Assembly (NCBI GenBank): GCA_031002005.1
Contig: CM061919.1
Location: forward strand, 18,485,687 to 18,549,686
DNA length: 64,000 nucleotides
Reading direction: 5' to 3'
Source: Vandiemenella viatica
Taxonomy: Eukaryota; Arthropoda; Insecta; Orthoptera; Morabidae
The position numbers were made by a program, and so were the translations under genes. This document shows positions 1 through 64,000 of this stretch, piece after piece (within the stretch, counting starts at the first letter, position 1; each line of letters starts with the position of its first letter). Below the pieces are notes generated by a model. The model was not told where the DNA came from. It saw only the letters and a program-made list of their open reading frames with translations, and made no database searches.

Positions 1-1037
1 AGTAATTCCAAATAAAAAACAATGCATAAAAATTTATGCTTTATTAAGCAATTAGCATTAAGACCCAGTAGGTATCAAATCGCAATACTGTAAAGCGCAT
101 GCGAAAATGTGTACGGAAACTACTAACAGCATTGTAGGAAACGGGGAAAAAAACGGTAATTTAAGAACACTCTGCTTCTAGCACAGATTCTCAATGAACT
201 TTCTTTATTTATATCAGTTAGATAAGAATTTATCTTTGATCTACGACAGCAAACTGGATGTAAATTTTTGAATGACAATGGTCGTTTATTTTTTTACAGA
301 GCTAATATTTAGTTCCATGCGATTTTCTTTCGTGTTTTCACATAATATTTTTGTTTTCCTTGACGACGGTGCATAATAATTATAGTCTACTTACAGAACT
401 AGACAAATAATTCCCACAATAAGTTATTTGTTACTGATATGTGATGTTAGTTCTATTGTAAAACAATTATTTTCCAAACATGTGTGCAGTTGAAAAATTA
501 CAGGCGACGTGATTTCGACACATTTAGAAACCAGAGAAGCTAGCAGTAAAATTTAGATCCGATTCATACGTTGCGTAATATAAGCTCATAAGCAGAGGTG
601 AATGTGGCAAAGTAGTAACATGCAATTCTTCGCCGTTGTCCAGAAAATCGGCATTGAAATATTCCTTTGCATTCAAAAGCTTCCTACATTAAGAAAGCGT
701 CAAGGAAATAGTGGCGCAAAGAGCATGCTCTTTGCCTCTTAAACCCAGTCGTAGTCTGATCGAGCCTAGCTGGCGGCAACATTTTTTAAAAAAAATTATT
801 ATTGTGAGATGATGAAATGCCTGAAGACGATAAAAATTCCTCTAAAGTGCACTCCTCTCGTTCAGTGATCAGATGTGTTTATTTACCAGTTGATTAATCG
901 AACAAGACCGTGAGATCAGTCCCACACAAGACAGTATGGAAATCCAATCGATCATCACCACCAGTTGTCTTCTCCGATTTTTTTTCGGATACTATAAAAT
1001 CTGTGTGGTTTCTATCACAACTGACGGACCATCGAAT

Positions 1038-3419
1038 ATGCCTTCAATATTTTGAACTCCATATAGTTATAGCTGTGATGGTAACAAATTTTTTGATACA
1101 TAGTTAAAGAATATCAATAAATATTTTCTTTCCAGTACTAAGCATACTACAGGATACAGTTAAGTTCTCTATGAAAAATCTTGATTAATTGATTTAAGCG
1201 TTTTGACGGAATTTGTTAGACTTCTTGTGGTAAAAATGTTTATCGGTTCTGACTATAATTTTGCCTTACATCATTTACGTAGGCCTATACAACGAAGACA
1301 GTAGAACACTCTGTTTTGATAATAGGAGATCTGAATAGCATTTTGAATCAGTAACTGCTACGCAAACTCGTTTTATCATATCGAAACTTTCGCTTGGTTT
1401 CTAACTTAAAAGTTATCCTTGGAAGCTGTACTTTCCTCATGAAATCGTTGAAAATTATTACCAGTTCTTCTTGCACTGACAGTTTGGAGGTCCACTTTCA
1501 AGTATATTTGTCAGTAATGTTTTTATTCTCAGAGGATTAACGAATTTTTTTTTAGACTTACAAAGGAATAGTTCATATTCACATACCGTGGCCGGATTTC
1601 TTTACAAACGTTGGGAAATAATCTTTTCCGTGATATTTCAAAATATATCACATTTAAAGGATAAATTGCTAAAAAATAGACAAAGAAAGTATTTGCCTAA
1701 GTTTATCGATACGTACATCCTCTCCAATCATTTATCTTCTCGGTTGATTTATGATGTGACTTTGGCGATCCACACTACAGTCTATACAAGAAGAACGTAA
1801 CACTTCATGAAAATCACTTATGTATGTGGCTGGACTCGAACTGTCTACTCCAAGAATTAACTGAACGCTAGCCACCACGTTTCCGAGTCGGCAGTGGCAT
1901 CCGCGACACCTACGGTGTTAGCGGCTGAGAGCTACCAACCAAGACGGCAGCAGAGGGGCAACAGCTCTAATACACGTGTAGATAAGCATTACGTTTCCTT
2001 GTTGCCAGTTTCCTGTGTAGTCTCATAAACAACAGTTACAAAATATGAAAACAATTGTTATTGAATTTATGATCCTCACTAGTATCAATTTGAAAAATTG
2101 TGTAATTTCTGGTTGTATTCTTGGTTACCAGATGACTGGTAAAATTTTACCCCTTAAATCAGTGCAAGTTCTTTACGGACTACTGTCGGAAGATCTCACC
2201 GTAGTATTAACATCAATGTGGGGTGATAAGTTGGCCTACAATAATAATTTCAAGTAGCAAAAAGCGTATAAATCGCGAACCAATTATTTCGTACATGTCC
2301 GCTAGCAAACGCAGCAGTTTGTTAGTTACCTAACGTTTTCAGTGCAAGTCCTTGAATATTCACCAGTAGTTTATTATTTTTATTATTATCTCGAGATATG
2401 AAATTGTACAAGCTTGTGATATGTATATCTCCTATTGTGTACCTCATAAATAATCATACGATAAATAAATAAATTTTTATTATTGAAAGAACATCCAACC
2501 AAAGTTTCACCTGTCGTTTGAGTTGTAACAGCAGTATCCACAGAATATCGCTATCGCAAAAAGGCGTATTAGTTTTTTTCTTTTTGCCTGTTTACTAAAC
2601 ACCATTAAAAGCACAAATGTGACAAGGCTATGTGAAATTGTGTCTTCAATTGATGAAGAAAATTGAACCCTCATCGTGTTGTGCTTTTGTTTTAAAAGGA
2701 GTATTCAGTGCTGTTTAAGCAGCTTTCGATATTAATGGTAGGTGAAAATAAGTTTTCTGACGCTATAATACTGTCAACTGAAACTGCGTTGACGACATGT
2801 AATTTGACGACAGTAATTTAGTTATACGTTTTTCCGCGTGTTTCTAAAATAAGTTTAAATGTAGCAGTAAAAGATCAACATGTCTTAAAAGCACACCGCA
2901 ATATTAACTAACTTCAAAAATCTGTGGTTATTTTTCAACGTTCTCACTTAAAACTATCTTTACCCAGAATAGTTATACATCACAAATATTGATTTTGTCA
3001 TTAATATCTAATTATTTTAAGTGAAATATGATCGGTATAAGGTCTTCCTTTCTTTTGATCCTAGCGTTTGTTCAAAATTAACATTTTGTTTGAAAACGGT
3101 AACTTCTTATGTTCTTTAGCGGCACCAATTTCTCCTGAATGTTTTTAAAAAACCTAAACCAAGTGCATTTAATGTCTGCATAACTCTTTTATTAACGAAA
3201 TATAATCCATATTTTCGTTTTTATAACTAATGTGTTAAAATAAGTAACGTTTTTTTGTGAGGTGATTGAGTCTCAATTTTGGATACTAACCTGAATGTAC
3301 CACCTACTGGGTATAGTACTGTCTTGGTAGATGTGTATAATGTATTGAATAAGTCCCAAGAGGAAATGTAGCGATGTGCAATTCAGGTCGTTCGGATTAA
3401 TATGAGCATGGTAGTACCA
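1038..3419 (+). repeat. Long inverted arm A (copy 1)
   Basis: The reverse complement of this stretch recurs at 13418-15720, diverged and with indels. The outer limit is the ATGCCTTCA at 1038. The inner limit is the GGTAGTACCA ending at 3419, where a LINE fragment begins. The arm contains a tRNA-like SINE segment and otherwise AT-rich sequence with no convincing open frame. Confidence 0.85.
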
Positions 3420-3665
3420 GAGATGTTAGGGAACTGGGTTACAAAAGTTTTGTCAGACCATTGGTTGAATATTTTTGATATCAAATACATAAGTTGGAGG
3501 GCGTGCAAGGAGGAGCAGCTAGATTTGTTTGTGGAAATTATCGCAGGACCCAGTCAGTAACTAATATGATAAAGGAGCTGGATTGGGAGTCACTGTAGGA
3601 CAGGAGGAGGGTGAAGAAAGTGTTTTCCAGTGATGGCAGTGTATGTAATTATGTTGTGTGGTATA
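3420..3665 (+). pseudogene. LINE reverse-transcriptase C-terminal fragment (copy 1)
   Basis: Conceptual translation gives pieces typical of the end of a CR1/jockey-type RT: ELGYKSFVRPLVEY, then GGAARFVCGNYRRTQSV, then IKELDWESL, followed by a stop and DRRR. Stops and missing bases show it is dead. It abuts the inner end of arm A exactly. It is related to the inverted LINE at 52519-53205. Confidence 0.75.
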
Positions 3666-3714
3666 TTGTTTGCGTTGTTAATGTATGAATTACGAAGGAA
3701 GGGAGGGGGTGAAC

Positions 3715-3925
3715 CCCAGTGGTGGGTACATCAGATCTACTATTCCGAAACATTACTACTGCCTCCGCCAAGATTTACGTTCCCATCCGACGGGCATAAA
3801 TAGTATCGTAAACCCCCTCTCCACACATACTCCGGAGAGGTTTGGGATTTAACCCAGGACTTTGGTGCAAAATCTAGTGATTAGGGGTTGTGCACCACCG
3901 CCTCTCCTGTCCTGCTCGTCAAATA
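3715..3925. repeat. Short interspersed repeat with CTCTCC-rich ends (copy 1)
   Basis: A segment of about 200 bp containing GGATTTAACCCAGGACTTTG and ending in CACCGCCTCTCC. A diverged relative in the opposite orientation is at 37100-37290, so it is a dispersed repeat. Class not recognised. Confidence 0.55.
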
Positions 3926-4394
3926 ATTCTGAACATTTCCTCCATCACCAGCTAACTCATGTCAAGCCCTGGACATTATAACGGCGCTGCAACAATCTGA
4001 TCCAACATAAACTCATTACAGTTGATTCTGTTTCAGTATTTTCATTCTCCACCATTATACTAAATTTTGTTAAGCCATATTAATCATTCAGCCACTTCAA
4101 GGGTTCTGTGCCAAGTTATGAAATCAATTTTTCAATAACTGTTTTCAGTATAAAAATGGAAATGCCCAGTTTTTCCCCAAGCACAACTTTTTCGACAGTA
4201 AAACGAATTGTCCATCGAGGCAGTAGTAGACTCTGCCCAAGCGCGCCTGTATGGGGATTTTTCTATGGAGTTTACTCACGTCTCGAACTTATGTAAAACC
4301 ATATTACAACTAAGCAGCCGGGGATGCAATACAGCTCGAGCCGTAATTATGGCGAACGAACTTATGTGTAGGGCTGCCACAGGTACTCCTTAAT

Positions 4395-5230
4395 TAATGT
4401 TCTTTATTCACATCCACATTTTTCACCCGATTCTGATTTAACATTGCATATGTATATTTTTTTTTTAAATGAGGAAAATATTGCCAATATCTCCCCTCTA
4501 TTCCTTTACGCCCCTTAATTTTTGCCGATGTGATTTGTGTGTAACCACAGTTTTCACCCCATTCTAATGGAAACACATATTTGAAAATAAGCAGAAAAAT
4601 GCTGCCTACATTTGGTTTTCAAAACCACATCCCCTCTTCCCCTTACTACCCTCTTAATTTTCGCCAATATTTTATTTTAAAATCAACAGTTTTCTGATGG
4701 AACTTTGAACATGTATACTTTTAAACAAATAGAAAAATAGTGTCTACAAGCTCATACCGTCTCACCCGTTACCCACATATCTTAATTTCCAAATTTCTTT
4801 AAACATTCCCGCAGTTTTTTTTTTTTTTCCTGGTTTGGATGGAACCTTACACACATGTACATTGAAACAAAGAAAAAAATACTGTATACCTTGGTTTGCA
4901 AAACCCCAACCCCTTCCCCCTTTACTACCTATTCTTGATATCCAATGTTCTTTATGGAAACCCACAGTTCTTATCCGATTATGATGGAACATTACACAAG
5001 TACATTTTAAAACCAAGAGAAAAATAGTCTGTATATGTTTACAAAAACCCAAGCCTCTCTCTCCTTTACCACATTGAATGTCTGCAAACGTTCTTTACAC
5101 AAAGCAACAGTTTTTATCCGTTCTAGATGGAACTTTGCACACATATACTTTAAAACAGTTTTTTTGTTTGTTTTTGTTTTCCTTTCCCCTATCACCAATG
5201 CAAAGTGGAGGAAAGAAAGAATCAAATCTT
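4395..5230 (+). repeat. Degenerate tandem array, period about 130-144 bp, six units (copy 1)
   Basis: Each unit carries a version of TGATGGAACTTTG-CACATGTATA, then an A-rich stretch, then CAAAACC-CCCCTTTAC. The marker falls near 4435, 4564, 4694, 4838, 4982 and 5126, so the last spacings are 144 bp. The array is diverged and shows no coding potential. The fourth unit contains the empty insertion site (TA at 4858-4859) of the 9.4 kb element seen in copy 2. Confidence 0.75.
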
Positions 5231-6398
5231 CGCTCAACCTAATAAATTATGAGTTCATCATATTTTGTAATTTCAATATAGACCGTAAAGGTCCTTTGGA
5301 AGTATTTAAGAAGAACGATTATTTGTTGAATATATATAAACGTAATGAAAAATATTTGTTAAAACATAAAAAATAAAACTACTCTTATTCTATACAGTGT
5401 ACCTACTCTATTTTTCTATTTCAAAATTCAAGTGTTCTTGTATTGTTCCCAGAAATGTGTCAACCCTACTTATGTGTTACTAGCTGATATCCACGATTTC
5501 GTACTCGTCGATTAAGAATTTCTTTGCCAGAATTGAATACAGAAATTTGTTGGTAACAAAGGATTGGTCCCAAACAACATCGAGTCGGCATAATATAACA
5601 GCAAAGCCATCACTATATCATTCTACCGTGGAATCTGACCCAACATACGAGTATTTAAAAACAGAAAAACAAACGTAAATGAGGGGATGTGGGGGGGGGG
5701 GATTGACTAAGGGGAACTTTATTTCAGCTTGGTCTTTTCTTCTTTCTTCAGCATGACCATCCGATTCTTGCGTTCTAATAACTTTACTGCTCGTGCTCTG
5801 CTAGAGCTACAACTTAGGCCAGTTTACGCCCGCAAGGCATCTCAAAAAAGAAGGCAAAATAAACTGGTGCTAGAAACATTTAAGCAGACACAAAGTAATA
5901 GGTCAGAGAAAATCGACATCTATACTAAATAATACGTTTTTTCTCTAAACTAAATTTATTAACAAATTATACACTAACATAATGCGCGAGATGCACAGCT
6001 TGAGCAACCGACGCAACATTATAGACACATCCGTTTCTCTGTCAACATTCGATAAGTTCTGAAAATTTCGTGACTACAACTGTTAATCATGTCCTGTAAG
6101 GCAAAGATTTTCTTCTCAAATTCCGTTAATATCGGTATAGGCATTTAGTTATCAAAACGCAACAAAAAGACAGAGACTTAATTCCGCATTTATAGTATTA
6201 TTGCTGCAGATCACACACAGACTGTTGCAAATCACCCCTGAGGGATCAATTCAACGTAAAAAATGTACACCCACAACATTGCAAGACTACCTACGATTTG
6301 CCTCGCATTGCACCCCTAAATTTGTGATATCTACAGTTTAACATTCAATCCGAATAACCGACGGTCCAAGCGTGACTCTTACGATGAAAAACAATTTT

Positions 6399-6505
6399 TA
6401 AAAATCTTCGCCTCCACGCAGATTTGAACTGGAGACCACGACCCAACCATTAGTAAGCAAGCGCTATAACTACTAAGCTAGCTGACCGCTACACGGAAAA
6501 ACGGT
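6399..6505 (-). repeat. tRNA-like SINE (copy 1)
   Basis: On the minus strand this reads as a tRNA-like head: GTAGCGGTCAGCTAGCTTAG (box A region), then GTTCAAATCTGC (box B-like). The same element is at 57976-58082. A real tRNA gene was considered, but the acceptor arms do not pair convincingly. Confidence 0.55.
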
Positions 6506-6552
6506 ACAGAGACCTCCATATCCAACGCGTCTGTAGTCTACACCCGGGAATT

Positions 6553-6843
6553 GTGAAAAGAACATGGTTCCAAAATGTTCGAAGTCCCAGAAAACTATAC
6601 ATTACTATATCTCGATTAAAATTTGGGCATGCACGCTTCAAGAAGCATCTATATAGGATCGGCGTGGTTGACGATGCAAACTGTGAGTGTGGTCAGGAAG
6701 AAGACGTTAACCACATATTCTTTGGATGCCCACTACGAAAAAATATATCCGACAACCTTATCATGAAACTGGTACAGCTGGAACAGCAACTACCAACAAA
6801 TGTTTCAACGCTGTTAGCCACTAACAAATACAAAATTTTCTAG
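6553..6843 (+). pseudogene. LINE polyprotein C-terminus with zinc-knuckle motif
   Basis: An open frame of 96 codons ending in a natural stop. It contains the block RLKFGHARFKKHLYRIGV followed by CECGQEEDVNHIFFGC, that is C-x-C-x7-H-x4-C. That arrangement is found at the extreme C-terminus of several non-LTR clades (I, LOA and R1 groups). The start codon is only the first in-frame ATG, since the real ORF was cut off by 5' truncation. No catalytic domain remains, so it cannot move by itself. The clade assignment is inference. Confidence 0.7.
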
Positions 6844-6879
6844 GCCATGTACTCTTTCCTACAAAAAATCAAGAGGGAA

Positions 6880-7780
6880 TTATAAAAACAGCGTTGTGAA
6901 TAATTGTAACAATCTAACCCTACCGCTATGTTCTATAAAAAACCATATCCTTTAAAGCTGCTATCAAAATGTACACAATGCAGGAGGCAATTTGTCACTG
7001 TAAGTATATAAGAAACTATGTAACTCATCACAGTAAGGTATCCAATCATGTAAATGGATAATGGCTAAATGGCATGCATGGCTGAAATCTGGACTTATAA
7101 AACAGCGGTGCTGATAACTATAACGGACTTCCCCATTACTATGTTTTATGTTTTGTTAAAATTGTAATGTATATATTGTACCCTGTAAAACGGTAATTTA
7201 AATGTACATAATGTAGTAGGCAATTTGTCACTTTAAGTATATAAGGAATTATGTAATTGACCACTGTAATGTATTTAATCATGCAAATGGGTAATGGCTA
7301 AGTGGCCAGCACAGCCGAAACCTGGACTTATAAAAACAGCAATGTTGATAACTGTAACAGACTTATCCTATTAACGTGTCTTATATTGTAGTAAAATTGT
7401 AATGTATATATTCTACTCTGTAAACCCGTCATTTAAATGTATATAAAGTAGTAGGGAATTTGTCATTCTAAGTATATAAGGAACTATGTAACTGACCACT
7501 GTAATGTATTCAATCATGTTCATGGGTATGGACTAAGTGGCCGGCACGGCCCAAATATGGACTTACAAAACAGCGCTGTTGATAACTGCAACAGACTAAT
7601 TCCACCATTACACCTTATAAAAACCTTAATCTATATTTTGTACCTTGTAGACCTGATATTTAAATGTATATAAAGTAGTAGGCAATTTTCATCCTAAATA
7701 CTTAAGGAATTATGAAACGGAGGACAGGAATGTATCTAATCATGTAAATGGATAATGGCTAAATGGCCTGCACGGCTGAA
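6880..7780 (+). repeat. 3' UTR tandem repeats of the LINE, about 232 bp x 4
   Basis: The landmark GGCAATTTGTCA (or a variant) occurs at about 6986, 7219, 7455 and 7681, each followed by AAGTATATAAGGAA and a CATGTAAATGGATAATGGC motif. The last unit is partial and runs into the tail. Units are diverged by point changes, so the array is older than this insertion and probably belongs to the family. Confidence 0.8.
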
Positions 7781-7817
7781 GGCCAAATAAATAAAATAAT
7801 AATAATAACGCGTCTGT

Positions 7818-10553
7818 CTATCGCCGTTCAGTAACTTTTCGAAATTATAAGACAACATTTATTATTTATACAGATAATTTTTCAACCAAATGTCGACAGT
7901 ATTTTTCTCCTTATTTTAAAGGATAAGTGTGCAAAGTTTCATCAAGATCGGATGAAAACTGTGGATTTGTATGAAGAACAAACAAACAAACATACATACA
8001 TTCATCTTTATATATATATAGATGTGAGACCTGATTTCTGAAGTCTTGGCAGCTGGCCGCGAAAGATATGGAGTTAGCGGCATTTAACGACCTCTCTAGT
8101 TGCCGAGGCATCAGTAGTTGTTGGTGCACAGAACGCGTGACGATTTAGTCTGTAGAAGAAACTTTCCCCCTAATGCAAAATTGCGGAATTTTATATAAAA
8201 CGTACTTATGCCTCCCAGCAGTAAAGAAGGTCGTCAAACTGTCGAGTACTTGGAGTGGTTTACCTTGTATAATCCATGCCAGTCATCAGTTGTTCGAGAT
8301 TTCATATTCACATGTTTGAAGAATCTCTCCGTGCAGAGGTTTTAGGCCGTATGGCGTGGTGAGTTGAGCAGCGTTGTAATAGGCCGTATTGTCACTCGTA
8401 AAATTCGGTATTAATTTTTATTTCATTTATTCATTGGCATCCCGAGTTGAGAGTCAGTCTCGGCACAATTTAGTGCAACAACGGAAATGCTATAACTGGA
8501 GGTTTAATTTCACACATTGGTAGCATAGCACATGGTGATAAACTACACATTTATAGGCGTTCTTGTGTAGCACAGTGGAAAGGTCCATTGTAATATTGAT
8601 AAAACAAATCCTTCACCGCTAGTCCATCAATTTGACGTCCGGCGTCTTCTTGTCTCTAATTGGTTGTTTGAGTAATGGCGCGTGTCAAACTAAGGATTGC
8701 AGATCACTCCTAAGTCGATAAAATATTATCCTTTCTTGATTATGGCAGAGACATAGATGAGAGGAAGATGTAGTAACATCTGCAATGCCATTCAAGGCGA
8801 AAAATTTTTCCTAGTCTTCCTTGCCTCGCTGATCAGTTACACCACCAATATAATTTTTTTAGTTGTGTTTAATGCTGTAACGTAATAAGTATGGAAAGTT
8901 GTCAGATCACTGTTTAATGAGAGGTTATTTGAAGATGAGTGTTAGCAACTGTTTCATTTCCTTTTATACGTGTTTGGGATAATTTTGGTCATCTTTGTGA
9001 TTTGTAAACCAATGCAAAATACGAATATTCGGCATTAATGCAAGAAGCATATGTGGCTCAACAGCCTTATAATTGAGAAGCCAACCGGCTTTTACTGGCA
9101 GTATGGAAGATTATAAATCATTTTTAATATCTTGAAAATGGGAGAAGGCGAAGCAATTTCATAAAAAGCGAAGCTTCAGTTGTGAAAACTGCCTCTGCTT
9201 CCTTTCTGTCCTGGCGATCCTTATTATGAGGCATAAATTAGGAGCACTATGTTGTGTCCGCAATTTTCCGTCACGCTGTATCCTGTTTCTCGCTAGTACA
9301 CACTCGCAATAACTCACCGTACAACCTAAGCGGACAGAAATCTTAAAAAATGTTTGCCTCAAGGATCAGTTATGTCCCCATAACTATTTAAATTTTTGAA
9401 TAATTGTCCTTCTTGACACTCCAGTTTTTTCCTGTGCTAACTAAATAAGACAGAACAGCTGCTGAAAAAAATTTATAGAAGATTTGACATGAGATTCCAT
9501 GCTAACCAAAATAAAACGGAGGTGCTTCGTTTTCATGGTGTAAGTGAAGATAAACGTGAGATTTTGTAAGAGAGCTATTCAGCTATTCGTCAAAATTTCA
9601 CTCAGAAGTATTCTGAAATAACCGTGGTCTCAATAGCACTTCTAGCAATGTGTTTATGATTCTTGTCAGAAACTGACGACTCGTAGTAAGATTTTCCTTA
9701 AGCTGGATGTACCCTGCTGGGATCTCTTCAGTCTTGGTGCATCCCATGCAGAGTGCTGTGTGACAGCATGAATCAAGATTCCTCACACTCTACTGAATGT
9801 CAAATGTTAGTTCTAACTTATTTAGATCAACTACCATTTTTTTTTTGGGAAATGTAATAAAAGTATGAGGAATCTTAGACACATATCTGTCTTTAATCAG
9901 TGTAGTCTGAGATCATGTCACCCATCTTTGAGTAATGCAACTGATCGGCTTGCCAGCGGGGTTGAAGTCTGGTGACCGACTGAAAGCAGCAACAGTGGTA
10001 AAAATGTACTGCGTCTTTTAAGGCATAACATTCGTTAATGAATGCCACCAGCAATGCAGGAACTTGACTGCACTCAGCAGAACAGGAACAGGGAAGACGG
10101 GCAGATCGGAAGGACAAGAGGAGAAACCTTCAAATTCAGTGTGTGATATTATCAGAAGATCCAACACATTATCAGTGAATGTTCTAAATGGGTGTATCTC
10201 GACATTCAGTTATGATGAGCGCTTGAACTCCTTCTATCAGGTCAGAATCTTTTTCTAATATTTTTTTGTTATCCATCATCGTTGTTACGTCTATGCTAGC
10301 TAAACGTTAGATAAACATGTCTTCCTGTTTGATTTCGCCGCTATACACGTATTGATTAGAACCTAAGTAAGTATATATTTCAATACAACCGTTGGTATCT
10401 TCTCCTCTGGCAGAAAGTTGGTTTGTCATAAATGCAGCATCCGCTGACCCAAATGCTACCACTGGAAGGGTAATCGGGAGCTGCTGAAGAAGACATAAGA
10501 AAAGAATATGCGGCTGTAAAAGGGATAGGATTTCTGTACATGAGCGCGCTGAC
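7818..10553. other. No gene recognised; presumed intron of the receptor gene (copy 1)
   Basis: AT-rich sequence with only short chance frames. It matches 58110-61157 in copy 2 except for the SINE at 59066. The empty site of that SINE is AGGAAGATGTA at 8762-8772. It lies downstream of a splice donor on the minus strand, so it is probably intronic. Confidence 0.5.
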
Positions 10554-10797
10554 CTGTCTAGCGCTATGGCGACCAGGTGCAGGATGGAGGCCGTGCAGCA
10601 GAGCACGTCGGAGGCGGTCCACATGTCGCAGAGCTCGGGGCCCAGCGTCCATTGAGAGCTGACCTCGTACACAGCTCCCAGGGGCATCACCAGACACGCG
10701 ACCAGCAGGTCGGCCACCGCCAGCGACAGGATCAGGTAGTTGGCCACGTTCTGCAGGTGGCGCTCCAGCAGTATCGCCGCGATCACAAACACGTTCC
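10554..10797 (-). CDS. 5-HT1-like serotonin receptor, internal exon (copy 1)
   Basis: A 244 bp exon of a class A G-protein-coupled receptor, covering the end of TM1 to the start of the DRY motif. The translation shows [20 protein letters not shown], then [18 protein letters not shown] (TM2 with Asp2.50), then WTLGPELCD with the TM3 disulfide cysteine. It continues with WTASDVLCC, which carries the amine-binding Asp3.32, and AIALDR at the exon end. The combination closely resembles insect 5-HT1 receptors; other biogenic-amine receptors are the alternative. The acceptor (TTTGTGTGCAG) and donor (AG/GTCAGC) are in place. The exon enters in phase 1 and leaves in phase 2, splitting the Arg codon of DRY. 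No other exon of the gene is in the window, which fits long introns. Product: plasma-membrane, Gi-type serotonin receptor (family knowledge). Confidence 0.85.
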
Positions 10798-11654
10798 CTG
10801 CACACAAACACCAATCACAATTCTAAAATCTGTCTTTGATTAGATGAGTTCAAAGTAATTCATTTCACTTTTGATCCACGTGATTAGTCAGTACTTGGTT
10901 TCACCATCTGGAAGCAGTTTGGGAGACGTTTGAGTAATACATTTAAGACTAGAACTTTACAATGTTACGACGATTTAATTAGTCAATAATATAAGCTTTT
11001 ACAATTGAAGCGACCGACAACAGCAAAAGTCAATACACAATAATTTGTTTCCAAGATGTATTCAAGGAATCAGAAACTCATTAAGTGCGCAAGATAAGTT
11101 TAGAGATGATGAACGAAGTCTTTATATGAAACGTAAAAAGCGTTGGAAAAGAAATTATGAGTAACTAAATCGCGCGTTGACTTATGGTGACAAATTTACG
11201 GTTTACTCAGCTCTCATTTGAAGTATCTGAACATCATGACTAATCATTTAACCAACTGAAACCAAGCTGAGACCTCGTACCAAAAAAGAAGACTTTTCGC
11301 ATTTTTGTTCCCAATAATGTGAACTGATAGCGTAAGGTGTGTTAGAACACTTTGGATAAATAAATTTCTACAAGTAACTTTTTAAATTAATGTCCTACAG
11401 GAGAGTTCCATGGCTTTTTTTTACTTACAAGAGCCTTGCTATGTGGGAAATTATGCCTGACATTAATAAAGTACGTACGGAGGGTTTGCCACAACCAATT
11501 ATTGTAAAAATTAATATGAGTACAAAGTTACTAATTGTGCTTGAATCAAGTTATTTAAATAATTCCAGATTGTTTTCAGGAATTATAGTTAAGTAGAAAA
11601 ACAGAATCTGTGTAATGATTTCCCCGCACTCGTAGCGTGGTGGGTGAGCGGTAA

Positions 11655-12690
11655 CGCTCTGACTACTATTACTATTACTCCGTGATTCACTACAACTGTG
11701 TGGTGGAGGATGCATTGCACCTATCCGAGATTTTAAGTTTACTCGCCCGGTAAATCCTTTCTATTCCATTCCCTAATCGCTCGTGGAAAAAATGAATACA
11801 GAAAAGAATCGGTTCTGGTACTGATTTCTCTTATCTTATTTTCACGGTCATTCCGAGATACGATGTTACTGGTAGCAATATTTGTTTGCTATCATTCTGA
11901 AATATGTTAGTCGTGAATTTTTCAATTAGCTTCTGTTGAGAGCAACGCCTTCGGTGTTCCAGGTCTTCCCAACCTAACTCCTTCAACATCGCACTTACGC
12001 TTTCCCTCCAACTATATATACCTGTCACGAATCGGGTGGCTCTTCTTTGGACCTTCTCTAATTCCTCCATTAACCCCTTTTGATGGGGACCCCATACAGA
12101 ACAACAATATTCTTAGTGAGGACGCACTAGTGACTTATATGCAATCGATTTAACTTCCAGAGTGCATTGTTTTAAATTACGACCTGGAAATCGGAGCATA
12201 CGATTTGCTTTCCCAATTACATTCTCAATTTGCTCATTCCACGTCAAATTATTACGAATTGTTACCACTAGGTATTTAGCGGAATCTACCGTTCTAAGGA
12301 CTGTACCATTAATTGTATATTCAGAGCTAAATGGTGTCACCTTTTTACTTACACGCATGACTTCGCACTTTTTAGCGTTTAACTCCAACTGCCAGTCTTT
12401 ACACCACGCAATTATTTTCGTAATATCGTTTTGTAACAGAGCGCAGTCTTCCTAGGTTTTGATTTCGCGATAAATAATAGCATCATCGGCAAACAATCTT
12501 TTCATCCCCCTTATTATGTTACACAAATCATTAATCTATATGAGAAACAACAGAGGCCCTATCACGCATCCCTGGGGAACCCCGGACCACACCTCGGTAA
12601 GGGATGAACTCTCACCTTCGAGAACTACACACTGTGTTCTGCCCTTCAGAAAGTCTGCAACCCAGTCGCATATTTGTCAAGATATGCCGT
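11655..12690 (-). pseudogene. CR1-like LINE, 5'-truncated RT fragment (copy 1)
   Basis: Read on the minus strand from 12690 down: CDWVADFLKGRTQ, then SGVPQGCVIGPLLFLI (RT motif B), RLFADDAIIYRE (motif C, FADD), then the thumb region WNEQIENVIGKANRMLRF. Last comes the C-terminal KVQRRATRFVTGIYSW and LKELGWEDLEHRRR. In-frame stops interrupt it (for example after LLFLI and before the C-terminal segment). The 3' end is a TAATAG-type simple repeat near 11660. It resembles the nearly complete CR1 LINE at 31548-35455. Confidence 0.85.
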
Positions 12691-12714
12691 AATATGTAGG
12701 GAAGTTTCGAATAT

Positions 12715-12850
12715 CCACCGGCCATGCAGATTTGGGTTTTCCATGGTTTCCACAAATCGCTCCATGCCATTGCGCCAATCCTTTCCAGCCTCTATTGACT
12801 TCGACGTCACCAAGTCTGAAATACGGAATCATATTGCTGAACTTATTTCC
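12715..12850 (+). repeat. SINE body fragment (copy 1)
   Basis: Contains CAGATTTGGGTTTTCCATGG followed by TTTCCACAAATCGCTCCATG and a CCTTTCCAGCCTC block. These match the body of the full-length SINE at 59066-59323. The tRNA head is missing. It lies directly beside the truncated end of the LINE. Confidence 0.7.
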
Positions 12851-13417
12851 TTCCATGCATTATACCTCAGTGTTTTGTTGTGATTATCTGCACATTTCGA
12901 ATTCCACAAAAATTTTAGTCACCATGTAACTTTGCAATTTTCATCCATCATAGAAAACTACCTCTGTAACGCGTGAGACAGAAAAATGAAAGTTATCTAA
13001 TAAAATACGAAACATTAATAAACACAACGAACAAGTTGTAATTATATAAGCAAGTGATAAAATTAGTAAAATATTCCACTTACTTTCGCGCTGCTTTCAA
13101 CGATGTTCTATTTCGAACGATTCAGCGCCGCAAAAGCAAATGGAATGTTTTACCAACATGATGCGTGCTTAAAGTGTAAAATATTAAATGACATAATTAT
13201 TCCAAACGATCGGTCTGATGTTCTTCTACAAAGAGAGAACGATCTTTACTTTTACAATGATTTGATGCTATGTCATATATACTCCAGTCGCTCTTATCTT
13301 AAGCACATATGCAAATTGTGAGATCGACTATGCAGAGTGCAGTATTCTGTACTCGTATGTGCGCTCGCTCGCGTTGAGGGCCTTGGCCCAAGTATATACC
13401 CTCTTATTCTGGAGGAG
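12851..13417. other. No gene recognised
   Basis: AT-rich sequence present in both blocks (63466-64000). It holds chance frames of about 70 codons with no recognisable motif. Confidence 0.4.
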
Positions 13418-15720
13418 TGGTACTACCATGCTCATATTAATCCGAACGACCTGAATTGCATATCGCTACAATTCCTCCTGGGACTTATTCAACCCATTAT
13501 ACACATCTACCAAGACAGTACTATACCCGGTAGATGGTACATTCACGTTACTATCCAAAATTGAGACTCACCCACCTCACAAAAAAAACGTGACATATTT
13601 TAATATATTCGTTATACAAACGGAAATATGGATTATATTTCGTTAATAAAAGAGTAGTGCAGACATTGAATGCATTTCATTTTAGCTTTTTAAAACATTC
13701 AAGAGAAATTACGTTTCCATACAGAACATAAAAAATTACCGTTTTCAAACAAAAAGTTAATTTTGAACAAACGCTAGGGTCAGAAGAAAGTATGACATTA
13801 CACCGATCATCTGTCACTTAAAATAACTAACTATTAATGATAAAATCAATATTTGCGTGTAAAGATAGTTTTAGGTGAGTGCGTTGACAAATAATTGCAG
13901 CTTTTTGAAGTTAGTTAATTTTGCGGTGTGCTATGAAGACATGTTGTTCTTTTACTACTACATTTAAATTTATTTTAGAAACATATGGAAAAACTTATAA
14001 CTTAATTACTGTTGTCGGTGACATGAGATGTCGTCAACGCAGTCTGAGTTGACAGTATTTTAGCGTCAAAAAACTTATTTTCACCTACCATTTATAACGA
14101 AAGCTGCTTAAGGCGAAATGAAAACTCTTTTTGAAACAAAACAAGATGAGGGTTCAGTAGTTGAAGACACAATTTCGCATAGTGTTGTCACCTTTGTGGT
14201 TTTAGTGGTGTTTCATAAGCAGGCAAAGAACAAAAACTAATACGGCTTTTTCGCTGTAGCAATATTCTGTGGATGGTGCTGTTAAAACTCAAACGACAGG
14301 TGAAACGTTGATTTGATGTCCTTGCCAAAACCGTAATTGGCAAGTATCCAAGGACAGGCACTTAAAACATTTGGTAATTAATGAACTGCTGCGTTTGCTA
14401 GCGGACACGTACGAAATTATTAGTTTATTTCGCGATTTATACGCTTCTTGCTACTTGAAGTTATTATAGTATACCAACTTTTCACTCCATTCTGATGTTA
14501 ATACTACGGTGAACTCTTCCGACAGTAGTCCGTATGGAACCTGTACTGATTTAAGAGGTATAATTGTTACCAGTCAACTGATAACCCAGAAAACAACCAG
14601 ATATTTCACAAGTGCGAAAATTTTAGAAGCTCATACTAATCAATAAAGAATGTCAATGAACAATTGTTTTCATATTTTGTAACTGTTGTTTATGAGACAT
14701 AAAGTTTGGAGGAATACATAGGAAGCTGGCAACAAGGAAACGTAATGCTGGTCAACACGTGTATAAGAGTTGTTGCCCCCTCTACTGCGGTCTTGGTAGG
14801 ACTCATCAACTAGCTCTTATAGGCGTCACGGGCGCCGACCGGGAAGCATGGTGGCTAGCGCTCGGGTAGTTCCTGGAGCAGACGGTTCGAGTCCAGCCTC
14901 GGACATAAGTGATTTTTATGAACTGTTACGTTCTTCTTGTGTTTAATCTACTGTGGATCACCAAAATCACAACATACACCAACTGAGAAGCTAAAATAAT
15001 GGAGAGGATTCACCTATCGATAAACTAATACAAATGCTTTATTGGTTTATTTTTTTACCAATTCAGTCTTTAAATGTTTTTTATGTTCTTGAAATGTCAC
15101 AGGAACGATTATTTACCAAGGATTGGAAAGGAATCCGGCCACGGTATTCAAGTATGAATTAGACCCCTGTTAGCCTAAAATTATTTCGTTAATCCTCTGA
15201 AAACCAAAATATGGATTTTCTTGACCGCGACATACATAAAATTACTGACAAATATACTTGAAAGTGGACAACCAGAATGTCAGTGCTAACAGAACTGGTA
15301 AAAATTTCAACGATTTCATGAAAAGAAGTGCAGCTTCAAAGGCTTACTTTTAACTTAGAAAGACGATCCAAAGTTTCGCTATGATAGGTAGATCAGCAGT
15401 CACTGATTCAGAATGCTATTCATGCATCCTATCAGAAGAAATTGTTCTACTGTCTTCGTTGTATAGGCCTACGTAAGTGACGTTAAAAGCAAAATTGTAG
15501 TCAGAATGGATAATCTTCTTGATCATAAAAATCTAACAATTTCCGTCGAATCACTTAAAACAGTTAATGGTGGTTTGTTACTGCGATCTTAACTGTCTCC
15601 TGTAGCATGCTTAGTAGTGAAAGGAAATTATTGATTGATATTCACCAATCTAATCTATGTATCAACAAATTTGCTGTCATCACAGCTATAGCAGGATGAA
15701 GTTCAAAACTGTGAAGGCAT
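13418..15720 (-). repeat. Long inverted arm A' (copy 1)
   Basis: Inverted, diverged copy of 1038-3419. Together the arms enclose about 10 kb that includes the 5-HT1-like exon. Neither outer end shows a clean short terminal repeat or an obvious target duplication, so this may be a decayed foldback-type element or a separate inverted insertion of the same dispersed repeat. A fragment of about 35 bp from the same arm recurs near 41993-42032. Confidence 0.85.
14820..14905 (+). repeat. tRNA-like SINE segment inside arm A'
   Basis: A stretch with GTGGCTAGCGC followed about 30 bp later by GGTTCGAGTCC resembles box A and box B of a tRNA-derived SINE head. The same segment lies in reverse orientation in arm A near 1828-1900 and in copy 2 near 44105-44180. 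It is not a functional tRNA gene as far as I can see, because no acceptor-stem pairing is evident. Confidence 0.5.
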
Positions 15721-15734
15721 AACAAAGTTTTTAA

Positions 15735-15965
15735 TTGGTTGGGGCTTTACAACCAGCCGATTTCAAGGTCATTAGGGCCTGCAGAGCGCTGGGGAAAGGA
15801 ACGCCAAGTATCGCTGCCATGGTAATTTGGGAAACACGTCGCGGCATTCGCTTGGAGTAATTTCGGAAAACCATGGAAAACCATGGAAAACCGAAACCAG
15901 GACAACCGATCCGGTGATCTAACATGCGACTTTCCGAATTCCATTCTCGAGCGTTAACCACTCAC
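15735..15965 (-). repeat. SINE, minus orientation
   Basis: On the minus strand it has a TTGGGTGAGTGGTTAACGCTC head, a GGTTTTCCATGGTTTTCCATGG body and a CCCAGCGCTCTGCAGGCCC region towards the tail. The family matches 59066-59323. It abuts the outer end of arm A' (15720). Confidence 0.72.
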
Positions 15966-16469
15966 CCAACTTGTTCGGTGACAAAACAACTCCAAAATAC
16001 CTTCCCAAAGAAGAAACGGTTATACGTGGATCTCACGTTTCATTAAGCCTGAGTAAAGATCTCAGGTAAGTTATCGAATTAATGAAGCTGTTGAGCCAAA
16101 AAATAGTGTCAAAATACTAAAATACAACAGCGATGAATGAGGACAAATTTTACGTAAGAATCTGCAATAACTTAATATTTCGAATATTGAAAATTATGTG
16201 TCAGCTAAAAATAGACTCTTCGATCAAGGACGATACTGCAAACTGTTTCAAAATTTTATAGTTTAGCGCTGTTATTCTCTGCAGTTGGTTTGTAGAACAG
16301 CAGTTATAGTTGAAGGAGGAAATTGTCAGTTTACGCTGAGCATTTGACTACTCGGAACTTGCTTTCCTTTTAAAACAGAGGGTCTGGCTGGGAGTAATAT
16401 CATAAAGTCTATAAGCTGAGTAATGATAAAAAATCTACATTAGTAGGAAGATAAGGATGGACCTGGGAA
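15966..16469. other. No gene recognised upstream of the micro-exon gene
   Basis: AT-rich and without repeats I can place. It ends where the GC-richer promoter-like block begins. Confidence 0.4.
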
Positions 16470-16887
16470 CAGCCAATCAGCGTCCAGGGATTGCATGACG
16501 TCACGAAGTGAGCAGCCAATGGCGGCCAAGGTCGTATGACGTCACACGTTAGTTCCTCAACCAGCCGCACAGATGGCGACACCGGGTGGGCTTGCGCATA
16601 TGTTAGTTCACCGATCGGCCGCACAGATGGCACCATCTCCCAAGGGCTTAATATCTTTGGGCGCAGATATTCCACACCGCCCACCCAAGCCCTGAGGCAA
16701 TGGCTAGTTTCTGTTCTGGAATGCGCGCGTTGTGAAATGTGTACACTGTTTCAACACACCTACGGAAATTCCCACTCGACTGTTTGCTTTTCCATTAAGC
16801 GTTGCGAAATGTGTACTCTACCAGTTGTGCAAGCGGTATCTCTTGTGTAAGCGCGGAGTGAAATGCTCCATGCGACGCTATAAAAGG
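16470..16887 (+). promoter_or_regulatory. Promoter-like region: two CCAAT-CRE pairs and a TATA box
   Basis: CCAAT boxes at 16473-16477 and 16516-16520 are each followed about 21-23 bp later by a perfect CRE palindrome TGACGTCA (16496-16503 and 16537-16544). Next comes a second duplicated block around CCGCACAGATGGC, then two occurrences of GAAATGTGTAC. A consensus TATAAAAGG is at 16879-16887, about 100 bp before the ATG of the micro-exon gene. Spacing suggests a start site near 16910-16920. Activity is inferred from motifs only. Confidence 0.7.
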
Positions 16888-16985
16888 AGCGCCCGTGGCC
16901 AGCTCTGGCTCTGTACCGTTGCGAACCTTGCCGTGTGCGCTTTTAGCAGTTACCGCAGTGTGTGTTTCTCGCAGTGTTCAACACA

Positions 16986-18160
16986 ATGTCTCAGTCTTAT
17001 GAAGGTAATAAGTTATAATAATAATTATTATATGTGTGTGTTTGTGTGTATGTATCAGTGATACTAAAGATGAATTTTCTTTTACAGAGCTCCCAGTTCT
17101 ATCTGCTGCAGATGTAGAAGAGTACCTCGCAAACAGTAAGCTAATTTCCTTATTGTTAGTAGTATTAGTTTAAATTATTATTATTATTATTAAGACTAAT
17201 TTTTCTTTTTCCTTGTTTCAGATCTACAACAGATCTCACCGTTGTTTAGCGATGATTTAGATAATGGTAAGTTTTTGTATCTAAACTGGAATATTTTTGC
17301 TGTAGATGTTTACTTGTTGCATACTATAATTTATTTTCTATTGTAGAACCACGAGTTGTCTCAACTCCGGAGCTGCTGTTGCTATACACTTTTTCTGGAG
17401 GTATGTATTTGACTGTAATTAATTTTTTTTTAATTTCTCGTGCGTGTGTTGATACTAAGAAAATTAATTTGTTCTGTTGCAGAGCCTGTGAATGCTACTG
17501 ATGGTTCTGGCAATAATTTTGCAAGGGGTAAGTAGTATCTATATATTTCATGCTGTAGCTAATATTCTTGTTTGATTTTTTCTGTAACCAACTAAAAATT
17601 TTTTTCTGTTGTAGCTTCAGCTAGCTGTGTCAATGCATCCTCTGAGCTGGCGAGGTATTTTGCCAATTGTAAGTTAAAAAAAAATTTCTTAACTGAATTA
17701 CTTTAAACATTTTGGCTGTGCAGTAAAAGATGATTTTTTTCCACAGATTGCCCTGAACATGATGATCCCAACCAGCCTGGGGACGTCTTTGTTGGTAAGT
17801 GTTTAGATTTATTTTTATTCAGTTTTTCTTTCTTTTCCTTGTCTAACTAAAATTTATTTTGTTATAGGTCAACATGGTTCCTCGGGACCTCTCAAAAAAA
17901 GGATGAATGATAATGATGATGATGATGAAGGGCCATCTAAAAGGATTAAAATGGCAGGTAAGGTATTTCTTCTACTATTTTTGTTTATTATTTTATCTCT
18001 TAGACTTTTAACCATGAAAAAAAATCAGACTATTTTTTTTGTTGCAGATGTATATATGTCGCCGCCGGACCTGGAAGCGTCGGACGTGCCACAGCCAAGC
18101 ACCAGCGCGTGGGCAGAACCATTGGAGGATGAGCTTCTTGCTACTTTGTCACCGCTTGAA
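16986..18160 (+). CDS. Micro-exon gene, nine exons seen, 3' part lost in gap
   Basis: Exons: 16986-17004, 17088-17135, 17222-17266, 17347-17400, 17483-17527, 17615-17668, 17747-17794, 17868-17957, and 18048 to the gap. All eight introns are 73-90 bp, GT-AG, with pyrimidine tracts, and every junction is phase 1. Internal exons are 48, 45, 54, 45, 54, 48 and 90 bp, all multiples of three, so any exon can be skipped without a frameshift. The joined frame has no stop over about 170 codons. The protein begins MSQSYEELPVLS, has no signal peptide or membrane segment, and is acidic and Ser-rich. Exon 8 has basic clusters (PLKKR, SKRIK) around an Asp run, like a bipartite nuclear signal. Exon 9 is Pro/Ser/Glu-rich. 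Family not recognised. A nuclear regulator or a gene of an unknown mobile or viral-like element are both open. Confidence 0.78.
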
Positions 18161-19160
18161 NNNNNNNNNNNNNNNNNNNNNNNNNNNNNNNNNNNNNNNN
18201 NNNNNNNNNNNNNNNNNNNNNNNNNNNNNNNNNNNNNNNNNNNNNNNNNNNNNNNNNNNNNNNNNNNNNNNNNNNNNNNNNNNNNNNNNNNNNNNNNNNN
18301 NNNNNNNNNNNNNNNNNNNNNNNNNNNNNNNNNNNNNNNNNNNNNNNNNNNNNNNNNNNNNNNNNNNNNNNNNNNNNNNNNNNNNNNNNNNNNNNNNNNN
18401 NNNNNNNNNNNNNNNNNNNNNNNNNNNNNNNNNNNNNNNNNNNNNNNNNNNNNNNNNNNNNNNNNNNNNNNNNNNNNNNNNNNNNNNNNNNNNNNNNNNN
18501 NNNNNNNNNNNNNNNNNNNNNNNNNNNNNNNNNNNNNNNNNNNNNNNNNNNNNNNNNNNNNNNNNNNNNNNNNNNNNNNNNNNNNNNNNNNNNNNNNNNN
18601 NNNNNNNNNNNNNNNNNNNNNNNNNNNNNNNNNNNNNNNNNNNNNNNNNNNNNNNNNNNNNNNNNNNNNNNNNNNNNNNNNNNNNNNNNNNNNNNNNNNN
18701 NNNNNNNNNNNNNNNNNNNNNNNNNNNNNNNNNNNNNNNNNNNNNNNNNNNNNNNNNNNNNNNNNNNNNNNNNNNNNNNNNNNNNNNNNNNNNNNNNNNN
18801 NNNNNNNNNNNNNNNNNNNNNNNNNNNNNNNNNNNNNNNNNNNNNNNNNNNNNNNNNNNNNNNNNNNNNNNNNNNNNNNNNNNNNNNNNNNNNNNNNNNN
18901 NNNNNNNNNNNNNNNNNNNNNNNNNNNNNNNNNNNNNNNNNNNNNNNNNNNNNNNNNNNNNNNNNNNNNNNNNNNNNNNNNNNNNNNNNNNNNNNNNNNN
19001 NNNNNNNNNNNNNNNNNNNNNNNNNNNNNNNNNNNNNNNNNNNNNNNNNNNNNNNNNNNNNNNNNNNNNNNNNNNNNNNNNNNNNNNNNNNNNNNNNNNN
19101 NNNNNNNNNNNNNNNNNNNNNNNNNNNNNNNNNNNNNNNNNNNNNNNNNNNNNNNNNNNN
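18161..19160. other. Assembly gap, exactly 1000 N
   Basis: A run of 1000 N interrupts exon 9 of the micro-exon gene. The round length suggests a placeholder, so the true distance, order and even orientation of the sequence after it are not established. Confidence 0.97.
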
Positions 19161-19169
19161 GTTATTTTT

Positions 19170-19441
19170 TCTTATTTTATTTTCAGATTTTTTATATTAC
19201 ATTAATGTGTGGAACTTTTCCATATCAGTTTAATCTCTTGAGGCTTTACACCCACTGTAAAAATATGTATTTTGTGTATAGCAGGGAACTGCCAGTCTCT
19301 GAAAATCTAAAAAGCAATTTGGTATTTATCAGGCATCTTTTAACCTCTGTTTGGAATCTTGATGTTGGGTCAGACTTGAGTTTGACTATATTGTTATTGT
19401 GTTTGTGTAATCTGCATTCTGTATTAGTACTAATGAGTTAC
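19170..19441 (+). repeat. Inverted repeat beside the gap, left arm
   Basis: Pairs with the reverse complement of 19622-19919 with indels; loop about 180 bp. Shared blocks include CCATATCAGTTTA, CTCTTGAGG, CCAGTCTCTGAAAA, GGGTCAGACTTGAGTTT and GTAATCTGCATTCTGTATTA. Confidence 0.82.
19187..19233 (+). CDS. Possible terminal exon of the micro-exon gene
   Basis: After the gap, a polypyrimidine tract and TTTTCAG acceptor end at 19186. Read in phase 1, like every upstream junction, the next bases encode FLYYINVWNFSISV and a TAA at 19231-19233. The AT after the acceptor matches the start of exons 3, 7 and 9. The exon sits inside the left arm of an inverted repeat. Linkage to the upstream exons across the gap is inference, and the evidence is only the acceptor and the phase. 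Confidence 0.4.
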
Positions 19442-19621
19442 CTTTGTCTGCTGTGGTAATCACAATATCCTAGTTGTTTAATTTTCTTTTTAATAGGTTT
19501 ACACTGTTTCTTTGTGTGTGTTTCGGATTGAAGAGATGTGATTTAGCACTTTTGAAAATCAATTCCCTTGCAAGCTTTTCCTCCGTTTTCTTTTTGTGCA
19601 AGAATGTGTTCTGTGTTCTTC

Positions 19622-19919
19622 GATTATAACACAATAGTACTAATACAGAATGCAGATTACTTAAGTAAAACAGAAGATTTCATACAGAATAACAAAGTAG
19701 TTAAACTCAAGTCTGACCCCACATCAAGCTTCCAAACAGCGGTTAAAAAGATGCCTGACTAACACCAAATTGCTTTTCAGAGACTGGTATATCCCCTGCA
19801 ATATACATAATACCTAATTGTACAGTCGGTAAAAAAACCTCAAGAGGATAAACTGATATGGAACATTTCGACACATCAATGTAATATACACAAATTGTAA
19901 GAAAAATAAGCTGAAAATT
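19622..19919 (-). repeat. Inverted repeat beside the gap, right arm
   Basis: Diverged inverted copy of 19170-19441. Where the left arm has the splice acceptor TTTTCAG, this arm reads CTTACAA on the minus strand, so the acceptor is lost. A SINE starts immediately after the arm at 19930. A transcript crossing both arms could fold into a long hairpin. Confidence 0.82.
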
Positions 19920-19929
19920 ACAGTTAATA

Positions 19930-20131
19930 GCAGGCCTCGATATCGTAGGGGCTAGAGTGATAGAGCTCCGAAGGTCGCCGGTTCGAGTCCGGCCGAGGGC
20001 ATGGGTGTTTAGTGTTGTGTCTGTGAATGTCTTGTCCGTGTTGTAGTGTCCTTGTGTCAATACTTGATAGCAACAAATCACATTGAGCTGGCTGTATGGC
20101 CCAGAAGCCGAAAGCCATTAAAAAAATAAAA
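19930..20131 (+). mobile_element. tRNA-derived SINE with 10 bp target duplication
   Basis: The head reads CCTCGATATCGTAGGGGCTAG and the box B is GGTTCGAGTCC at about 19979-19989. The end is an A-rich AAAAAAATAAAA tail. The flanking direct repeat ACAGTTAATA is at 19920-19929 and 20132-20141. It is a different SINE family from 59066-59323, with a GGGCATGGGTGTTTAGTGTT body. A similar piece occurs near 48730-48790. Confidence 0.85.
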
Positions 20132-20417
20132 ACAGTTAATAACAGATTTATACCTTCATTTAGATAAACATTATGTTAATCATCAGAACTGAGACATAAC
20201 TTGTTTTAGGGCACTGATGATGGTCTAATAAACCTAAAACATATGCCATAACGAAGTTTTAATTGTTAGCTACACTAGACGGATAACAAAAACCCAGCAT
20301 AGTATAGCAGCTGGGGATAACGGCCTAAGAGTTCAAACTGTTAAATAGGTAATGAAGACAGCGTTGCATGCTGGCTATATCTCCACATTTTGTACCTGAG
20401 TATTTTGGCTGTGGCAG

Positions 20418-21008
20418 GTGATGGTGACATGTCGGCGTAATCCGTGCCAGGATTCCATGGATGTATACTGGCGGCCCACTGGGGAGTGCGTGATGGTCTA
20501 CAACACAGGCAGGTTGTGTGGTGGCAGCGGCACAGTGCTGCGGTATAACGCACGCGGCCGCTCCGTGTGTGGCTGCCACAATGACTACGCGCTGATTGGT
20601 GGTCGCTGCTGGCTGAAGCTGCACCGCGGTCCCTGCGCTGAGGGTGAGACAGTCAGCCTCGAGGGATCGTGCCAAGCAGACTCGTGTAGAGACCTCAACG
20701 CCGCTTCCCCCGACACCGGCTCGACCTACGTGTCTTATAAGGGACGGTGCATGGGACTGTGGCAAGAATGCGACGACAACGTGGACACTGTATACTCGAA
20801 CCGACGGATCCTACAGTTCTCTGATGGCTGGCTGTACTGCGACTATATAACAGAACATGTGATTTCCGATGCACCCTACTTGTGCCTGCAGGACAACGAC
20901 GGAGGTTGCATCTTAAGGGCACAACCAAAGGAGTTCTCAAAGAGACTGTTAATGTCATCCGGACGGCAGAGGCATTTGAATTACTGGATGGAGGCAACAG
21001 GCGAATAG
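20418..21008 (+). CDS. Terminal exon of a cysteine-rich, DUF4789-like protein
   Basis: An acceptor GGCTGTGGCAG ends at 20417 and a frame of 196 codons runs to TAG at 21006-21008. Cys-rich blocks include VTCRRNPC, then YWRPTGECVMVYNTGRLCGG, CGCHNDYALIGGRCW and HRGPCAEGE. Further on are CQADSCRDLN, KGRCMGLWQECDD and LYCDY. The spacing of the first half (a CY/CV-type block, then a GPC block, then a C-x-C loop) resembles the insect DUF4789 family of secreted, disulfide-rich proteins of unknown function. The frame is intact and GC-richer than its surroundings, so it is probably a live host exon. There is no signal peptide at its start, so at least one upstream exon must exist; I see none between the gap and 20417. 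Entry phase 0 is assumed. Confidence 0.7.
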   Translation: MMVTCRRNPCQDSMDVYWRPTGECVMVYNTGRLCGGSGTVLRYNARGRSVCGCHNDYALIGGRCWLKLHRGPCAEGETVSLEGSCQADSCRDLNAASPDTGSTYVSYKGRCMGLWQECDDNVDTVYSNRRILQFSDGWLYCDYITEHVISDAPYLCLQDNDGGCILRAQPKEFSKRLLMSSGRQRHLNYWMEATGE

Positions 21009-21141
21009 TTGATCTGTTGTTCAACAGTATTTCTAATTCATATCGCTTCACAATTTATACAAAAAAATTACTCTGTATTGCAACATTAAACATTCTAGTT
21101 TTAATATTTTTTGGCGTATTTTTGAAATCATCGTTGCTTCA

Positions 21142-21147
21142 AATAAA
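21142..21147 (+). terminator. AATAAA polyadenylation signal
   Basis: First AATAAA after the stop codon of the cysteine-rich exon, in a T-rich 3' UTR of about 150 bp. Confidence 0.55.
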
Positions 21148-21299
21148 ATTTCAGTTATTATATTTGTAGCAAATATAGAAAAATTAATTTGATGTAATGA
21201 AGGTACTGCTTTAATGCCGTTCTTAGTTACAGATTCTTCTCCAAATCATCTTGTAAAACATCTTTCGAGTTGATCCTTTCACTATCCTACTATGATGCA

Positions 21300-22105
21300 A
21301 TCTGCATCTACATATATACTCTGCGATTCACAAAATTATGGTTGGCAGAGTGTGCTCAGCACCAAAACTAATCTTTTCGCTGTGCATTCCAATCCCGAAT
21401 GCTAAGAGGAAAAATTAATTCGTATAAGCATCAGTGCAGTACCTTATCTCTCTGATCTTATCTTTCCTGTCATTATTGAACAAAGTATTTCGCCGTACTT
21501 GTAAGAGTAAAGGGGTGTACGCATGTTTACCAATAAGTTCAAGCGAAACGTGCGTCGTCTGTCTACCAGAGATTCCCAGTCCAATCTCTAATCAGTTCTA
21601 TGACGCTTTCGTAAGGGCTGTAGCAAGCGGTCACGTTTCAATTTTCTCTGTACTGTTAATCAACTCTTTACGAAAAGAATCACAAATGGTAAAAGAGAAG
21701 TCAAAAAGTAGACACACAAGAGATTTGTAGGCTAACTCCTTTGTTTGTTCACCACAATTTTTCAAGATTCGTCAGAGGAATCACAGCCCAGCATTAGCTC
21801 TAATTACGACCGAATTAATGGTCAAATCCCATTTCATGTTCCTTTGTACTGTTACGCCCAAATATTTCACAGAATCGAAGGTAGCAAAAACTTAACTGTT
21901 TGCTTTGTATTTAAGAACAAACTGATTATTTTTGTTGGTTATGCACATTGCCTTGCACTTTTTACATATTATTGTAAGTTGCCATTTGTCGCACCATGGA
22001 AAAATAGCATGTAGATCGCGCTGAATTTCTAAGCAATCTGCCGAATTCCTCATTTTTCTATAAATGACGGCATCATCAGCGAAAAATCTATAACTGCTAT
22101 TTACG
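21300..22105 (-). pseudogene. CR1 LINE, 3' fragment
   Basis: Reads on the minus strand and shares its 3' end (ACTCTGCGATTCACAAAATT, CAGAGTGTGCTCAGCACC) with the LINE at 31548-35455. It is 5'-truncated near the RT catalytic motif (TTTTTCGCTGATGATGCCGTC at about 22065-22085) and broken by frameshifts. A TCTACAT-type simple repeat marks the tail. Confidence 0.82.
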
Positions 22106-22589
22106 GCGACTAACTATAATTACCAGAAAACGTGCAATACTTGGTACAAGCTCTACTCTATGCAATACCCGAAATACTCCTAAATAAAATTCTTCCAGTA
22201 GGCGTTTGTTGCCGAATATTGACTAAGGAAAATAGTTACAAAAACTTACTAAAAGGCATTGAAAACTATACTTTTTACAACTGTGGGTTCAAGGTCATTT
22301 CTTGTGTCCCGCTATCTTCTCAATACCTCCTACCCCTCCGACTTAAGACTTAAGACAAAAGATAAAAAATCTTTACAATAGCTAATTTGTACCAGAATTT
22401 ATTCAGACTGAATATTATTTGTCAGAGTTTAAAATGGACTCAAGCTCTGTAATTAAATTGTGGATTCGCTCTTAAAACAATCAGAACAATACTTTTGAAA
22501 TGCTGAATTTTATATCTACTCCATTAGTTTTTATTATTTTCAGCTTATTTTAGAATTCTCCTCAAGTTGGTAATTATTTTTCAACGGAA

Positions 22590-22700
22590 AACCGAACTCT
22601 GGATGGCGGAACGGGGAATCGAACCCGCTTTCTTCAGAATGCGATGCCAGAGAGCTATCGCTCCCCAATCACGCTTGGTCTCTCATCTACAGTATTGCTT
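22590..22700 (-). repeat. SINE head fragment
   Basis: The minus strand shows a GGGAGCGATAGCTCTCTGGCA head and a GGTTCGATTCCCCG box B. Confidence 0.6.
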
Positions 22701-23540
22701 AGTTACTAGGAAGCCGAAAGATAAGTATAAAATTCACTAGGCAGTTCCTCGTAGTTTGTCGAATTTGAACATATCTGTATTTAGATTAGACATGTATTCA
22801 CCGACATATGAATACAGCAGCCAACAATACAAGTTATAAGTGATTTGGCGTTCTCACAAAGTAACAAACAGTTCAATTAATATGTCTACAGTAGACAGAA
22901 ACACTAATTCATTTCTTTGTCTTTCTCTCCTAAGGCCTCATATCGGCTTTACCTATGTTTCTTTTATAAATAATGTTTCATCCTCTCAGTAAACTTGTGA
23001 TCAAATTATTTTCAAAGACTAATTCTGTTTCAGAAAAAAAAAGAATCATAATCTGTTTTCGACGCCGGGAAGTGGCTTTAGGACAATGCACCTACAGATG
23101 ACAAGTGCTGGAATCCCGAAGAAGAACTTGGCGATGCTTTCTTGCTTGCTCCTCGCAAACAGATTTTCCCACGTCTTTTGTAATTCCTTGTTTCCTTTCT
23201 TATTACGAAACTGATGGTATTTTCTCGCCAGCGATTTCATTTAACTCATTAAAACTTGAAATTACATTAAATTAGCTGGCGCATGCAAATCTATTAGCAC
23301 TCAGTATAATTAAACATGTGCGATTTTAGAATAGGATCCTATAGTAACGTTGATATTAATACACTTAATGATGTTGTTACAAAGTAATATCTTTTGGAAC
23401 ACTGGTACGAAAACTAAGTGAAAATGCTATTAAACACACGAACTACTTCTCAAAAAAATTCTGGTATCCCGTGCTGACATTGCGGCATGCCCGGTAGGTG
23501 GCATGGAAATCGACATAGTATAGACGGCGCTGGCATCAGG
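22701..23540. other. No gene recognised
   Basis: AT-rich sequence with chance frames only. Confidence 0.4.
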
Positions 23541-23685
23541 CCAACCAGCGCCACCACATCACAGTTTCGGCCACGGCCAATCGGAGCCGACCCGGCACGG
23601 ATATAAATAAGCCAGCGCAGCTCCACTCATCATCACCATTCGAGTGTGTGCTGCTAAGCTTGACGCACGCACTTCGAACGTTAAG

Positions 23686-24036
23686 ATGTCGTCCGCTCCT
23701 TGCATTGAGCTTATTTCAAACTTCCGAGGAAGCGAGTACACAAATGCAATCCATGCCTTCCCACTTGAACGGTGGGAAGCTCGTCTTGCGCCTGGCAACG
23801 CTGTTTGGGAGGTATTCGTCAGTGTCAAGTTGGGCGAAGCTATATACAAATGGCGAATACCAACCGACAGCTTCAGCAGTTTTAAGCAAACTTTGACAGA
23901 CCCATTTATGGTGCCAAGCATGCTGACGCGTCAGCTACTGACGCCAAGCATAGAGACGCACGTATCACGTGCCCTCTTATTTTTGCGGAGGGCTTTACTG
24001 AAGCTTCCTACCTCCAAGAAGCCACGCAGCGTCTGA
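23686..24036 (+). pseudogene. Upstream gag reading frame (N-terminal part)
   Basis: Starts MSSAPCIELISNFRGSEY and ends in TGA at 24034-24036, overlapping the ATG of the next frame as TGATG. The downstream frame stays open upstream of its ATG and encodes plausible protein (RITCPLIFAEGF, TEASYLQEATQRL). I therefore think a frameshift near 23900 split a single gag gene, rather than there being two true genes. Translational coupling at TGATG is the alternative. No family recognised for this N-terminal piece. Confidence 0.5.
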
Positions 24037-25160
24037 TGTCACCTGCTTCCCCAACATCAGAGCGCTCAGCGGAACCGGCAGATGGCAGCACTGGCCAAAC
24101 CAACGACGGCAAGAGCGACAGCTCCGTTGACTGCAGCGACGGAGAGGAGCCCACCGTCGAGGGCCCAGTGCAGCAGCTGGTCGTCTACACTACCAGCAAC
24201 ATCGACGCCCTGTCCCTTAAAATTTGGGAAGAAACAGAACTAGCAATCTACACCTGGCCTGTCGCTGGCGGGCTTTTGGTCAGCTGCTCGTGCCCCTCTG
24301 ACTACGCCGTGGTCACCAAACTGCTGGAAAGCAGAGATCTACGCTTTGCCATCAAGCAAGCTGGCAAACCACGTCGCCTGGTAGTCCGTGGACTGCCAGA
24401 AACCACCACTAGCGAGGAAGTCACCAAGGGCTTCGCGGAGCTCGGAGTTGCCGTGCGGGATGTGAACCCCATGGTGAAGCCGGGCACCGAGGAGCGACTG
24501 CCCCTCGTAGCCTTCACGGCGGACCCGCCAGCCACTGCGGCCCTCCAGGTGAAGACGCTACTCGGCACGGAAGTACGTGTCGAGCCCAAGAAGCGCCCAC
24601 CTGCTGCACTGCAGCAATGCTTTCGCTGCCAAAGATTCTCTCACCAGGCGAAAGACTGCAAATCGGCGGAACGTTGTGTTCGTTGTGGGAGGGAACACAG
24701 CGTTAAAAAATGCAGCCTTCCTCGAGATGCAACACCAACGTGCGCCAACTGCGGGGAAGCGCATTCCAGCGCATACGCCGGCTGCAAAGCAAGACGAAAC
24801 CTGCGAAAGCAGGCAGCCAAGCAACGACGGCTCCGTACGCAGTCCGCTACGGTCCCTGGGTCAGCAGCGCCAGACGGGAAGAGGCGCGCGCAGCGCCCTC
24901 CCCACCACCGCACCACGGACGACAGCGCTACCAACACCAGGCAGCGCGCGCAGCGGCACCCCCACCACAGCGCCCGGCCCAGCTCGCATACGGACCAGGG
25001 CGCTCCCAGCAGAAGCAGAGCGGTCACAGGCCGCAGCGGACGCTCGCCGCCACGGCGGGCTCCCAGCCAAGCTACAGGCGGCCATGCAGCCGTCCTTCAA
25101 GAACTTGTACGAGCTGTGTCACACCTGACGCAGCTGGTGGCCAACATCAAGCCGTATTAG
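24036..25160 (+). CDS. Gag-like nucleic-acid-binding protein of a non-LTR element
   Basis: A frame of 374 codons. The N-terminal third is acidic and Ser-rich. The middle (LRFAIKQAGKPRRLVVRGLP to about residue 180) resembles the PRE_C2HC region of jockey-type ORF1. Around residues 190-240 come three zinc knuckles: CFRCQRFSHQAKDC, CVRCGREHSVKKC and CANCGEAHSSAYAGC. The C-terminus is Arg/Pro/Ser/His-rich, as in RNA-packaging proteins. Role by family: coats the element RNA. No stop interrupts it. Codon use is GC-rich, unlike the AT-rich surroundings. Confidence 0.8.
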   Translation: MSPASPTSERSAEPADGSTGQTNDGKSDSSVDCSDGEEPTVEGPVQQLVVYTTSNIDALSLKIWEETELAIYTWPVAGGLLVSCSCPSDYAVVTKLLESRDLRFAIKQAGKPRRLVVRGLPETTTSEEVTKGFAELGVAVRDVNPMVKPGTEERLPLVAFTADPPATAALQVKTLLGTEVRVEPKKRPPAALQQCFRCQRFSHQAKDCKSAERCVRCGREHSVKKCSLPRDATPTCANCGEAHSSAYAGCKARRNLRKQAAKQRRLRTQSATVPGSAAPDGKRRAQRPPHHRTTDDSATNTRQRAQRHPHHSARPSSHTDQGAPSRSRAVTGRSGRSPPRRAPSQATGGHAAVLQELVRAVSHLTQLVANIKPY

Positions 25161-25616
25161 ATCCTCACCGCCTCCCCTACTGGACCCGAGCCTAGCCCGA
25201 CCTTCGCCAAATTAATTTCCATCAAATTAAGCAAAAGGACGGAGGGGCAGGAAATGCCCAAAGCGTCCAGTGTCACCACGGCTCGCCGTGGGGGCACAAA
25301 CCTCCAGTCGACGACGACACTCATCATCACTACTAGAGAGGAACTAGATGCTCTTTAACGACGCATGCAGTTTTCACTTTGAGCTTGTGTTCTTTGATCG
25401 CCGCTTTTGTGTTTTCGCTCGCAGCGTGCGGCAGTCTGGATTTCTCGCTGTAGGGTCCCTCCCTGCCCGAGTTAGTAGGGAATTACCGCCACACGGCCCT
25501 CTCCCGCTGGGAGAGGAACCCCCTGGCGTGAGTTTTAGGGTTGTCACTGGTCCTTGGAACCTAGCGGTGATAACACGGGGCCAGTACAACACTCCCGCTA
25601 GGTACCAGCAGCAACA

Positions 25617-27227
25617 ATGGACAACAATGGTGATGTTCTTCAATCTTCTGCAGACGCTCCTGCACATCCCACCTCACCGGAAGCCACCTCTTCCTCACAG
25701 ATAGCTGAGCTGACTATCATAGCAGAAGACCAAGTCAATGTACCAACTCTGCAGCTTGCAGAAAATGAAAAAATGGACACAACTCAGTTTGATTCAAGTA
25801 TGCTTGCAATCTTAGAGGATCATGGATCTCGAGCCTCCAAGAGAAGCATCACACCACCAGCAGGAGGAAAAGCTAAGCTCTTTAGAAAGGAACAAAGAGC
25901 TCTCAACAACAATGCCAACAATACAGGAGTCAGTGTTCCAGCATCAAAGTTCACCCTGGCACACAGAGACAAAAGAACTGCCAAAAAGGGAGCCCAAACT
26001 GCACTATCAGGTAGTGGCAAAAAGAATTTTTCCCAAAATAACCGCAACGCAAAGAGGGTTCTGGCTCAGCCCGACGGAGAAGGCTTTGTGCTGGCTGATC
26101 GTACCAGTAAGCCCCCACCATCCCTAGATCCAGCCTCCATAGAGGTTAGCAACTCGTTTGACCTACTAACCCAGGATGAACCCACAGAAGAGCAACAGCA
26201 GCAGCAGCAGCAATGCCAGCATCAACACCAACAGCTGCAGCAACAACAACAGCAGCAACCCATTAACCGACCAGCACATGCAAAATCACAGCTTCCACCT
26301 ATAGTGGTCCAGTACCCAACCACCTATAAGGATCTGTACCAGCTGATTAAAAGGGTACTACAGGAACACCCGTTCCAAGTAAAGACAGCTGGAGGGGACA
26401 AGGTCAAGCTCACCCTCAACTCCACGTCCGACTACCTGGAGGTCACCGCAGCATTACAACGGAAAGGAATACCATACTACACCTTTCCTTCTGCTGCAGA
26501 AAAGTTGCTGAAGGCCGTAATTCGAGGGATGCCGTCAAACATGCCTACCTCTGACATCAAGGAGGAACTTGAAGAACTTGGCCTAGATATCCGCTCGGTC
26601 AGCCAGCTCAAGAGGCCCGGGAGCTCCGACCCCATGCCACTATTCCTGGTGGTCCTACCAGACAGGCCCCAGAATAAAGGGATATTTCAAATGGACAACT
26701 TAATGTCCCTAAAAATCTCAGTGGAGAAACTGAGAGCATCAAATGGCCCAGTGCAGTGCTACAACTGCCAGTCTCTAGGGCACGTTGCTAAACACTGCAG
26801 CATGGCACCTAAATGTGTGAAATGCGCTGGCGCACATCTTTCCAATGATTGCGCACTCAAAAAAGGAGAGGGCAGCCCAAAGTGTGCCAACTGCAACGGC
26901 CAACACGTGGCCAGCTACAAAGGATGTGAAGCCTACAAGCGTGCCCGCGCCCGCCAACGGGACGCAGCTGCAGAACAGGCCGCTGCAGCTCAGAAGAAAC
27001 GTGAAGAAACGCAGCAGGACAGCGGCGCGCCGAAGAAACTACTACCGGCCAAACCACGCTACAACAGATCGCGCAAACCAAACCGCCACAGGGCAATAAG
27101 CCCACTCAACCCAAGCGCACCGAGGCTCCAAAACGCCAGCTCCAAGGGATCAAGACCCAAGGCCCCAGCAAGAAGAAGAACACCAACGCAAACCAGAAAA
27201 GCAAGACAACCTCCTACGCGGAAGTAA
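25617..27227 (+). CDS. Jockey-like ORF1 (gag), 3' end frameshifted
   Basis: A frame of 536 codons starting MDNNGDVLQSS. It has a Gln-rich run at about residues 190-215 and a PRE_C2HC-like region (RGMPSNMPTSDIKEELEELG) at about 300-380. Knuckles CYNCQSLGHVAKHC, CVKCAGAHLSNDC and CANCNGQHVASYKGC lie at about 380-440, then a Lys/Arg-rich tail. Downstream, other frames still encode a typical gag end (ERLLDIVGTLLTMLTTLIAK), so the present stop is premature and the original ORF ran to about 27510. Role by family: RNA-binding coat and targeting. Confidence 0.82.
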   Translation: MDNNGDVLQSSADAPAHPTSPEATSSSQIAELTIIAEDQVNVPTLQLAENEKMDTTQFDSSMLAILEDHGSRASKRSITPPAGGKAKLFRKEQRALNNNANNTGVSVPASKFTLAHRDKRTAKKGAQTALSGSGKKNFSQNNRNAKRVLAQPDGEGFVLADRTSKPPPSLDPASIEVSNSFDLLTQDEPTEEQQQQQQQCQHQHQQLQQQQQQQPINRPAHAKSQLPPIVVQYPTTYKDLYQLIKRVLQEHPFQVKTAGGDKVKLTLNSTSDYLEVTAALQRKGIPYYTFPSAAEKLLKAVIRGMPSNMPTSDIKEELEELGLDIRSVSQLKRPGSSDPMPLFLVVLPDRPQNKGIFQMDNLMSLKISVEKLRASNGPVQCYNCQSLGHVAKHCSMAPKCVKCAGAHLSNDCALKKGEGSPKCANCNGQHVASYKGCEAYKRARARQRDAAAEQAAAAQKKREETQQDSGAPKKLLPAKPRYNRSRKPNRHRAISPLNPSAPRLQNASSKGSRPKAPARRRTPTQTRKARQPPTRK

Positions 27228-27449
27228 CTACTGGTCAAGCCCAGGCACCAAGAGAACCAAACCAGTCAAGGGAGACTCGACCACACAGCCAGGACATTGC
27301 CACCACCTACCTAATCAACATCCCGCGCAGAACAATGGCACAGGTGGAATGGAACGCCTACTAGACATAGTGGGAACTCTCCTTACAATGCTGACTACGC
27401 TGATTGCCAAGTTTGACCAACTCACAACGGACATCAAATCCGCGGTAAT

Positions 27450-28160
27450 GACGGCACACAGAGCCGATCCCTCACAGAATGCTCCAACCCAATCATGGAC
27501 AGAGTCCGCATAGAGGGACTAACCTCTCTGCGTATGGAATGCAGACGGCATTCATCAACAACTAGGTGAGTTTCGGCAGTTTCTTGCGGGATGAGAACAT
27601 CGACATCTGTCTGGTAGCCGAAACCCACCTCAAACCTGGCCTCAGGGCAAATGTAGCCAACTATCAATGTTACCGCTGGGATAGACCAACCGCGGGTGGT
27701 GGAGTGGCTATTTACGTGAAAAGAGGGATACCACATCACGAAATCCACACCCCTCCTATGCAGCTACTAGAGTCCACTGCAATTGAAATAGCGACCACCA
27801 CGGGGCCCGTAACCATAATTGCAGTATACAGACCACCTAGAAGAACACCTTTCGAAGATGACTTCCGGCAATTACTCAATATCAGGGTAAACTCCTGATC
27901 GGAGGGATCTCAACGCCAAGCATCCCACCTGGAATTCGCGCATCACCAACGCGGATGGCAACCAATTATACCGGCTGTGCATCCGACACAATCTGCAGAC
28001 CTGGGGGCCGGATGAACCAACCCATCACCCGTGGAGCGGAAATCGCCCTGACGTTCTGGACATGGCCATAACTCGAGGTATCAACGGACTCGTAGCTGCA
28101 CGAACGATGAACTACCTCTCTTCAGACCACTCACCAGTCTTAATAGGACATTGACATCGG
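27450..28160 (+). pseudogene. Jockey-like endonuclease domain, frameshifted
   Basis: Pieces in different frames together cover the AP-type endonuclease: NADGIHQQLGEFRQF, ENIDICLVAETHLKPG (catalytic Glu), VTIIAVYRPPRR, then NAKHPTWNSRITNADGNQL and SSDHSPVLIG (catalytic Asp-His). At least two frameshifts are needed, near 27575 and 27885. The readable part at 27566-27898 is one frame of this. Function by family: nicks the target DNA for priming. Confidence 0.78.
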
Positions 28161-28598
28161 CCAGTGGACACCAGCTACACCAAATCAGCCAAACTACAAT
28201 AGAACAAATTGGGAGCGGTTCCGCGAAGAGGTCACCGAATGTCTCCAACACCTGCAGCCTATTGAAGACAGAAGAATTGAGAATGCCATAAAACAATTCT
28301 CCACATCAATAGTTGACGCAGCTAATTCAAACACGCCACCACCAGCAACAAGGCCACAGTCAAGGCAACTCCCACCACAACTTCTCGCACAGATCCGGCA
28401 TAAGAACAGAGTGGCCAAGGAATGGCGTCAAACCAGCCACCCGGAAACTAGACGTCTGTTAAATCGCCTGCAGCGCGAACTAAAGCGGACCTACAGGCAC
28501 ACCGTAACAGGGAGTGGGAAGCACGCCTAGCCACACTCAATGTAAGCGATGGAAATCTCTAGTCAGCAACCAGACACTTCACCAAACGACGCAAGCGT

Positions 28599-30188
28599 AT
28601 GCCTCCGCTCCACGGTGAAAGGGGCTTGGTATACAGCAACGAGGATAAAGCCAACGCCCTCGCAGACCACTTCGAAAAACAGTTCCGGCCAGCCCAGGAT
28701 GACGATGAAGACGAGTCCGCCAACATCAGGAGGAGATTAGCACGCTATTTAGCCGCTGAGGATGACGGGTACGTGTTCGAGGAGATCTCGACGGAAGAAG
28801 TAAGAAGATCAATTGCTCGACTCAACCCAAAGAAGGCTCCCGGGAAAGACAATCTGGGGAACAGGCTAATCAGGAACCTAATACCATCGGCGGTTCAACA
28901 CATCACCGCACTGTTCAACGCCATACTCCGCACACAACACTACCCCAGGTGTTGGAAAGAAGCTACTGTGGTAGGCGTACCCAAGCCAGGGAAGAATGAC
29001 ATCTTCCTACAGAACTATAGGCCAATTAGCCTGCTTCCCTCACTGAGCAAGGTCTTCGAGCGGCTTCTTCTGAAACGTCTTCAAGCCCACATCTCATCCG
29101 AGAATATTATACCACAGTTCCAGTTCGGCTTCCAGAAGAAACATTCCGCCACCCAGCAAGTGCTACGCATAGTCGAACACGCTACGACGACTTTCAACCG
29201 TCGAGGCTACTGCCCACTCGTCCTGTTGGACGTAGCACGAGCCTTCGACTCCGTATGGCACAGAGGTCTCCTCTATAAAATGTACACCCAGGGTATCCCC
29301 GGCCCGATTGTGAAACTGACCCGGAGCTACATCACCGGCAGGTCCTTCCGAGTGAGGGTCGGAAATGACCTGTCAACACGCCGGCCAATTAACGCAGGGG
29401 TACCGCAAGGGTCGGTGCTTGGACCTGTGCTTTATAATCTCTACACTTCAGACATCCCAGCACCACCAAACGTAAGAACCGCGCTGTACGCAGACGACAC
29501 AGCCTTCTACACGTCTTGCAGAAGCAAAGCTGCGGCCATACGGAGGCTGCAACAGGTTCTCCAACAAACAGAGGCATGGGCCAGAAGATGGCGGATTACC
29601 ATTCATCCTGCCAAAACGCAAGCAATCATGCTGACCAGGCGCTTGGGGAAGCGGAACCGGCGGCAGGAGCCTACACCAAAGCTACGCCTAAATGGTGAAG
29701 ACATCAGCTGGTTGAAGACTGTCAAATACCTCGGTGTAACACTAGACTCCAGACTAACATGGAGAAAACACATCGAGGACCTCAGACTAAAAGTCGCAGC
29801 CAGGATGAGGGAGTTGTACCCGGTCCTCAACAGGGACAGCTCTCTCGCAGCCAGCACCGGGGTCACCATATTTTGCAGCCTCATCAGACCGATTATGGAG
29901 TATGCGTGCCCTGCCTGGGGTTACGTCTCCAAGTCTGCCTTGAGTCGCCTGCAGACAATGCAAAATCGTTCTCTTCGACGCGCACTCCATGTGTGTAATC
30001 GGTTTCCGACAGTCGACCTGCACAAAGCCACAGGTATTCCAACCCTGAAGGACAGGATTGTTCAGCTAACAAAAACGTTCTACAGGGCCTCACGCACATC
30101 AACAAACCCGCTCATATCTAACCTAGGGCAATATGACAACTCACAGGACAAACATAAAAGACCTCTATCAATACTAACAAGTAATTAA
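28599..30188 (+). pseudogene. Jockey-like reverse transcriptase
   Basis: An open frame of 529 codons. PISLLPSLSKVFERLL precedes motif A (LVLLDVARAFDSV, about residue 210). Motif B is GVPQGSVLGPVLYNLYTSDI and motif C is ALYADDTAFYTS (about residue 296); KTVKYLGVTLDSRLTWRKHI follows. All catalytic Asp residues are present. The ATG at 28599 is not the true start: the same frame continues upstream past a TAG at 28560-28562 (WEARLATLNVSDGNL before it), and a frameshift lies near 28475. Role by family: target-primed reverse transcription. Confidence 0.85.
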
Positions 30189-30240
30189 ATAAAACACAGA
30201 GCAAAAGAAACGACACACCAAAAGTAAATGTATCCCTAAT

Positions 30241-30479
30241 GCAAAGTTGAAGGAAATGTCTACGACAAAACCTTCTATCTTAAACTGCTTAAAAACGAAA
30301 TAAGCAGCAAATGCTCTGGTGTGTGTGTGTTAGAGATGCGAGAGCAGGGACTAGTGCAGGCAGCCTATGTGACCGGGTGCGCGCTGAGTCACAGTTGCTT
30401 TCTCCTGTTGACAGTGAAAATACATGCTAACAATGTTTAAGACATCTCGTACCGTTGATGCGAGAGGCCTTATTGGAAA
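30241..30479. other. No feature recognised between two LINEs
   Basis: Spacer with a short TGTGTGTGTG run near 30320. Could be the decayed 5' part of the RTE element. Confidence 0.35.
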
Positions 30480-31540
30480 TGTAGATTAAAAAAGTTATAA
30501 AAGGGAGATGGAACGATTTAATCTTTGGGATTACTGAGATTAATTGGATAGATACAGAGAATTTCTAATCTAAGTAACACAGAATAACTAACACAAAATC
30601 TTTGAGTGGTGGCAAAATTGTGGGATTTGTAATGAACAAGAGAGTTATTATGAACAGTTTAGTAACAAGATTATTTTGATGTGGGTAGAAACTAAACCAG
30701 TTACAACTACGTTATTACAACGTTACAGGAAGAAGATGAAGAAATTGAGAAAATATATGATGAAAATGAAGAATTAATCTAATATGAGAAGGGATAGGAA
30801 AAACTAATAATGAGATATTTGCAGAACTTTTGAAGTTCCTGGGAGAAGAAGAAATCCAAAGTTTATTCAGACTGATACCAAACAATTACGAAACGGGAGA
30901 GATTCTAACTGATTTAATAAAAGTATCATAATCACACTTCCGAAGAAAGTAGAAGCCGACAACTGTGAGAATTTGGCACTATCAGTCTAACATCAAATGC
31001 TTCAAAATTATTAACCTTGATAATATAGAGAATATTAGAAAGGATTGGAGATAGTAGGCTAAGATCAGTTTGGGCATAGAAAAAATTCCGGTGCAAGGGA
31101 AGCAATTCTCGTTCTAAGATTAATGCTTGAGTGGCGGATGAAAAAAAAAAACAGAGATACTTTTATGATATTTGCTGATTTAAAAAAGCTTTAGATAATA
31201 TGAGATGGTATAGGATACTCAAAATTTTAAAGAAATCAGGTATAAAATGTGGAAATATAAGAGTTTGTAATCTATATAAGAATCGAGTGGCTATAATAAA
31301 AGTATAGAATAAAATTAACAAGGACGTCTATTTCAGCCAATATTCAGCTTGCATGCAGAGGAAGCAATAAAGGAAGTAAAAGGAACAGTTGAATGTTGTA
31401 TCAGAGTTCAAGGAGAATAAATCAGTATGCTACGATTTGCTGATGACATTGTCGTTTTAGCAGAACAGACTGAGGAGCTTGGGAAGGATGAATTTGGGCA
31501 GAACATAAACTAAAGCAAGAAGAAATGATGAAAGGTAGCA
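30480..31540 (+). pseudogene. RTE-type LINE, 5' part, heavily decayed
   Basis: Frames joined by eye show endonuclease pieces (WNDLIFGITEINWIDTENF, VGFVMNKRVIMNSL). Decayed RT follows: LTSNASKLLTLI, KEQ-type loop sequence, then LRFADDIVVLAEQTEEL (FADD, about 31433-31480). Stops and frameshifts are frequent, so this is the oldest LINE here. It is cut at 31541-31547 by the CR1 insertion and resumes at 35463. Confidence 0.75.
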
Positions 31541-31620
31541 TAAATGATCTACATCTACATCTACATATATACTCTGCAATTCACAAAATTGTGGGTGGCA
31601 GAGGGTGCTCAGCACCAAAT

Positions 31621-34473
31621 CTAATCTCTTTGTTGTGCTTTCCAATCCCTAATGGTACGAGGAAAAAAAGAATTCATATACGAATCATTGCGGCACCTTA
31701 TTTCTCTAATCTTATCTTTCCTATCATTCCGGCTCAAATAGGTTGGTGGACGAAGTATTTCACTACACTCAAAAGTGAAAGTGGGAGTACACATGTTTAC
31801 CAATAAGTTTATACGAAACGTGCGTCGTCTATCTACCAGAGACTCCCAGCCTAGTATACGAATCAGTTCTGTGACGCTTTCATAAGGACTGTAGCAAGCG
31901 GTCACGAATCGAGCGGCTCTTCTCTGTACTTTCTCTATACTTTCGATCAACCCCTTACGAAACGGATCCCAAATGGCACAACAATAATCCAAATGTGGAC
32001 GCACAAGAGATTTGTACGCTATCTCCTTTGTTTGTTCATTACAATTTTTTAATATTCGACCTATGAATCGCAGCCTAGAATTTGCTTTACCTACTAACGA
32101 ATTAATGTGTAAGTTCCATTTCATGTTCCTTTGTACTGTTACTCCCAAATATTTCATAGAATCGACCATATCAATAACTGAATTGTTTAACTCGTATTTC
32201 TGAACAATTGGATTCTTTTTGTTAGTTATGCTCATTGTCTTGCACTTTTTACAATTTAGCGTAAGTTGCCACTCAGCGAACCATGCCAAAATAATATCCA
32301 GATCACGCTGAATTGCTAAGCAATCGGCCAAATTCCTTACTTCCCTATAAATAACCGCATCATCAGCAAACAATCTAAAAAGGCTTTTCACTTTGTCTCC
32401 GAGATCGTTTATAAAAATTAAGAAAAGAAGTGGTCCTATTACACTTCCTTGAGGCACCCCCGATGTAACCACTAGATTAGAAGAACTTTCTCCTTCAACG
32501 ACGACATACTGCGACCGACCAGTTAGAAAACCCTTTATCCATTCACAAAACTGTTCCGATATACCGTACGCTCGTAGCTTCTCTAAAAGGCGGTTGTGTG
32601 GCACAGAGTCAAAGGATATCTGAAAATCTAAAAAAATGGCATCTACTTGTGTACCTACATCAGTAACTTTCATTACGTCGTGTGTAAATAGGACCAGCTG
32701 TGTGTCACATGATATTTTCTTCCGAAATCCGTGTTGATTTGTTGTAAGCAAATTATTATCGTCTAGAAATTTCATAATGTTCGAGCATATAATATGCTCG
32801 ATAACTCTACTACAAACAGATGTTATAGATATTGGACGATAGTTTCCAGGATCACTTTGATCACCTTTCTTCAAAATCGGAGTTACTTGCGCGATTTTCC
32901 AGTCTGAAGGTACTTTTCGCTCTTCTAATGATTTACTGAATATATCAGACAGAAATGGCCCGATTTCCGCCGCATATTCTGAAAATACTCTTACTAGAAT
33001 TCCATCTGGGCCCAGTTCTTTCCCCCACTTCAGGAGCTCTAATTGCTTTATGATACCTGCAGTATCTATTCGTAATGATTCCATCACCAACTCGACACGG
33101 CGTGGTAAAACGGGAACACTATCCTTATTTTCATCAGTAAATGAATTTTTGAATACATTATTTAGTACGTTAGCTTTATCGCGGCTTTCATTAACCTCTG
33201 AACCTTCACGAATTAGTGCTGGAATATTGCTATTGGTACAATTGACTTTTCGTACATACGACCAAAATTTCTTTGGGTTTTCTGTGAGACTCTTAGAGAG
33301 AGAGTTGGAATGAAAATCGTTGAAGGCCTCACACATTACATTCTTAATACGTCCTCTTAACTCAGCTAAGGTTTCTAAATCGCTGCGACAACCCTTACTT
33401 CTTGAGCGTGCGTGTATCCTCCATTGTTTTTTGAGTAATCTTTTGACTTCGCATGTGCACCACGGTGGATCATCCTCCCCATTTATTATCCGCTTCGGTA
33501 TATGTATATCTATACCTTCCCTGACTATTCGTATAAATCGATGTCACATCTCTTCAACGGTGTCCTTTTTTGACTTGAAGATATGGTAATTATTCCTCAG
33601 GTAGGTTCTAAAACACTCGTTAGAGGCCTTACTGAATTAGTATACAATCCGCCCTTTTCTCCTTTTTCGCTTGGTCATTAGTCTGATATTTGCAATTACC
33701 ACCTTGTGATTGATTATACCTGTAGTCGTTGAAATTTCGGTGAATAATTCTGGCCTGTTGGTAACCGGCAGATCTAAAATGTTTTCGCTACCGTTATGAC
33801 ACCGCGTAGGTTCATTAACTAGCTGCTCGAGATGATTACCTGACAACAAATCGAGAATTACTTCAGAAGCTGCCTTATCCCTGCTACCTGTAATGTGAAC
33901 GTAATTACGCCAGTCAATATAAGGCAGATTGAAGTCGCCTCCTAGAATCGTAGCATGATCCTGAAAACGGCTAGCTATACTGTTTACATTATTTCTTAAC
34001 TCCTCGTTGATAGCTATGTCGGAATCGGGTGGACGGTTGAAGGCGCCTATGATGAGTTTTGACACAGCAACTTTGCGTTTAATCCATATGATTTCACAGA
34101 TCGTATCGACTTCTATTTCATTACATGGGAGAGATTTACTCACAGCTATAAATACCCCACCTACATGATAATGTAATCTGTCTTTTCGAAAAACATTCAT
34201 GCTATCTTTAAAAATTTCGGCGGAACTTATTTCCGGTTTTAGCCAACTTTCTGTACCGATAACGATATCCGCTTCTGTGCTACAAATAATGCTATCAAGT
34301 TCCGGTTGTTTGTTACAAACGCTTCTACAGTTAATTACGAGAACTTTTAACTGTCGAGATTCTTTTACGCTCCTCCTACATTCCGGTGTTACACCTGATT
34401 GGGTTGCCCGTAACTGTATTTCATGTTTCGGGTCTTCCTCTCTCAGCCTAATAAACCACCAAGTGCATTCCAC
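31621..34473 (-). pseudogene. CR1 ORF2: endonuclease plus reverse transcriptase, two nonsense stops
   Basis: One continuous frame starts MECTWWFIRLREEDPKHEIQ. It is interrupted only by TAA at 33637-33639 and TGA at 33544-33546 and needs no frameshift. Endonuclease signs: LKVLVINCRSVCNKQ, ADIVIGTESWLKPEI (catalytic Glu), TILGGDFNLPYIDWR. RT signs: NYRPISITSVCSRVIEHII, motif A AIFLDFQISFDSV, motif B SGVPQGSVIGPLLFLIF and motif C FRLFADDAVIYRE. The C-terminal part is VQRRAARFVTACYSPYESV. It ends with NSFFPRTIRDWKAQQRD. The catalytic residues survive, so loss of activity is recent. Confidence 0.88.
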
Positions 34474-35455
34474 ATGGCCCCTGCCACCCGTGTAGCCGAT
34501 TCACGTGTGTAGTGCACACCTGACCTATTAAGGGGAACTCTACATGACTCAACCCTATGGCGAAGATCGAGGAATCTGCAGCCAATATCATCACAGAAAC
34601 GTTGTAGTTTCTGGTTCAGCCCCTCAATACGGCTCTGAACCAGAGGTCCGCAATCAACTCTGTCTACAATGCTACAGATGGTTAGCTCTGCCGATATCTT
34701 GCGCCCACTGGCCACAGAGTTCACCCTTTCAGCCAGCCGCCGGAAGGAAGAGAGGATAACCTCCGACTCTAGGCGACAAGCATCATTGGTGCCGACATGA
34801 GCCACAATCTGTAGTTGGCTACACCCCGTCCCTTCTATGGCATCCGGGATGGGCTTTTCCACATCTCGGATCAGGCCACCCGGAATACACACTGAATGGA
34901 CATTGGATTTCTTCCCCGAGTAAACCGCCATTTCCCTAAGGGGCTCTAATAACCGCCTAACATTAGAGCTCCCAACTACCAAAATCCCCTTCTGTGATTG
35001 CTCAGACCTAGCGGGCTGGGGGGCCGTCAACTCGCAGGATGACAATTGTGGGACTATGTCAGCCTCCGACAATACATCATACCGGTCGGACAGTCGAACA
35101 AGTTCAGCGTCTTGGCCTTTAAGCCTGTTCGACTGCCCCCGTGTCCGACTTCTAAGTCTAGAGGCCATACGCCAGTCACCGACAGGCGACCGAGGCACAG
35201 CCTCCAACTCTTCAGCCTGGGTCGCAGGTACGACGGTCGATATGGGAGAATCTGTTATAGGTATTGCTACATCAGTTTCCCCAATATTACATCTGCTGCA
35301 ACCTTTTACGGCAGCTTCCAGCTGTGTAACTTTCGCTAACACAGCTGCAAGCTGTGCGCGGAGATCAGCCACCTCAGCTCGCGTCTGCACACAGCAATCA
35401 CAGTAACAATAATAGTAGATTAAATATACAAATAGATCGGATGCAATAAGAGAAG
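34443..35455 (-). CDS. CR1 ORF1 with coiled coil and SGNH-esterase-like domain
   Basis: The open frame extends outward to 35507, but only sequence inside 35455 belongs to the element. A heptad-like stretch (EVADLRAQLAAVLAKVTQLE) follows a short CDCC segment. The C-terminal half resembles the SGNH/GDSL esterase of CR1 ORF1: ILVVGSSNVRRL (block I, Ser), IVAHVGTNDAC (block III, Gly-x-Asn) and NRSGVHYTRESA (block V). Block V normally reads D-x-x-H; here Ser replaces Asp. ORF1 ends 31 bp inside the start of ORF2. Role by family: RNA-binding and possibly membrane- or lipid-linked; the esterase role is not established. Confidence 0.78.
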
Positions 35456-35462
35456 TAAATGA

Positions 35463-36005
35463 ATTGTGATACTTACGATGTAAAATTACAACTGGTTGCC
35501 GAAACAAGAAATATATTAAAAGCAGAAATCAAAAATAGAAATCTTTTAGTTTCAATTAATGTTGTAGGATTAAGAACCAACTTTTTAAAACTCTTTGTGT
35601 GGAGCACAACACTTTATGTTAGCGAAGCATTGAATATCAGAAAGAAGGATAATTAAAGCATTTGAAATGTGTTGCTACAGATGAATGCTGAAAATTAAAT
35701 GGACAGATAAAGAACGAAATGAACTTGTTTTGGAAATGATGGTTGACGAAAGAAGTTTGTGGAAAAGTGTTAAAGGAAGAAGAGACAGGGTGATGGGTGA
35801 TATTTTAACAATACGGGATTGATTAATTTGTTAGTTGAGGGAACAGTTGAACGTAAGAACTGTAGAGGAAGACAGAGATTAGAAAATATGAAGCAGATAA
35901 TTGGGGACGTGTACTGTAAGAGGCGTTTTGAGATGAAGAGGTTAGCGCAAAATAGGGAGAAATGTAGTATTGCATCAACCCAGTTGAGAGACTGATGACA
36001 ATGAC
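35463..36005 (+). pseudogene. RTE-type LINE, 3' part
   Basis: Continuation of 30480-31540 after the CR1 insertion. Pieces in shifting frames: LKTLCVEHNTLC and WSTTLYVSEALNIRKKDN, then MLKIKWTDKERNELVLEMMV and ERSLWKSVKGRRDRVMGDIL. These match the C-terminal domain of RTE-type reverse transcriptases. It ends near a GATGACAATGACA simple repeat. Confidence 0.78.
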
Positions 36006-36698
36006 AGCAAAAAAGGATTTAAATGGGAAGGACAATTAATACCACATAAACGGATTTTTATTAGGCTCATATTGGTTTATGTTAAAAGAAAGAAAAGTGC
36101 AACAGTTGAGGGTGAAGGTATCAGTAGTTACGACATGGAAGGAAGGAAGTATATAAACTATATTTTTTTCGAAACACGTGAATCTTTGTCAGTTTGGAGT
36201 GTAATGGAAGCTTTTCAGTATTCTAACGCTAGAGGCAGGATACCTTTCGCTTACGTCAAACACTCCTCCATCGTCATCGGAAAGCGCTTTCCTTTACAAA
36301 GAGCGTTTCTTCTTCTTCCCGTAGCATCGCATGAGAGCCACCGCAATCTTGAGTCCAGCCAATAGTGTCTGGAGAAGGCGGTGTGGGAGGGGGGGAGTCC
36401 ACTTACCACGGAGCTCGGAACAGATTAATACAAACACAGAAATCCCAGCCGGAGCACCCTGCTCTAAGCCAAACAAGAGCAAGAACCAAGTTTACTCGGC
36501 GGCTTGTTCGTTGATTCCCAGCCATGTTTGTTGCCTTTCGACGGTCTTCAAGTTATTTTGATTTGGGGAAGGGGATACAGAATTCCAGAGTTCTACATTT
36601 TGCTTCTTGCAGTGTCGTTTTTGCCTCAGATTACAACATAGCGAAATCTAGTGTGCCGCCATGGTCGAACAGATGACACTCATTCAAAATCCGCTTTT
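36006..36698. other. No gene recognised
   Basis: Mixed-composition sequence without motifs I can support. Confidence 0.4.
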
Positions 36699-36912
36699 GT
36701 CTTTTTTTAATTAGAGGTGGAAGAGGACTGGGAAATAGTAACAAGAAGGAATTCGGCCATGGCCTTTTGAAGGAATCATCGTGGCATTTGCCTGTATGGA
36801 TTTCCAAAAATCATGGATACCCGGCATCTGGATGGAAGGGTGGGGATTTGAACCTGTGTCTTCTTCAATGCAAAGTACGAGCGTTACCGCTCACGACCAC
36901 ACTCGGTCCATT
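36699..36912 (-). repeat. SINE, minus orientation
   Basis: Starts with a T-run (the A-tail on the minus strand), contains AATTCGGCCATGGCCTTTTG and GGGGATTTGAACCTGTGTC (box B region), and ends in the tRNA-like head. Same family as 59066-59323. Confidence 0.78.
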
Positions 36913-37099
36913 TTTGGTACCTGCACGTATAGATGTACAGCAATTAGGTAAAGTTTAGAAATTTCAATGGATATTCACCTATTGATTAACCTTAAATTTT
37001 TGGAGAGTTGTTTGGATTTGTGTTTATTTATGAGAAAACATTAACATTGTTTGTCAATATCGCAGACACAGCGAAATGGTGTCTGCTATCGGAACGTGG

Positions 37100-37290
37100 T
37101 TGGCCTGTACTTCATTCGGGACTTGTTCGGTAGTATAAGGAGAGGTGGCAATGCACACCCTGTGTACCAAAGTCTGGGTTAAATCACCAAACGTCTCCGC
37201 AGTGATTGTGGAGTGAGGGCATACGCACATTTAACAGTACCTACACCCACGGAGGGAATTGCCCTGGGTCCTACCTCTGTAAAACAACGT
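37100..37290. repeat. Short interspersed repeat, inverted relative to 3715-3925
   Basis: AGGAGAGGTGGCAATGCACA and AAAGTCTGGGTTAAATCACC mirror the element at 3715-3925. Class not recognised. Confidence 0.5.
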
Positions 37291-38827
37291 TATGTATGGT
37301 TAAAGAACTTAAACCATGCTTTGTTTTATATCCATTAACTTTCTTTGAACACGTTGCCTCCTCTAGATAGCGGGAACTGCATATCGAAGTCGTTTTAATG
37401 AATGGCTTTACGAGTTGTCGCGACCACAATAGATTTGGGAGATGAAATATGGCCTAGTAACCATACATTTCACTTTTACCACCAAATCTTTCTGGAAAGT
37501 GAGCAGGACATATAATGCGTTACTGCAGTAATAAATAAAGTGGTGAATGCCAATAAATAAAAATAAAAACCCTGTTCTGTGCGAAAAATTTGAAAACTGC
37601 AGTGTTTGGATTAATTCATCACAAGAGAAAAGTTGAGGCTGTTACATACGTTGATATAGGGTAAGATAAAGGAGATTTGAATAATATAGTTGCTGAAGTT
37701 TTGTGTGAAGTACTGGTTCTATGTTCCAAATAGTAGCGTCTAGCAACTATGGCGATCAGCAACCTGTGACAAGAAATTATATTAAAAAATAATCACTAGA
37801 CACCATCATACTTCGCCAGATTTATCGAAAAATATGTGTACCGAAAAAAATACTGTGAGAGCAGTGGCATTACAGTAATTTTTAGTACGTCTCATTTATT
37901 GCATTATACTGGCGAATATATTTTAAGTAGGTTATTTTTTGGGTGCAATACGTTCAACTCCACAATCATTAAAAAGCGTACCAATAGTATCTAATATGAT
38001 CGGTGAAAGCAGCGTTCCTACGTATATTTTGTCTATTGAACACAAATACAGAAAGGAATCAATGTAAAAGGATTGTTTATAAAATATTATGCGAATTTGT
38101 AATACCAAATAAGAAGGTAAAATTGCTTGCAAACGTTTTGAAAAGTATACTTTAAACTGAAGAAAAAAATAGCTTATAAAATCTTCATGATTAATAGCTT
38201 CTCAGGTAATGGCGCGTCGTTTATTTAATTAACAGAGCTTACGGCTGGTATCCTACAGCCTTCTTCAGATATACTGTTTATGTTCATAAACAAAGACGGC
38301 CGCGGAAGTTTTAGGAATCATATAAAATCTTGAATAAGTCACTTCTTCGCAGAGCTTTGCTTTGTTATAAAATAAAAACCGGACATTGCAGGTTTCTACT
38401 TGCAAGAACGAAGAATTACCCAGGATTGAAATATTTACTAATGGATATTATTCCGAATAACCCATTTGGAGGGTACGATAAATCACCTTTGGCTATGTTT
38501 CTTTGTATTTAATTTTCTTTGCTCCTGAATATTATAATGATTATTAACTAGTAGTTTCTTTATATTATTAACTAGCAGTTTGTTGCAACTTTATTCGCGT
38601 GGACTATTTGAGTACACAACAATCTCTCAAACGAACAGGATCAAGAAAATCAATATTAAGCTGTAAATTCAATTCTCAGAATTTCGACTGCGAGAAGAAA
38701 CTTTAAAATGGATAATAATTGATGGAAACTTTTATATTAGATCTTTAGGCGTTTGAAATTACATAAACTTATTCTAATCATGGAAGCACGGTCTGTTCAT
38801 TAATCGAAACCACAAAAAAATGTAACC
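37291..38827. other. No gene recognised
   Basis: AT-rich, chance frames only. A short imperfect palindrome around TACGGCTGGTATCCTACAGCC lies at about 38240-38260. Confidence 0.4.
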
Positions 38828-39871
38828 TAGGATTGTAACGGAGGTCATCTTTGCGGATGAGGATGCATATGCGGATATTCAGTGCTGGACATTCGCGGAC
38901 GCGGATGTTTGGCGGAAGCGGAGGTGGAAAAATAAGTTTATAATGTTATAGGTTTTAATATTTTACCAAAAATAAGATTAAAATTAAAATAAGTTTATTT
39001 TTTATCCCAAATTCTACATTTTTTCATAAGAAAAGTCTACTTCCATATAATACTGCAATCATACTGATTTATTTTTTGCTTCATCTTTGAACAACAAAAA
39101 ACCTAGAATAGTTTCACAAGAAATTATTTGCTTAGCTACGCAAGCATAAAAAACAACCTTTATCATATGACCCTTGCGGTGTTCGTGGCTCAACTAATTC
39201 AATCGTTAACCACAGGGCCACGCCAGAGCACATCTCTGTGCCCGCCACCCGTTCTAGTGGCCCATTCACCGTCCAGCATGTAGGACCTACGATAAACGAC
39301 TCTCGTTGGGGTGGGAAAAGGGTTGCAGGGCCACATGTAAGACGTGTTGAATGTTGGATGTTGTTGGAGTCCCAGACAAGCAACACGGATCCCCGCCGTC
39401 CAACTATCTATGGCGTTATATAGTGATTGGATGAAACACCATACAAGTGTGCGATAAGGACACTGATGTGCCGCGGGAAGTACAAATGGAAAGGTCGGCT
39501 TTGAACATTTTATGGGACAGCGTGAATGGGTGAGTGCATCCTACGGTAGTTCTACGCAGATGTCGTATAAGTTAGACCGCGAATAGATCGCTTTACTTTA
39601 CATGCAAGTTCAAACTTGTAAATTCGTCGCTTAGATAATAACACCGTTTATTTTATTGTTACTTTGATTACAGGATCGTAAGGAGAAAATAAACAACCAC
39701 GTTGTTTTTAGCTAAGCGACGATGAGGCGAATTTCGTATAAAGAAACAAGAATAAAGAACGTTAAAAAAACATCCGTTTTACATCCGAATAAAAATTGCG
39801 GATGCGAAAGCGGAAGTAGAAGTTCAGTGAAAGTTCCACACTTGCGTATGCGGAGCTCCGTTACATCCCTA
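38828..39871. mobile_element. Non-autonomous hAT-type DNA transposon
   Basis: Imperfect terminal inverted repeats TAGGATTGTAACGGAG and (reverse complement of the right end) TAGGGATGTAACGGAG flank 1044 bp. An 8 bp target duplication, ATGTAACC at 38820-38827 and ATGTATCC at 39872-39879, matches at 7 of 8 bases. Subterminal GCGGATGCG-type motifs repeat inside both ends. No transposase frame is present. The 8 bp duplication and GGGATGTAAC-type termini are hAT features. Confidence 0.8.
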
Positions 39872-39984
39872 ATGTATCCGGCAGTTATTGCGTGAATCGA
39901 CTTCAAGAATAAAATTTCAAATTTATCACTTCAAAATAAAGCATTCTCTATTAACAGCGGGACCACAGACTGTTAAATTATCTT

Positions 39985-40660
39985 AAATTTATGACGTTAC
40001 AACGTCACGTCAAATTGAAACGTATCCTGCTTTGCCCATGGGATGAAGGGATATACATCAATCAAAACTTTATCAATCGATATGCAACCAATAATATTTG
40101 CGTGAATTGCTTTCAACGAAAACTTACCTTAGTTTCAAAATTTTTGACTTCACATCAAAATCAACTATACCCAGTTTTATCTGCGTGACAACGAATTGCA
40201 TAAAAACGCCATCAAAATCTGATTTTTTTCTTTTTTTGCAAATAAATAATAATAATTTGATAAATTTCTCAGTATTCCGACATTGTATCAAAATTAAATA
40301 TACCCATTTTATCCTCATCACCACGAACTGTACTTTAATCCAAATCCAATCAAAATCTGACCAGTATTTTTTTGTGCATCGCGATCAATGAAAAATTGAT
40401 ACAAACTTGCATAATTTCTCAGTTTTCGGACATCGCGTCAATATGAATCAAATCATCTTTAATCCACTTTACCATGAGATTTACATTAATCGAACCTCCC
40501 ACCAGTATGTGTTGTTAATGACGTTATTCTACGTATCTAATTCTTTCGACGGCACACGAGAACGAAAAATTCCCTGCTTTACCCGCGCGACGAGGAGCTG
40601 TACATAAATCGAAACTTACGACCAGTATTTAGTTTGAGGGATATTTTTCAATCAAAAATA
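39985..40660 (+). repeat. Degenerate tandem repeats, about 130-155 bp, roughly five units
   Basis: Recurrent blocks ATTTCTCAGT-TTCCGACAT, ATCAAAAT-AACTATACCC, and AAATCGAAACT-ACGACCAGTATTT appear with irregular spacing. Units are strongly diverged, and I cannot give exact borders. Confidence 0.45.
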
Positions 40661-42140
40661 ATTCTAATTTGGTAAATTTATCAGCTTTCCGACAGTAGCT
40701 CCTAGGAAACTAATTCGCGGACAAAAGATCTTAAGCCGGCCCTGGAAAGATTACAGTCGCCCGCCTGACATGACAGTTTTAAGTTCTTTCCATGGCGGGT
40801 GATTCAAATGGACCAATGGATGCCAGGGCCTTATGTTGTCACTGGCGGGTGATTCAAATGCGCCGGGGAGGGGCGCAGCAGCGGACAGTGAAAATTCCAA
40901 GCCCAGAGGCAGATTTTGTCTCTCCAGGAGTAAATGGCGGCCCATTAACAACAAAAAAATTCCATAATGATATAGGCCAAAGCGGGAGGCAGCCAATGAG
41001 AAGCTACGAGCAGTGGTGCTCAGTTTCTGTCGCTTTCTAGCAGCCGTTTGCAAATTCCATTGACGTCACATATTTGCACAGGTGCTCCCCCGCCTGACCT
41101 CTGAATGTAGGGATGTCCAACACAACTATTTTTGGACAGAGCCTCAGGCTTGATATTTTCGAACGTAATTGACAAGGAATGTGATCGTCTGATGTCTTAT
41201 TGCCCCATGAAACGAGAAAGACAGGAAGTCGGCCATTAACGGTATTTCAAAAGCCAGCCGGCAGCCCGCCTGAGGCAATGGAATGTGCTACTGGTGAAAG
41301 AAATGAAGGAAGGCGGAGCTCTGAAATGCGTTTCACAGATTTATCAATCATGGTGGGACAGACAATGGCGACGGGTATTTATTCAGGTGGCCATCAACAA
41401 GTAAGGTGTGCAGTGCGCTTAACAGTTTGTGACACCTCCATTAGCACGCGGCACAGCCTGGGATTCGTAAAGTCGCAGAAATACTTCAGTCCGCATCTAA
41501 ATGGTCTAAGAATATTGCTAAAATATTATTATTGGTTGAAGAAGACTTTAACCGAGGTATGTATGAATGATATTGTATTGCCAACCAAAGATCGAATATC
41601 GATCTGACCATCCAGATTTCGGTTTATCGACGTGTTCCTAAAACTCTCAGAAATTAGTTGAGTAAATGGATTGGTGTCTGTTCCGTATGTATGTACTTGA
41701 GGTTTTTAGCTTTAGTCCAGATTGCAACAAAACCTCCGCTAATATCTCCGTCTGAAAGAATAATAATAAAAAAAAAAAAAATCGGAAGAAATTATTACGA
41801 GGTGAACATTGTTATAACATGTCAGTTTTCGTAGGCAGGAATAAAACCTAAGAAACACTTAAGATATTCTAATGTCTCGCCAACTACATGTCACGTTACA
41901 TATTTCAAAACGAAAACAAGATTTTGTTTCCACACTGAGAGAACACATAAGCCAGTTTTAAGCATTTGAGATGAATAGAACTAATATACAGACGATTAAT
42001 CCTCTGAGAACCAAAACATTACTGACAAATATTTGTGCAATATATATATTCTTCATTTTAAAGGCTGAAAAATCATCTACTTTTCTACATCATTACCATT
42101 TCGGAACATGGATTTTTGTAGCCGCAGTGGCAGTTTGTGA
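40661..42140. other. No gene recognised
   Basis: Includes a direct repeat GGCGGGTGATTCAAATG at about 40795 and 40844 and a poly(A) run near 41768. The 135-codon frame at 41200-41607 has no recognisable motif. Confidence 0.4.
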
Positions 42141-42144
42141 ATTA

Positions 42145-42275
42145 CCGGGCGTGGTGGGATAAGGGGTGAAGCTCTGTCTTCTCATTCGGGAGGACACAGG
42201 GTCGAATCCTCGCCCGGTCATCAAGATTTGGGGTTTCCCCAAATCACTCAATGTTAATACTGGTGAATGCTGGTA
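42145..42275 (+). repeat. SINE next to the start of block copy 2
   Basis: Head GGGCGTGGTGGGATAAGG, box B region GGGTCGAATCCTCGCCCGGTC, then GGTTTCCCCAAATCACTC. It ends about 20 bp before the first base shared with copy 1 (42298). Confidence 0.75.
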
Positions 42276-43337
42276 TTTATTTATGTTAATATAGTGAAGT
42301 AATTCCAAATAGAAAACAATGCATAAAAATTTATGCTTTATTAAGCAATTAGCATTAAGACCCAGTAGGTATCAAATCGCAATACTGTAAAGCGCATGCG
42401 AAAATGTGTACGGAAACTACTAACAGCATTGTAGGAAACGGGAAAAAAAAACCGGTAATTTAAGAACACTCTGCTTCTAGCACAGATTCTCAATGAACAT
42501 TCTTTATTTATATCAGTTAGATAAGAATTTATCTTTGATCTACGACAGCAAACTGGATGTAAATTTTTGAATGACAATGGTCGTTTATTTTTTTACAGAG
42601 CTAATATTTAGTTCCATGCGATTTTCTCTCATGTTTTCACATAATATTTTTGTTTTCCTTGACGACGGTGCATAATAATTATAGTCTACTTACAGAACTG
42701 GACAAATAATTCCCACAATAAGTTATTTGTTACTGATATGTGATGTTAGTTCTATTGTAAAACAATTATTTTTCCAAACATGTGTGCAGTTGAAAAAATT
42801 ACAGGCGACGTGATTTCGACACATTTAGAAACCAGAGAAGCTAGCAGTAAAATTTAGATCCGATTCATACGTTGCGTAATATAAGCTCATAAGCAGAGGT
42901 GAATGTGGCAAAGTAGTAACATGCAATTCTTCCCCGTTGTCCAGAAAATCGGCATTGAAATATTCCTTTGCATTCAAAAGCTTCCTACATTAAGAAAGCG
43001 TCAAAGAAATAGTGGCGCAAAGAGCATGCTCTTTGCCTCTTAAACCCAGTCGTAGTCTGGATCGAGCCTCGCTGGCGGCAACATTTTTAAAAAAAATTAT
43101 TATTGTGAGATGATGAAATGCCTGAAGACGATAAAAAATTCCTCTAAAGTGCACTCCTCTCGTTCAGTGATCAGATGTGTTTATTTACCAGTTGATTAAT
43201 CGAACAAGACCGTGAGATCAGTCCACACAAGACAGTATGGAAATCCAATCGATCATCACCACCAGTTGTCTTCTCCGATTTTTTTCGGATACTATAAAAT
43301 CTGTGTGGTTTCTATCACAACTGACGGACCATCGAAT

Positions 43338-45600
43338 ATGCCTTCAATATTTTGAACTCCATATAGTTATAGCTGTGATGGTAACAATTTTTTTGATACA
43401 ATCAATAAATAATTTCCTTCCAGTACTAAGCATACTACAGGAGACAGTTAAGTTCTCTATGACAAATCTTGATTAATTGATTTAAGCGATTTGACGGAAT
43501 TTGTTAGACTTCTTGTGGTAAAAATGTTTATCGGTTCTGACTATAATTTTGCCTTTAACATCATTTACGTAGGCCTATACAACGAAGACAGTAGAACAAT
43601 CTGTTTTGATAATAGGAGGTCTGAATAGCATTTTGAATCAGTAACTGCTACGCAAACTAGTTTTATCATATCGAAACTTTCGCTTGCTTTCTAACTTAAA
43701 AATTATCCAAGTACTTTTTCATGAAATCGTTGAAAATTATTACCAGTTCTTCTGGCACTGACAGTTTGGAGGTCCACTTTCAAGTATATTTGTCAGTAAT
43801 GTTTTTATTCTCAGAGGATTAACGAATTTTTTTTTAGATTTACAGAGGAATAGTTCATATTCACATACCGTGGCCGGATTTCTTTACAAACGTTGGGAAA
43901 TAATCTTTTCCGTGATATTTCAAAATATATCACATTTAAAGGATAAATTGCTAAAAAATAGACAAAGAAAGTATTTGCCTAAGTTTATCGATACGTACAT
44001 CCTCTCCAATCATTTATCTTCTCGGTTGATTTATGATGTGACTTTGGCGATCCACTCTACAGTCAATACAAGAAGAACGTAACACTTCATGAAAATCACT
44101 TATGTAACTGGCTGGACTCGAACTGTCTACTCCAAGAATTAACTGAACGCTAGCCACCACGTTTCCGAGTCGGCAGTGGCATCCGCGACACCTACGGTGT
44201 TAGCGGCTGAGAGCTACCAACCAAGACGGCAGCAGAGGGGCAACAGCTCTTATACACGTGTTGATAAGCATTACGTTTCCTTGTTGCCAGTTTCCTGTGT
44301 AGTCTCATAAACAACAGTTACAAAATATGAAAACAATTGTTATTGAATTTATGATCCTCACTAGTATCAATTTGAAAAATTGTGTAATTTCTGGTTGTAT
44401 TCTTGGTTACCAGATGACTGGTAAAATTTTACCCCTTAAATCAGTGCAAGTTCTTTACGGACTACTGTCGGAAGAGCTCACCGTAGTATTAACATCAATG
44501 TGGGGTGATAAGTTGGCCTACAATAATAATTTCAAGTAGCAAAAAGCGTATAAATTGCGAACCAATTATTTCGTACATGTTCGCTAGCAAACGCAGCAGT
44601 TTGTTAGTTACCTAACGTTTTCAGTGCACGTCCTTGAATATTCACCAGTAGTTTATTATTTTTATTATTGAAAGAACATCCAACCAATGTTTCACCTGTC
44701 GTTTGAGTTGTAACAGCAGCATCCACAGAATATCGCTATCGCAAAAAGGCGTATTAGTTTTTTTCTTTTTGCCTGTTTACTGAACACCATTAAAAGCACA
44801 AATGTGACAAGGCTATGTGAAATTGTGTCTTCAATTGATGAAGAAAATTGAACCCTCATCGTGTTGTGCTTTTGTTTTAAAAGGAGTATTCAGTGCTGTT
44901 TAAGCAGCTTTCGATATTAATGGTAGGTGAAAATAAGTTTTCTGACGCTATAATACTGTCAACTGAAACTGCGTTGACGACATGTAATTTGACGACAGTA
45001 ATTTAGTTATACGTTTTTCCGCGTGTTTCTAAAATAAGTTTAAATGTATTAGTAAAAGATCAACATGTCTTAAAAGCACACCGCAATATTAACTAACTTC
45101 AAAAATCTGTGGTTATTTTTCAACGTTCTCACTTAAAACTATCTTTACCCAGAATAGTTATACATCACAAATATTGATTTTGTCATTAATATCTAATTAT
45201 TTTGAAATATGATCGGTATAAGGTCTTCCTTTCATCTGATCCTAGCGTTTGTTCAAAATTAACATTTTGTTTGAAAACGGTAACATCTTATGTTCTTTAG
45301 CGGCACCAATTTCTCCTAAATGTTTAAAAAAAACCTAAACCAAGTGCATTTAATGTTTGCATAACTCTTTTATTAACGAAATATAATACATATTTTCGTT
45401 TTTATAACTAATGTGTTAAAATAAGTAACGTTTTTTTGTGAGGTGATTGAGTCTCAATTTTGGATACTATCCTGAATGTACCACCTACTGGGTATAGTAC
45501 TGTCTTGGTAGATGTGTATAATGTATTGAATAAGTCCCAAGAGGAAATGTAGCGATGTGCAATTCAGGTCGTTCGGATTAATATGAGCATGGTAGTACCA
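43338..45600 (+). repeat. Long inverted arm A (copy 2)
   Basis: Counterpart of 1038-3419 in the second block, nearly identical but lacking about 100 bp of AT-rich sequence present near 2380-2480 in copy 1. Confidence 0.85.
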
Positions 45601-45846
45601 GAGATGTTAGGGAACTGGGTTACAAAAGTTTTGTCAGACCATTGGTTGAATATTTTTGATATCAAATACATAAGTTGGAGGGCGTGCAAGGAGGAGCAGC
45701 TTGATTTGTTTGTGGAAATTATCGCAGGACCCAGTCAGTAACTAATATGATAAAGGAGCTGGATTGGGAGTCACTGTAGGACAGGACGAGGGTGAAGAAA
45801 GTGTTTTCCAGTGATGGCAGTGTATGTAATTATGTTGTGTGGTATA
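45601..45846 (+). pseudogene. LINE reverse-transcriptase C-terminal fragment (copy 2)
   Basis: Near-identical counterpart of 3420-3665, with the same defects, so the damage predates the duplication. Confidence 0.72.
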
Positions 45847-45895
45847 TTGTTTGCGTTGTTAATGTATGAATTACGAAGGAAGGGAGGGGGTGAAC

Positions 45896-46092
45896 CCCAC
45901 TGGTGGGTACATCAGATCTACTATTCCGAAACATTACTACTGCCTCCGCCAAGATTTACGTTCCCATCCGACGGGCATAAATAGTATCGTAAACCCCCTC
46001 TCCACACATACTGCGGAGAGGGGGATTTAACCCAGGACTTTGGTGCAAAAGCTAGTGATTAGGGGTTGTGCACCACCGCCTCTCCTGTCCTG
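45896..46092. repeat. Short interspersed repeat (copy 2)
   Basis: Counterpart of 3715-3925 with a small deletion near 46020. Confidence 0.55.
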
Positions 46093-46574
46093 CTCGTCAA
46101 ATAATTCTGAACATTTCCTCCATCACCAGCTAACTCATGTCAAGCCCTGGACATTATAACGGCGCTGCAACAATCTGATCCAACATAAACTCATTACAGT
46201 TGAATCTGTTTCAGTATTTTCATTCTCCACCATTATACTAAATTTTGTTAAGCCATATTAATCATTCAGCCACTTCAAGGGTTCTGTGCCAAGTTATGAA
46301 ATCAATTTTTCAATAACTGTTTTCAGTATAAAAATGGAAATGCCCAGTTTTTCCCCAAGCGCAACTTTTTCGACAGTAAAACGAATTGTCCATCGAGGCA
46401 GTAGTAGACTCTGCCCAAGCGCGCCTGTATGGGGATTTTTCTATGGAGTTTACTCACGTCTCGAACTTATGTAAAACCATATTACAACTAAGCAGCCGGG
46501 GATGCAATACAGCTCGAGCCGTAATTATGGCGAAAGAACTTATGTGTAGGGCTGCCACAGGTACTCCTTAATTA

Positions 46575-47031
46575 ATGTTCTTTATTCACATCCACATTTT
46601 TCACCCGATTCTGATTTAACATTGCATATGTATATTTTTTTTTAAATGGGGAAAATATTGCCAATATCTCCCCTCTATTCCTTTACGCCCCTTAATTTTT
46701 GCCGATGTGATTTGTGTGTAACCACAGTTTTTCACCCCATTCTAATGGAAACACATATTTGAAAATAAGCAGAAAAATGCTGCCTACATTTGGTTTTCAA
46801 AACCACATCCCCTCTTCCCCTTACTACCCTCTTAATTTTCGCCAATATTTTATTTTAAAATCAACAGTTTTCTGATGGAACTTTGAACATGTATACTTTT
46901 AAACAAATAGAAAAATAGTGTCTACAAGCTCATACCGACTCACCCGTTACCCACATATCTTAATTTCCAAATTTCTTTAAACATTCCCGCAGTTTTTTTT
47001 CCTGGTTTGGATCGAAACTTACACACATGTA
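46575..47031 (+). repeat. Degenerate tandem array, left part (copy 2)
   Basis: The first three and a half units of the array at 4395-5230, interrupted at 47032 by the large inverted-repeat element. Confidence 0.72.
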
Positions 47032-47884
47032 CAGTCGGGGACAGAATTCGAGAGACCCCTCGCCTTTCGATTATGCTTCGTTCTAGACACGAATACCGCA
47101 TGGGACAGCATAACTGGTAGGAGGTACACTAAATTCATGATAAAACAGACCTCTCATACCCAGCACTTTACTCAAGACTAAAAAAAATGAGCCCACGCAG
47201 CAAGAAACTCGCAGACGCTCAGAGGGAAAGTTCGGAGTTCTGCAGTAAAAATAATCACGAATATCACCATTTTAGTCATAATAATTATTTAAATAACCAA
47301 ATTGATTAATTGTAGAGAGATGGTAACACTTTTTTCGTAATTTTGATAACCGTTGCGTATTTTTTTTCCCTCGAATAAACAGTTAACAATTCGCTAGCAA
47401 ACGCAATTATATGGCGAATACAGAAAAGAATCGCTAAATTACGCACGGAAAACCAAAAAGAGAGTTTGAATGGACTTAGTTACACTTTCTAACGCTGCAG
47501 CGTGTGCGTGTGACAAATACACACAAAGGTTAAGGGTAAGCAGAACGAGCATTCACGAAAGAACTCTAATGGTAAACTAAGTCACGAAATATAAATAAAC
47601 TATTTCCAGAAAATTAAATGGTGCGGAATATTAACACCTTAATTTTGTTTTCATCAAACCATATTTAGAAGGTAAGCTAAACTCGAACGTAGTGGCAACA
47701 GTGTTAGTAGTAATAATAATCATTAACAACAGTAAATAAATAAAAAAATCCGTCTGCAATGTGAATTAGCGGTTCCACATTTTAAATTTGGAAGATGGAC
47801 GTAGTAAAACTATCATCTCTCTCTTTGTTTCTAACACTGATACTTCTATAAAATTTTCTGGCAAGCTTTATTTCCTACCGTCCA

Positions 47885-48135
47885 AGCCCGATGGGTTATA
47901 GGTAACACTGTTGCCTGGCATTCGGGAGGACGCGAATTCAAACCCCGTCGGGGATCCAGTTTCAGTATTCCATGATTTTCGTAAATCTATCCAGCTGAAC
48001 TCCAGAAAAGTTCCTTCAAAAAGCGGGGCTGAAATTCTTACCCAATCCTAGTTTCCAATACTATCAGGATTGATATCACATTGCCGCCGATGATATGACC
48101 AAGACAAAATAATAATAATAATAATAATAATAAAA
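47885..48135 (+). repeat. SINE nested in left arm, AAT tail
   Basis: Head CCGATGGGTTATAGGTAACAC, box B-like ATTCAAACCCCGTCGGGGAT, tail (AAT)n. Mirrored at about 55310-55570 in the right arm. Confidence 0.75.
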
Positions 48136-48139
48136 AATA

Positions 48140-48380
48140 ATAACGTGGTGGGTATGTGGTATCCGGCTTTCGGGAGGTCGTGGGTTCGAATACCCATCTA
48201 GCCATCCAGGTAAACGTTTTAGATCAAATCACTCCAGGCGAATGCCGGGATTGTTCCTTCAAAAGGCCATTGATGAATTCCTCCCCATTACTTGTCCCCA
48301 GTCCTTCCCTGCCTCTAATGACCTCGATTAGATGTAAGGCTAGAAGCAAAACACAATTGCTCAAATAAAAATAATTACAT
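48140..48380 (+). repeat. SINE nested in left arm
   Basis: Head ACGTGGTGGGTATGTGGTAT, box B GGGTTCGAATACCCATC, body AAATCACTCCAGGCGAATGC. Mirrored at about 55065-55305. The two SINEs are adjacent, the second starting in the tail of the first. Confidence 0.78.
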
Positions 48381-48509
48381 CTCTGTGGCGTGTTTTAGAC
48401 CTTTTCCTTGTTGGATTTATCTTATTCAACGGCCGAACATGGTAGCGAAGGGACTAGAGTGCTATTTCCACATGTGGGGAGTCTCTAGTTCGGTGTTGTT
48501 TTAGGGTTG

Positions 48510-48760
48510 GTCGACGTCGAAATCATTATAGAGAGAAAAGGACTTGGGGCATGTTTCGGGAAGGAATTCAGCCTTGGCCATACCAGAGAATCATCCCAGC
48601 ACTCACGGAGTGATTTCGATTAATCATGCAATACCGAAATACGGATGGATACAGGAAGATTTCAACCCCTGTCCTTCCGGATGGGATGGCTTTAGCGTTA
48701 CCGGGACTCTCGGTCACTGGTGCGATTCCGGCCAGAGGCATGGGTGTTAAAGTAGGTATT
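48510..48760 (-). repeat. SINE nested in left arm, minus orientation
   Basis: Body GAATTCAGCCTTGGCCATAC, then the head region with CCCCTGTCCTTCCGGATGGG. It runs into a piece of the other SINE family (GGCCAGAGGCATGGGTGTTA). Mirrored at about 54680-54930. Confidence 0.7.
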
Positions 48761-49856
48761 GTGGTATGTCTTCTATCGTCTTTCAATTGTATGACCAAAA
48801 AGCATTTGGAAATACATCAGTACACAGGATAAACACACAAAACGGTTTAGCTGGATGAATGGCTATCGCGAGGAATGCCATTAAAAATTTAAAGACATTT
48901 TTATTGAACCAAAAGGCAATTGGCCTCCTTCAAAAATATCTCGCTGGTCCACCTCATCTCACAAAAAAATATTCCTTGTTTGGTGCCAACTAGTAACATG
49001 GCTGATTTCTAAACACGTATTAGGATAAAAAATTTGGAAAGTAGGCGTACTATAGTGAAGCTCTTTAGTGCACACGGGAGGGGTATTTAATTTCAGTTGA
49101 GTGTATAGGATTTAATCTCTTTAACATTATGCGTGGTTATTTCGTAAGAAGAAGATCTTCCTGCTGGCTCAGTTCAGACGCAAAGAGGAAGTAACCGATC
49201 TGACAAACGTTTCGAGGAAGTGTTTATTTACCAGTGGCTCTGAGGAAGTGAAGAACACTTGTTCAGTAGAATTAGCTCTAATAAAATTTATGAATATGAC
49301 CATCCGTACACGAAATATGCCCATTTTCGAATTACGAGCACCTACAAATACAGTGACAGTCATTTGCCGAAAGTAACAGAAACAACTTCATATAACATAT
49401 TGAAGTTACTTCATCATATTTAGAATACCGATGAAAATGTTGAAAAATAACATTGAACTAATATGTATAGGTCATTAAAAATTTCTGAAAATTACTTCTC
49501 GAGGATTTTAACTTCAACATACCCTCATTGCGTCTTCTAATGTTCTACTTGCACTATTTGATTACAAAATTAATTAATCAATATTCCGTGATAATGGAGC
49601 TATTTAAAAGAAGAAGAAGAAGACAAAAAAACTGAAAGTGCACGTGTGCACGTTATTGATCATTGACATGCCTCCATCTGCTGATGTAAATATTTTATGA
49701 CCTTCCGTGCCTTTGACCAGTTAACCTGCTGACTATTGTGTCAGCCTTTGTTCAGGTAATGTGGACCTCTATTGTGAAGTCAACACAAGACGAACACTAC
49801 ACTCATTCAAAAGCAACCATATGCGCAGAAGAACTCGAATCAGTGACCTTTATTAT

Positions 49857-50045
49857 TATTAATAAATTTCTCTCGGGCTTCCAGCCGTGTTAAGATGTTA
49901 CATTTGTGGGACGTTTCGAAGGCGTCCAACTCTGGCTTCATTCTCAACCAAATATCAATCATTAAGGCAGAGTTGGACGCCTTCGAAACGTCCCACAAAT
50001 GTAACATCTTAACACGGCTGGAAGCCCGAGAGAAATTTATTAATA
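49857..50045. repeat. Perfect small foldback inside the central region
   Basis: 78 bp arms at 49857-49934 and 49968-50045 are reverse complements of each other over their visible length, around a 33 bp loop. The arms include GACGTTTCGAAGGCGTCCAA and TCTCTCGGGCTTCCAGCC. It could form a very stable hairpin. Confidence 0.92.
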
Positions 50046-50314
50046 TACAACGCCGTGAAAGATTACGATCTCACTTTATATATATAGTACCTGGGTGACC
50101 GATCTTCGCTCGGTATCTTTCGATTTCTGTTCAGTATCCAAGATTTCGAGTAAAGTTTGATTAAAGTATAAGTCTTGAAGGCTTCCTATGCGTTTTGAGG
50201 TGCACAGTTAACCAAAGAGAAGTTTAACTAACATCAGTAGGCTTACTGGTACCTGAACCTTCTACGTAATGAGGTTAGAGCCGTTTTCGAGAAACCAAAT
50301 ACAAAAGTTGTTCC

Positions 50315-50359
<45 letters not shown>
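50315..50359. repeat. T18-A27 junction
   Basis: A run of 18 T followed directly by 27 A. It can form a simple hairpin and is also a place where assembly errors are likely. It lies in a sequence bounded by AT-dinucleotide runs (about 50085 and 50578-50592) that looks like a further short repeat of unknown class. Confidence 0.8.
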
Positions 50360-50361
<2 letters not shown>

Positions 50362-50629
50362 GTGTTAAAAACTTGAAAATCAAAACGTTATCTACCTGAA
50401 TTGTCTACGAGATGGCGCTAGTGCTGTTTTCGATATACGGAGTGACAAAATTGTTCATATTTTGTAAACTCGCTTTTTAGTAGGGAAGACAACTATTCAG
50501 GTAATCTTAAAAGTCAAAACATTATCTAAATACCAAATTTCATCCAAATCGTCACAGCCGTTTCCGAAATCCGAAATATATATATATATACAAGAATTGC
50601 TCGTTTAAAGATATAAGATTACTCCGCGA

Positions 50630-50685
50630 TTCACTAAAAGTGTGTGTGCGGAGGGTGTATTGCTCCTATCCGAAAGGGTAATGGT
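50630..50685 (-). repeat. CR1 LINE 3'-terminal scrap
   Basis: ATTACTCCGCGATTCACTA and GGAGGGTGTATTGCTCCTAT match the 3' end of the CR1 fragment at 62268 (and 11655). Only the last 55 bp or so is present. Confidence 0.65.
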
Positions 50686-51054
50686 TTGGAAGGGATATAC
50701 GGGATATGGCAGGAGGCCTTTACAATACGATGACAGTGTTCTAGCCCCTACACTGCTAGCGCCAGCTTAAGTATCTTGGTCGGGACTCTTGCGAAGGAAT
50801 TTGTGAATGTGTCTGCGGTCGTGGTTTGCCAACACGGAAGACAATTCCGTAGGCCCACAGAACAAGGAAATTATCAGACATTTCAGGCATGAGATTTTCC
50901 TCATCCTCGTTCAACTAACTTGCTTATATTGCTACCTGAGGCTCACACGGTTAACAGACGAAAGAATTATACAGGTTTAGAACCGTATATCCTCAAGGAA
51001 CCAGGGCTTTCTGAACTTTTTTAAATTTGTTTCCAGCTTGACATCTCGACTTTG

Positions 51055-51235
51055 AGGTCATGGGAGACGGGAATATGGACTTTTTGGTGAACTATACCGA
51101 CGTTCGCCTTTGATTTAGAAAAACCGTAGAAAATCCAAATCTGGATGGCCAGAAGCGGATTTGAACCCACATCCTCTCAAATGCCAGGCCAGAACATTAT
51201 CGCTCGTCCACTACGCTCAGTTTTTTTAATTGACC
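51055..51235 (-). repeat. SINE, minus orientation, in central region
   Basis: Contains CCAAATCTGGATGGCCAGAA and GGATTTGAACCCACATCC (box B on the minus strand), then the tRNA-like head up to GTCCACTACGCTCAG. Confidence 0.72.
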
Positions 51236-51239
51236 GTAA

Positions 51240-52504
51240 CATATAGATATATAGGAACAATAATTATAGACTGACTCGGCCATGAATCTATTGTAATATA
51301 TCTATTTTTGCAGCCTAGTAGTAGACGATAAAATATTAGATCAACTAAAGATGCCAGATCTTAATCACATCGTTTCTCACGAACCCGGATTCAACCATAA
51401 TACACCCTCCTTGATAACCACATATGTAACGTTTCAATTAGTTTTTCGAAGATAACATCATTTTACTTTTACATATCCAGCGTATTCCAGTTTGAAAAGC
51501 AATCATCCTTTTCCTTCAGAAGGCAGGCATTAGAATTTTAAAAAAGCTCCACTGCATATGGAATTAGCCAACGTCATTAACTGTAAGACTGACAGCAGTC
51601 TTTTTCCAAGAACATTCTTGCTTGTAGAAAATGCCATGGTGGCTCCCAAAGTGAGAAGTATTATTGCGCCGGTTCAAATTTCTGTCGACTATCAAATTTC
51701 GTTTTTTCCATGTTTTCTCAAAACCTTTGCAGATTAATGCCAGGATGATTCCTCTGGAAGGCATTGATCAACTTGTTTCATGTTATTTGTTCACAGTTCT
51801 CTCCTATATTTATTTAACTCGACAGTAACGAGGTGTTTAGCCCTAATTATTAAAAATGTTTAATGTATAAAAAAGAAGAACTGATGTGCAGTTTTCAGAC
51901 GTGAAATTTTAATTCCAAAATACTGTAAAATAGAAATTTCAAATATACACAAGTTATATATATATATATATATATTATATTTCTGTATTGACAGGTATTT
52001 GACGCATATATTATCACAGCAATATCTGAAAACTTATTTCGGATATTTTTAAAAATATTATATTTTCTTAGGCGGGATTAGGGGTAGTAAATGATTCTTG
52101 TTTAATTTTTCTGCAGCGCGTCACAGCGCCTAGTATTCACACATCGAAACGAGATAATTCTTTACAGTTATCATTTTGTAAACGAATCTAATCCAGCAGT
52201 ATTCTTGTCAAACTTTTACAATTACAAAATTTTATTTTGATACTGCTTTGTATGGGCTCTAATGAAGGAAAATGTAGTTTCATCTCGATGGCAGATGATT
52301 CCGAAGTCACAATACAAGGAAATATGCATCGTTTCCTGCCAGAAGACTTCCTCATCTAATGTGCGAGTTATATTCAAACATTAGTATGCTTCAGTGTCAA
52401 TCGCTACACCAGGCACAGCTAGCAATTTGAGTGATATGAGAAGGAGGGTAATAATTACTTTGCGTGAAGAGCTATATTCAAATGGTTTTATAACTAGAAA
52501 TATG
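51240..52504. other. No gene recognised in central region
   Basis: AT-rich, with a (TA)n run at about 51955-51974. No transposase-like frame. Confidence 0.4.
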
Positions 52505-52649
52505 AATATAAACAAATATTTTTTTAATTTTTAATTTAATTTAATTGCAATGGAGCACAGGCTCCGGTGGCAATTTCCCTACACACCTATCTTCCCCATA
52601 CCTGCAACCACCTACATTTGCTATCTACAAATTTTATCTCTTAATTCTT

Positions 52650-52940
52650 TCAAGTTTTCGGTAAATTATTCATTATTTCTCTTGGTAACTCATTCCAATC
52701 CCTGACACCCTTACCTAAAAAAGAGAATCTTCCCACACCCTTGTGCCTGAAATCGAGTTCGAGCTTGTGGTCATGGTCATCTTTTCCCTTCCATGCACTA
52801 CTTTTAGTACCTATTGCAATATCTTTCCATGCCTCATCGCCAGTATATGCCCTGTACACTCCCATGACCCTCCTCATCCTCCTCCTGTCTTGCAATAAAT
52901 CCCATTCCAGCTCCTTTATTATATCCGTCACTGATTGCAT
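52650..52940 (-). pseudogene. RT C-terminus, 3' half of the flipped LINE
   Basis: Encodes SVTDIIKELEWDLLQDRRRM, then LELDFRHKGVGRFSFLGKGV and RDWNELPREIMNNLP. This is the usual tail end of CR1/jockey-type RTs and directly follows, in the family, the segment found on the opposite strand. Confidence 0.82.
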
Positions 52941-52942
52941 TC

Positions 52943-53205
52943 AGCGATAATATCTTGGCATTACTTTTGATAACAAGCTTAACTGGGCAGGACACATTGG
53001 ACAGGTGGTATGAAAAGGTTTCAAAGTTCTGCACTTGTTGGAGGGAGTGATGAGGGGATGTACGAGAGAAGTAAAGGAATTGGGTTACAAAACTTTGGTC
53101 AGACCATTGCTCGAATATGGTAGTGTAGTATGGGACCCTAATTTTACGTATCAAATGCAGGAGTTGGAGAGGGTGCAAATAAAGGCTGCTAGATTTGTTT
53201 CTGGA
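52943..53205 (+). pseudogene. RT C-terminus, 5' half of the flipped LINE
   Basis: Encodes RYLGITFDNKLNW, a stop, then VKELGYKTLVRPLLEYGSVV and ELERVQIKAARFVSGN, where it meets the target duplication. One in-frame stop near 53010. Confidence 0.8.
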
Positions 53206-53219
53206 AATATAAACAAATA

Positions 53220-53869
53220 AACCGTGGTATGCCGTATATTTGGTTATCCAAAGGAAAGGAATGTCATTTAATCGAACAGTCCTACACAAATACTCCACGC
53301 AAAACAACTTCTGGCCAGGATAGGCCTGGCAGGACCTTCCTTTTTTTTATTTAGCATTACAGTTTAAAGATACATTAAGGATTGTTGTTTGCAATAGAAT
53401 ATTCATCTACGAGGCGTCACAAATAATTCAGCGATGAGGTGAAATTTTGTCATTTGTAAAGGTTGGGATTGCAGGATAGTCATCTGTGACGGACGTATTT
53501 TTGAAAATTGGGTGTCTGTTCTGTATAACACGATGTTAACTTCTATAAGGGTGTGAATTACTTCTCCCATATCATGTCGCAGCAAAACAAATATTTCGTC
53601 CACCTGATGGTTTATCGAGGAGCCAAGGACGCAGGAAACTGATCATCAAATCATAAACGTTGACATGAACACAGTAGAAACTGCATAGGCCGAAATGCTC
53701 TACATTATAACAACGACGCAATATATGTCGACGAATTTCTAAAATCAATCATTTACGCTTTATTTGCGCTATGAATTATTGGAACTTTTAACACTGTGTA
53801 TTCTTTTGCTTCTTCCCAACAGTGAGCGACACCCAAGTTGCACTATTCTGCCATCTCATTCCTGTATTT
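53220..53869. other. No gene recognised in central region
   Basis: AT-rich sequence up to the right inverted-repeat arm. Confidence 0.4.
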
Positions 53870-54679
53870 ATTAATTAATTTTGTAATCAAATAGTGCAAG
53901 TAGAACATTAGAAGACGCAATGAGGGTATGTTGAAGTTAAAATCCTCGAGAAGTAATTTTCAGAAATTTTTAATGACCTATACATATTAGTTCAATGTTA
54001 TTTTTCAACATTTTCATCGGTATTCTAAATATGATGAAGTAACTTCAATATGTTATATGAAGTTGTTTCTGTTACTTTCGGCAAATGACTGTCACTGTAT
54101 TTGTAGGTGCTCGTAATTCGAAAATGGGCATATTTCGTGTACGGATGGTCATATTCATAAATTTTATTAGAGCTAATTCTACTGAACAAGTGTTCTTCAC
54201 TTCCTCAGAGCCACTGGTAAATAAACACTTCCTCGAAACGTTTGTCAGATCGGTTACTTCCTCTTTGCGTCTGAACTGAGCCAGCAGGAAGATCTTCTTC
54301 TTACGAAATAACCACGCATAATGTTAAAGAGATTAAATCCTATACACTCAACTGAAATTAAATACCCCTCCCGTGTGCACTAAAGAGCTTCACTATAGTA
54401 CGCCTACTTTCCAAATTTTTTATCCTAATACGTGTTTAGAAATCAGCCATGTTACTAGTTGGCACCAAACAAGGAATATTTTTTTGTGAGATGAGGTGGA
54501 CCAGCGAGATATTTTTGAAGGAGGCCAATTGCCTTTTGGTTCAATAAAACTTTAAATGGCATTCCTCGCGATAGCCATTCATCCAGCTAAACCGTTTTGT
54601 GTGTTTATCCTGTGTACTGATGTATTTCCAAATGCTTTTTGGTCATACAATTGAAAGACGATAGAAGACATACCACAAT

Positions 54680-54930
54680 ACCTACTTTAACACCCATGCC
54701 TCTGGCCGGAATCGCACCAGTGACCGAGAGTCCCGGTAACGCTAAAGCCATCCCATCCGGAAGGACAGGGGTTGAAATCTTCCTGTATCCATCCGTATTT
54801 CGGTATTGCATGATTAATCGAAATCACTCCGTGAGTGCTGGGATGATTCTCTGGTATGGCCAAGGCTGAATTCCTTCCCGAAACATGCCCCAAGTCCTTT
54901 TCTCTCTATAATGATTTCGACGTCGACCAA
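54680..54930 (+). repeat. SINE nested in right arm (mirror)
   Basis: Inverted counterpart of 48510-48760. Confidence 0.7.
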
Positions 54931-55064
54931 CCCTAAAACAACACCGAACTAGAGACTCCCCACATGTGGAAATAGCACTCTAGTCCCTTCGCTACCATGT
55001 TCGGCCGTTGAATAAGATAAATCCAACAAGAGAAAAGGTCTAAAACACGCCACAGAGATGTAAT

Positions 55065-55297
55065 TATTTTTATTTGAGCAATTGTGTTTTGCTTCTAGCC
55101 TTACATCTAATCGAGGTCATTAGAGGCAGGGAAGGACTGGGGACAAGTAATGGGGAGGAATTCATCAATGGCCTTTTGAAGGAACAATCCCGGCATTCGC
55201 CTGGAGTGATTTGATCTAAAACGTTTACCTGGATGGCTAGATGGGTATTCGAACCCACGACCTCCCGAAAGCCGGATACCACATACCCACCACGTTA

Positions 55298-55305
<8 letters not shown>
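55065..55305 (-). repeat. SINE nested in right arm (mirror)
   Basis: Inverted counterpart of 48140-48380. Confidence 0.78.
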
Positions 55306-55309
<4 letters not shown>

Positions 55310-55329
<20 letters not shown>

Positions 55330-55570
55330 TTTTATTTTTTTTGTCTTGGTCATATCATCGGCGGCAATGTGATATCAATCCTGATAGTATTGGAAACTAG
55401 GATTGGGTAAGAATTTCAGCCCCGCTTTTTGAAGGAACTTTTCTGGAGTTCAGCTGGATAGATTTACGAAAATCATGGAATACTGAAACTGGATCCCCGA
55501 CGGGGTTTGAATTCGCGTCCTCCCGAATGCCAGGCAACAGTGTTACCTATAACCCATCGGGCTTGGACGG
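55310..55570 (-). repeat. SINE nested in right arm, AAT tail (mirror)
   Basis: Inverted counterpart of 47885-48135; the simple-repeat tail differs in length. Confidence 0.75.
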
Positions 55571-56426
55571 TAGGAAATAAAGCTTGCCAGAAAATTTTAT
55601 AGAAGTATCAGTGTTAGAAACAAAGAGAGAGATGATAGTTTTACTACGTCCATCTTCCAAATTTAAAATGTGGAACCGCTAATTCACATTGCAGACGGAT
55701 TTTTTTATTTATTTACTGTTGTTAATGATTATTATTACTACTAACACTGTTGCCACTACGTTCGAGTTTAGCTTACCTTCTAAATATGGTTTGATGAAAA
55801 CAAAATTAAGGTGTTAATATTCCGCACCATTTAATTTTCTGGAAATAGTTTATTTATATTTCGTGACTTAGTTTACCATTAGAGTTCTTTCGTGAATGCT
55901 CGTTCTGCTTACCCTTACCTTTGTGTGTATTTGTCACACGCACAGTTCTATAACGCTGCAGCGTTAGAAAGTGTAACTAAGTCCATTCAAACTCTCTTTT
56001 TGGTTTTCCGTGCGTAATTTAGCGATTCTTTTCTGTATTCGCCATATAATTGCGTTTGCTAGCGAATTGTTAACTGTTTATTCGAGGAAAAAAAAAAAAT
56101 ACGCAACGGTTATCAAAATTACGAAAAAAGTGTTACCATCTCTCTACAATTAATCAATTTGGTTATTTAAATAATTATTATGACTAAAATGGTGATATTC
56201 GTGATTATTTTTACTGCAGAACTCCGAACTTTCCCTCTGAGCGTCTGCGAGTTTCTTGCTGCGCGGGCTCATTTTTTTAGTCTTGAGTAAAGTGCTGGGT
56301 ATGAGAGGTCTATTTTATCATGAATTTAGTGTACCACCTACCAGTTATGCTGTCCCATGCGGTATTCGTGTCTAGAACGAAGCATAATCGAAAGGCGAGG
56401 GGTCTCTCGAATTCTGTCCCCGACTG

Positions 56427-56805
56427 TACATTGAAACAAAGAAAAAAATACTGTATACCTTGGTTTGCAAAACCCCAACCCCTTCCCCCTTTACTACCTA
56501 TTCTTGATATCCAATGTTCTTTATGGAAACCCACAGTTGTTATCCGATTATGATGGAACATTACACAAGTACATTTTAAAACCAAGAGAAAAATAGTCTG
56601 TATATGTTTAAAAAACCCAAGCCTCTCTCTCCTTTACCACATTGAATGTCTGCAAACGTTCTTTACACAAAGCAACAGTTTTTTTCCGTTCTAGATGGAA
56701 CTTTGCACACATATACTTTAAAACAGTTTTTTTTGTTTGTTTTTGTTTTCCTTTCCCCTATCACCAATGCAAAGTGGAGGAAAGAAAGAATCTAATCTTC
56801 GCTCA
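56427..56805 (+). repeat. Degenerate tandem array, right part (copy 2)
   Basis: Continuation of the array after the insertion. The sequence resumes at the base expected from copy 1. Confidence 0.72.
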
Positions 56806-57975
56806 ACCTAATAAATTATGAGTTCATCATATTTTGTAATTTCAATATAGACCGTAAAGGTCCTTTGGAAGTATTTAAGAAGAACGATTATTTGTTATAT
56901 ATATATAAACGTAATGAAAAATATTTGTTAAAACATAAAAAATAAAACTACTCTTATTCTATACAGTGTACCTACTCTATTTTTCTATTTCAAAATTCAA
57001 GTGTTCTTGTATTGTTCCCAGAAATGTGTCAACCCTACTTATGTGTTACTAGCTGATATCCACGATTTCGTACTCGTCGATTAAGAATTTCTTTGCCAGA
57101 ATTGAATACAGAAATTTGTTGGTAACAAAGGATTGGTCCCAAACAACATCGAGTCGGCATAATATAACAGGAAAGCCATCACTATATCATTCTACCGTGG
57201 AATCTGACCCAACATACGAGTATTTAAAAACAGAAAAACAAACGTAAATGAGGGGATGTGGGGGGGGGGGGGGGAATTGACTAAGGGGAACTTTATTGCA
57301 GCTTGGTCTTTTCTTCTTTCTTCAGCATGACCATCCGATTCTTGCGTTCTAATAACTTTACTGCTCGTGCTCTGCTAGAGCTACAACTTAGGCCAGTTTA
57401 CGCCCGCAAGGCATCTCAAAAAATAAGGCAAAATAAACTGGTGCTAGAAACATTTAAGCAGACAGAAAGTAATAGGTCAGAGAAAATCGACATCTATACT
57501 AAATAATACGTTTTTTCTCTAAACTAAATTCATTAACAAATTATACACTAACATAATGCGCGAGATGCACAGCTTGAGCAACCGACGCAACATTATAGAC
57601 ACATCCGTTTCTCTGTCAACATTCGATAAGTTCTGAAAATTTCGTGACTACAACTGTTAATCATGTCCTGTAAGGCAAAGATTTTCTTCTCAAATTCCGT
57701 TAATATCGGTATAGGCATTTAGTTATCAAAACGCAACAAAAAGACAGAGACTTAATTCCGCATTTATAGTATTATTGCTGCAGATCACACACAGACAGTT
57801 GCAAATCACCCCTGAGGGATCAATTCAACGTAAAAAATGTACACCCACAACATTGCAAGACTACCTACGATTTGCCTCGCATTGCACCCCTAAATTTGTG
57901 ATATCTACAGTTTAACATTCAATCCGAATAACCGACGGTCCAAGCGTGACTCTTACGATGAAAAACAATTTTTAA
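56806..57975. other. No gene recognised (copy 2 of about 5231-6398)
   Basis: Contains a poly(G) run at about 57261-57274, longer than its counterpart in copy 1 (about 5690-5700). Chance frames only. Confidence 0.4.
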
Positions 57976-58082
57976 AAATCTTTGCCTCCACGGAGATTTG
58001 AACCGGAGACTACGACCCAACCATTAGTAAGCAAGCGCTATAACCACTAAGCTAGCTGACCGCTACACGGAAAAAACGGTAC
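57976..58082 (-). repeat. tRNA-like SINE (copy 2)
   Basis: Counterpart of 6399-6505 with a few substitutions. Its box B-like region reads closer to GGTTCAAATCTCC. Confidence 0.55.
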
Positions 58083-58109
58083 AGAGACCTCCATATCCAA
58101 CGCGTCTGT

Positions 58110-59065
58110 CTATCGCCGTTCAGTAACTTTTCGAAATTATAAGACAACATTTATTATTTATACAGATAATTTTTCAACCAAATGTCGACAGTATTTTTCT
58201 TCTTATTTCAAAGGATAAGTGTGCAAAGTTTCATCAAGATCGGATGAAAACTGTGGATTTGTATGAAGAACAAACAAACAAACATACATACATTCATCTT
58301 TATATATATATAGATGTGAGACCTGATTTCTGAAGTCTTGGCAGCTGGCCGCGAAAGATATGGAGTTAGCGGCATTTAACGGCCTCTCTAGTTGCCGAGG
58401 CTTCAGTAGTTGTTGGTGCACAGAACGCGTGACGATTTAGTCTGTAGAAGAAACTTTCCCCCTAATGCAAAATTGCGGAATTTTATATAAAACGTACTTA
58501 TGCCTCCCAGCAGTAAAGAAGGTCGTCAAACTGTCGAGTACTTGGAGTGGTTTACCTTGTATAATCCATGCCAGTCATCAGTTGTTCGAGATTTCATATT
58601 CACATGTTTGAAGCATCTCTCCGTGCAGAGGTTTTAGGCTGTATGGCGTGGTGAGTTGAGCAGCGTTGTAATAGGCCGTTTTGTCACTCGTAAAATTCGG
58701 TATTAATTTATTATTTCATTTATTCATTGGCATCCCGAGTTGAGAGTCAGTCTCGGCACAATTTAGTGCAACAACGGAAATGCTATAACTGGAGGTTTAA
58801 TTTCACACATTGGTAGCATAGCACATGGTGATAAACTACACATTTATAGGCGTTCTTGTGTAGCACAGTGGAAAGGTCCATTGTAATATTGATAAAACAA
58901 ATCCTTCACCGCTAGTCCATCAATTTGACGTCCGGCGTCTTCTTGTCTCTAATTGGTTGTTTGAGTAATGGCGCGTGTCAAACTAAGGATTGCAGATCAC
59001 TCCTAAGTCGATAAAATATTATCCTTTCTTGATTATGGCAGAGACATAGATGAGAGGAAGATGTA
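58110..59065. other. No gene recognised; presumed receptor intron (copy 2)
   Basis: Counterpart of 7818-8772, continuing after the SINE to the receptor exon at 61158. Confidence 0.45.
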
Positions 59066-59323
59066 TACCGAGCGTGGTGGTGTAACGGATAGCGTTCTGG
59101 CCTCGCATTCGGGAGGACGGCGGTTCGAATCCCCGTCCGGGCATCCAGATTTGGGTTTTCCATGGTTTCCCCAAATCACTCCAGGTGAATGCCGGGATGC
59201 TTCCTTCAAAAGGCCATGGCCGAATTCCTTCCCATTCCTTGCCCCCATCCTTTCCCGTCTCTAAAGACCACGTTGTTAAAAAGGGACGTTAAACTGTTAC
59301 AAAAAAAAAAAAAAAAAAAAAAA
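59066..59323 (+). mobile_element. Full-length tRNA-derived SINE private to copy 2
   Basis: 258 bp flanked by an 11 bp target duplication AGGAAGATGTA (59055-59065 and 59324-59334). The empty site is at 8762-8772. Head GAGCGTGGTGGTGTAACGGA, box B GGTTCGAATCCCCG at about 59121-59134, a body with GGTTTTCCATGGTTTCCCC, and a pure A tail of about 24. The clean tail and intact boxes indicate a young insertion. It serves as the reference for most SINE fragments in the window. Confidence 0.92.
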
Positions 59324-61157
59324 AGGAAGATGTAGTAACATCTGCAATGCCATTCAAGGCGAAAAATTTTTCCTAGTCTTCCTTGCCTCGCTGATTAGTT
59401 ACACCACCAATATAATTTTTTTAGTTGTGTTTAATGCTGTAACGTAATAAGTATGGAAAGTTGTCAGATCACTGTTTAATGAGAGGTTATTTGAAGATGA
59501 GTGTTAGCAACTGTTTCATTTCCTTTTATACGTGTTTGGGATAATTTTGGTCATCTTTGTGATTTGTAAACCAATGCAAAATACGAATATTCGGCATTAA
59601 TGCAAGAAGCATATGTGGCTCAACAGCCTTATAATTGAGAAGCCAACCGGCTTTTACTGGCAGTATGGAAGATTATAAATCATTTCTAATATCTTGAAAA
59701 TGGGAGAAGGCGAAGCAATTTCATAAAAAGCGAAGCTTCAGTTGTGAAAACTGCCTCTGCTTCCTTTCTGTCCTGGCGATCCTTATTATGAGGCATAAAT
59801 TAGGAGCACTATGTTGTGTCCGCAATTTTCCGTCACGCTGTATCCTGTTTCTCGCTAGTACACACTCGCAATAACTCACCGTACAACCTAAGCGGACAGA
59901 AATCTTAAAAAATGTTTGCCTCAAGGATCAGTTATGTCCCCATAACTATTTAAATTTTTGAATAATTGTCCTTCTTGACACTCCAGTTTTTTCCTGTGCT
60001 AACTAAATAAGACAGAACAGCTGCTGAAAAAAATTTATCGAAGATTTGACATGAGATTCCATGCTAACCAAAATAAAACGGAGGTGCTTCGTTTTCATGG
60101 TGTAAGTGAAGATAAACGTGAGATTTTGTAAGAGAGCTATTCAGCTATTCGTCAAAATTTCACTCAGAAGTATTCTGAAATAACCGTGGTCTCAATAGCA
60201 CTTCTAGCAATGTGTTTATGATTCTTGTCAGAAACTGACGACTCGCAGTAAGATTTTCCTTAAGCTGGATGTACGCTGCTGGGATCTCTTCAGTCTTGGT
60301 GCATCCCGTGCAGAGTGCTGTGTGACAGCATGAATCAAGATTCCTCACACTCTACTGAATGTCAAATGTTAGTTCTAACTTACTACATTATATCCTATTG
60401 CTAACAGGAATAATGCCACCTGATTTATTTAGATCAACTACCATTTTTTTGGGAAATGTAATAAAAGTATGAGGAATCTTAGACACATATCTGTCTTTAA
60501 TCAGTGTAGTCTGAGATCATGTCACCCATCTTTGAGTAATGCAACTGATCGGCTTGCCAGCGGGTTTGAAGTCTGGTGACCGACTGAAAGCAGCAACAGT
60601 GGTAAAAATGTACTGCGTCTTTTAAGGCATAACATTCGTTAATGAATTCCACCAGCAATGCAGGAACTTGACTGCACTCAGCAGAACAGGAACAGGGAGG
60701 ACGGGCAGATCGGAAGGACAAGAGGAGAAACCTTCAAATTCAGTGTGTGATATTATCAGAAGATCCAACACATTATCAGTGAATGTTCTAAATGGGTGTA
60801 TCTCGACATTCAGTTATGATGAGCGCTTGAACTCCTTCTATCTGGTCAGAATCTTTTTCTTATATTTGTTTGTTATCCATCATCGTTGTTACGTCTATGC
60901 TAGCTAAACGTTAGATAAACATGTCTTCCTGTTTGATTTCGCCGTTATACACGTATTGATTAGAACCTAAGTAAGTATATATTTCAATACAACCGTTGGT
61001 ATCTTCTCCTCTGGCAGAAAGTTGGTTTGTCATAAATGCAGCATCCGCTGACCCAAATGCTACCACCGGAAGGGTAATCGGGAGCTGCTGATGAAGACAT
61101 AAGAAAAGAATATGCGGCTGTAAAAGGGATAGGATTTCTGTACATGAGCGCGCTGAC

Positions 61158-61401
61158 CTGTCTAGCGCTATGGCGACCAGGTGCAGGATGGAGGCCGTGC
61201 AGCAGAGCACGTCGGAGGCGGTCCACATGTCGCAGAGCTCGGGGCCCAGCGTCCATTGAGAGCTGACCTCGTACACAGCTCCCAGGGGCATCACCAGACA
61301 CGCGACCAGCAGGTCGGCCACCGCCAGCGACAGGATCAGGTAGTTGGCCACGTTCTGCAGGTGGCGCTCCAGCAGTATCGCCGCGATCACAAACACGTTC
61401 C
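61158..61401 (-). CDS. 5-HT1-like serotonin receptor, internal exon (copy 2)
   Basis: Second copy of the exon at 10554-10797, with the same splice signals and the same predicted peptide, including Asp2.50, the TM3 cysteine, Asp3.32 and the terminal LDR. Because the exon enters in phase 1 and leaves in phase 2, including both copies in one mRNA would shift the frame. They could be used only as alternatives, or they belong to two gene copies or two haplotypes. Flanking intron sequence is also duplicated. Both copies look functional at the exon level. Confidence 0.83.
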
Positions 61402-62267
61402 CTGCACACAAACACCAATCACAATTCTAAAATCTGTCTTTGATTAGATGAGTTCAAAGTAATTCATTTCACTTTTTCTCCACGTGATTAGTCAGTACTT
61501 GGTTTCACCATCTGGAAGCAGTTTGTGAGACGTTTGAGTAATACATTTAAGACTAGAACTTTACAATGTTACGACGATTTAATTAGTCAATAATATAAGC
61601 TTTTACAATTGAAGCGACCGACAACAGCAAAAGTCAATACACAATAATTTGTTTCCAAGATGTATTCAAGGAATCAGAAACTCATTAAGTACACAAGATA
61701 AGTTTAGAGATGATGAACGAAGTCTTTATATGAAACGTAAAAAGCGTTGGAAAAAAAATTATTAGTAACTAAATCGCGCATTGACTTATGGTGACAAATT
61801 TACGGTTTACTCCGCTCTCATTTGAAGTATCTGAACATCATGACTAATCATTTAACCAACTGAAACCAAGCTGAGACCTCGTACCAAAAAAGAAGACTTT
61901 TCGCATTTTTGTTCCCAATAATGTGAACTGATAGCGTAAGGTGTGTTAGAACACTTTGGATAAACAAATTTCTATAAGTAACTTTTTTAATTAATGTCCT
62001 ACAGGAGAGTTCCATGGCTTTTTTTTTACTTACAAGAGCCTTGCTATCTGGGAAATTATGCCTGACATTAATAAAGTACGTACGGAGGGTTTGCCACAAC
62101 CAATTATTGTAAAAATTAATATGAGTACAAAGTTACTAATTGTGCTTGAATCAAGTTATTTAAATAATTCCAGATTGTTTTCAGGAATTATAGTTAAGTA
62201 GAAAAACAGAATCTGTGTAATGATTTCCCCGCACTCGTAGCGTGGTGGGTGAGCGGTAACGCTCTGA

Positions 62268-63300
62268 CTACTATTACTATTACTATTACTCCGCGATTCA
62301 CTACATCTGTGTGGTGGAGGATGCATTGCACCTATCCGAGATTTTAAGTTTACTCGCCCGGTAAATCCTTTCTATTCCATTCCCTAATCGCTCGTGGAAA
62401 AAATGAATACAGAAAAGAATCGGTTCTGGTACTGATTTCTCTTATCTTATTTTCACGGTCATTCCGAGATACGATGTTACTGGTAGCAATATTTGTTTGC
62501 TATCATTCTGAAATATGTTAGTCGTGAATTTTTCAATTAGCTTCTGTTGAGAGCAACGCCTTCGGTGTTCCAGGTCTTCCCAACCTAACTCCTTCAACAT
62601 TGCACTTACGCTTTCCCTCCAACTATATATACCTGTCACGAATCGGGCGGCTCTCCTTTGGACCTTCTCTAATGCCTCCATTAACCCCTTTTGATGGGGA
62701 CCCCATACAGAACAACAATATTCTTAGTGAGGACGCACTAGTGACTTATATGCAATCGATTTAACTTTCAGAGTGCATTGTTTTAAATTACGACCTATAA
62801 ATCGGAGCATACGATTTGCTTTCCCAATTACATTCTCGATATGCTCATTCCACGACAAATTATTACGAATTGTTACCACTAGGTATTTAGCGGAATCTAC
62901 CGTTCTAAGGACTGTACCATTAATTGTATATTCAGAGCTAAATGGTGTCACCTTTTTACTTACACGCATGACTTCGCACTTTTTAGCGTTTAACTCCAAC
63001 TGCCAGTCTTTACACCACGCAATTATTTTCGTAATATCGTTTTGTAACAGAGCGCAGTCTTCCTAGGTTTTGATTTCGCGATTTCATAATAGCATCATCG
63101 GCAAACAATCTTTTCATCCCCCTTATTATGTTACACAAAATCATTAATCTATATGAGAAACAACAGAGGCCCTATCACGCATCCCTGGGGAACCCCGGAC
63201 CACACCTCGGTAAGGGATGAACTCTCACCTTCGAGAACTACACACTGTGTTCTGCCCTTCAGAAAGTCTGCAACCCAGTCGCATATTTGTCAAGATATGT
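62268..63300 (-). pseudogene. CR1-like LINE, 5'-truncated RT fragment (copy 2)
   Basis: Counterpart of 11655-12690 with the same truncation point, a few amino-acid differences (KVQRRAARFVTG here) and one extra ATT ACT unit in the 3' simple repeat. Confidence 0.83.
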
Positions 63301-63325
63301 CGTAATATGTAGGGACGTTTCGAAC

Positions 63326-63465
63326 ATCCAGCGGCCATGCAGATTTGGGTTTTCCATGGTTTCCACAAATCGCTCCATGCCATTGCTCCAGTCCTTTCCA
63401 GCCTCTATTGACTTCGACGACACCAAGTCTGAAATACGGAATCATATTGCTGAACTTATTTCCTT
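63326..63465 (+). repeat. SINE body fragment (copy 2)
   Basis: Counterpart of 12715-12850 with minor differences. Confidence 0.7.
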
Positions 63466-64000
63466 CCATGCATTATACCTCAGTGTTTTGTTGTGATTAT
63501 CTGCACATTTCGAATTCCACAAAAATTTTAGTCACCATGCAACTTTGCAATTTTCATCCATCATAGAAAGCTACCTCTGTAACGCGTAGAAAAATGAAAG
63601 TTATCTAATAAAATACGAAACATTAATAAACACAACGAACAACTTGTAATTATATAAGCAAGTGATAAAATTAGTAAAATTTACTTTTCTGCTTTCAACG
63701 ATGTTCTATTTCGAACGATTCAGCGCCGCAAAAGCAAATGGAATGTTTTACCAACATGATGCGTGCTTAAGTGTAAAATATTAAATGACATAATTCTTCC
63801 AAACGATAGGTCTGATGTTCTTCTACAAAGAGAGAACGATCTTTACTTTTACAATGATTTGATGCTATGTCATATATACTCCAGTCGCTCTTATCTTAAG
63901 CACATTGCAAATTGTGAGATCGACTATGCAGAGTGCAGTATTCTGTACTCGTATGTGCGCGCGCTCGCGTTGAGGGCCTTGGCCCAAGTATATATCCTCT

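What the first reader, a model, noticed from the sequence alone, without database searches (positions are those of the whole stretch)
16986..18160. Gene built of micro-exons that are all symmetric phase-1 cassettes
Seen directly: eight consecutive introns of 73-90 bp, all GT-AG and all phase 1. Seven internal exons of 45-90 bp are all divisible by three, with no stop in the joined frame. Every exon could be skipped or included alone without breaking the frame. Such micro-exon cassettes are known from variable secreted proteins of schistosomes and from aphid gall effectors. This protein has no signal peptide and instead looks nuclear (basic clusters, acidic and Pro/Ser tracts). Tiny introns are also unexpected in a genome whose receptor gene has long introns. 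I do not recognise the family.
Basis: partly seen in the sequence, partly recalled or inferred. Interest (0 to 1): 0.87.

Follow-up and report, generated by a model that had tools for sequence, protein, structure and literature searches.

The report
Virus-like transposon polymerase's micro-exon array
The row of tiny exons is real: it is the start of the DNA polymerase gene of a virus-like mobile element (a Polinton, or Maverick) with many copies in this 3.7-billion-base genome, and the number of tiny exons differs from copy to copy while the reading frame is kept.

Summary
In detail: nine exons, eight GT-AG introns of 73-90 nt, all phase 1. A splice-chain score not fitted to this gene gives 35.05; the best of 200 shuffles is 8.55. 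It is not a host micro-exon gene. The window's own genome (3.72 Gb) gave 197 matches to its exons from 150 scored candidates. In single unaltered copies exon 9 runs on into an open frame with the protein-primed polymerase domain DNA_pol_B_2 (E 2.8e-23). Three copies checked have 5'-AGTAGG ends, inverted repeats and 6-bp target duplications. One of them, 15,926 bp, also has a capsid and an integrase-like frame. It is a Polinton/Maverick; the window copy's left end is 16442. New: between exons 4 and 6, the 33 complete arrays of 64 examined carry 1-5 tandem exons of 45 or 69 nt, each a symmetric phase-1 cassette. Two copies with 780/780 identical aligned flanking bases have 5 and 3 units. The cassette idea thus holds for DNA evolution; alternative splicing is untested. 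New variant of a known kind.

The parts
16436..16441 (.). Six-base flank TACATT, the expected left copy of the target-site duplication; its right partner was not found in the window
   Evidence: 6-bp duplications are shown in three other copies: AGCTGC in L014, CACGAC in L020, CATGTC in L065/L061
16442..16985 (+). Left end of the Polinton (5'-AGTAGGAAGATAAGG), promoter and 5' UTR: TGACGTCA at 16496 and 16537, CCAAT at 16473 and 16516, TATAAAAG at 16879
   Evidence: 41 matches including the window itself, 90-100% identical, from 40 scored of 2833 first-look candidates
16986..17004 (+). Exon 1 coding part, ATG at 16986, ends in phase 1
17088..17135 (+). Exon 2 (48 nt, phase 1-1)
   Evidence: among 27 MSQ-type complete arrays 0 nonsynonymous and 3 synonymous changes
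17222..17266 (+). Exon 3 (45 nt)
17347..17400 (+). Exon 4 (54 nt), last exon before the variable array
17483..17527 (+). Exon 5 (45 nt): the variable tandem unit (EPVNATDGSGNNFAR); one copy here, 1-5 in the complete arrays examined
17615..17668 (+). Exon 6 (54 nt); a 48-nt version in other copies looks like a fusion of unit and exon 6
17747..17794 (+). Exon 7 (48 nt)
17868..17957 (+). Exon 8 (90 nt here, 84-99 nt in MSQ-type complete arrays): acidic tract and a bipartite NLS-like stretch KKRMNDNDDDDEGPSKRIK
   Evidence: NLS consensus recalled, not tested
18048..18160 (+). Start of exon 9; [quoted passage not shown]
18161..19160 (.). Run of exactly 1000 N; the rest of the polymerase frame is not visible here. 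8 of the 12 other copies read as 9-10 kb stretches (L009-L020) also hold a 1000-N run

Best explanation
[quoted passage not shown] SHOWN: exon 9 continues into the polymerase frame in unaltered copies; three copies checked have 5'-AGTAGG ends, inverted repeats and 6-bp duplications; the middle of the array (exon 5 type) exists in 1-5 tandem units of 45 or 69 nt with their introns. INFERRED: the array grows and shrinks by duplication and deletion of whole exon-plus-intron units of about 130 bp. Because each unit is a phase-1 exon with a complete intron, any number keeps the frame, so length changes cost the element little. The spliced product is a polymerase with an acidic, probably unfolded N-terminal extension that carries a nuclear localisation signal in exon 8; the repeats act as a linker or repeated docking site of adjustable length. 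The introns persist because the element copies itself as DNA, never through spliced RNA. Splicing is expected to be mostly constitutive.
For: (real splice chain); 197 matches at E up to 0.001 in the window's own genome (the window's own exons among them) from 150 scored of 1485 first-look candidates. DNA_pol_B_2 at E 2.8e-23 (L009), 6.8e-18 (L010), 2e-12 and 2.2e-12 (two L011 copies) and 6.4e-8 (a second, partial L009 frame), with exon 9 in the same open frame; inverted repeats of 131 bp (97%, L014) and 274 bp (98%, L020) with duplications AGCTGC and CACGAC; one copy of 15,926 bp with CATGTC on both sides, pPolB, integrase-like, PLA2-like and double-jelly-roll frames; 64 arrays examined, 33 with an unbroken chain from exon 1 to exon 9; units 1:9, 2:8, 3:7, 4:2, 5:7; 31 distinct peptide arrays among the 33. 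L013 and L031, 780 of 780 aligned flanking bases identical (gap columns excluded), 5 against 3 units; neighbouring units inside one array up to 99-100% identical; 27 AGTAGG ends 468-1209 nt upstream of MSQ-type start codons, 26 distinct 6-base flanks, so mostly independent insertions. (exons taken by position, no choice by peptide): shortest-tree changes nonsynonymous:synonymous 1:10 in the first 36 codons of exon 9 and 5:14 in exons 2, 3 and 6, against 21:8 in the units (5:14 against 21:8, Fisher p 0.003).
Against: No RNA: splicing itself is inferred from sequence. The window copy's polymerase is hidden behind 1000 N and its right end was not found; the DNA after the gap matches none of the loci fetched. 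The chain search allows only exons divisible by three, so 'complete' arrays are open by construction, and some of the 33 use unusual sites at one or two exons (for example L021, L045, L060). 31 of 64 arrays were not complete, through cut ends, stops or frameshifts. Copies were not taken at random: 8 were the best matches, 12 were picked for long frames or position, 40 followed in list order. Exons 4 and 7 are not constrained in the same test (5:1 and 5:2), and with them the contrast to the units fades (15:17 against 21:8, p 0.07); the units sit at the neutral ratio (2.6 against 2.8), which shows relaxed constraint, not positive selection. Exon divergence is not steadily lower than intron divergence (four exon-intron pairs). 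The integrase match is under its curated cut-off. The NLS is by eye.
Confidence: 0.93

Rival explanations
1. A lineage-specific host gene of the micro-exon type (like aphid bicycle genes or schistosome MEGs) whose cassettes are alternatively spliced to vary a secreted or injected protein.
For: Same gene architecture: internal exons start at codon position 2, as in bicycle genes (passages read); the published bicycle classifier gives 0.81 on the visible part, over its 0.72 cut-off; 128 of 128 skip forms are open.
Against: Many dispersed copies, transposon ends and target duplications in the three copies checked, and 26 distinct flanks at 27 ends; exon 9 is the start of a viral-type DNA polymerase; no hydrophobic N-terminus. 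The classifier score falls to 0.16 if the last exon is 300 nt longer and below 0.0002 at 1000 nt longer, and in L009 the frame behind exon 9 is about 3.4 kb.
Confidence: 0.02
2. The polymerase array is used as alternatively spliced cassettes: the element makes several polymerase N-termini from one copy, for example with or without the NLS exon 8.
For: All internal exons symmetric, 128 of 128 forms open; the NLS-like stretch sits within one exon.
Against: No RNA. Short introns favour intron definition and constitutive splicing (established knowledge). The symmetry is already explained by unit duplication. Intron 8 alone is both divisible by three and open, with 0.24 such introns expected by chance.
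Confidence: 0.2
3. Unit-number differences are assembly artefacts (collapse or expansion of a 130-bp tandem repeat) and the natural array is constant.
For: Tandem repeats of this kind can be mis-assembled; 1000-N runs lie inside 8 of 12 copies read as long stretches.
Against: Units within an array differ by sequence and in order; three unit lengths (45, 63, 69 nt) and mixed arrays exist; the same five-unit array stands at places with different flanks (L013, L022, L033).
Confidence: 0.04

Closest known systems
Polinton/Maverick (polintovirus) self-synthesizing transposons
   Same: [quoted passage not shown] PolB, integrase and jelly-roll capsids as the mark of the group: passages of PMC6431247; 5'-AG ends and 6-bp duplication recalled
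   Different: The polymerase gene starts with an array of spliceosomal phase-1 micro-exons with a variable number of tandem units. By term search, PMC4028283 has no 'intron' and in PMC6431247 the one 'intron' is in a reference title
Adenovirus E2B genes (DNA polymerase and preterminal protein)
   Same: A protein-primed polymerase of a nuclear DNA virus whose E2 region gives spliced mRNAs (passages of PMC7851563; protein priming and the short leader exon that gives the start codon are recalled)
   Different: No tandem symmetric micro-exon array and no copy-number variation of exons recalled there
Aphid bicycle genes
   Same: Many small internal exons, nearly all starting at codon position 2 (passages of PMC9168663); internal tandem duplication in the megacycle gene
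   Different: Host genes for salivary proteins, many with signal sequences and CYC motifs; here a transposon polymerase without hydrophobic N-terminus
Schistosome micro-exon genes (MEGs)
   Same: Short exons mostly divisible by three (passages of PMC10526429)
   Different: MEGs have long introns (0.1-5 kb), mostly 15-nt exons, and signal peptides; here introns are 73-90 nt and internal exons 45-90 nt

Membership tests
[quoted passage not shown]
   PF03175 over its cut-off in 5 of 5 frames tested from L009-L011; exon 9 in the same frame in L009. Not visible in the window copy (N run)
Polinton/Maverick | 5'-AG termini, terminal inverted repeats, 6-bp target-site duplication | tested here: met
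   L014 and L020, L018/L061/L065; window left end AGTAGG at 16442 but right end not found
Polinton/Maverick | Retroviral-type integrase | tested here: inconclusive
   PF00665 rve E 1.2e-6, 29.2 bits, under the curated cut-off of 32.6, one partial frame in the 15.9-kb copy (L018)
Polinton/Maverick | Double-jelly-roll major capsid protein | tested here: met
   PF21738 DJR-like_dom E 7.3e-104 in L061:2463-3359, same 15.9-kb copy
Polinton/Maverick | Adenovirus-type protease and packaging ATPase | tested here: inconclusive
   No such Pfam match among the 14 frames of L018 (4), L020 (3) and L061 (7) tested, one of which overlaps the polymerase; not every frame was scanned. Four further frames (one in L017, three in L064) gave reverse transcriptase twice, RNase H once and nothing once
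Aphid bicycle gene | Many micro-exons with internal exons starting at codon position 2 | tested here: met
Aphid bicycle gene | Signal peptide, CYC motifs, host salivary gene | tested here: not met
   No hydrophobic N-terminus; two cysteines in 172 residues; transposon gene. CYC-less members exist; expression not testable
Schistosome MEG | Very short exons in long introns, signal peptide | tested here: not met
   Introns 73-90 nt; no hydrophobic N-terminus

The most novel reading that the evidence does not exclude
The micro-exon array is a diversity-generating module of a DNA virus-like element: whole exon-plus-intron units are amplified and swapped faster than bases change, and each unit adds one more acidic, mostly serine-bearing 15-23-residue segment to the polymerase's N-terminus. 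That region could be the element's missing terminal protein, so copies would differ in the number of possible priming or docking sites, a polymerase tuned by exon count. The unit's SGND and SDNN words recall the NSGD motif reported around the priming serine of adenovirus preterminal protein (recalled, not tested).
Probability: 0.12. Interest if true: 0.88.

Novelty: new variant of a known kind. Interest (0 to 1): 0.66.

Why it matters
If splicing is confirmed, this is a virus-like DNA element whose replication gene carries a variable-number tandem-exon array. That would be a way to change protein length quickly without breaking the frame, and a clear reason for all introns sharing one phase. 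It gives a natural experiment (33 complete arrays here with 1-5 units, many more copies in the genome) on how micro-exon arrays arise, which for bicycle genes and MEGs has to be inferred from older events. It also bears on where the terminal protein that primes Polinton replication sits, a point I recall as open. It warns that micro-exon gene classifiers can pick up transposon genes.

Tried and rejected
Host micro-exon effector gene: rejected. Collagen: exon sizes 45/54/90 recall fibrillar collagen (recalled), but there is no Gly-X-Y repeat (seen in the peptides) and 48-nt exons occur. Exon duplication judged from the window copy alone was weak: pairwise scores were not convincing; the peptide sum over exons 2-7 gave p 0.28, exon DNA p 0.006, exons 2 and 6 p 0.009, uncorrected for many tests. 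Only other copies settled it. Gene-body methylation of a host gene (CpG o/e 0.57, rank 8 of 304 tiles): weak and not needed now. A scan for inverted ends with duplications around the gene inside the window found 0 hits. Homology searches that led nowhere: protein database (the control, an insect-type DUF4789 exon, also found nothing, so these negatives say little), Pfam on the micro-exon protein (10), PDB, PHROGs, IMG/VR (15, 77), Rfam on the window (6). Selection counts: pairwise counts suggested a strong nonsynonymous excess in the 45-nt units (19555:2388), and one search gave 0 nonsynonymous changes in exon 2 and in the 48-nt exon 6; but both calls chose exons by their peptide, which biases such counts, and pairs are not independent. 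I dropped the two Fisher tests that rest and use only (exons by position in 27 MSQ-type arrays). Positive selection is not claimed. Palindromic copy pairs tested for shared target duplications (L050/L057, L038/L036, L047/L046): 0 of 3 match.

Papers: PMC9168663, PMC13041983, PMC10526429, PMC6431247, PMC12220804, PMC7851563: passages found by term only. PMC4028283: term search only, no passage (intron, spliced, exon, PolB, target site and terminal protein do not occur in the held text). Other titles: search listing only. That Polintons with variable micro-exon arrays are not in print rests only on the searches in an open-licence library, of which only 60, 72 and 88 named Polintons.

Full report
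OBSERVATION. The finding is exact. One search places nine exons and eight GT-AG introns (83, 86, 80, 82, 87, 78, 73, 90 nt), all phase 1, seven internal exons of 45-90 nt all divisible by three, 172 residues without a stop up to an N run at 18161-19160. A generic splice-chain score, not fitted to this gene, gives 35.05 with 8 introns; 200 dinucleotide shuffles reach at most 8.55 and at most 3 introns, and the best of the 294 tile-strand combinations that does not overlap the gene scores 5.55. Exon GC is 0.47 and intron GC 0.24; 5 of 8 introns carry ACTAA 17-24 nt from the 3' end. 128 of 128 exon-skip combinations are open. The ATG at 16986 lies about 100 nt behind TATAAAAG, with two TGACGTCA and two CCAAT boxes further up.

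WHAT IT IS. Searches of proteins, Pfam, PDB, PHROGs and IMG/VR gave nothing; the protein database also missed an insect-type DUF4789 control, so those negatives carry little weight. The window's own genome answered; 197 matches at E up to 0.001, the window's own exons among them, from 150 scored candidates of 1485, in a 3.72-Gb assembly. In the rows listed the exon 9 peptide is 83-98% identical and stands in open frames of up to 1134 residues. In L009 exon 9 runs directly into a 1133-residue frame with DNA_pol_B_2 (E 2.8e-23) and a weak Endonuclease_7-like match under its cut-off; L010, two copies in L011 and a second, partial L009 frame also pass the DNA_pol_B_2 cut-off. A search of the genome for DNA_pol_B_2 gave 91 matches, all over the cut-off, from 91 scored of 1591 candidates; it rings in 0 of 14 control genomes.

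ENDS AND OTHER GENES. L014 (131-bp inverted repeats, 97%) and L020 (274 bp, 98%) begin with AGTAGG and carry 6-bp duplications AGCTGC and CACGAC. A third copy runs from AGTAGG in L065 to the right end in L061, 15,926 bp, with CATGTC on both sides and matching ends. Besides the polymerase it holds an integrase-like frame (rve E 1.2e-6, under the curated cut-off), a double-jelly-roll capsid frame (E 7.3e-104) and a phospholipase A2-like frame (E 6.2e-7). No protease or ATPase matched among the 14 frames of L018, L020 and L061 tested, so that hallmark is open. This is a Polinton/Maverick. The window copy's left end is 16442, with flank TACATT; its right end is not in the window, and the DNA behind the N run matches none of the loci fetched. 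Of 27 AGTAGG ends found upstream of MSQ-type start codons, 26 have different 6-base flanks, so most are separate insertions.

THE ARRAY VARIES. Sixty-four arrays (the window and 63 from 60 loci: 8 best matches, 12 picked for long frames or position, 40 next in list order) were run through the splice-chain search. Thirty-three have an unbroken chain from exon 1 to exon 9, some with unusual sites at one or two exons (L021, L045, L060); the other 31 are cut by fetch limits or broken. In the 33 the exon-5 type unit occurs 1 (9 arrays), 2 (8), 3 (7), 4 (2) or 5 (7) times; there are 31 distinct peptide arrays. Units are 15 or 23 residues (79 and 10); 21-residue units occur in incomplete arrays (L018, L024, L040, L058). 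Mixed arrays exist (L053, L060). There are two 5' versions (MSQSYE and MEHSQSAS with their own exons 2 and 3) and an exon 6 that looks fused to a unit. Inside arrays, neighbouring units with their introns are up to 99-100% identical; mean unit identity is 0.956 within and 0.937 between arrays. L013 and L031 share 780 of 780 aligned flanking bases, gaps excluded, but have 5 and 3 units, and their second units differ in sequence. So unit number can change faster than bases.

CONSTRAINT. With exons taken by position in the 27 MSQ-type complete arrays, shortest-tree changes nonsynonymous:synonymous are: exon 2 0:3, exon 3 2:5, exon 4 5:1, exon 6 1:3 (54 nt) and 2:3 (48 nt), exon 7 5:2, exon 8 16:6 (9 of 27 arrays, one length), first 36 codons of exon 9 1:10, units 21:8. 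The neutral expectation is 1.9-3.3. Exons 2, 3, 6 together (5:14) differ from the units (p 0.003); with exons 4 and 7 added (15:17) the difference is not significant (p 0.07). So exon 9 and part of the array are constrained; the units, and probably exons 4, 7 and 8, evolve near neutrality. These are small counts, and an earlier version was biased because it chose exons by peptide. Exon and intron divergence in four exon-intron pairs of the 27 arrays is low for both (0.4-2.7%), with no steady difference. The copies sampled look young.

MECHANISM. Shown: the gene architecture, the polymerase frame, the transposon ends, the unit-number differences. Inferred: duplication and loss of whole exon-plus-intron units of about 130 bp, harmless because each unit is symmetric; an acidic N-terminal extension with a nuclear signal in exon 8; copying through DNA only, which keeps the introns. 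Alternative splicing is possible but untested. Intron 8 is open and divisible by three, though 0.24 such introns are expected by chance.

COMPARISON. Bicycle genes share the exon phase habit and the published classifier even gives the visible part 0.81, but the score collapses with a longer last exon, and the gene is not a host gene. MEGs have long introns and signal peptides. Within Polintons, term searches in PMC6431247 and PMC4028283 show no intron described for them. I therefore call it a new variant of a known kind.

Noticed in passing
47034-56424: A 9.4-kb insertion with 2.57-kb inverted ends (98.3% identical) and 6-bp duplication TGTACA; the duplicate copy of the region has the empty site at 4856-4861. 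Its ends (GTCGGGGACAG) differ from the Polinton described here; its frames were not searched.
   Followed up: partly
1-13423 and 42298-64000 (and on into L066): A segmental duplication at 97-99% identity, including a 7tm_1 receptor exon at 10307-10814 and 60911-61418 (minus strand); it ends at 13423, before the Polinton.
   Followed up: partly
19171-19440 and 19627-19910: An inverted repeat (76% overall, 82-94% in ungapped segments) directly behind the N run, poor in CpG (o/e 0.29 over 19161-19937); not found in the loci fetched.
   Followed up: partly
L006, L009, L011 and the places listed: Many polymerase copies lie as convergent (tail-to-tail) pairs a few kb apart; in L009 the arms are 1679 bp at 99.8-100%. 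Counted by eye in the list: 13 pairs among 91 matches. Three pairs tested share no target duplication. Unexplained; a snap-back product of protein-primed replication is one idea.
   Followed up: partly
20418-21008: A single exon with a DUF4789 match (E 0.00015, under the cut-off), cysteine-rich, on the same strand behind the Polinton; its AG at 20416-20417 gives phase 0 (read by eye), so probably a separate host gene.
   Followed up: partly
19938-20125: A tRNA-like SINE with flanking ACAGTTAATA on both sides, read by eye.
   Followed up: no
24036-30188 and 31621-35507: Two LINE-type elements with open frames (PRE_C2HC/zf-CCHC and RVT_1 by Pfam in the first; the second judged from its frames only).
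   Followed up: no
L012-L017, L019, L020: Runs of exactly 1000 N in 8 of 12 Polinton copies read as 9-10 kb stretches, as in the window; assembly gaps or withheld stretches, not resolved.
   Followed up: no
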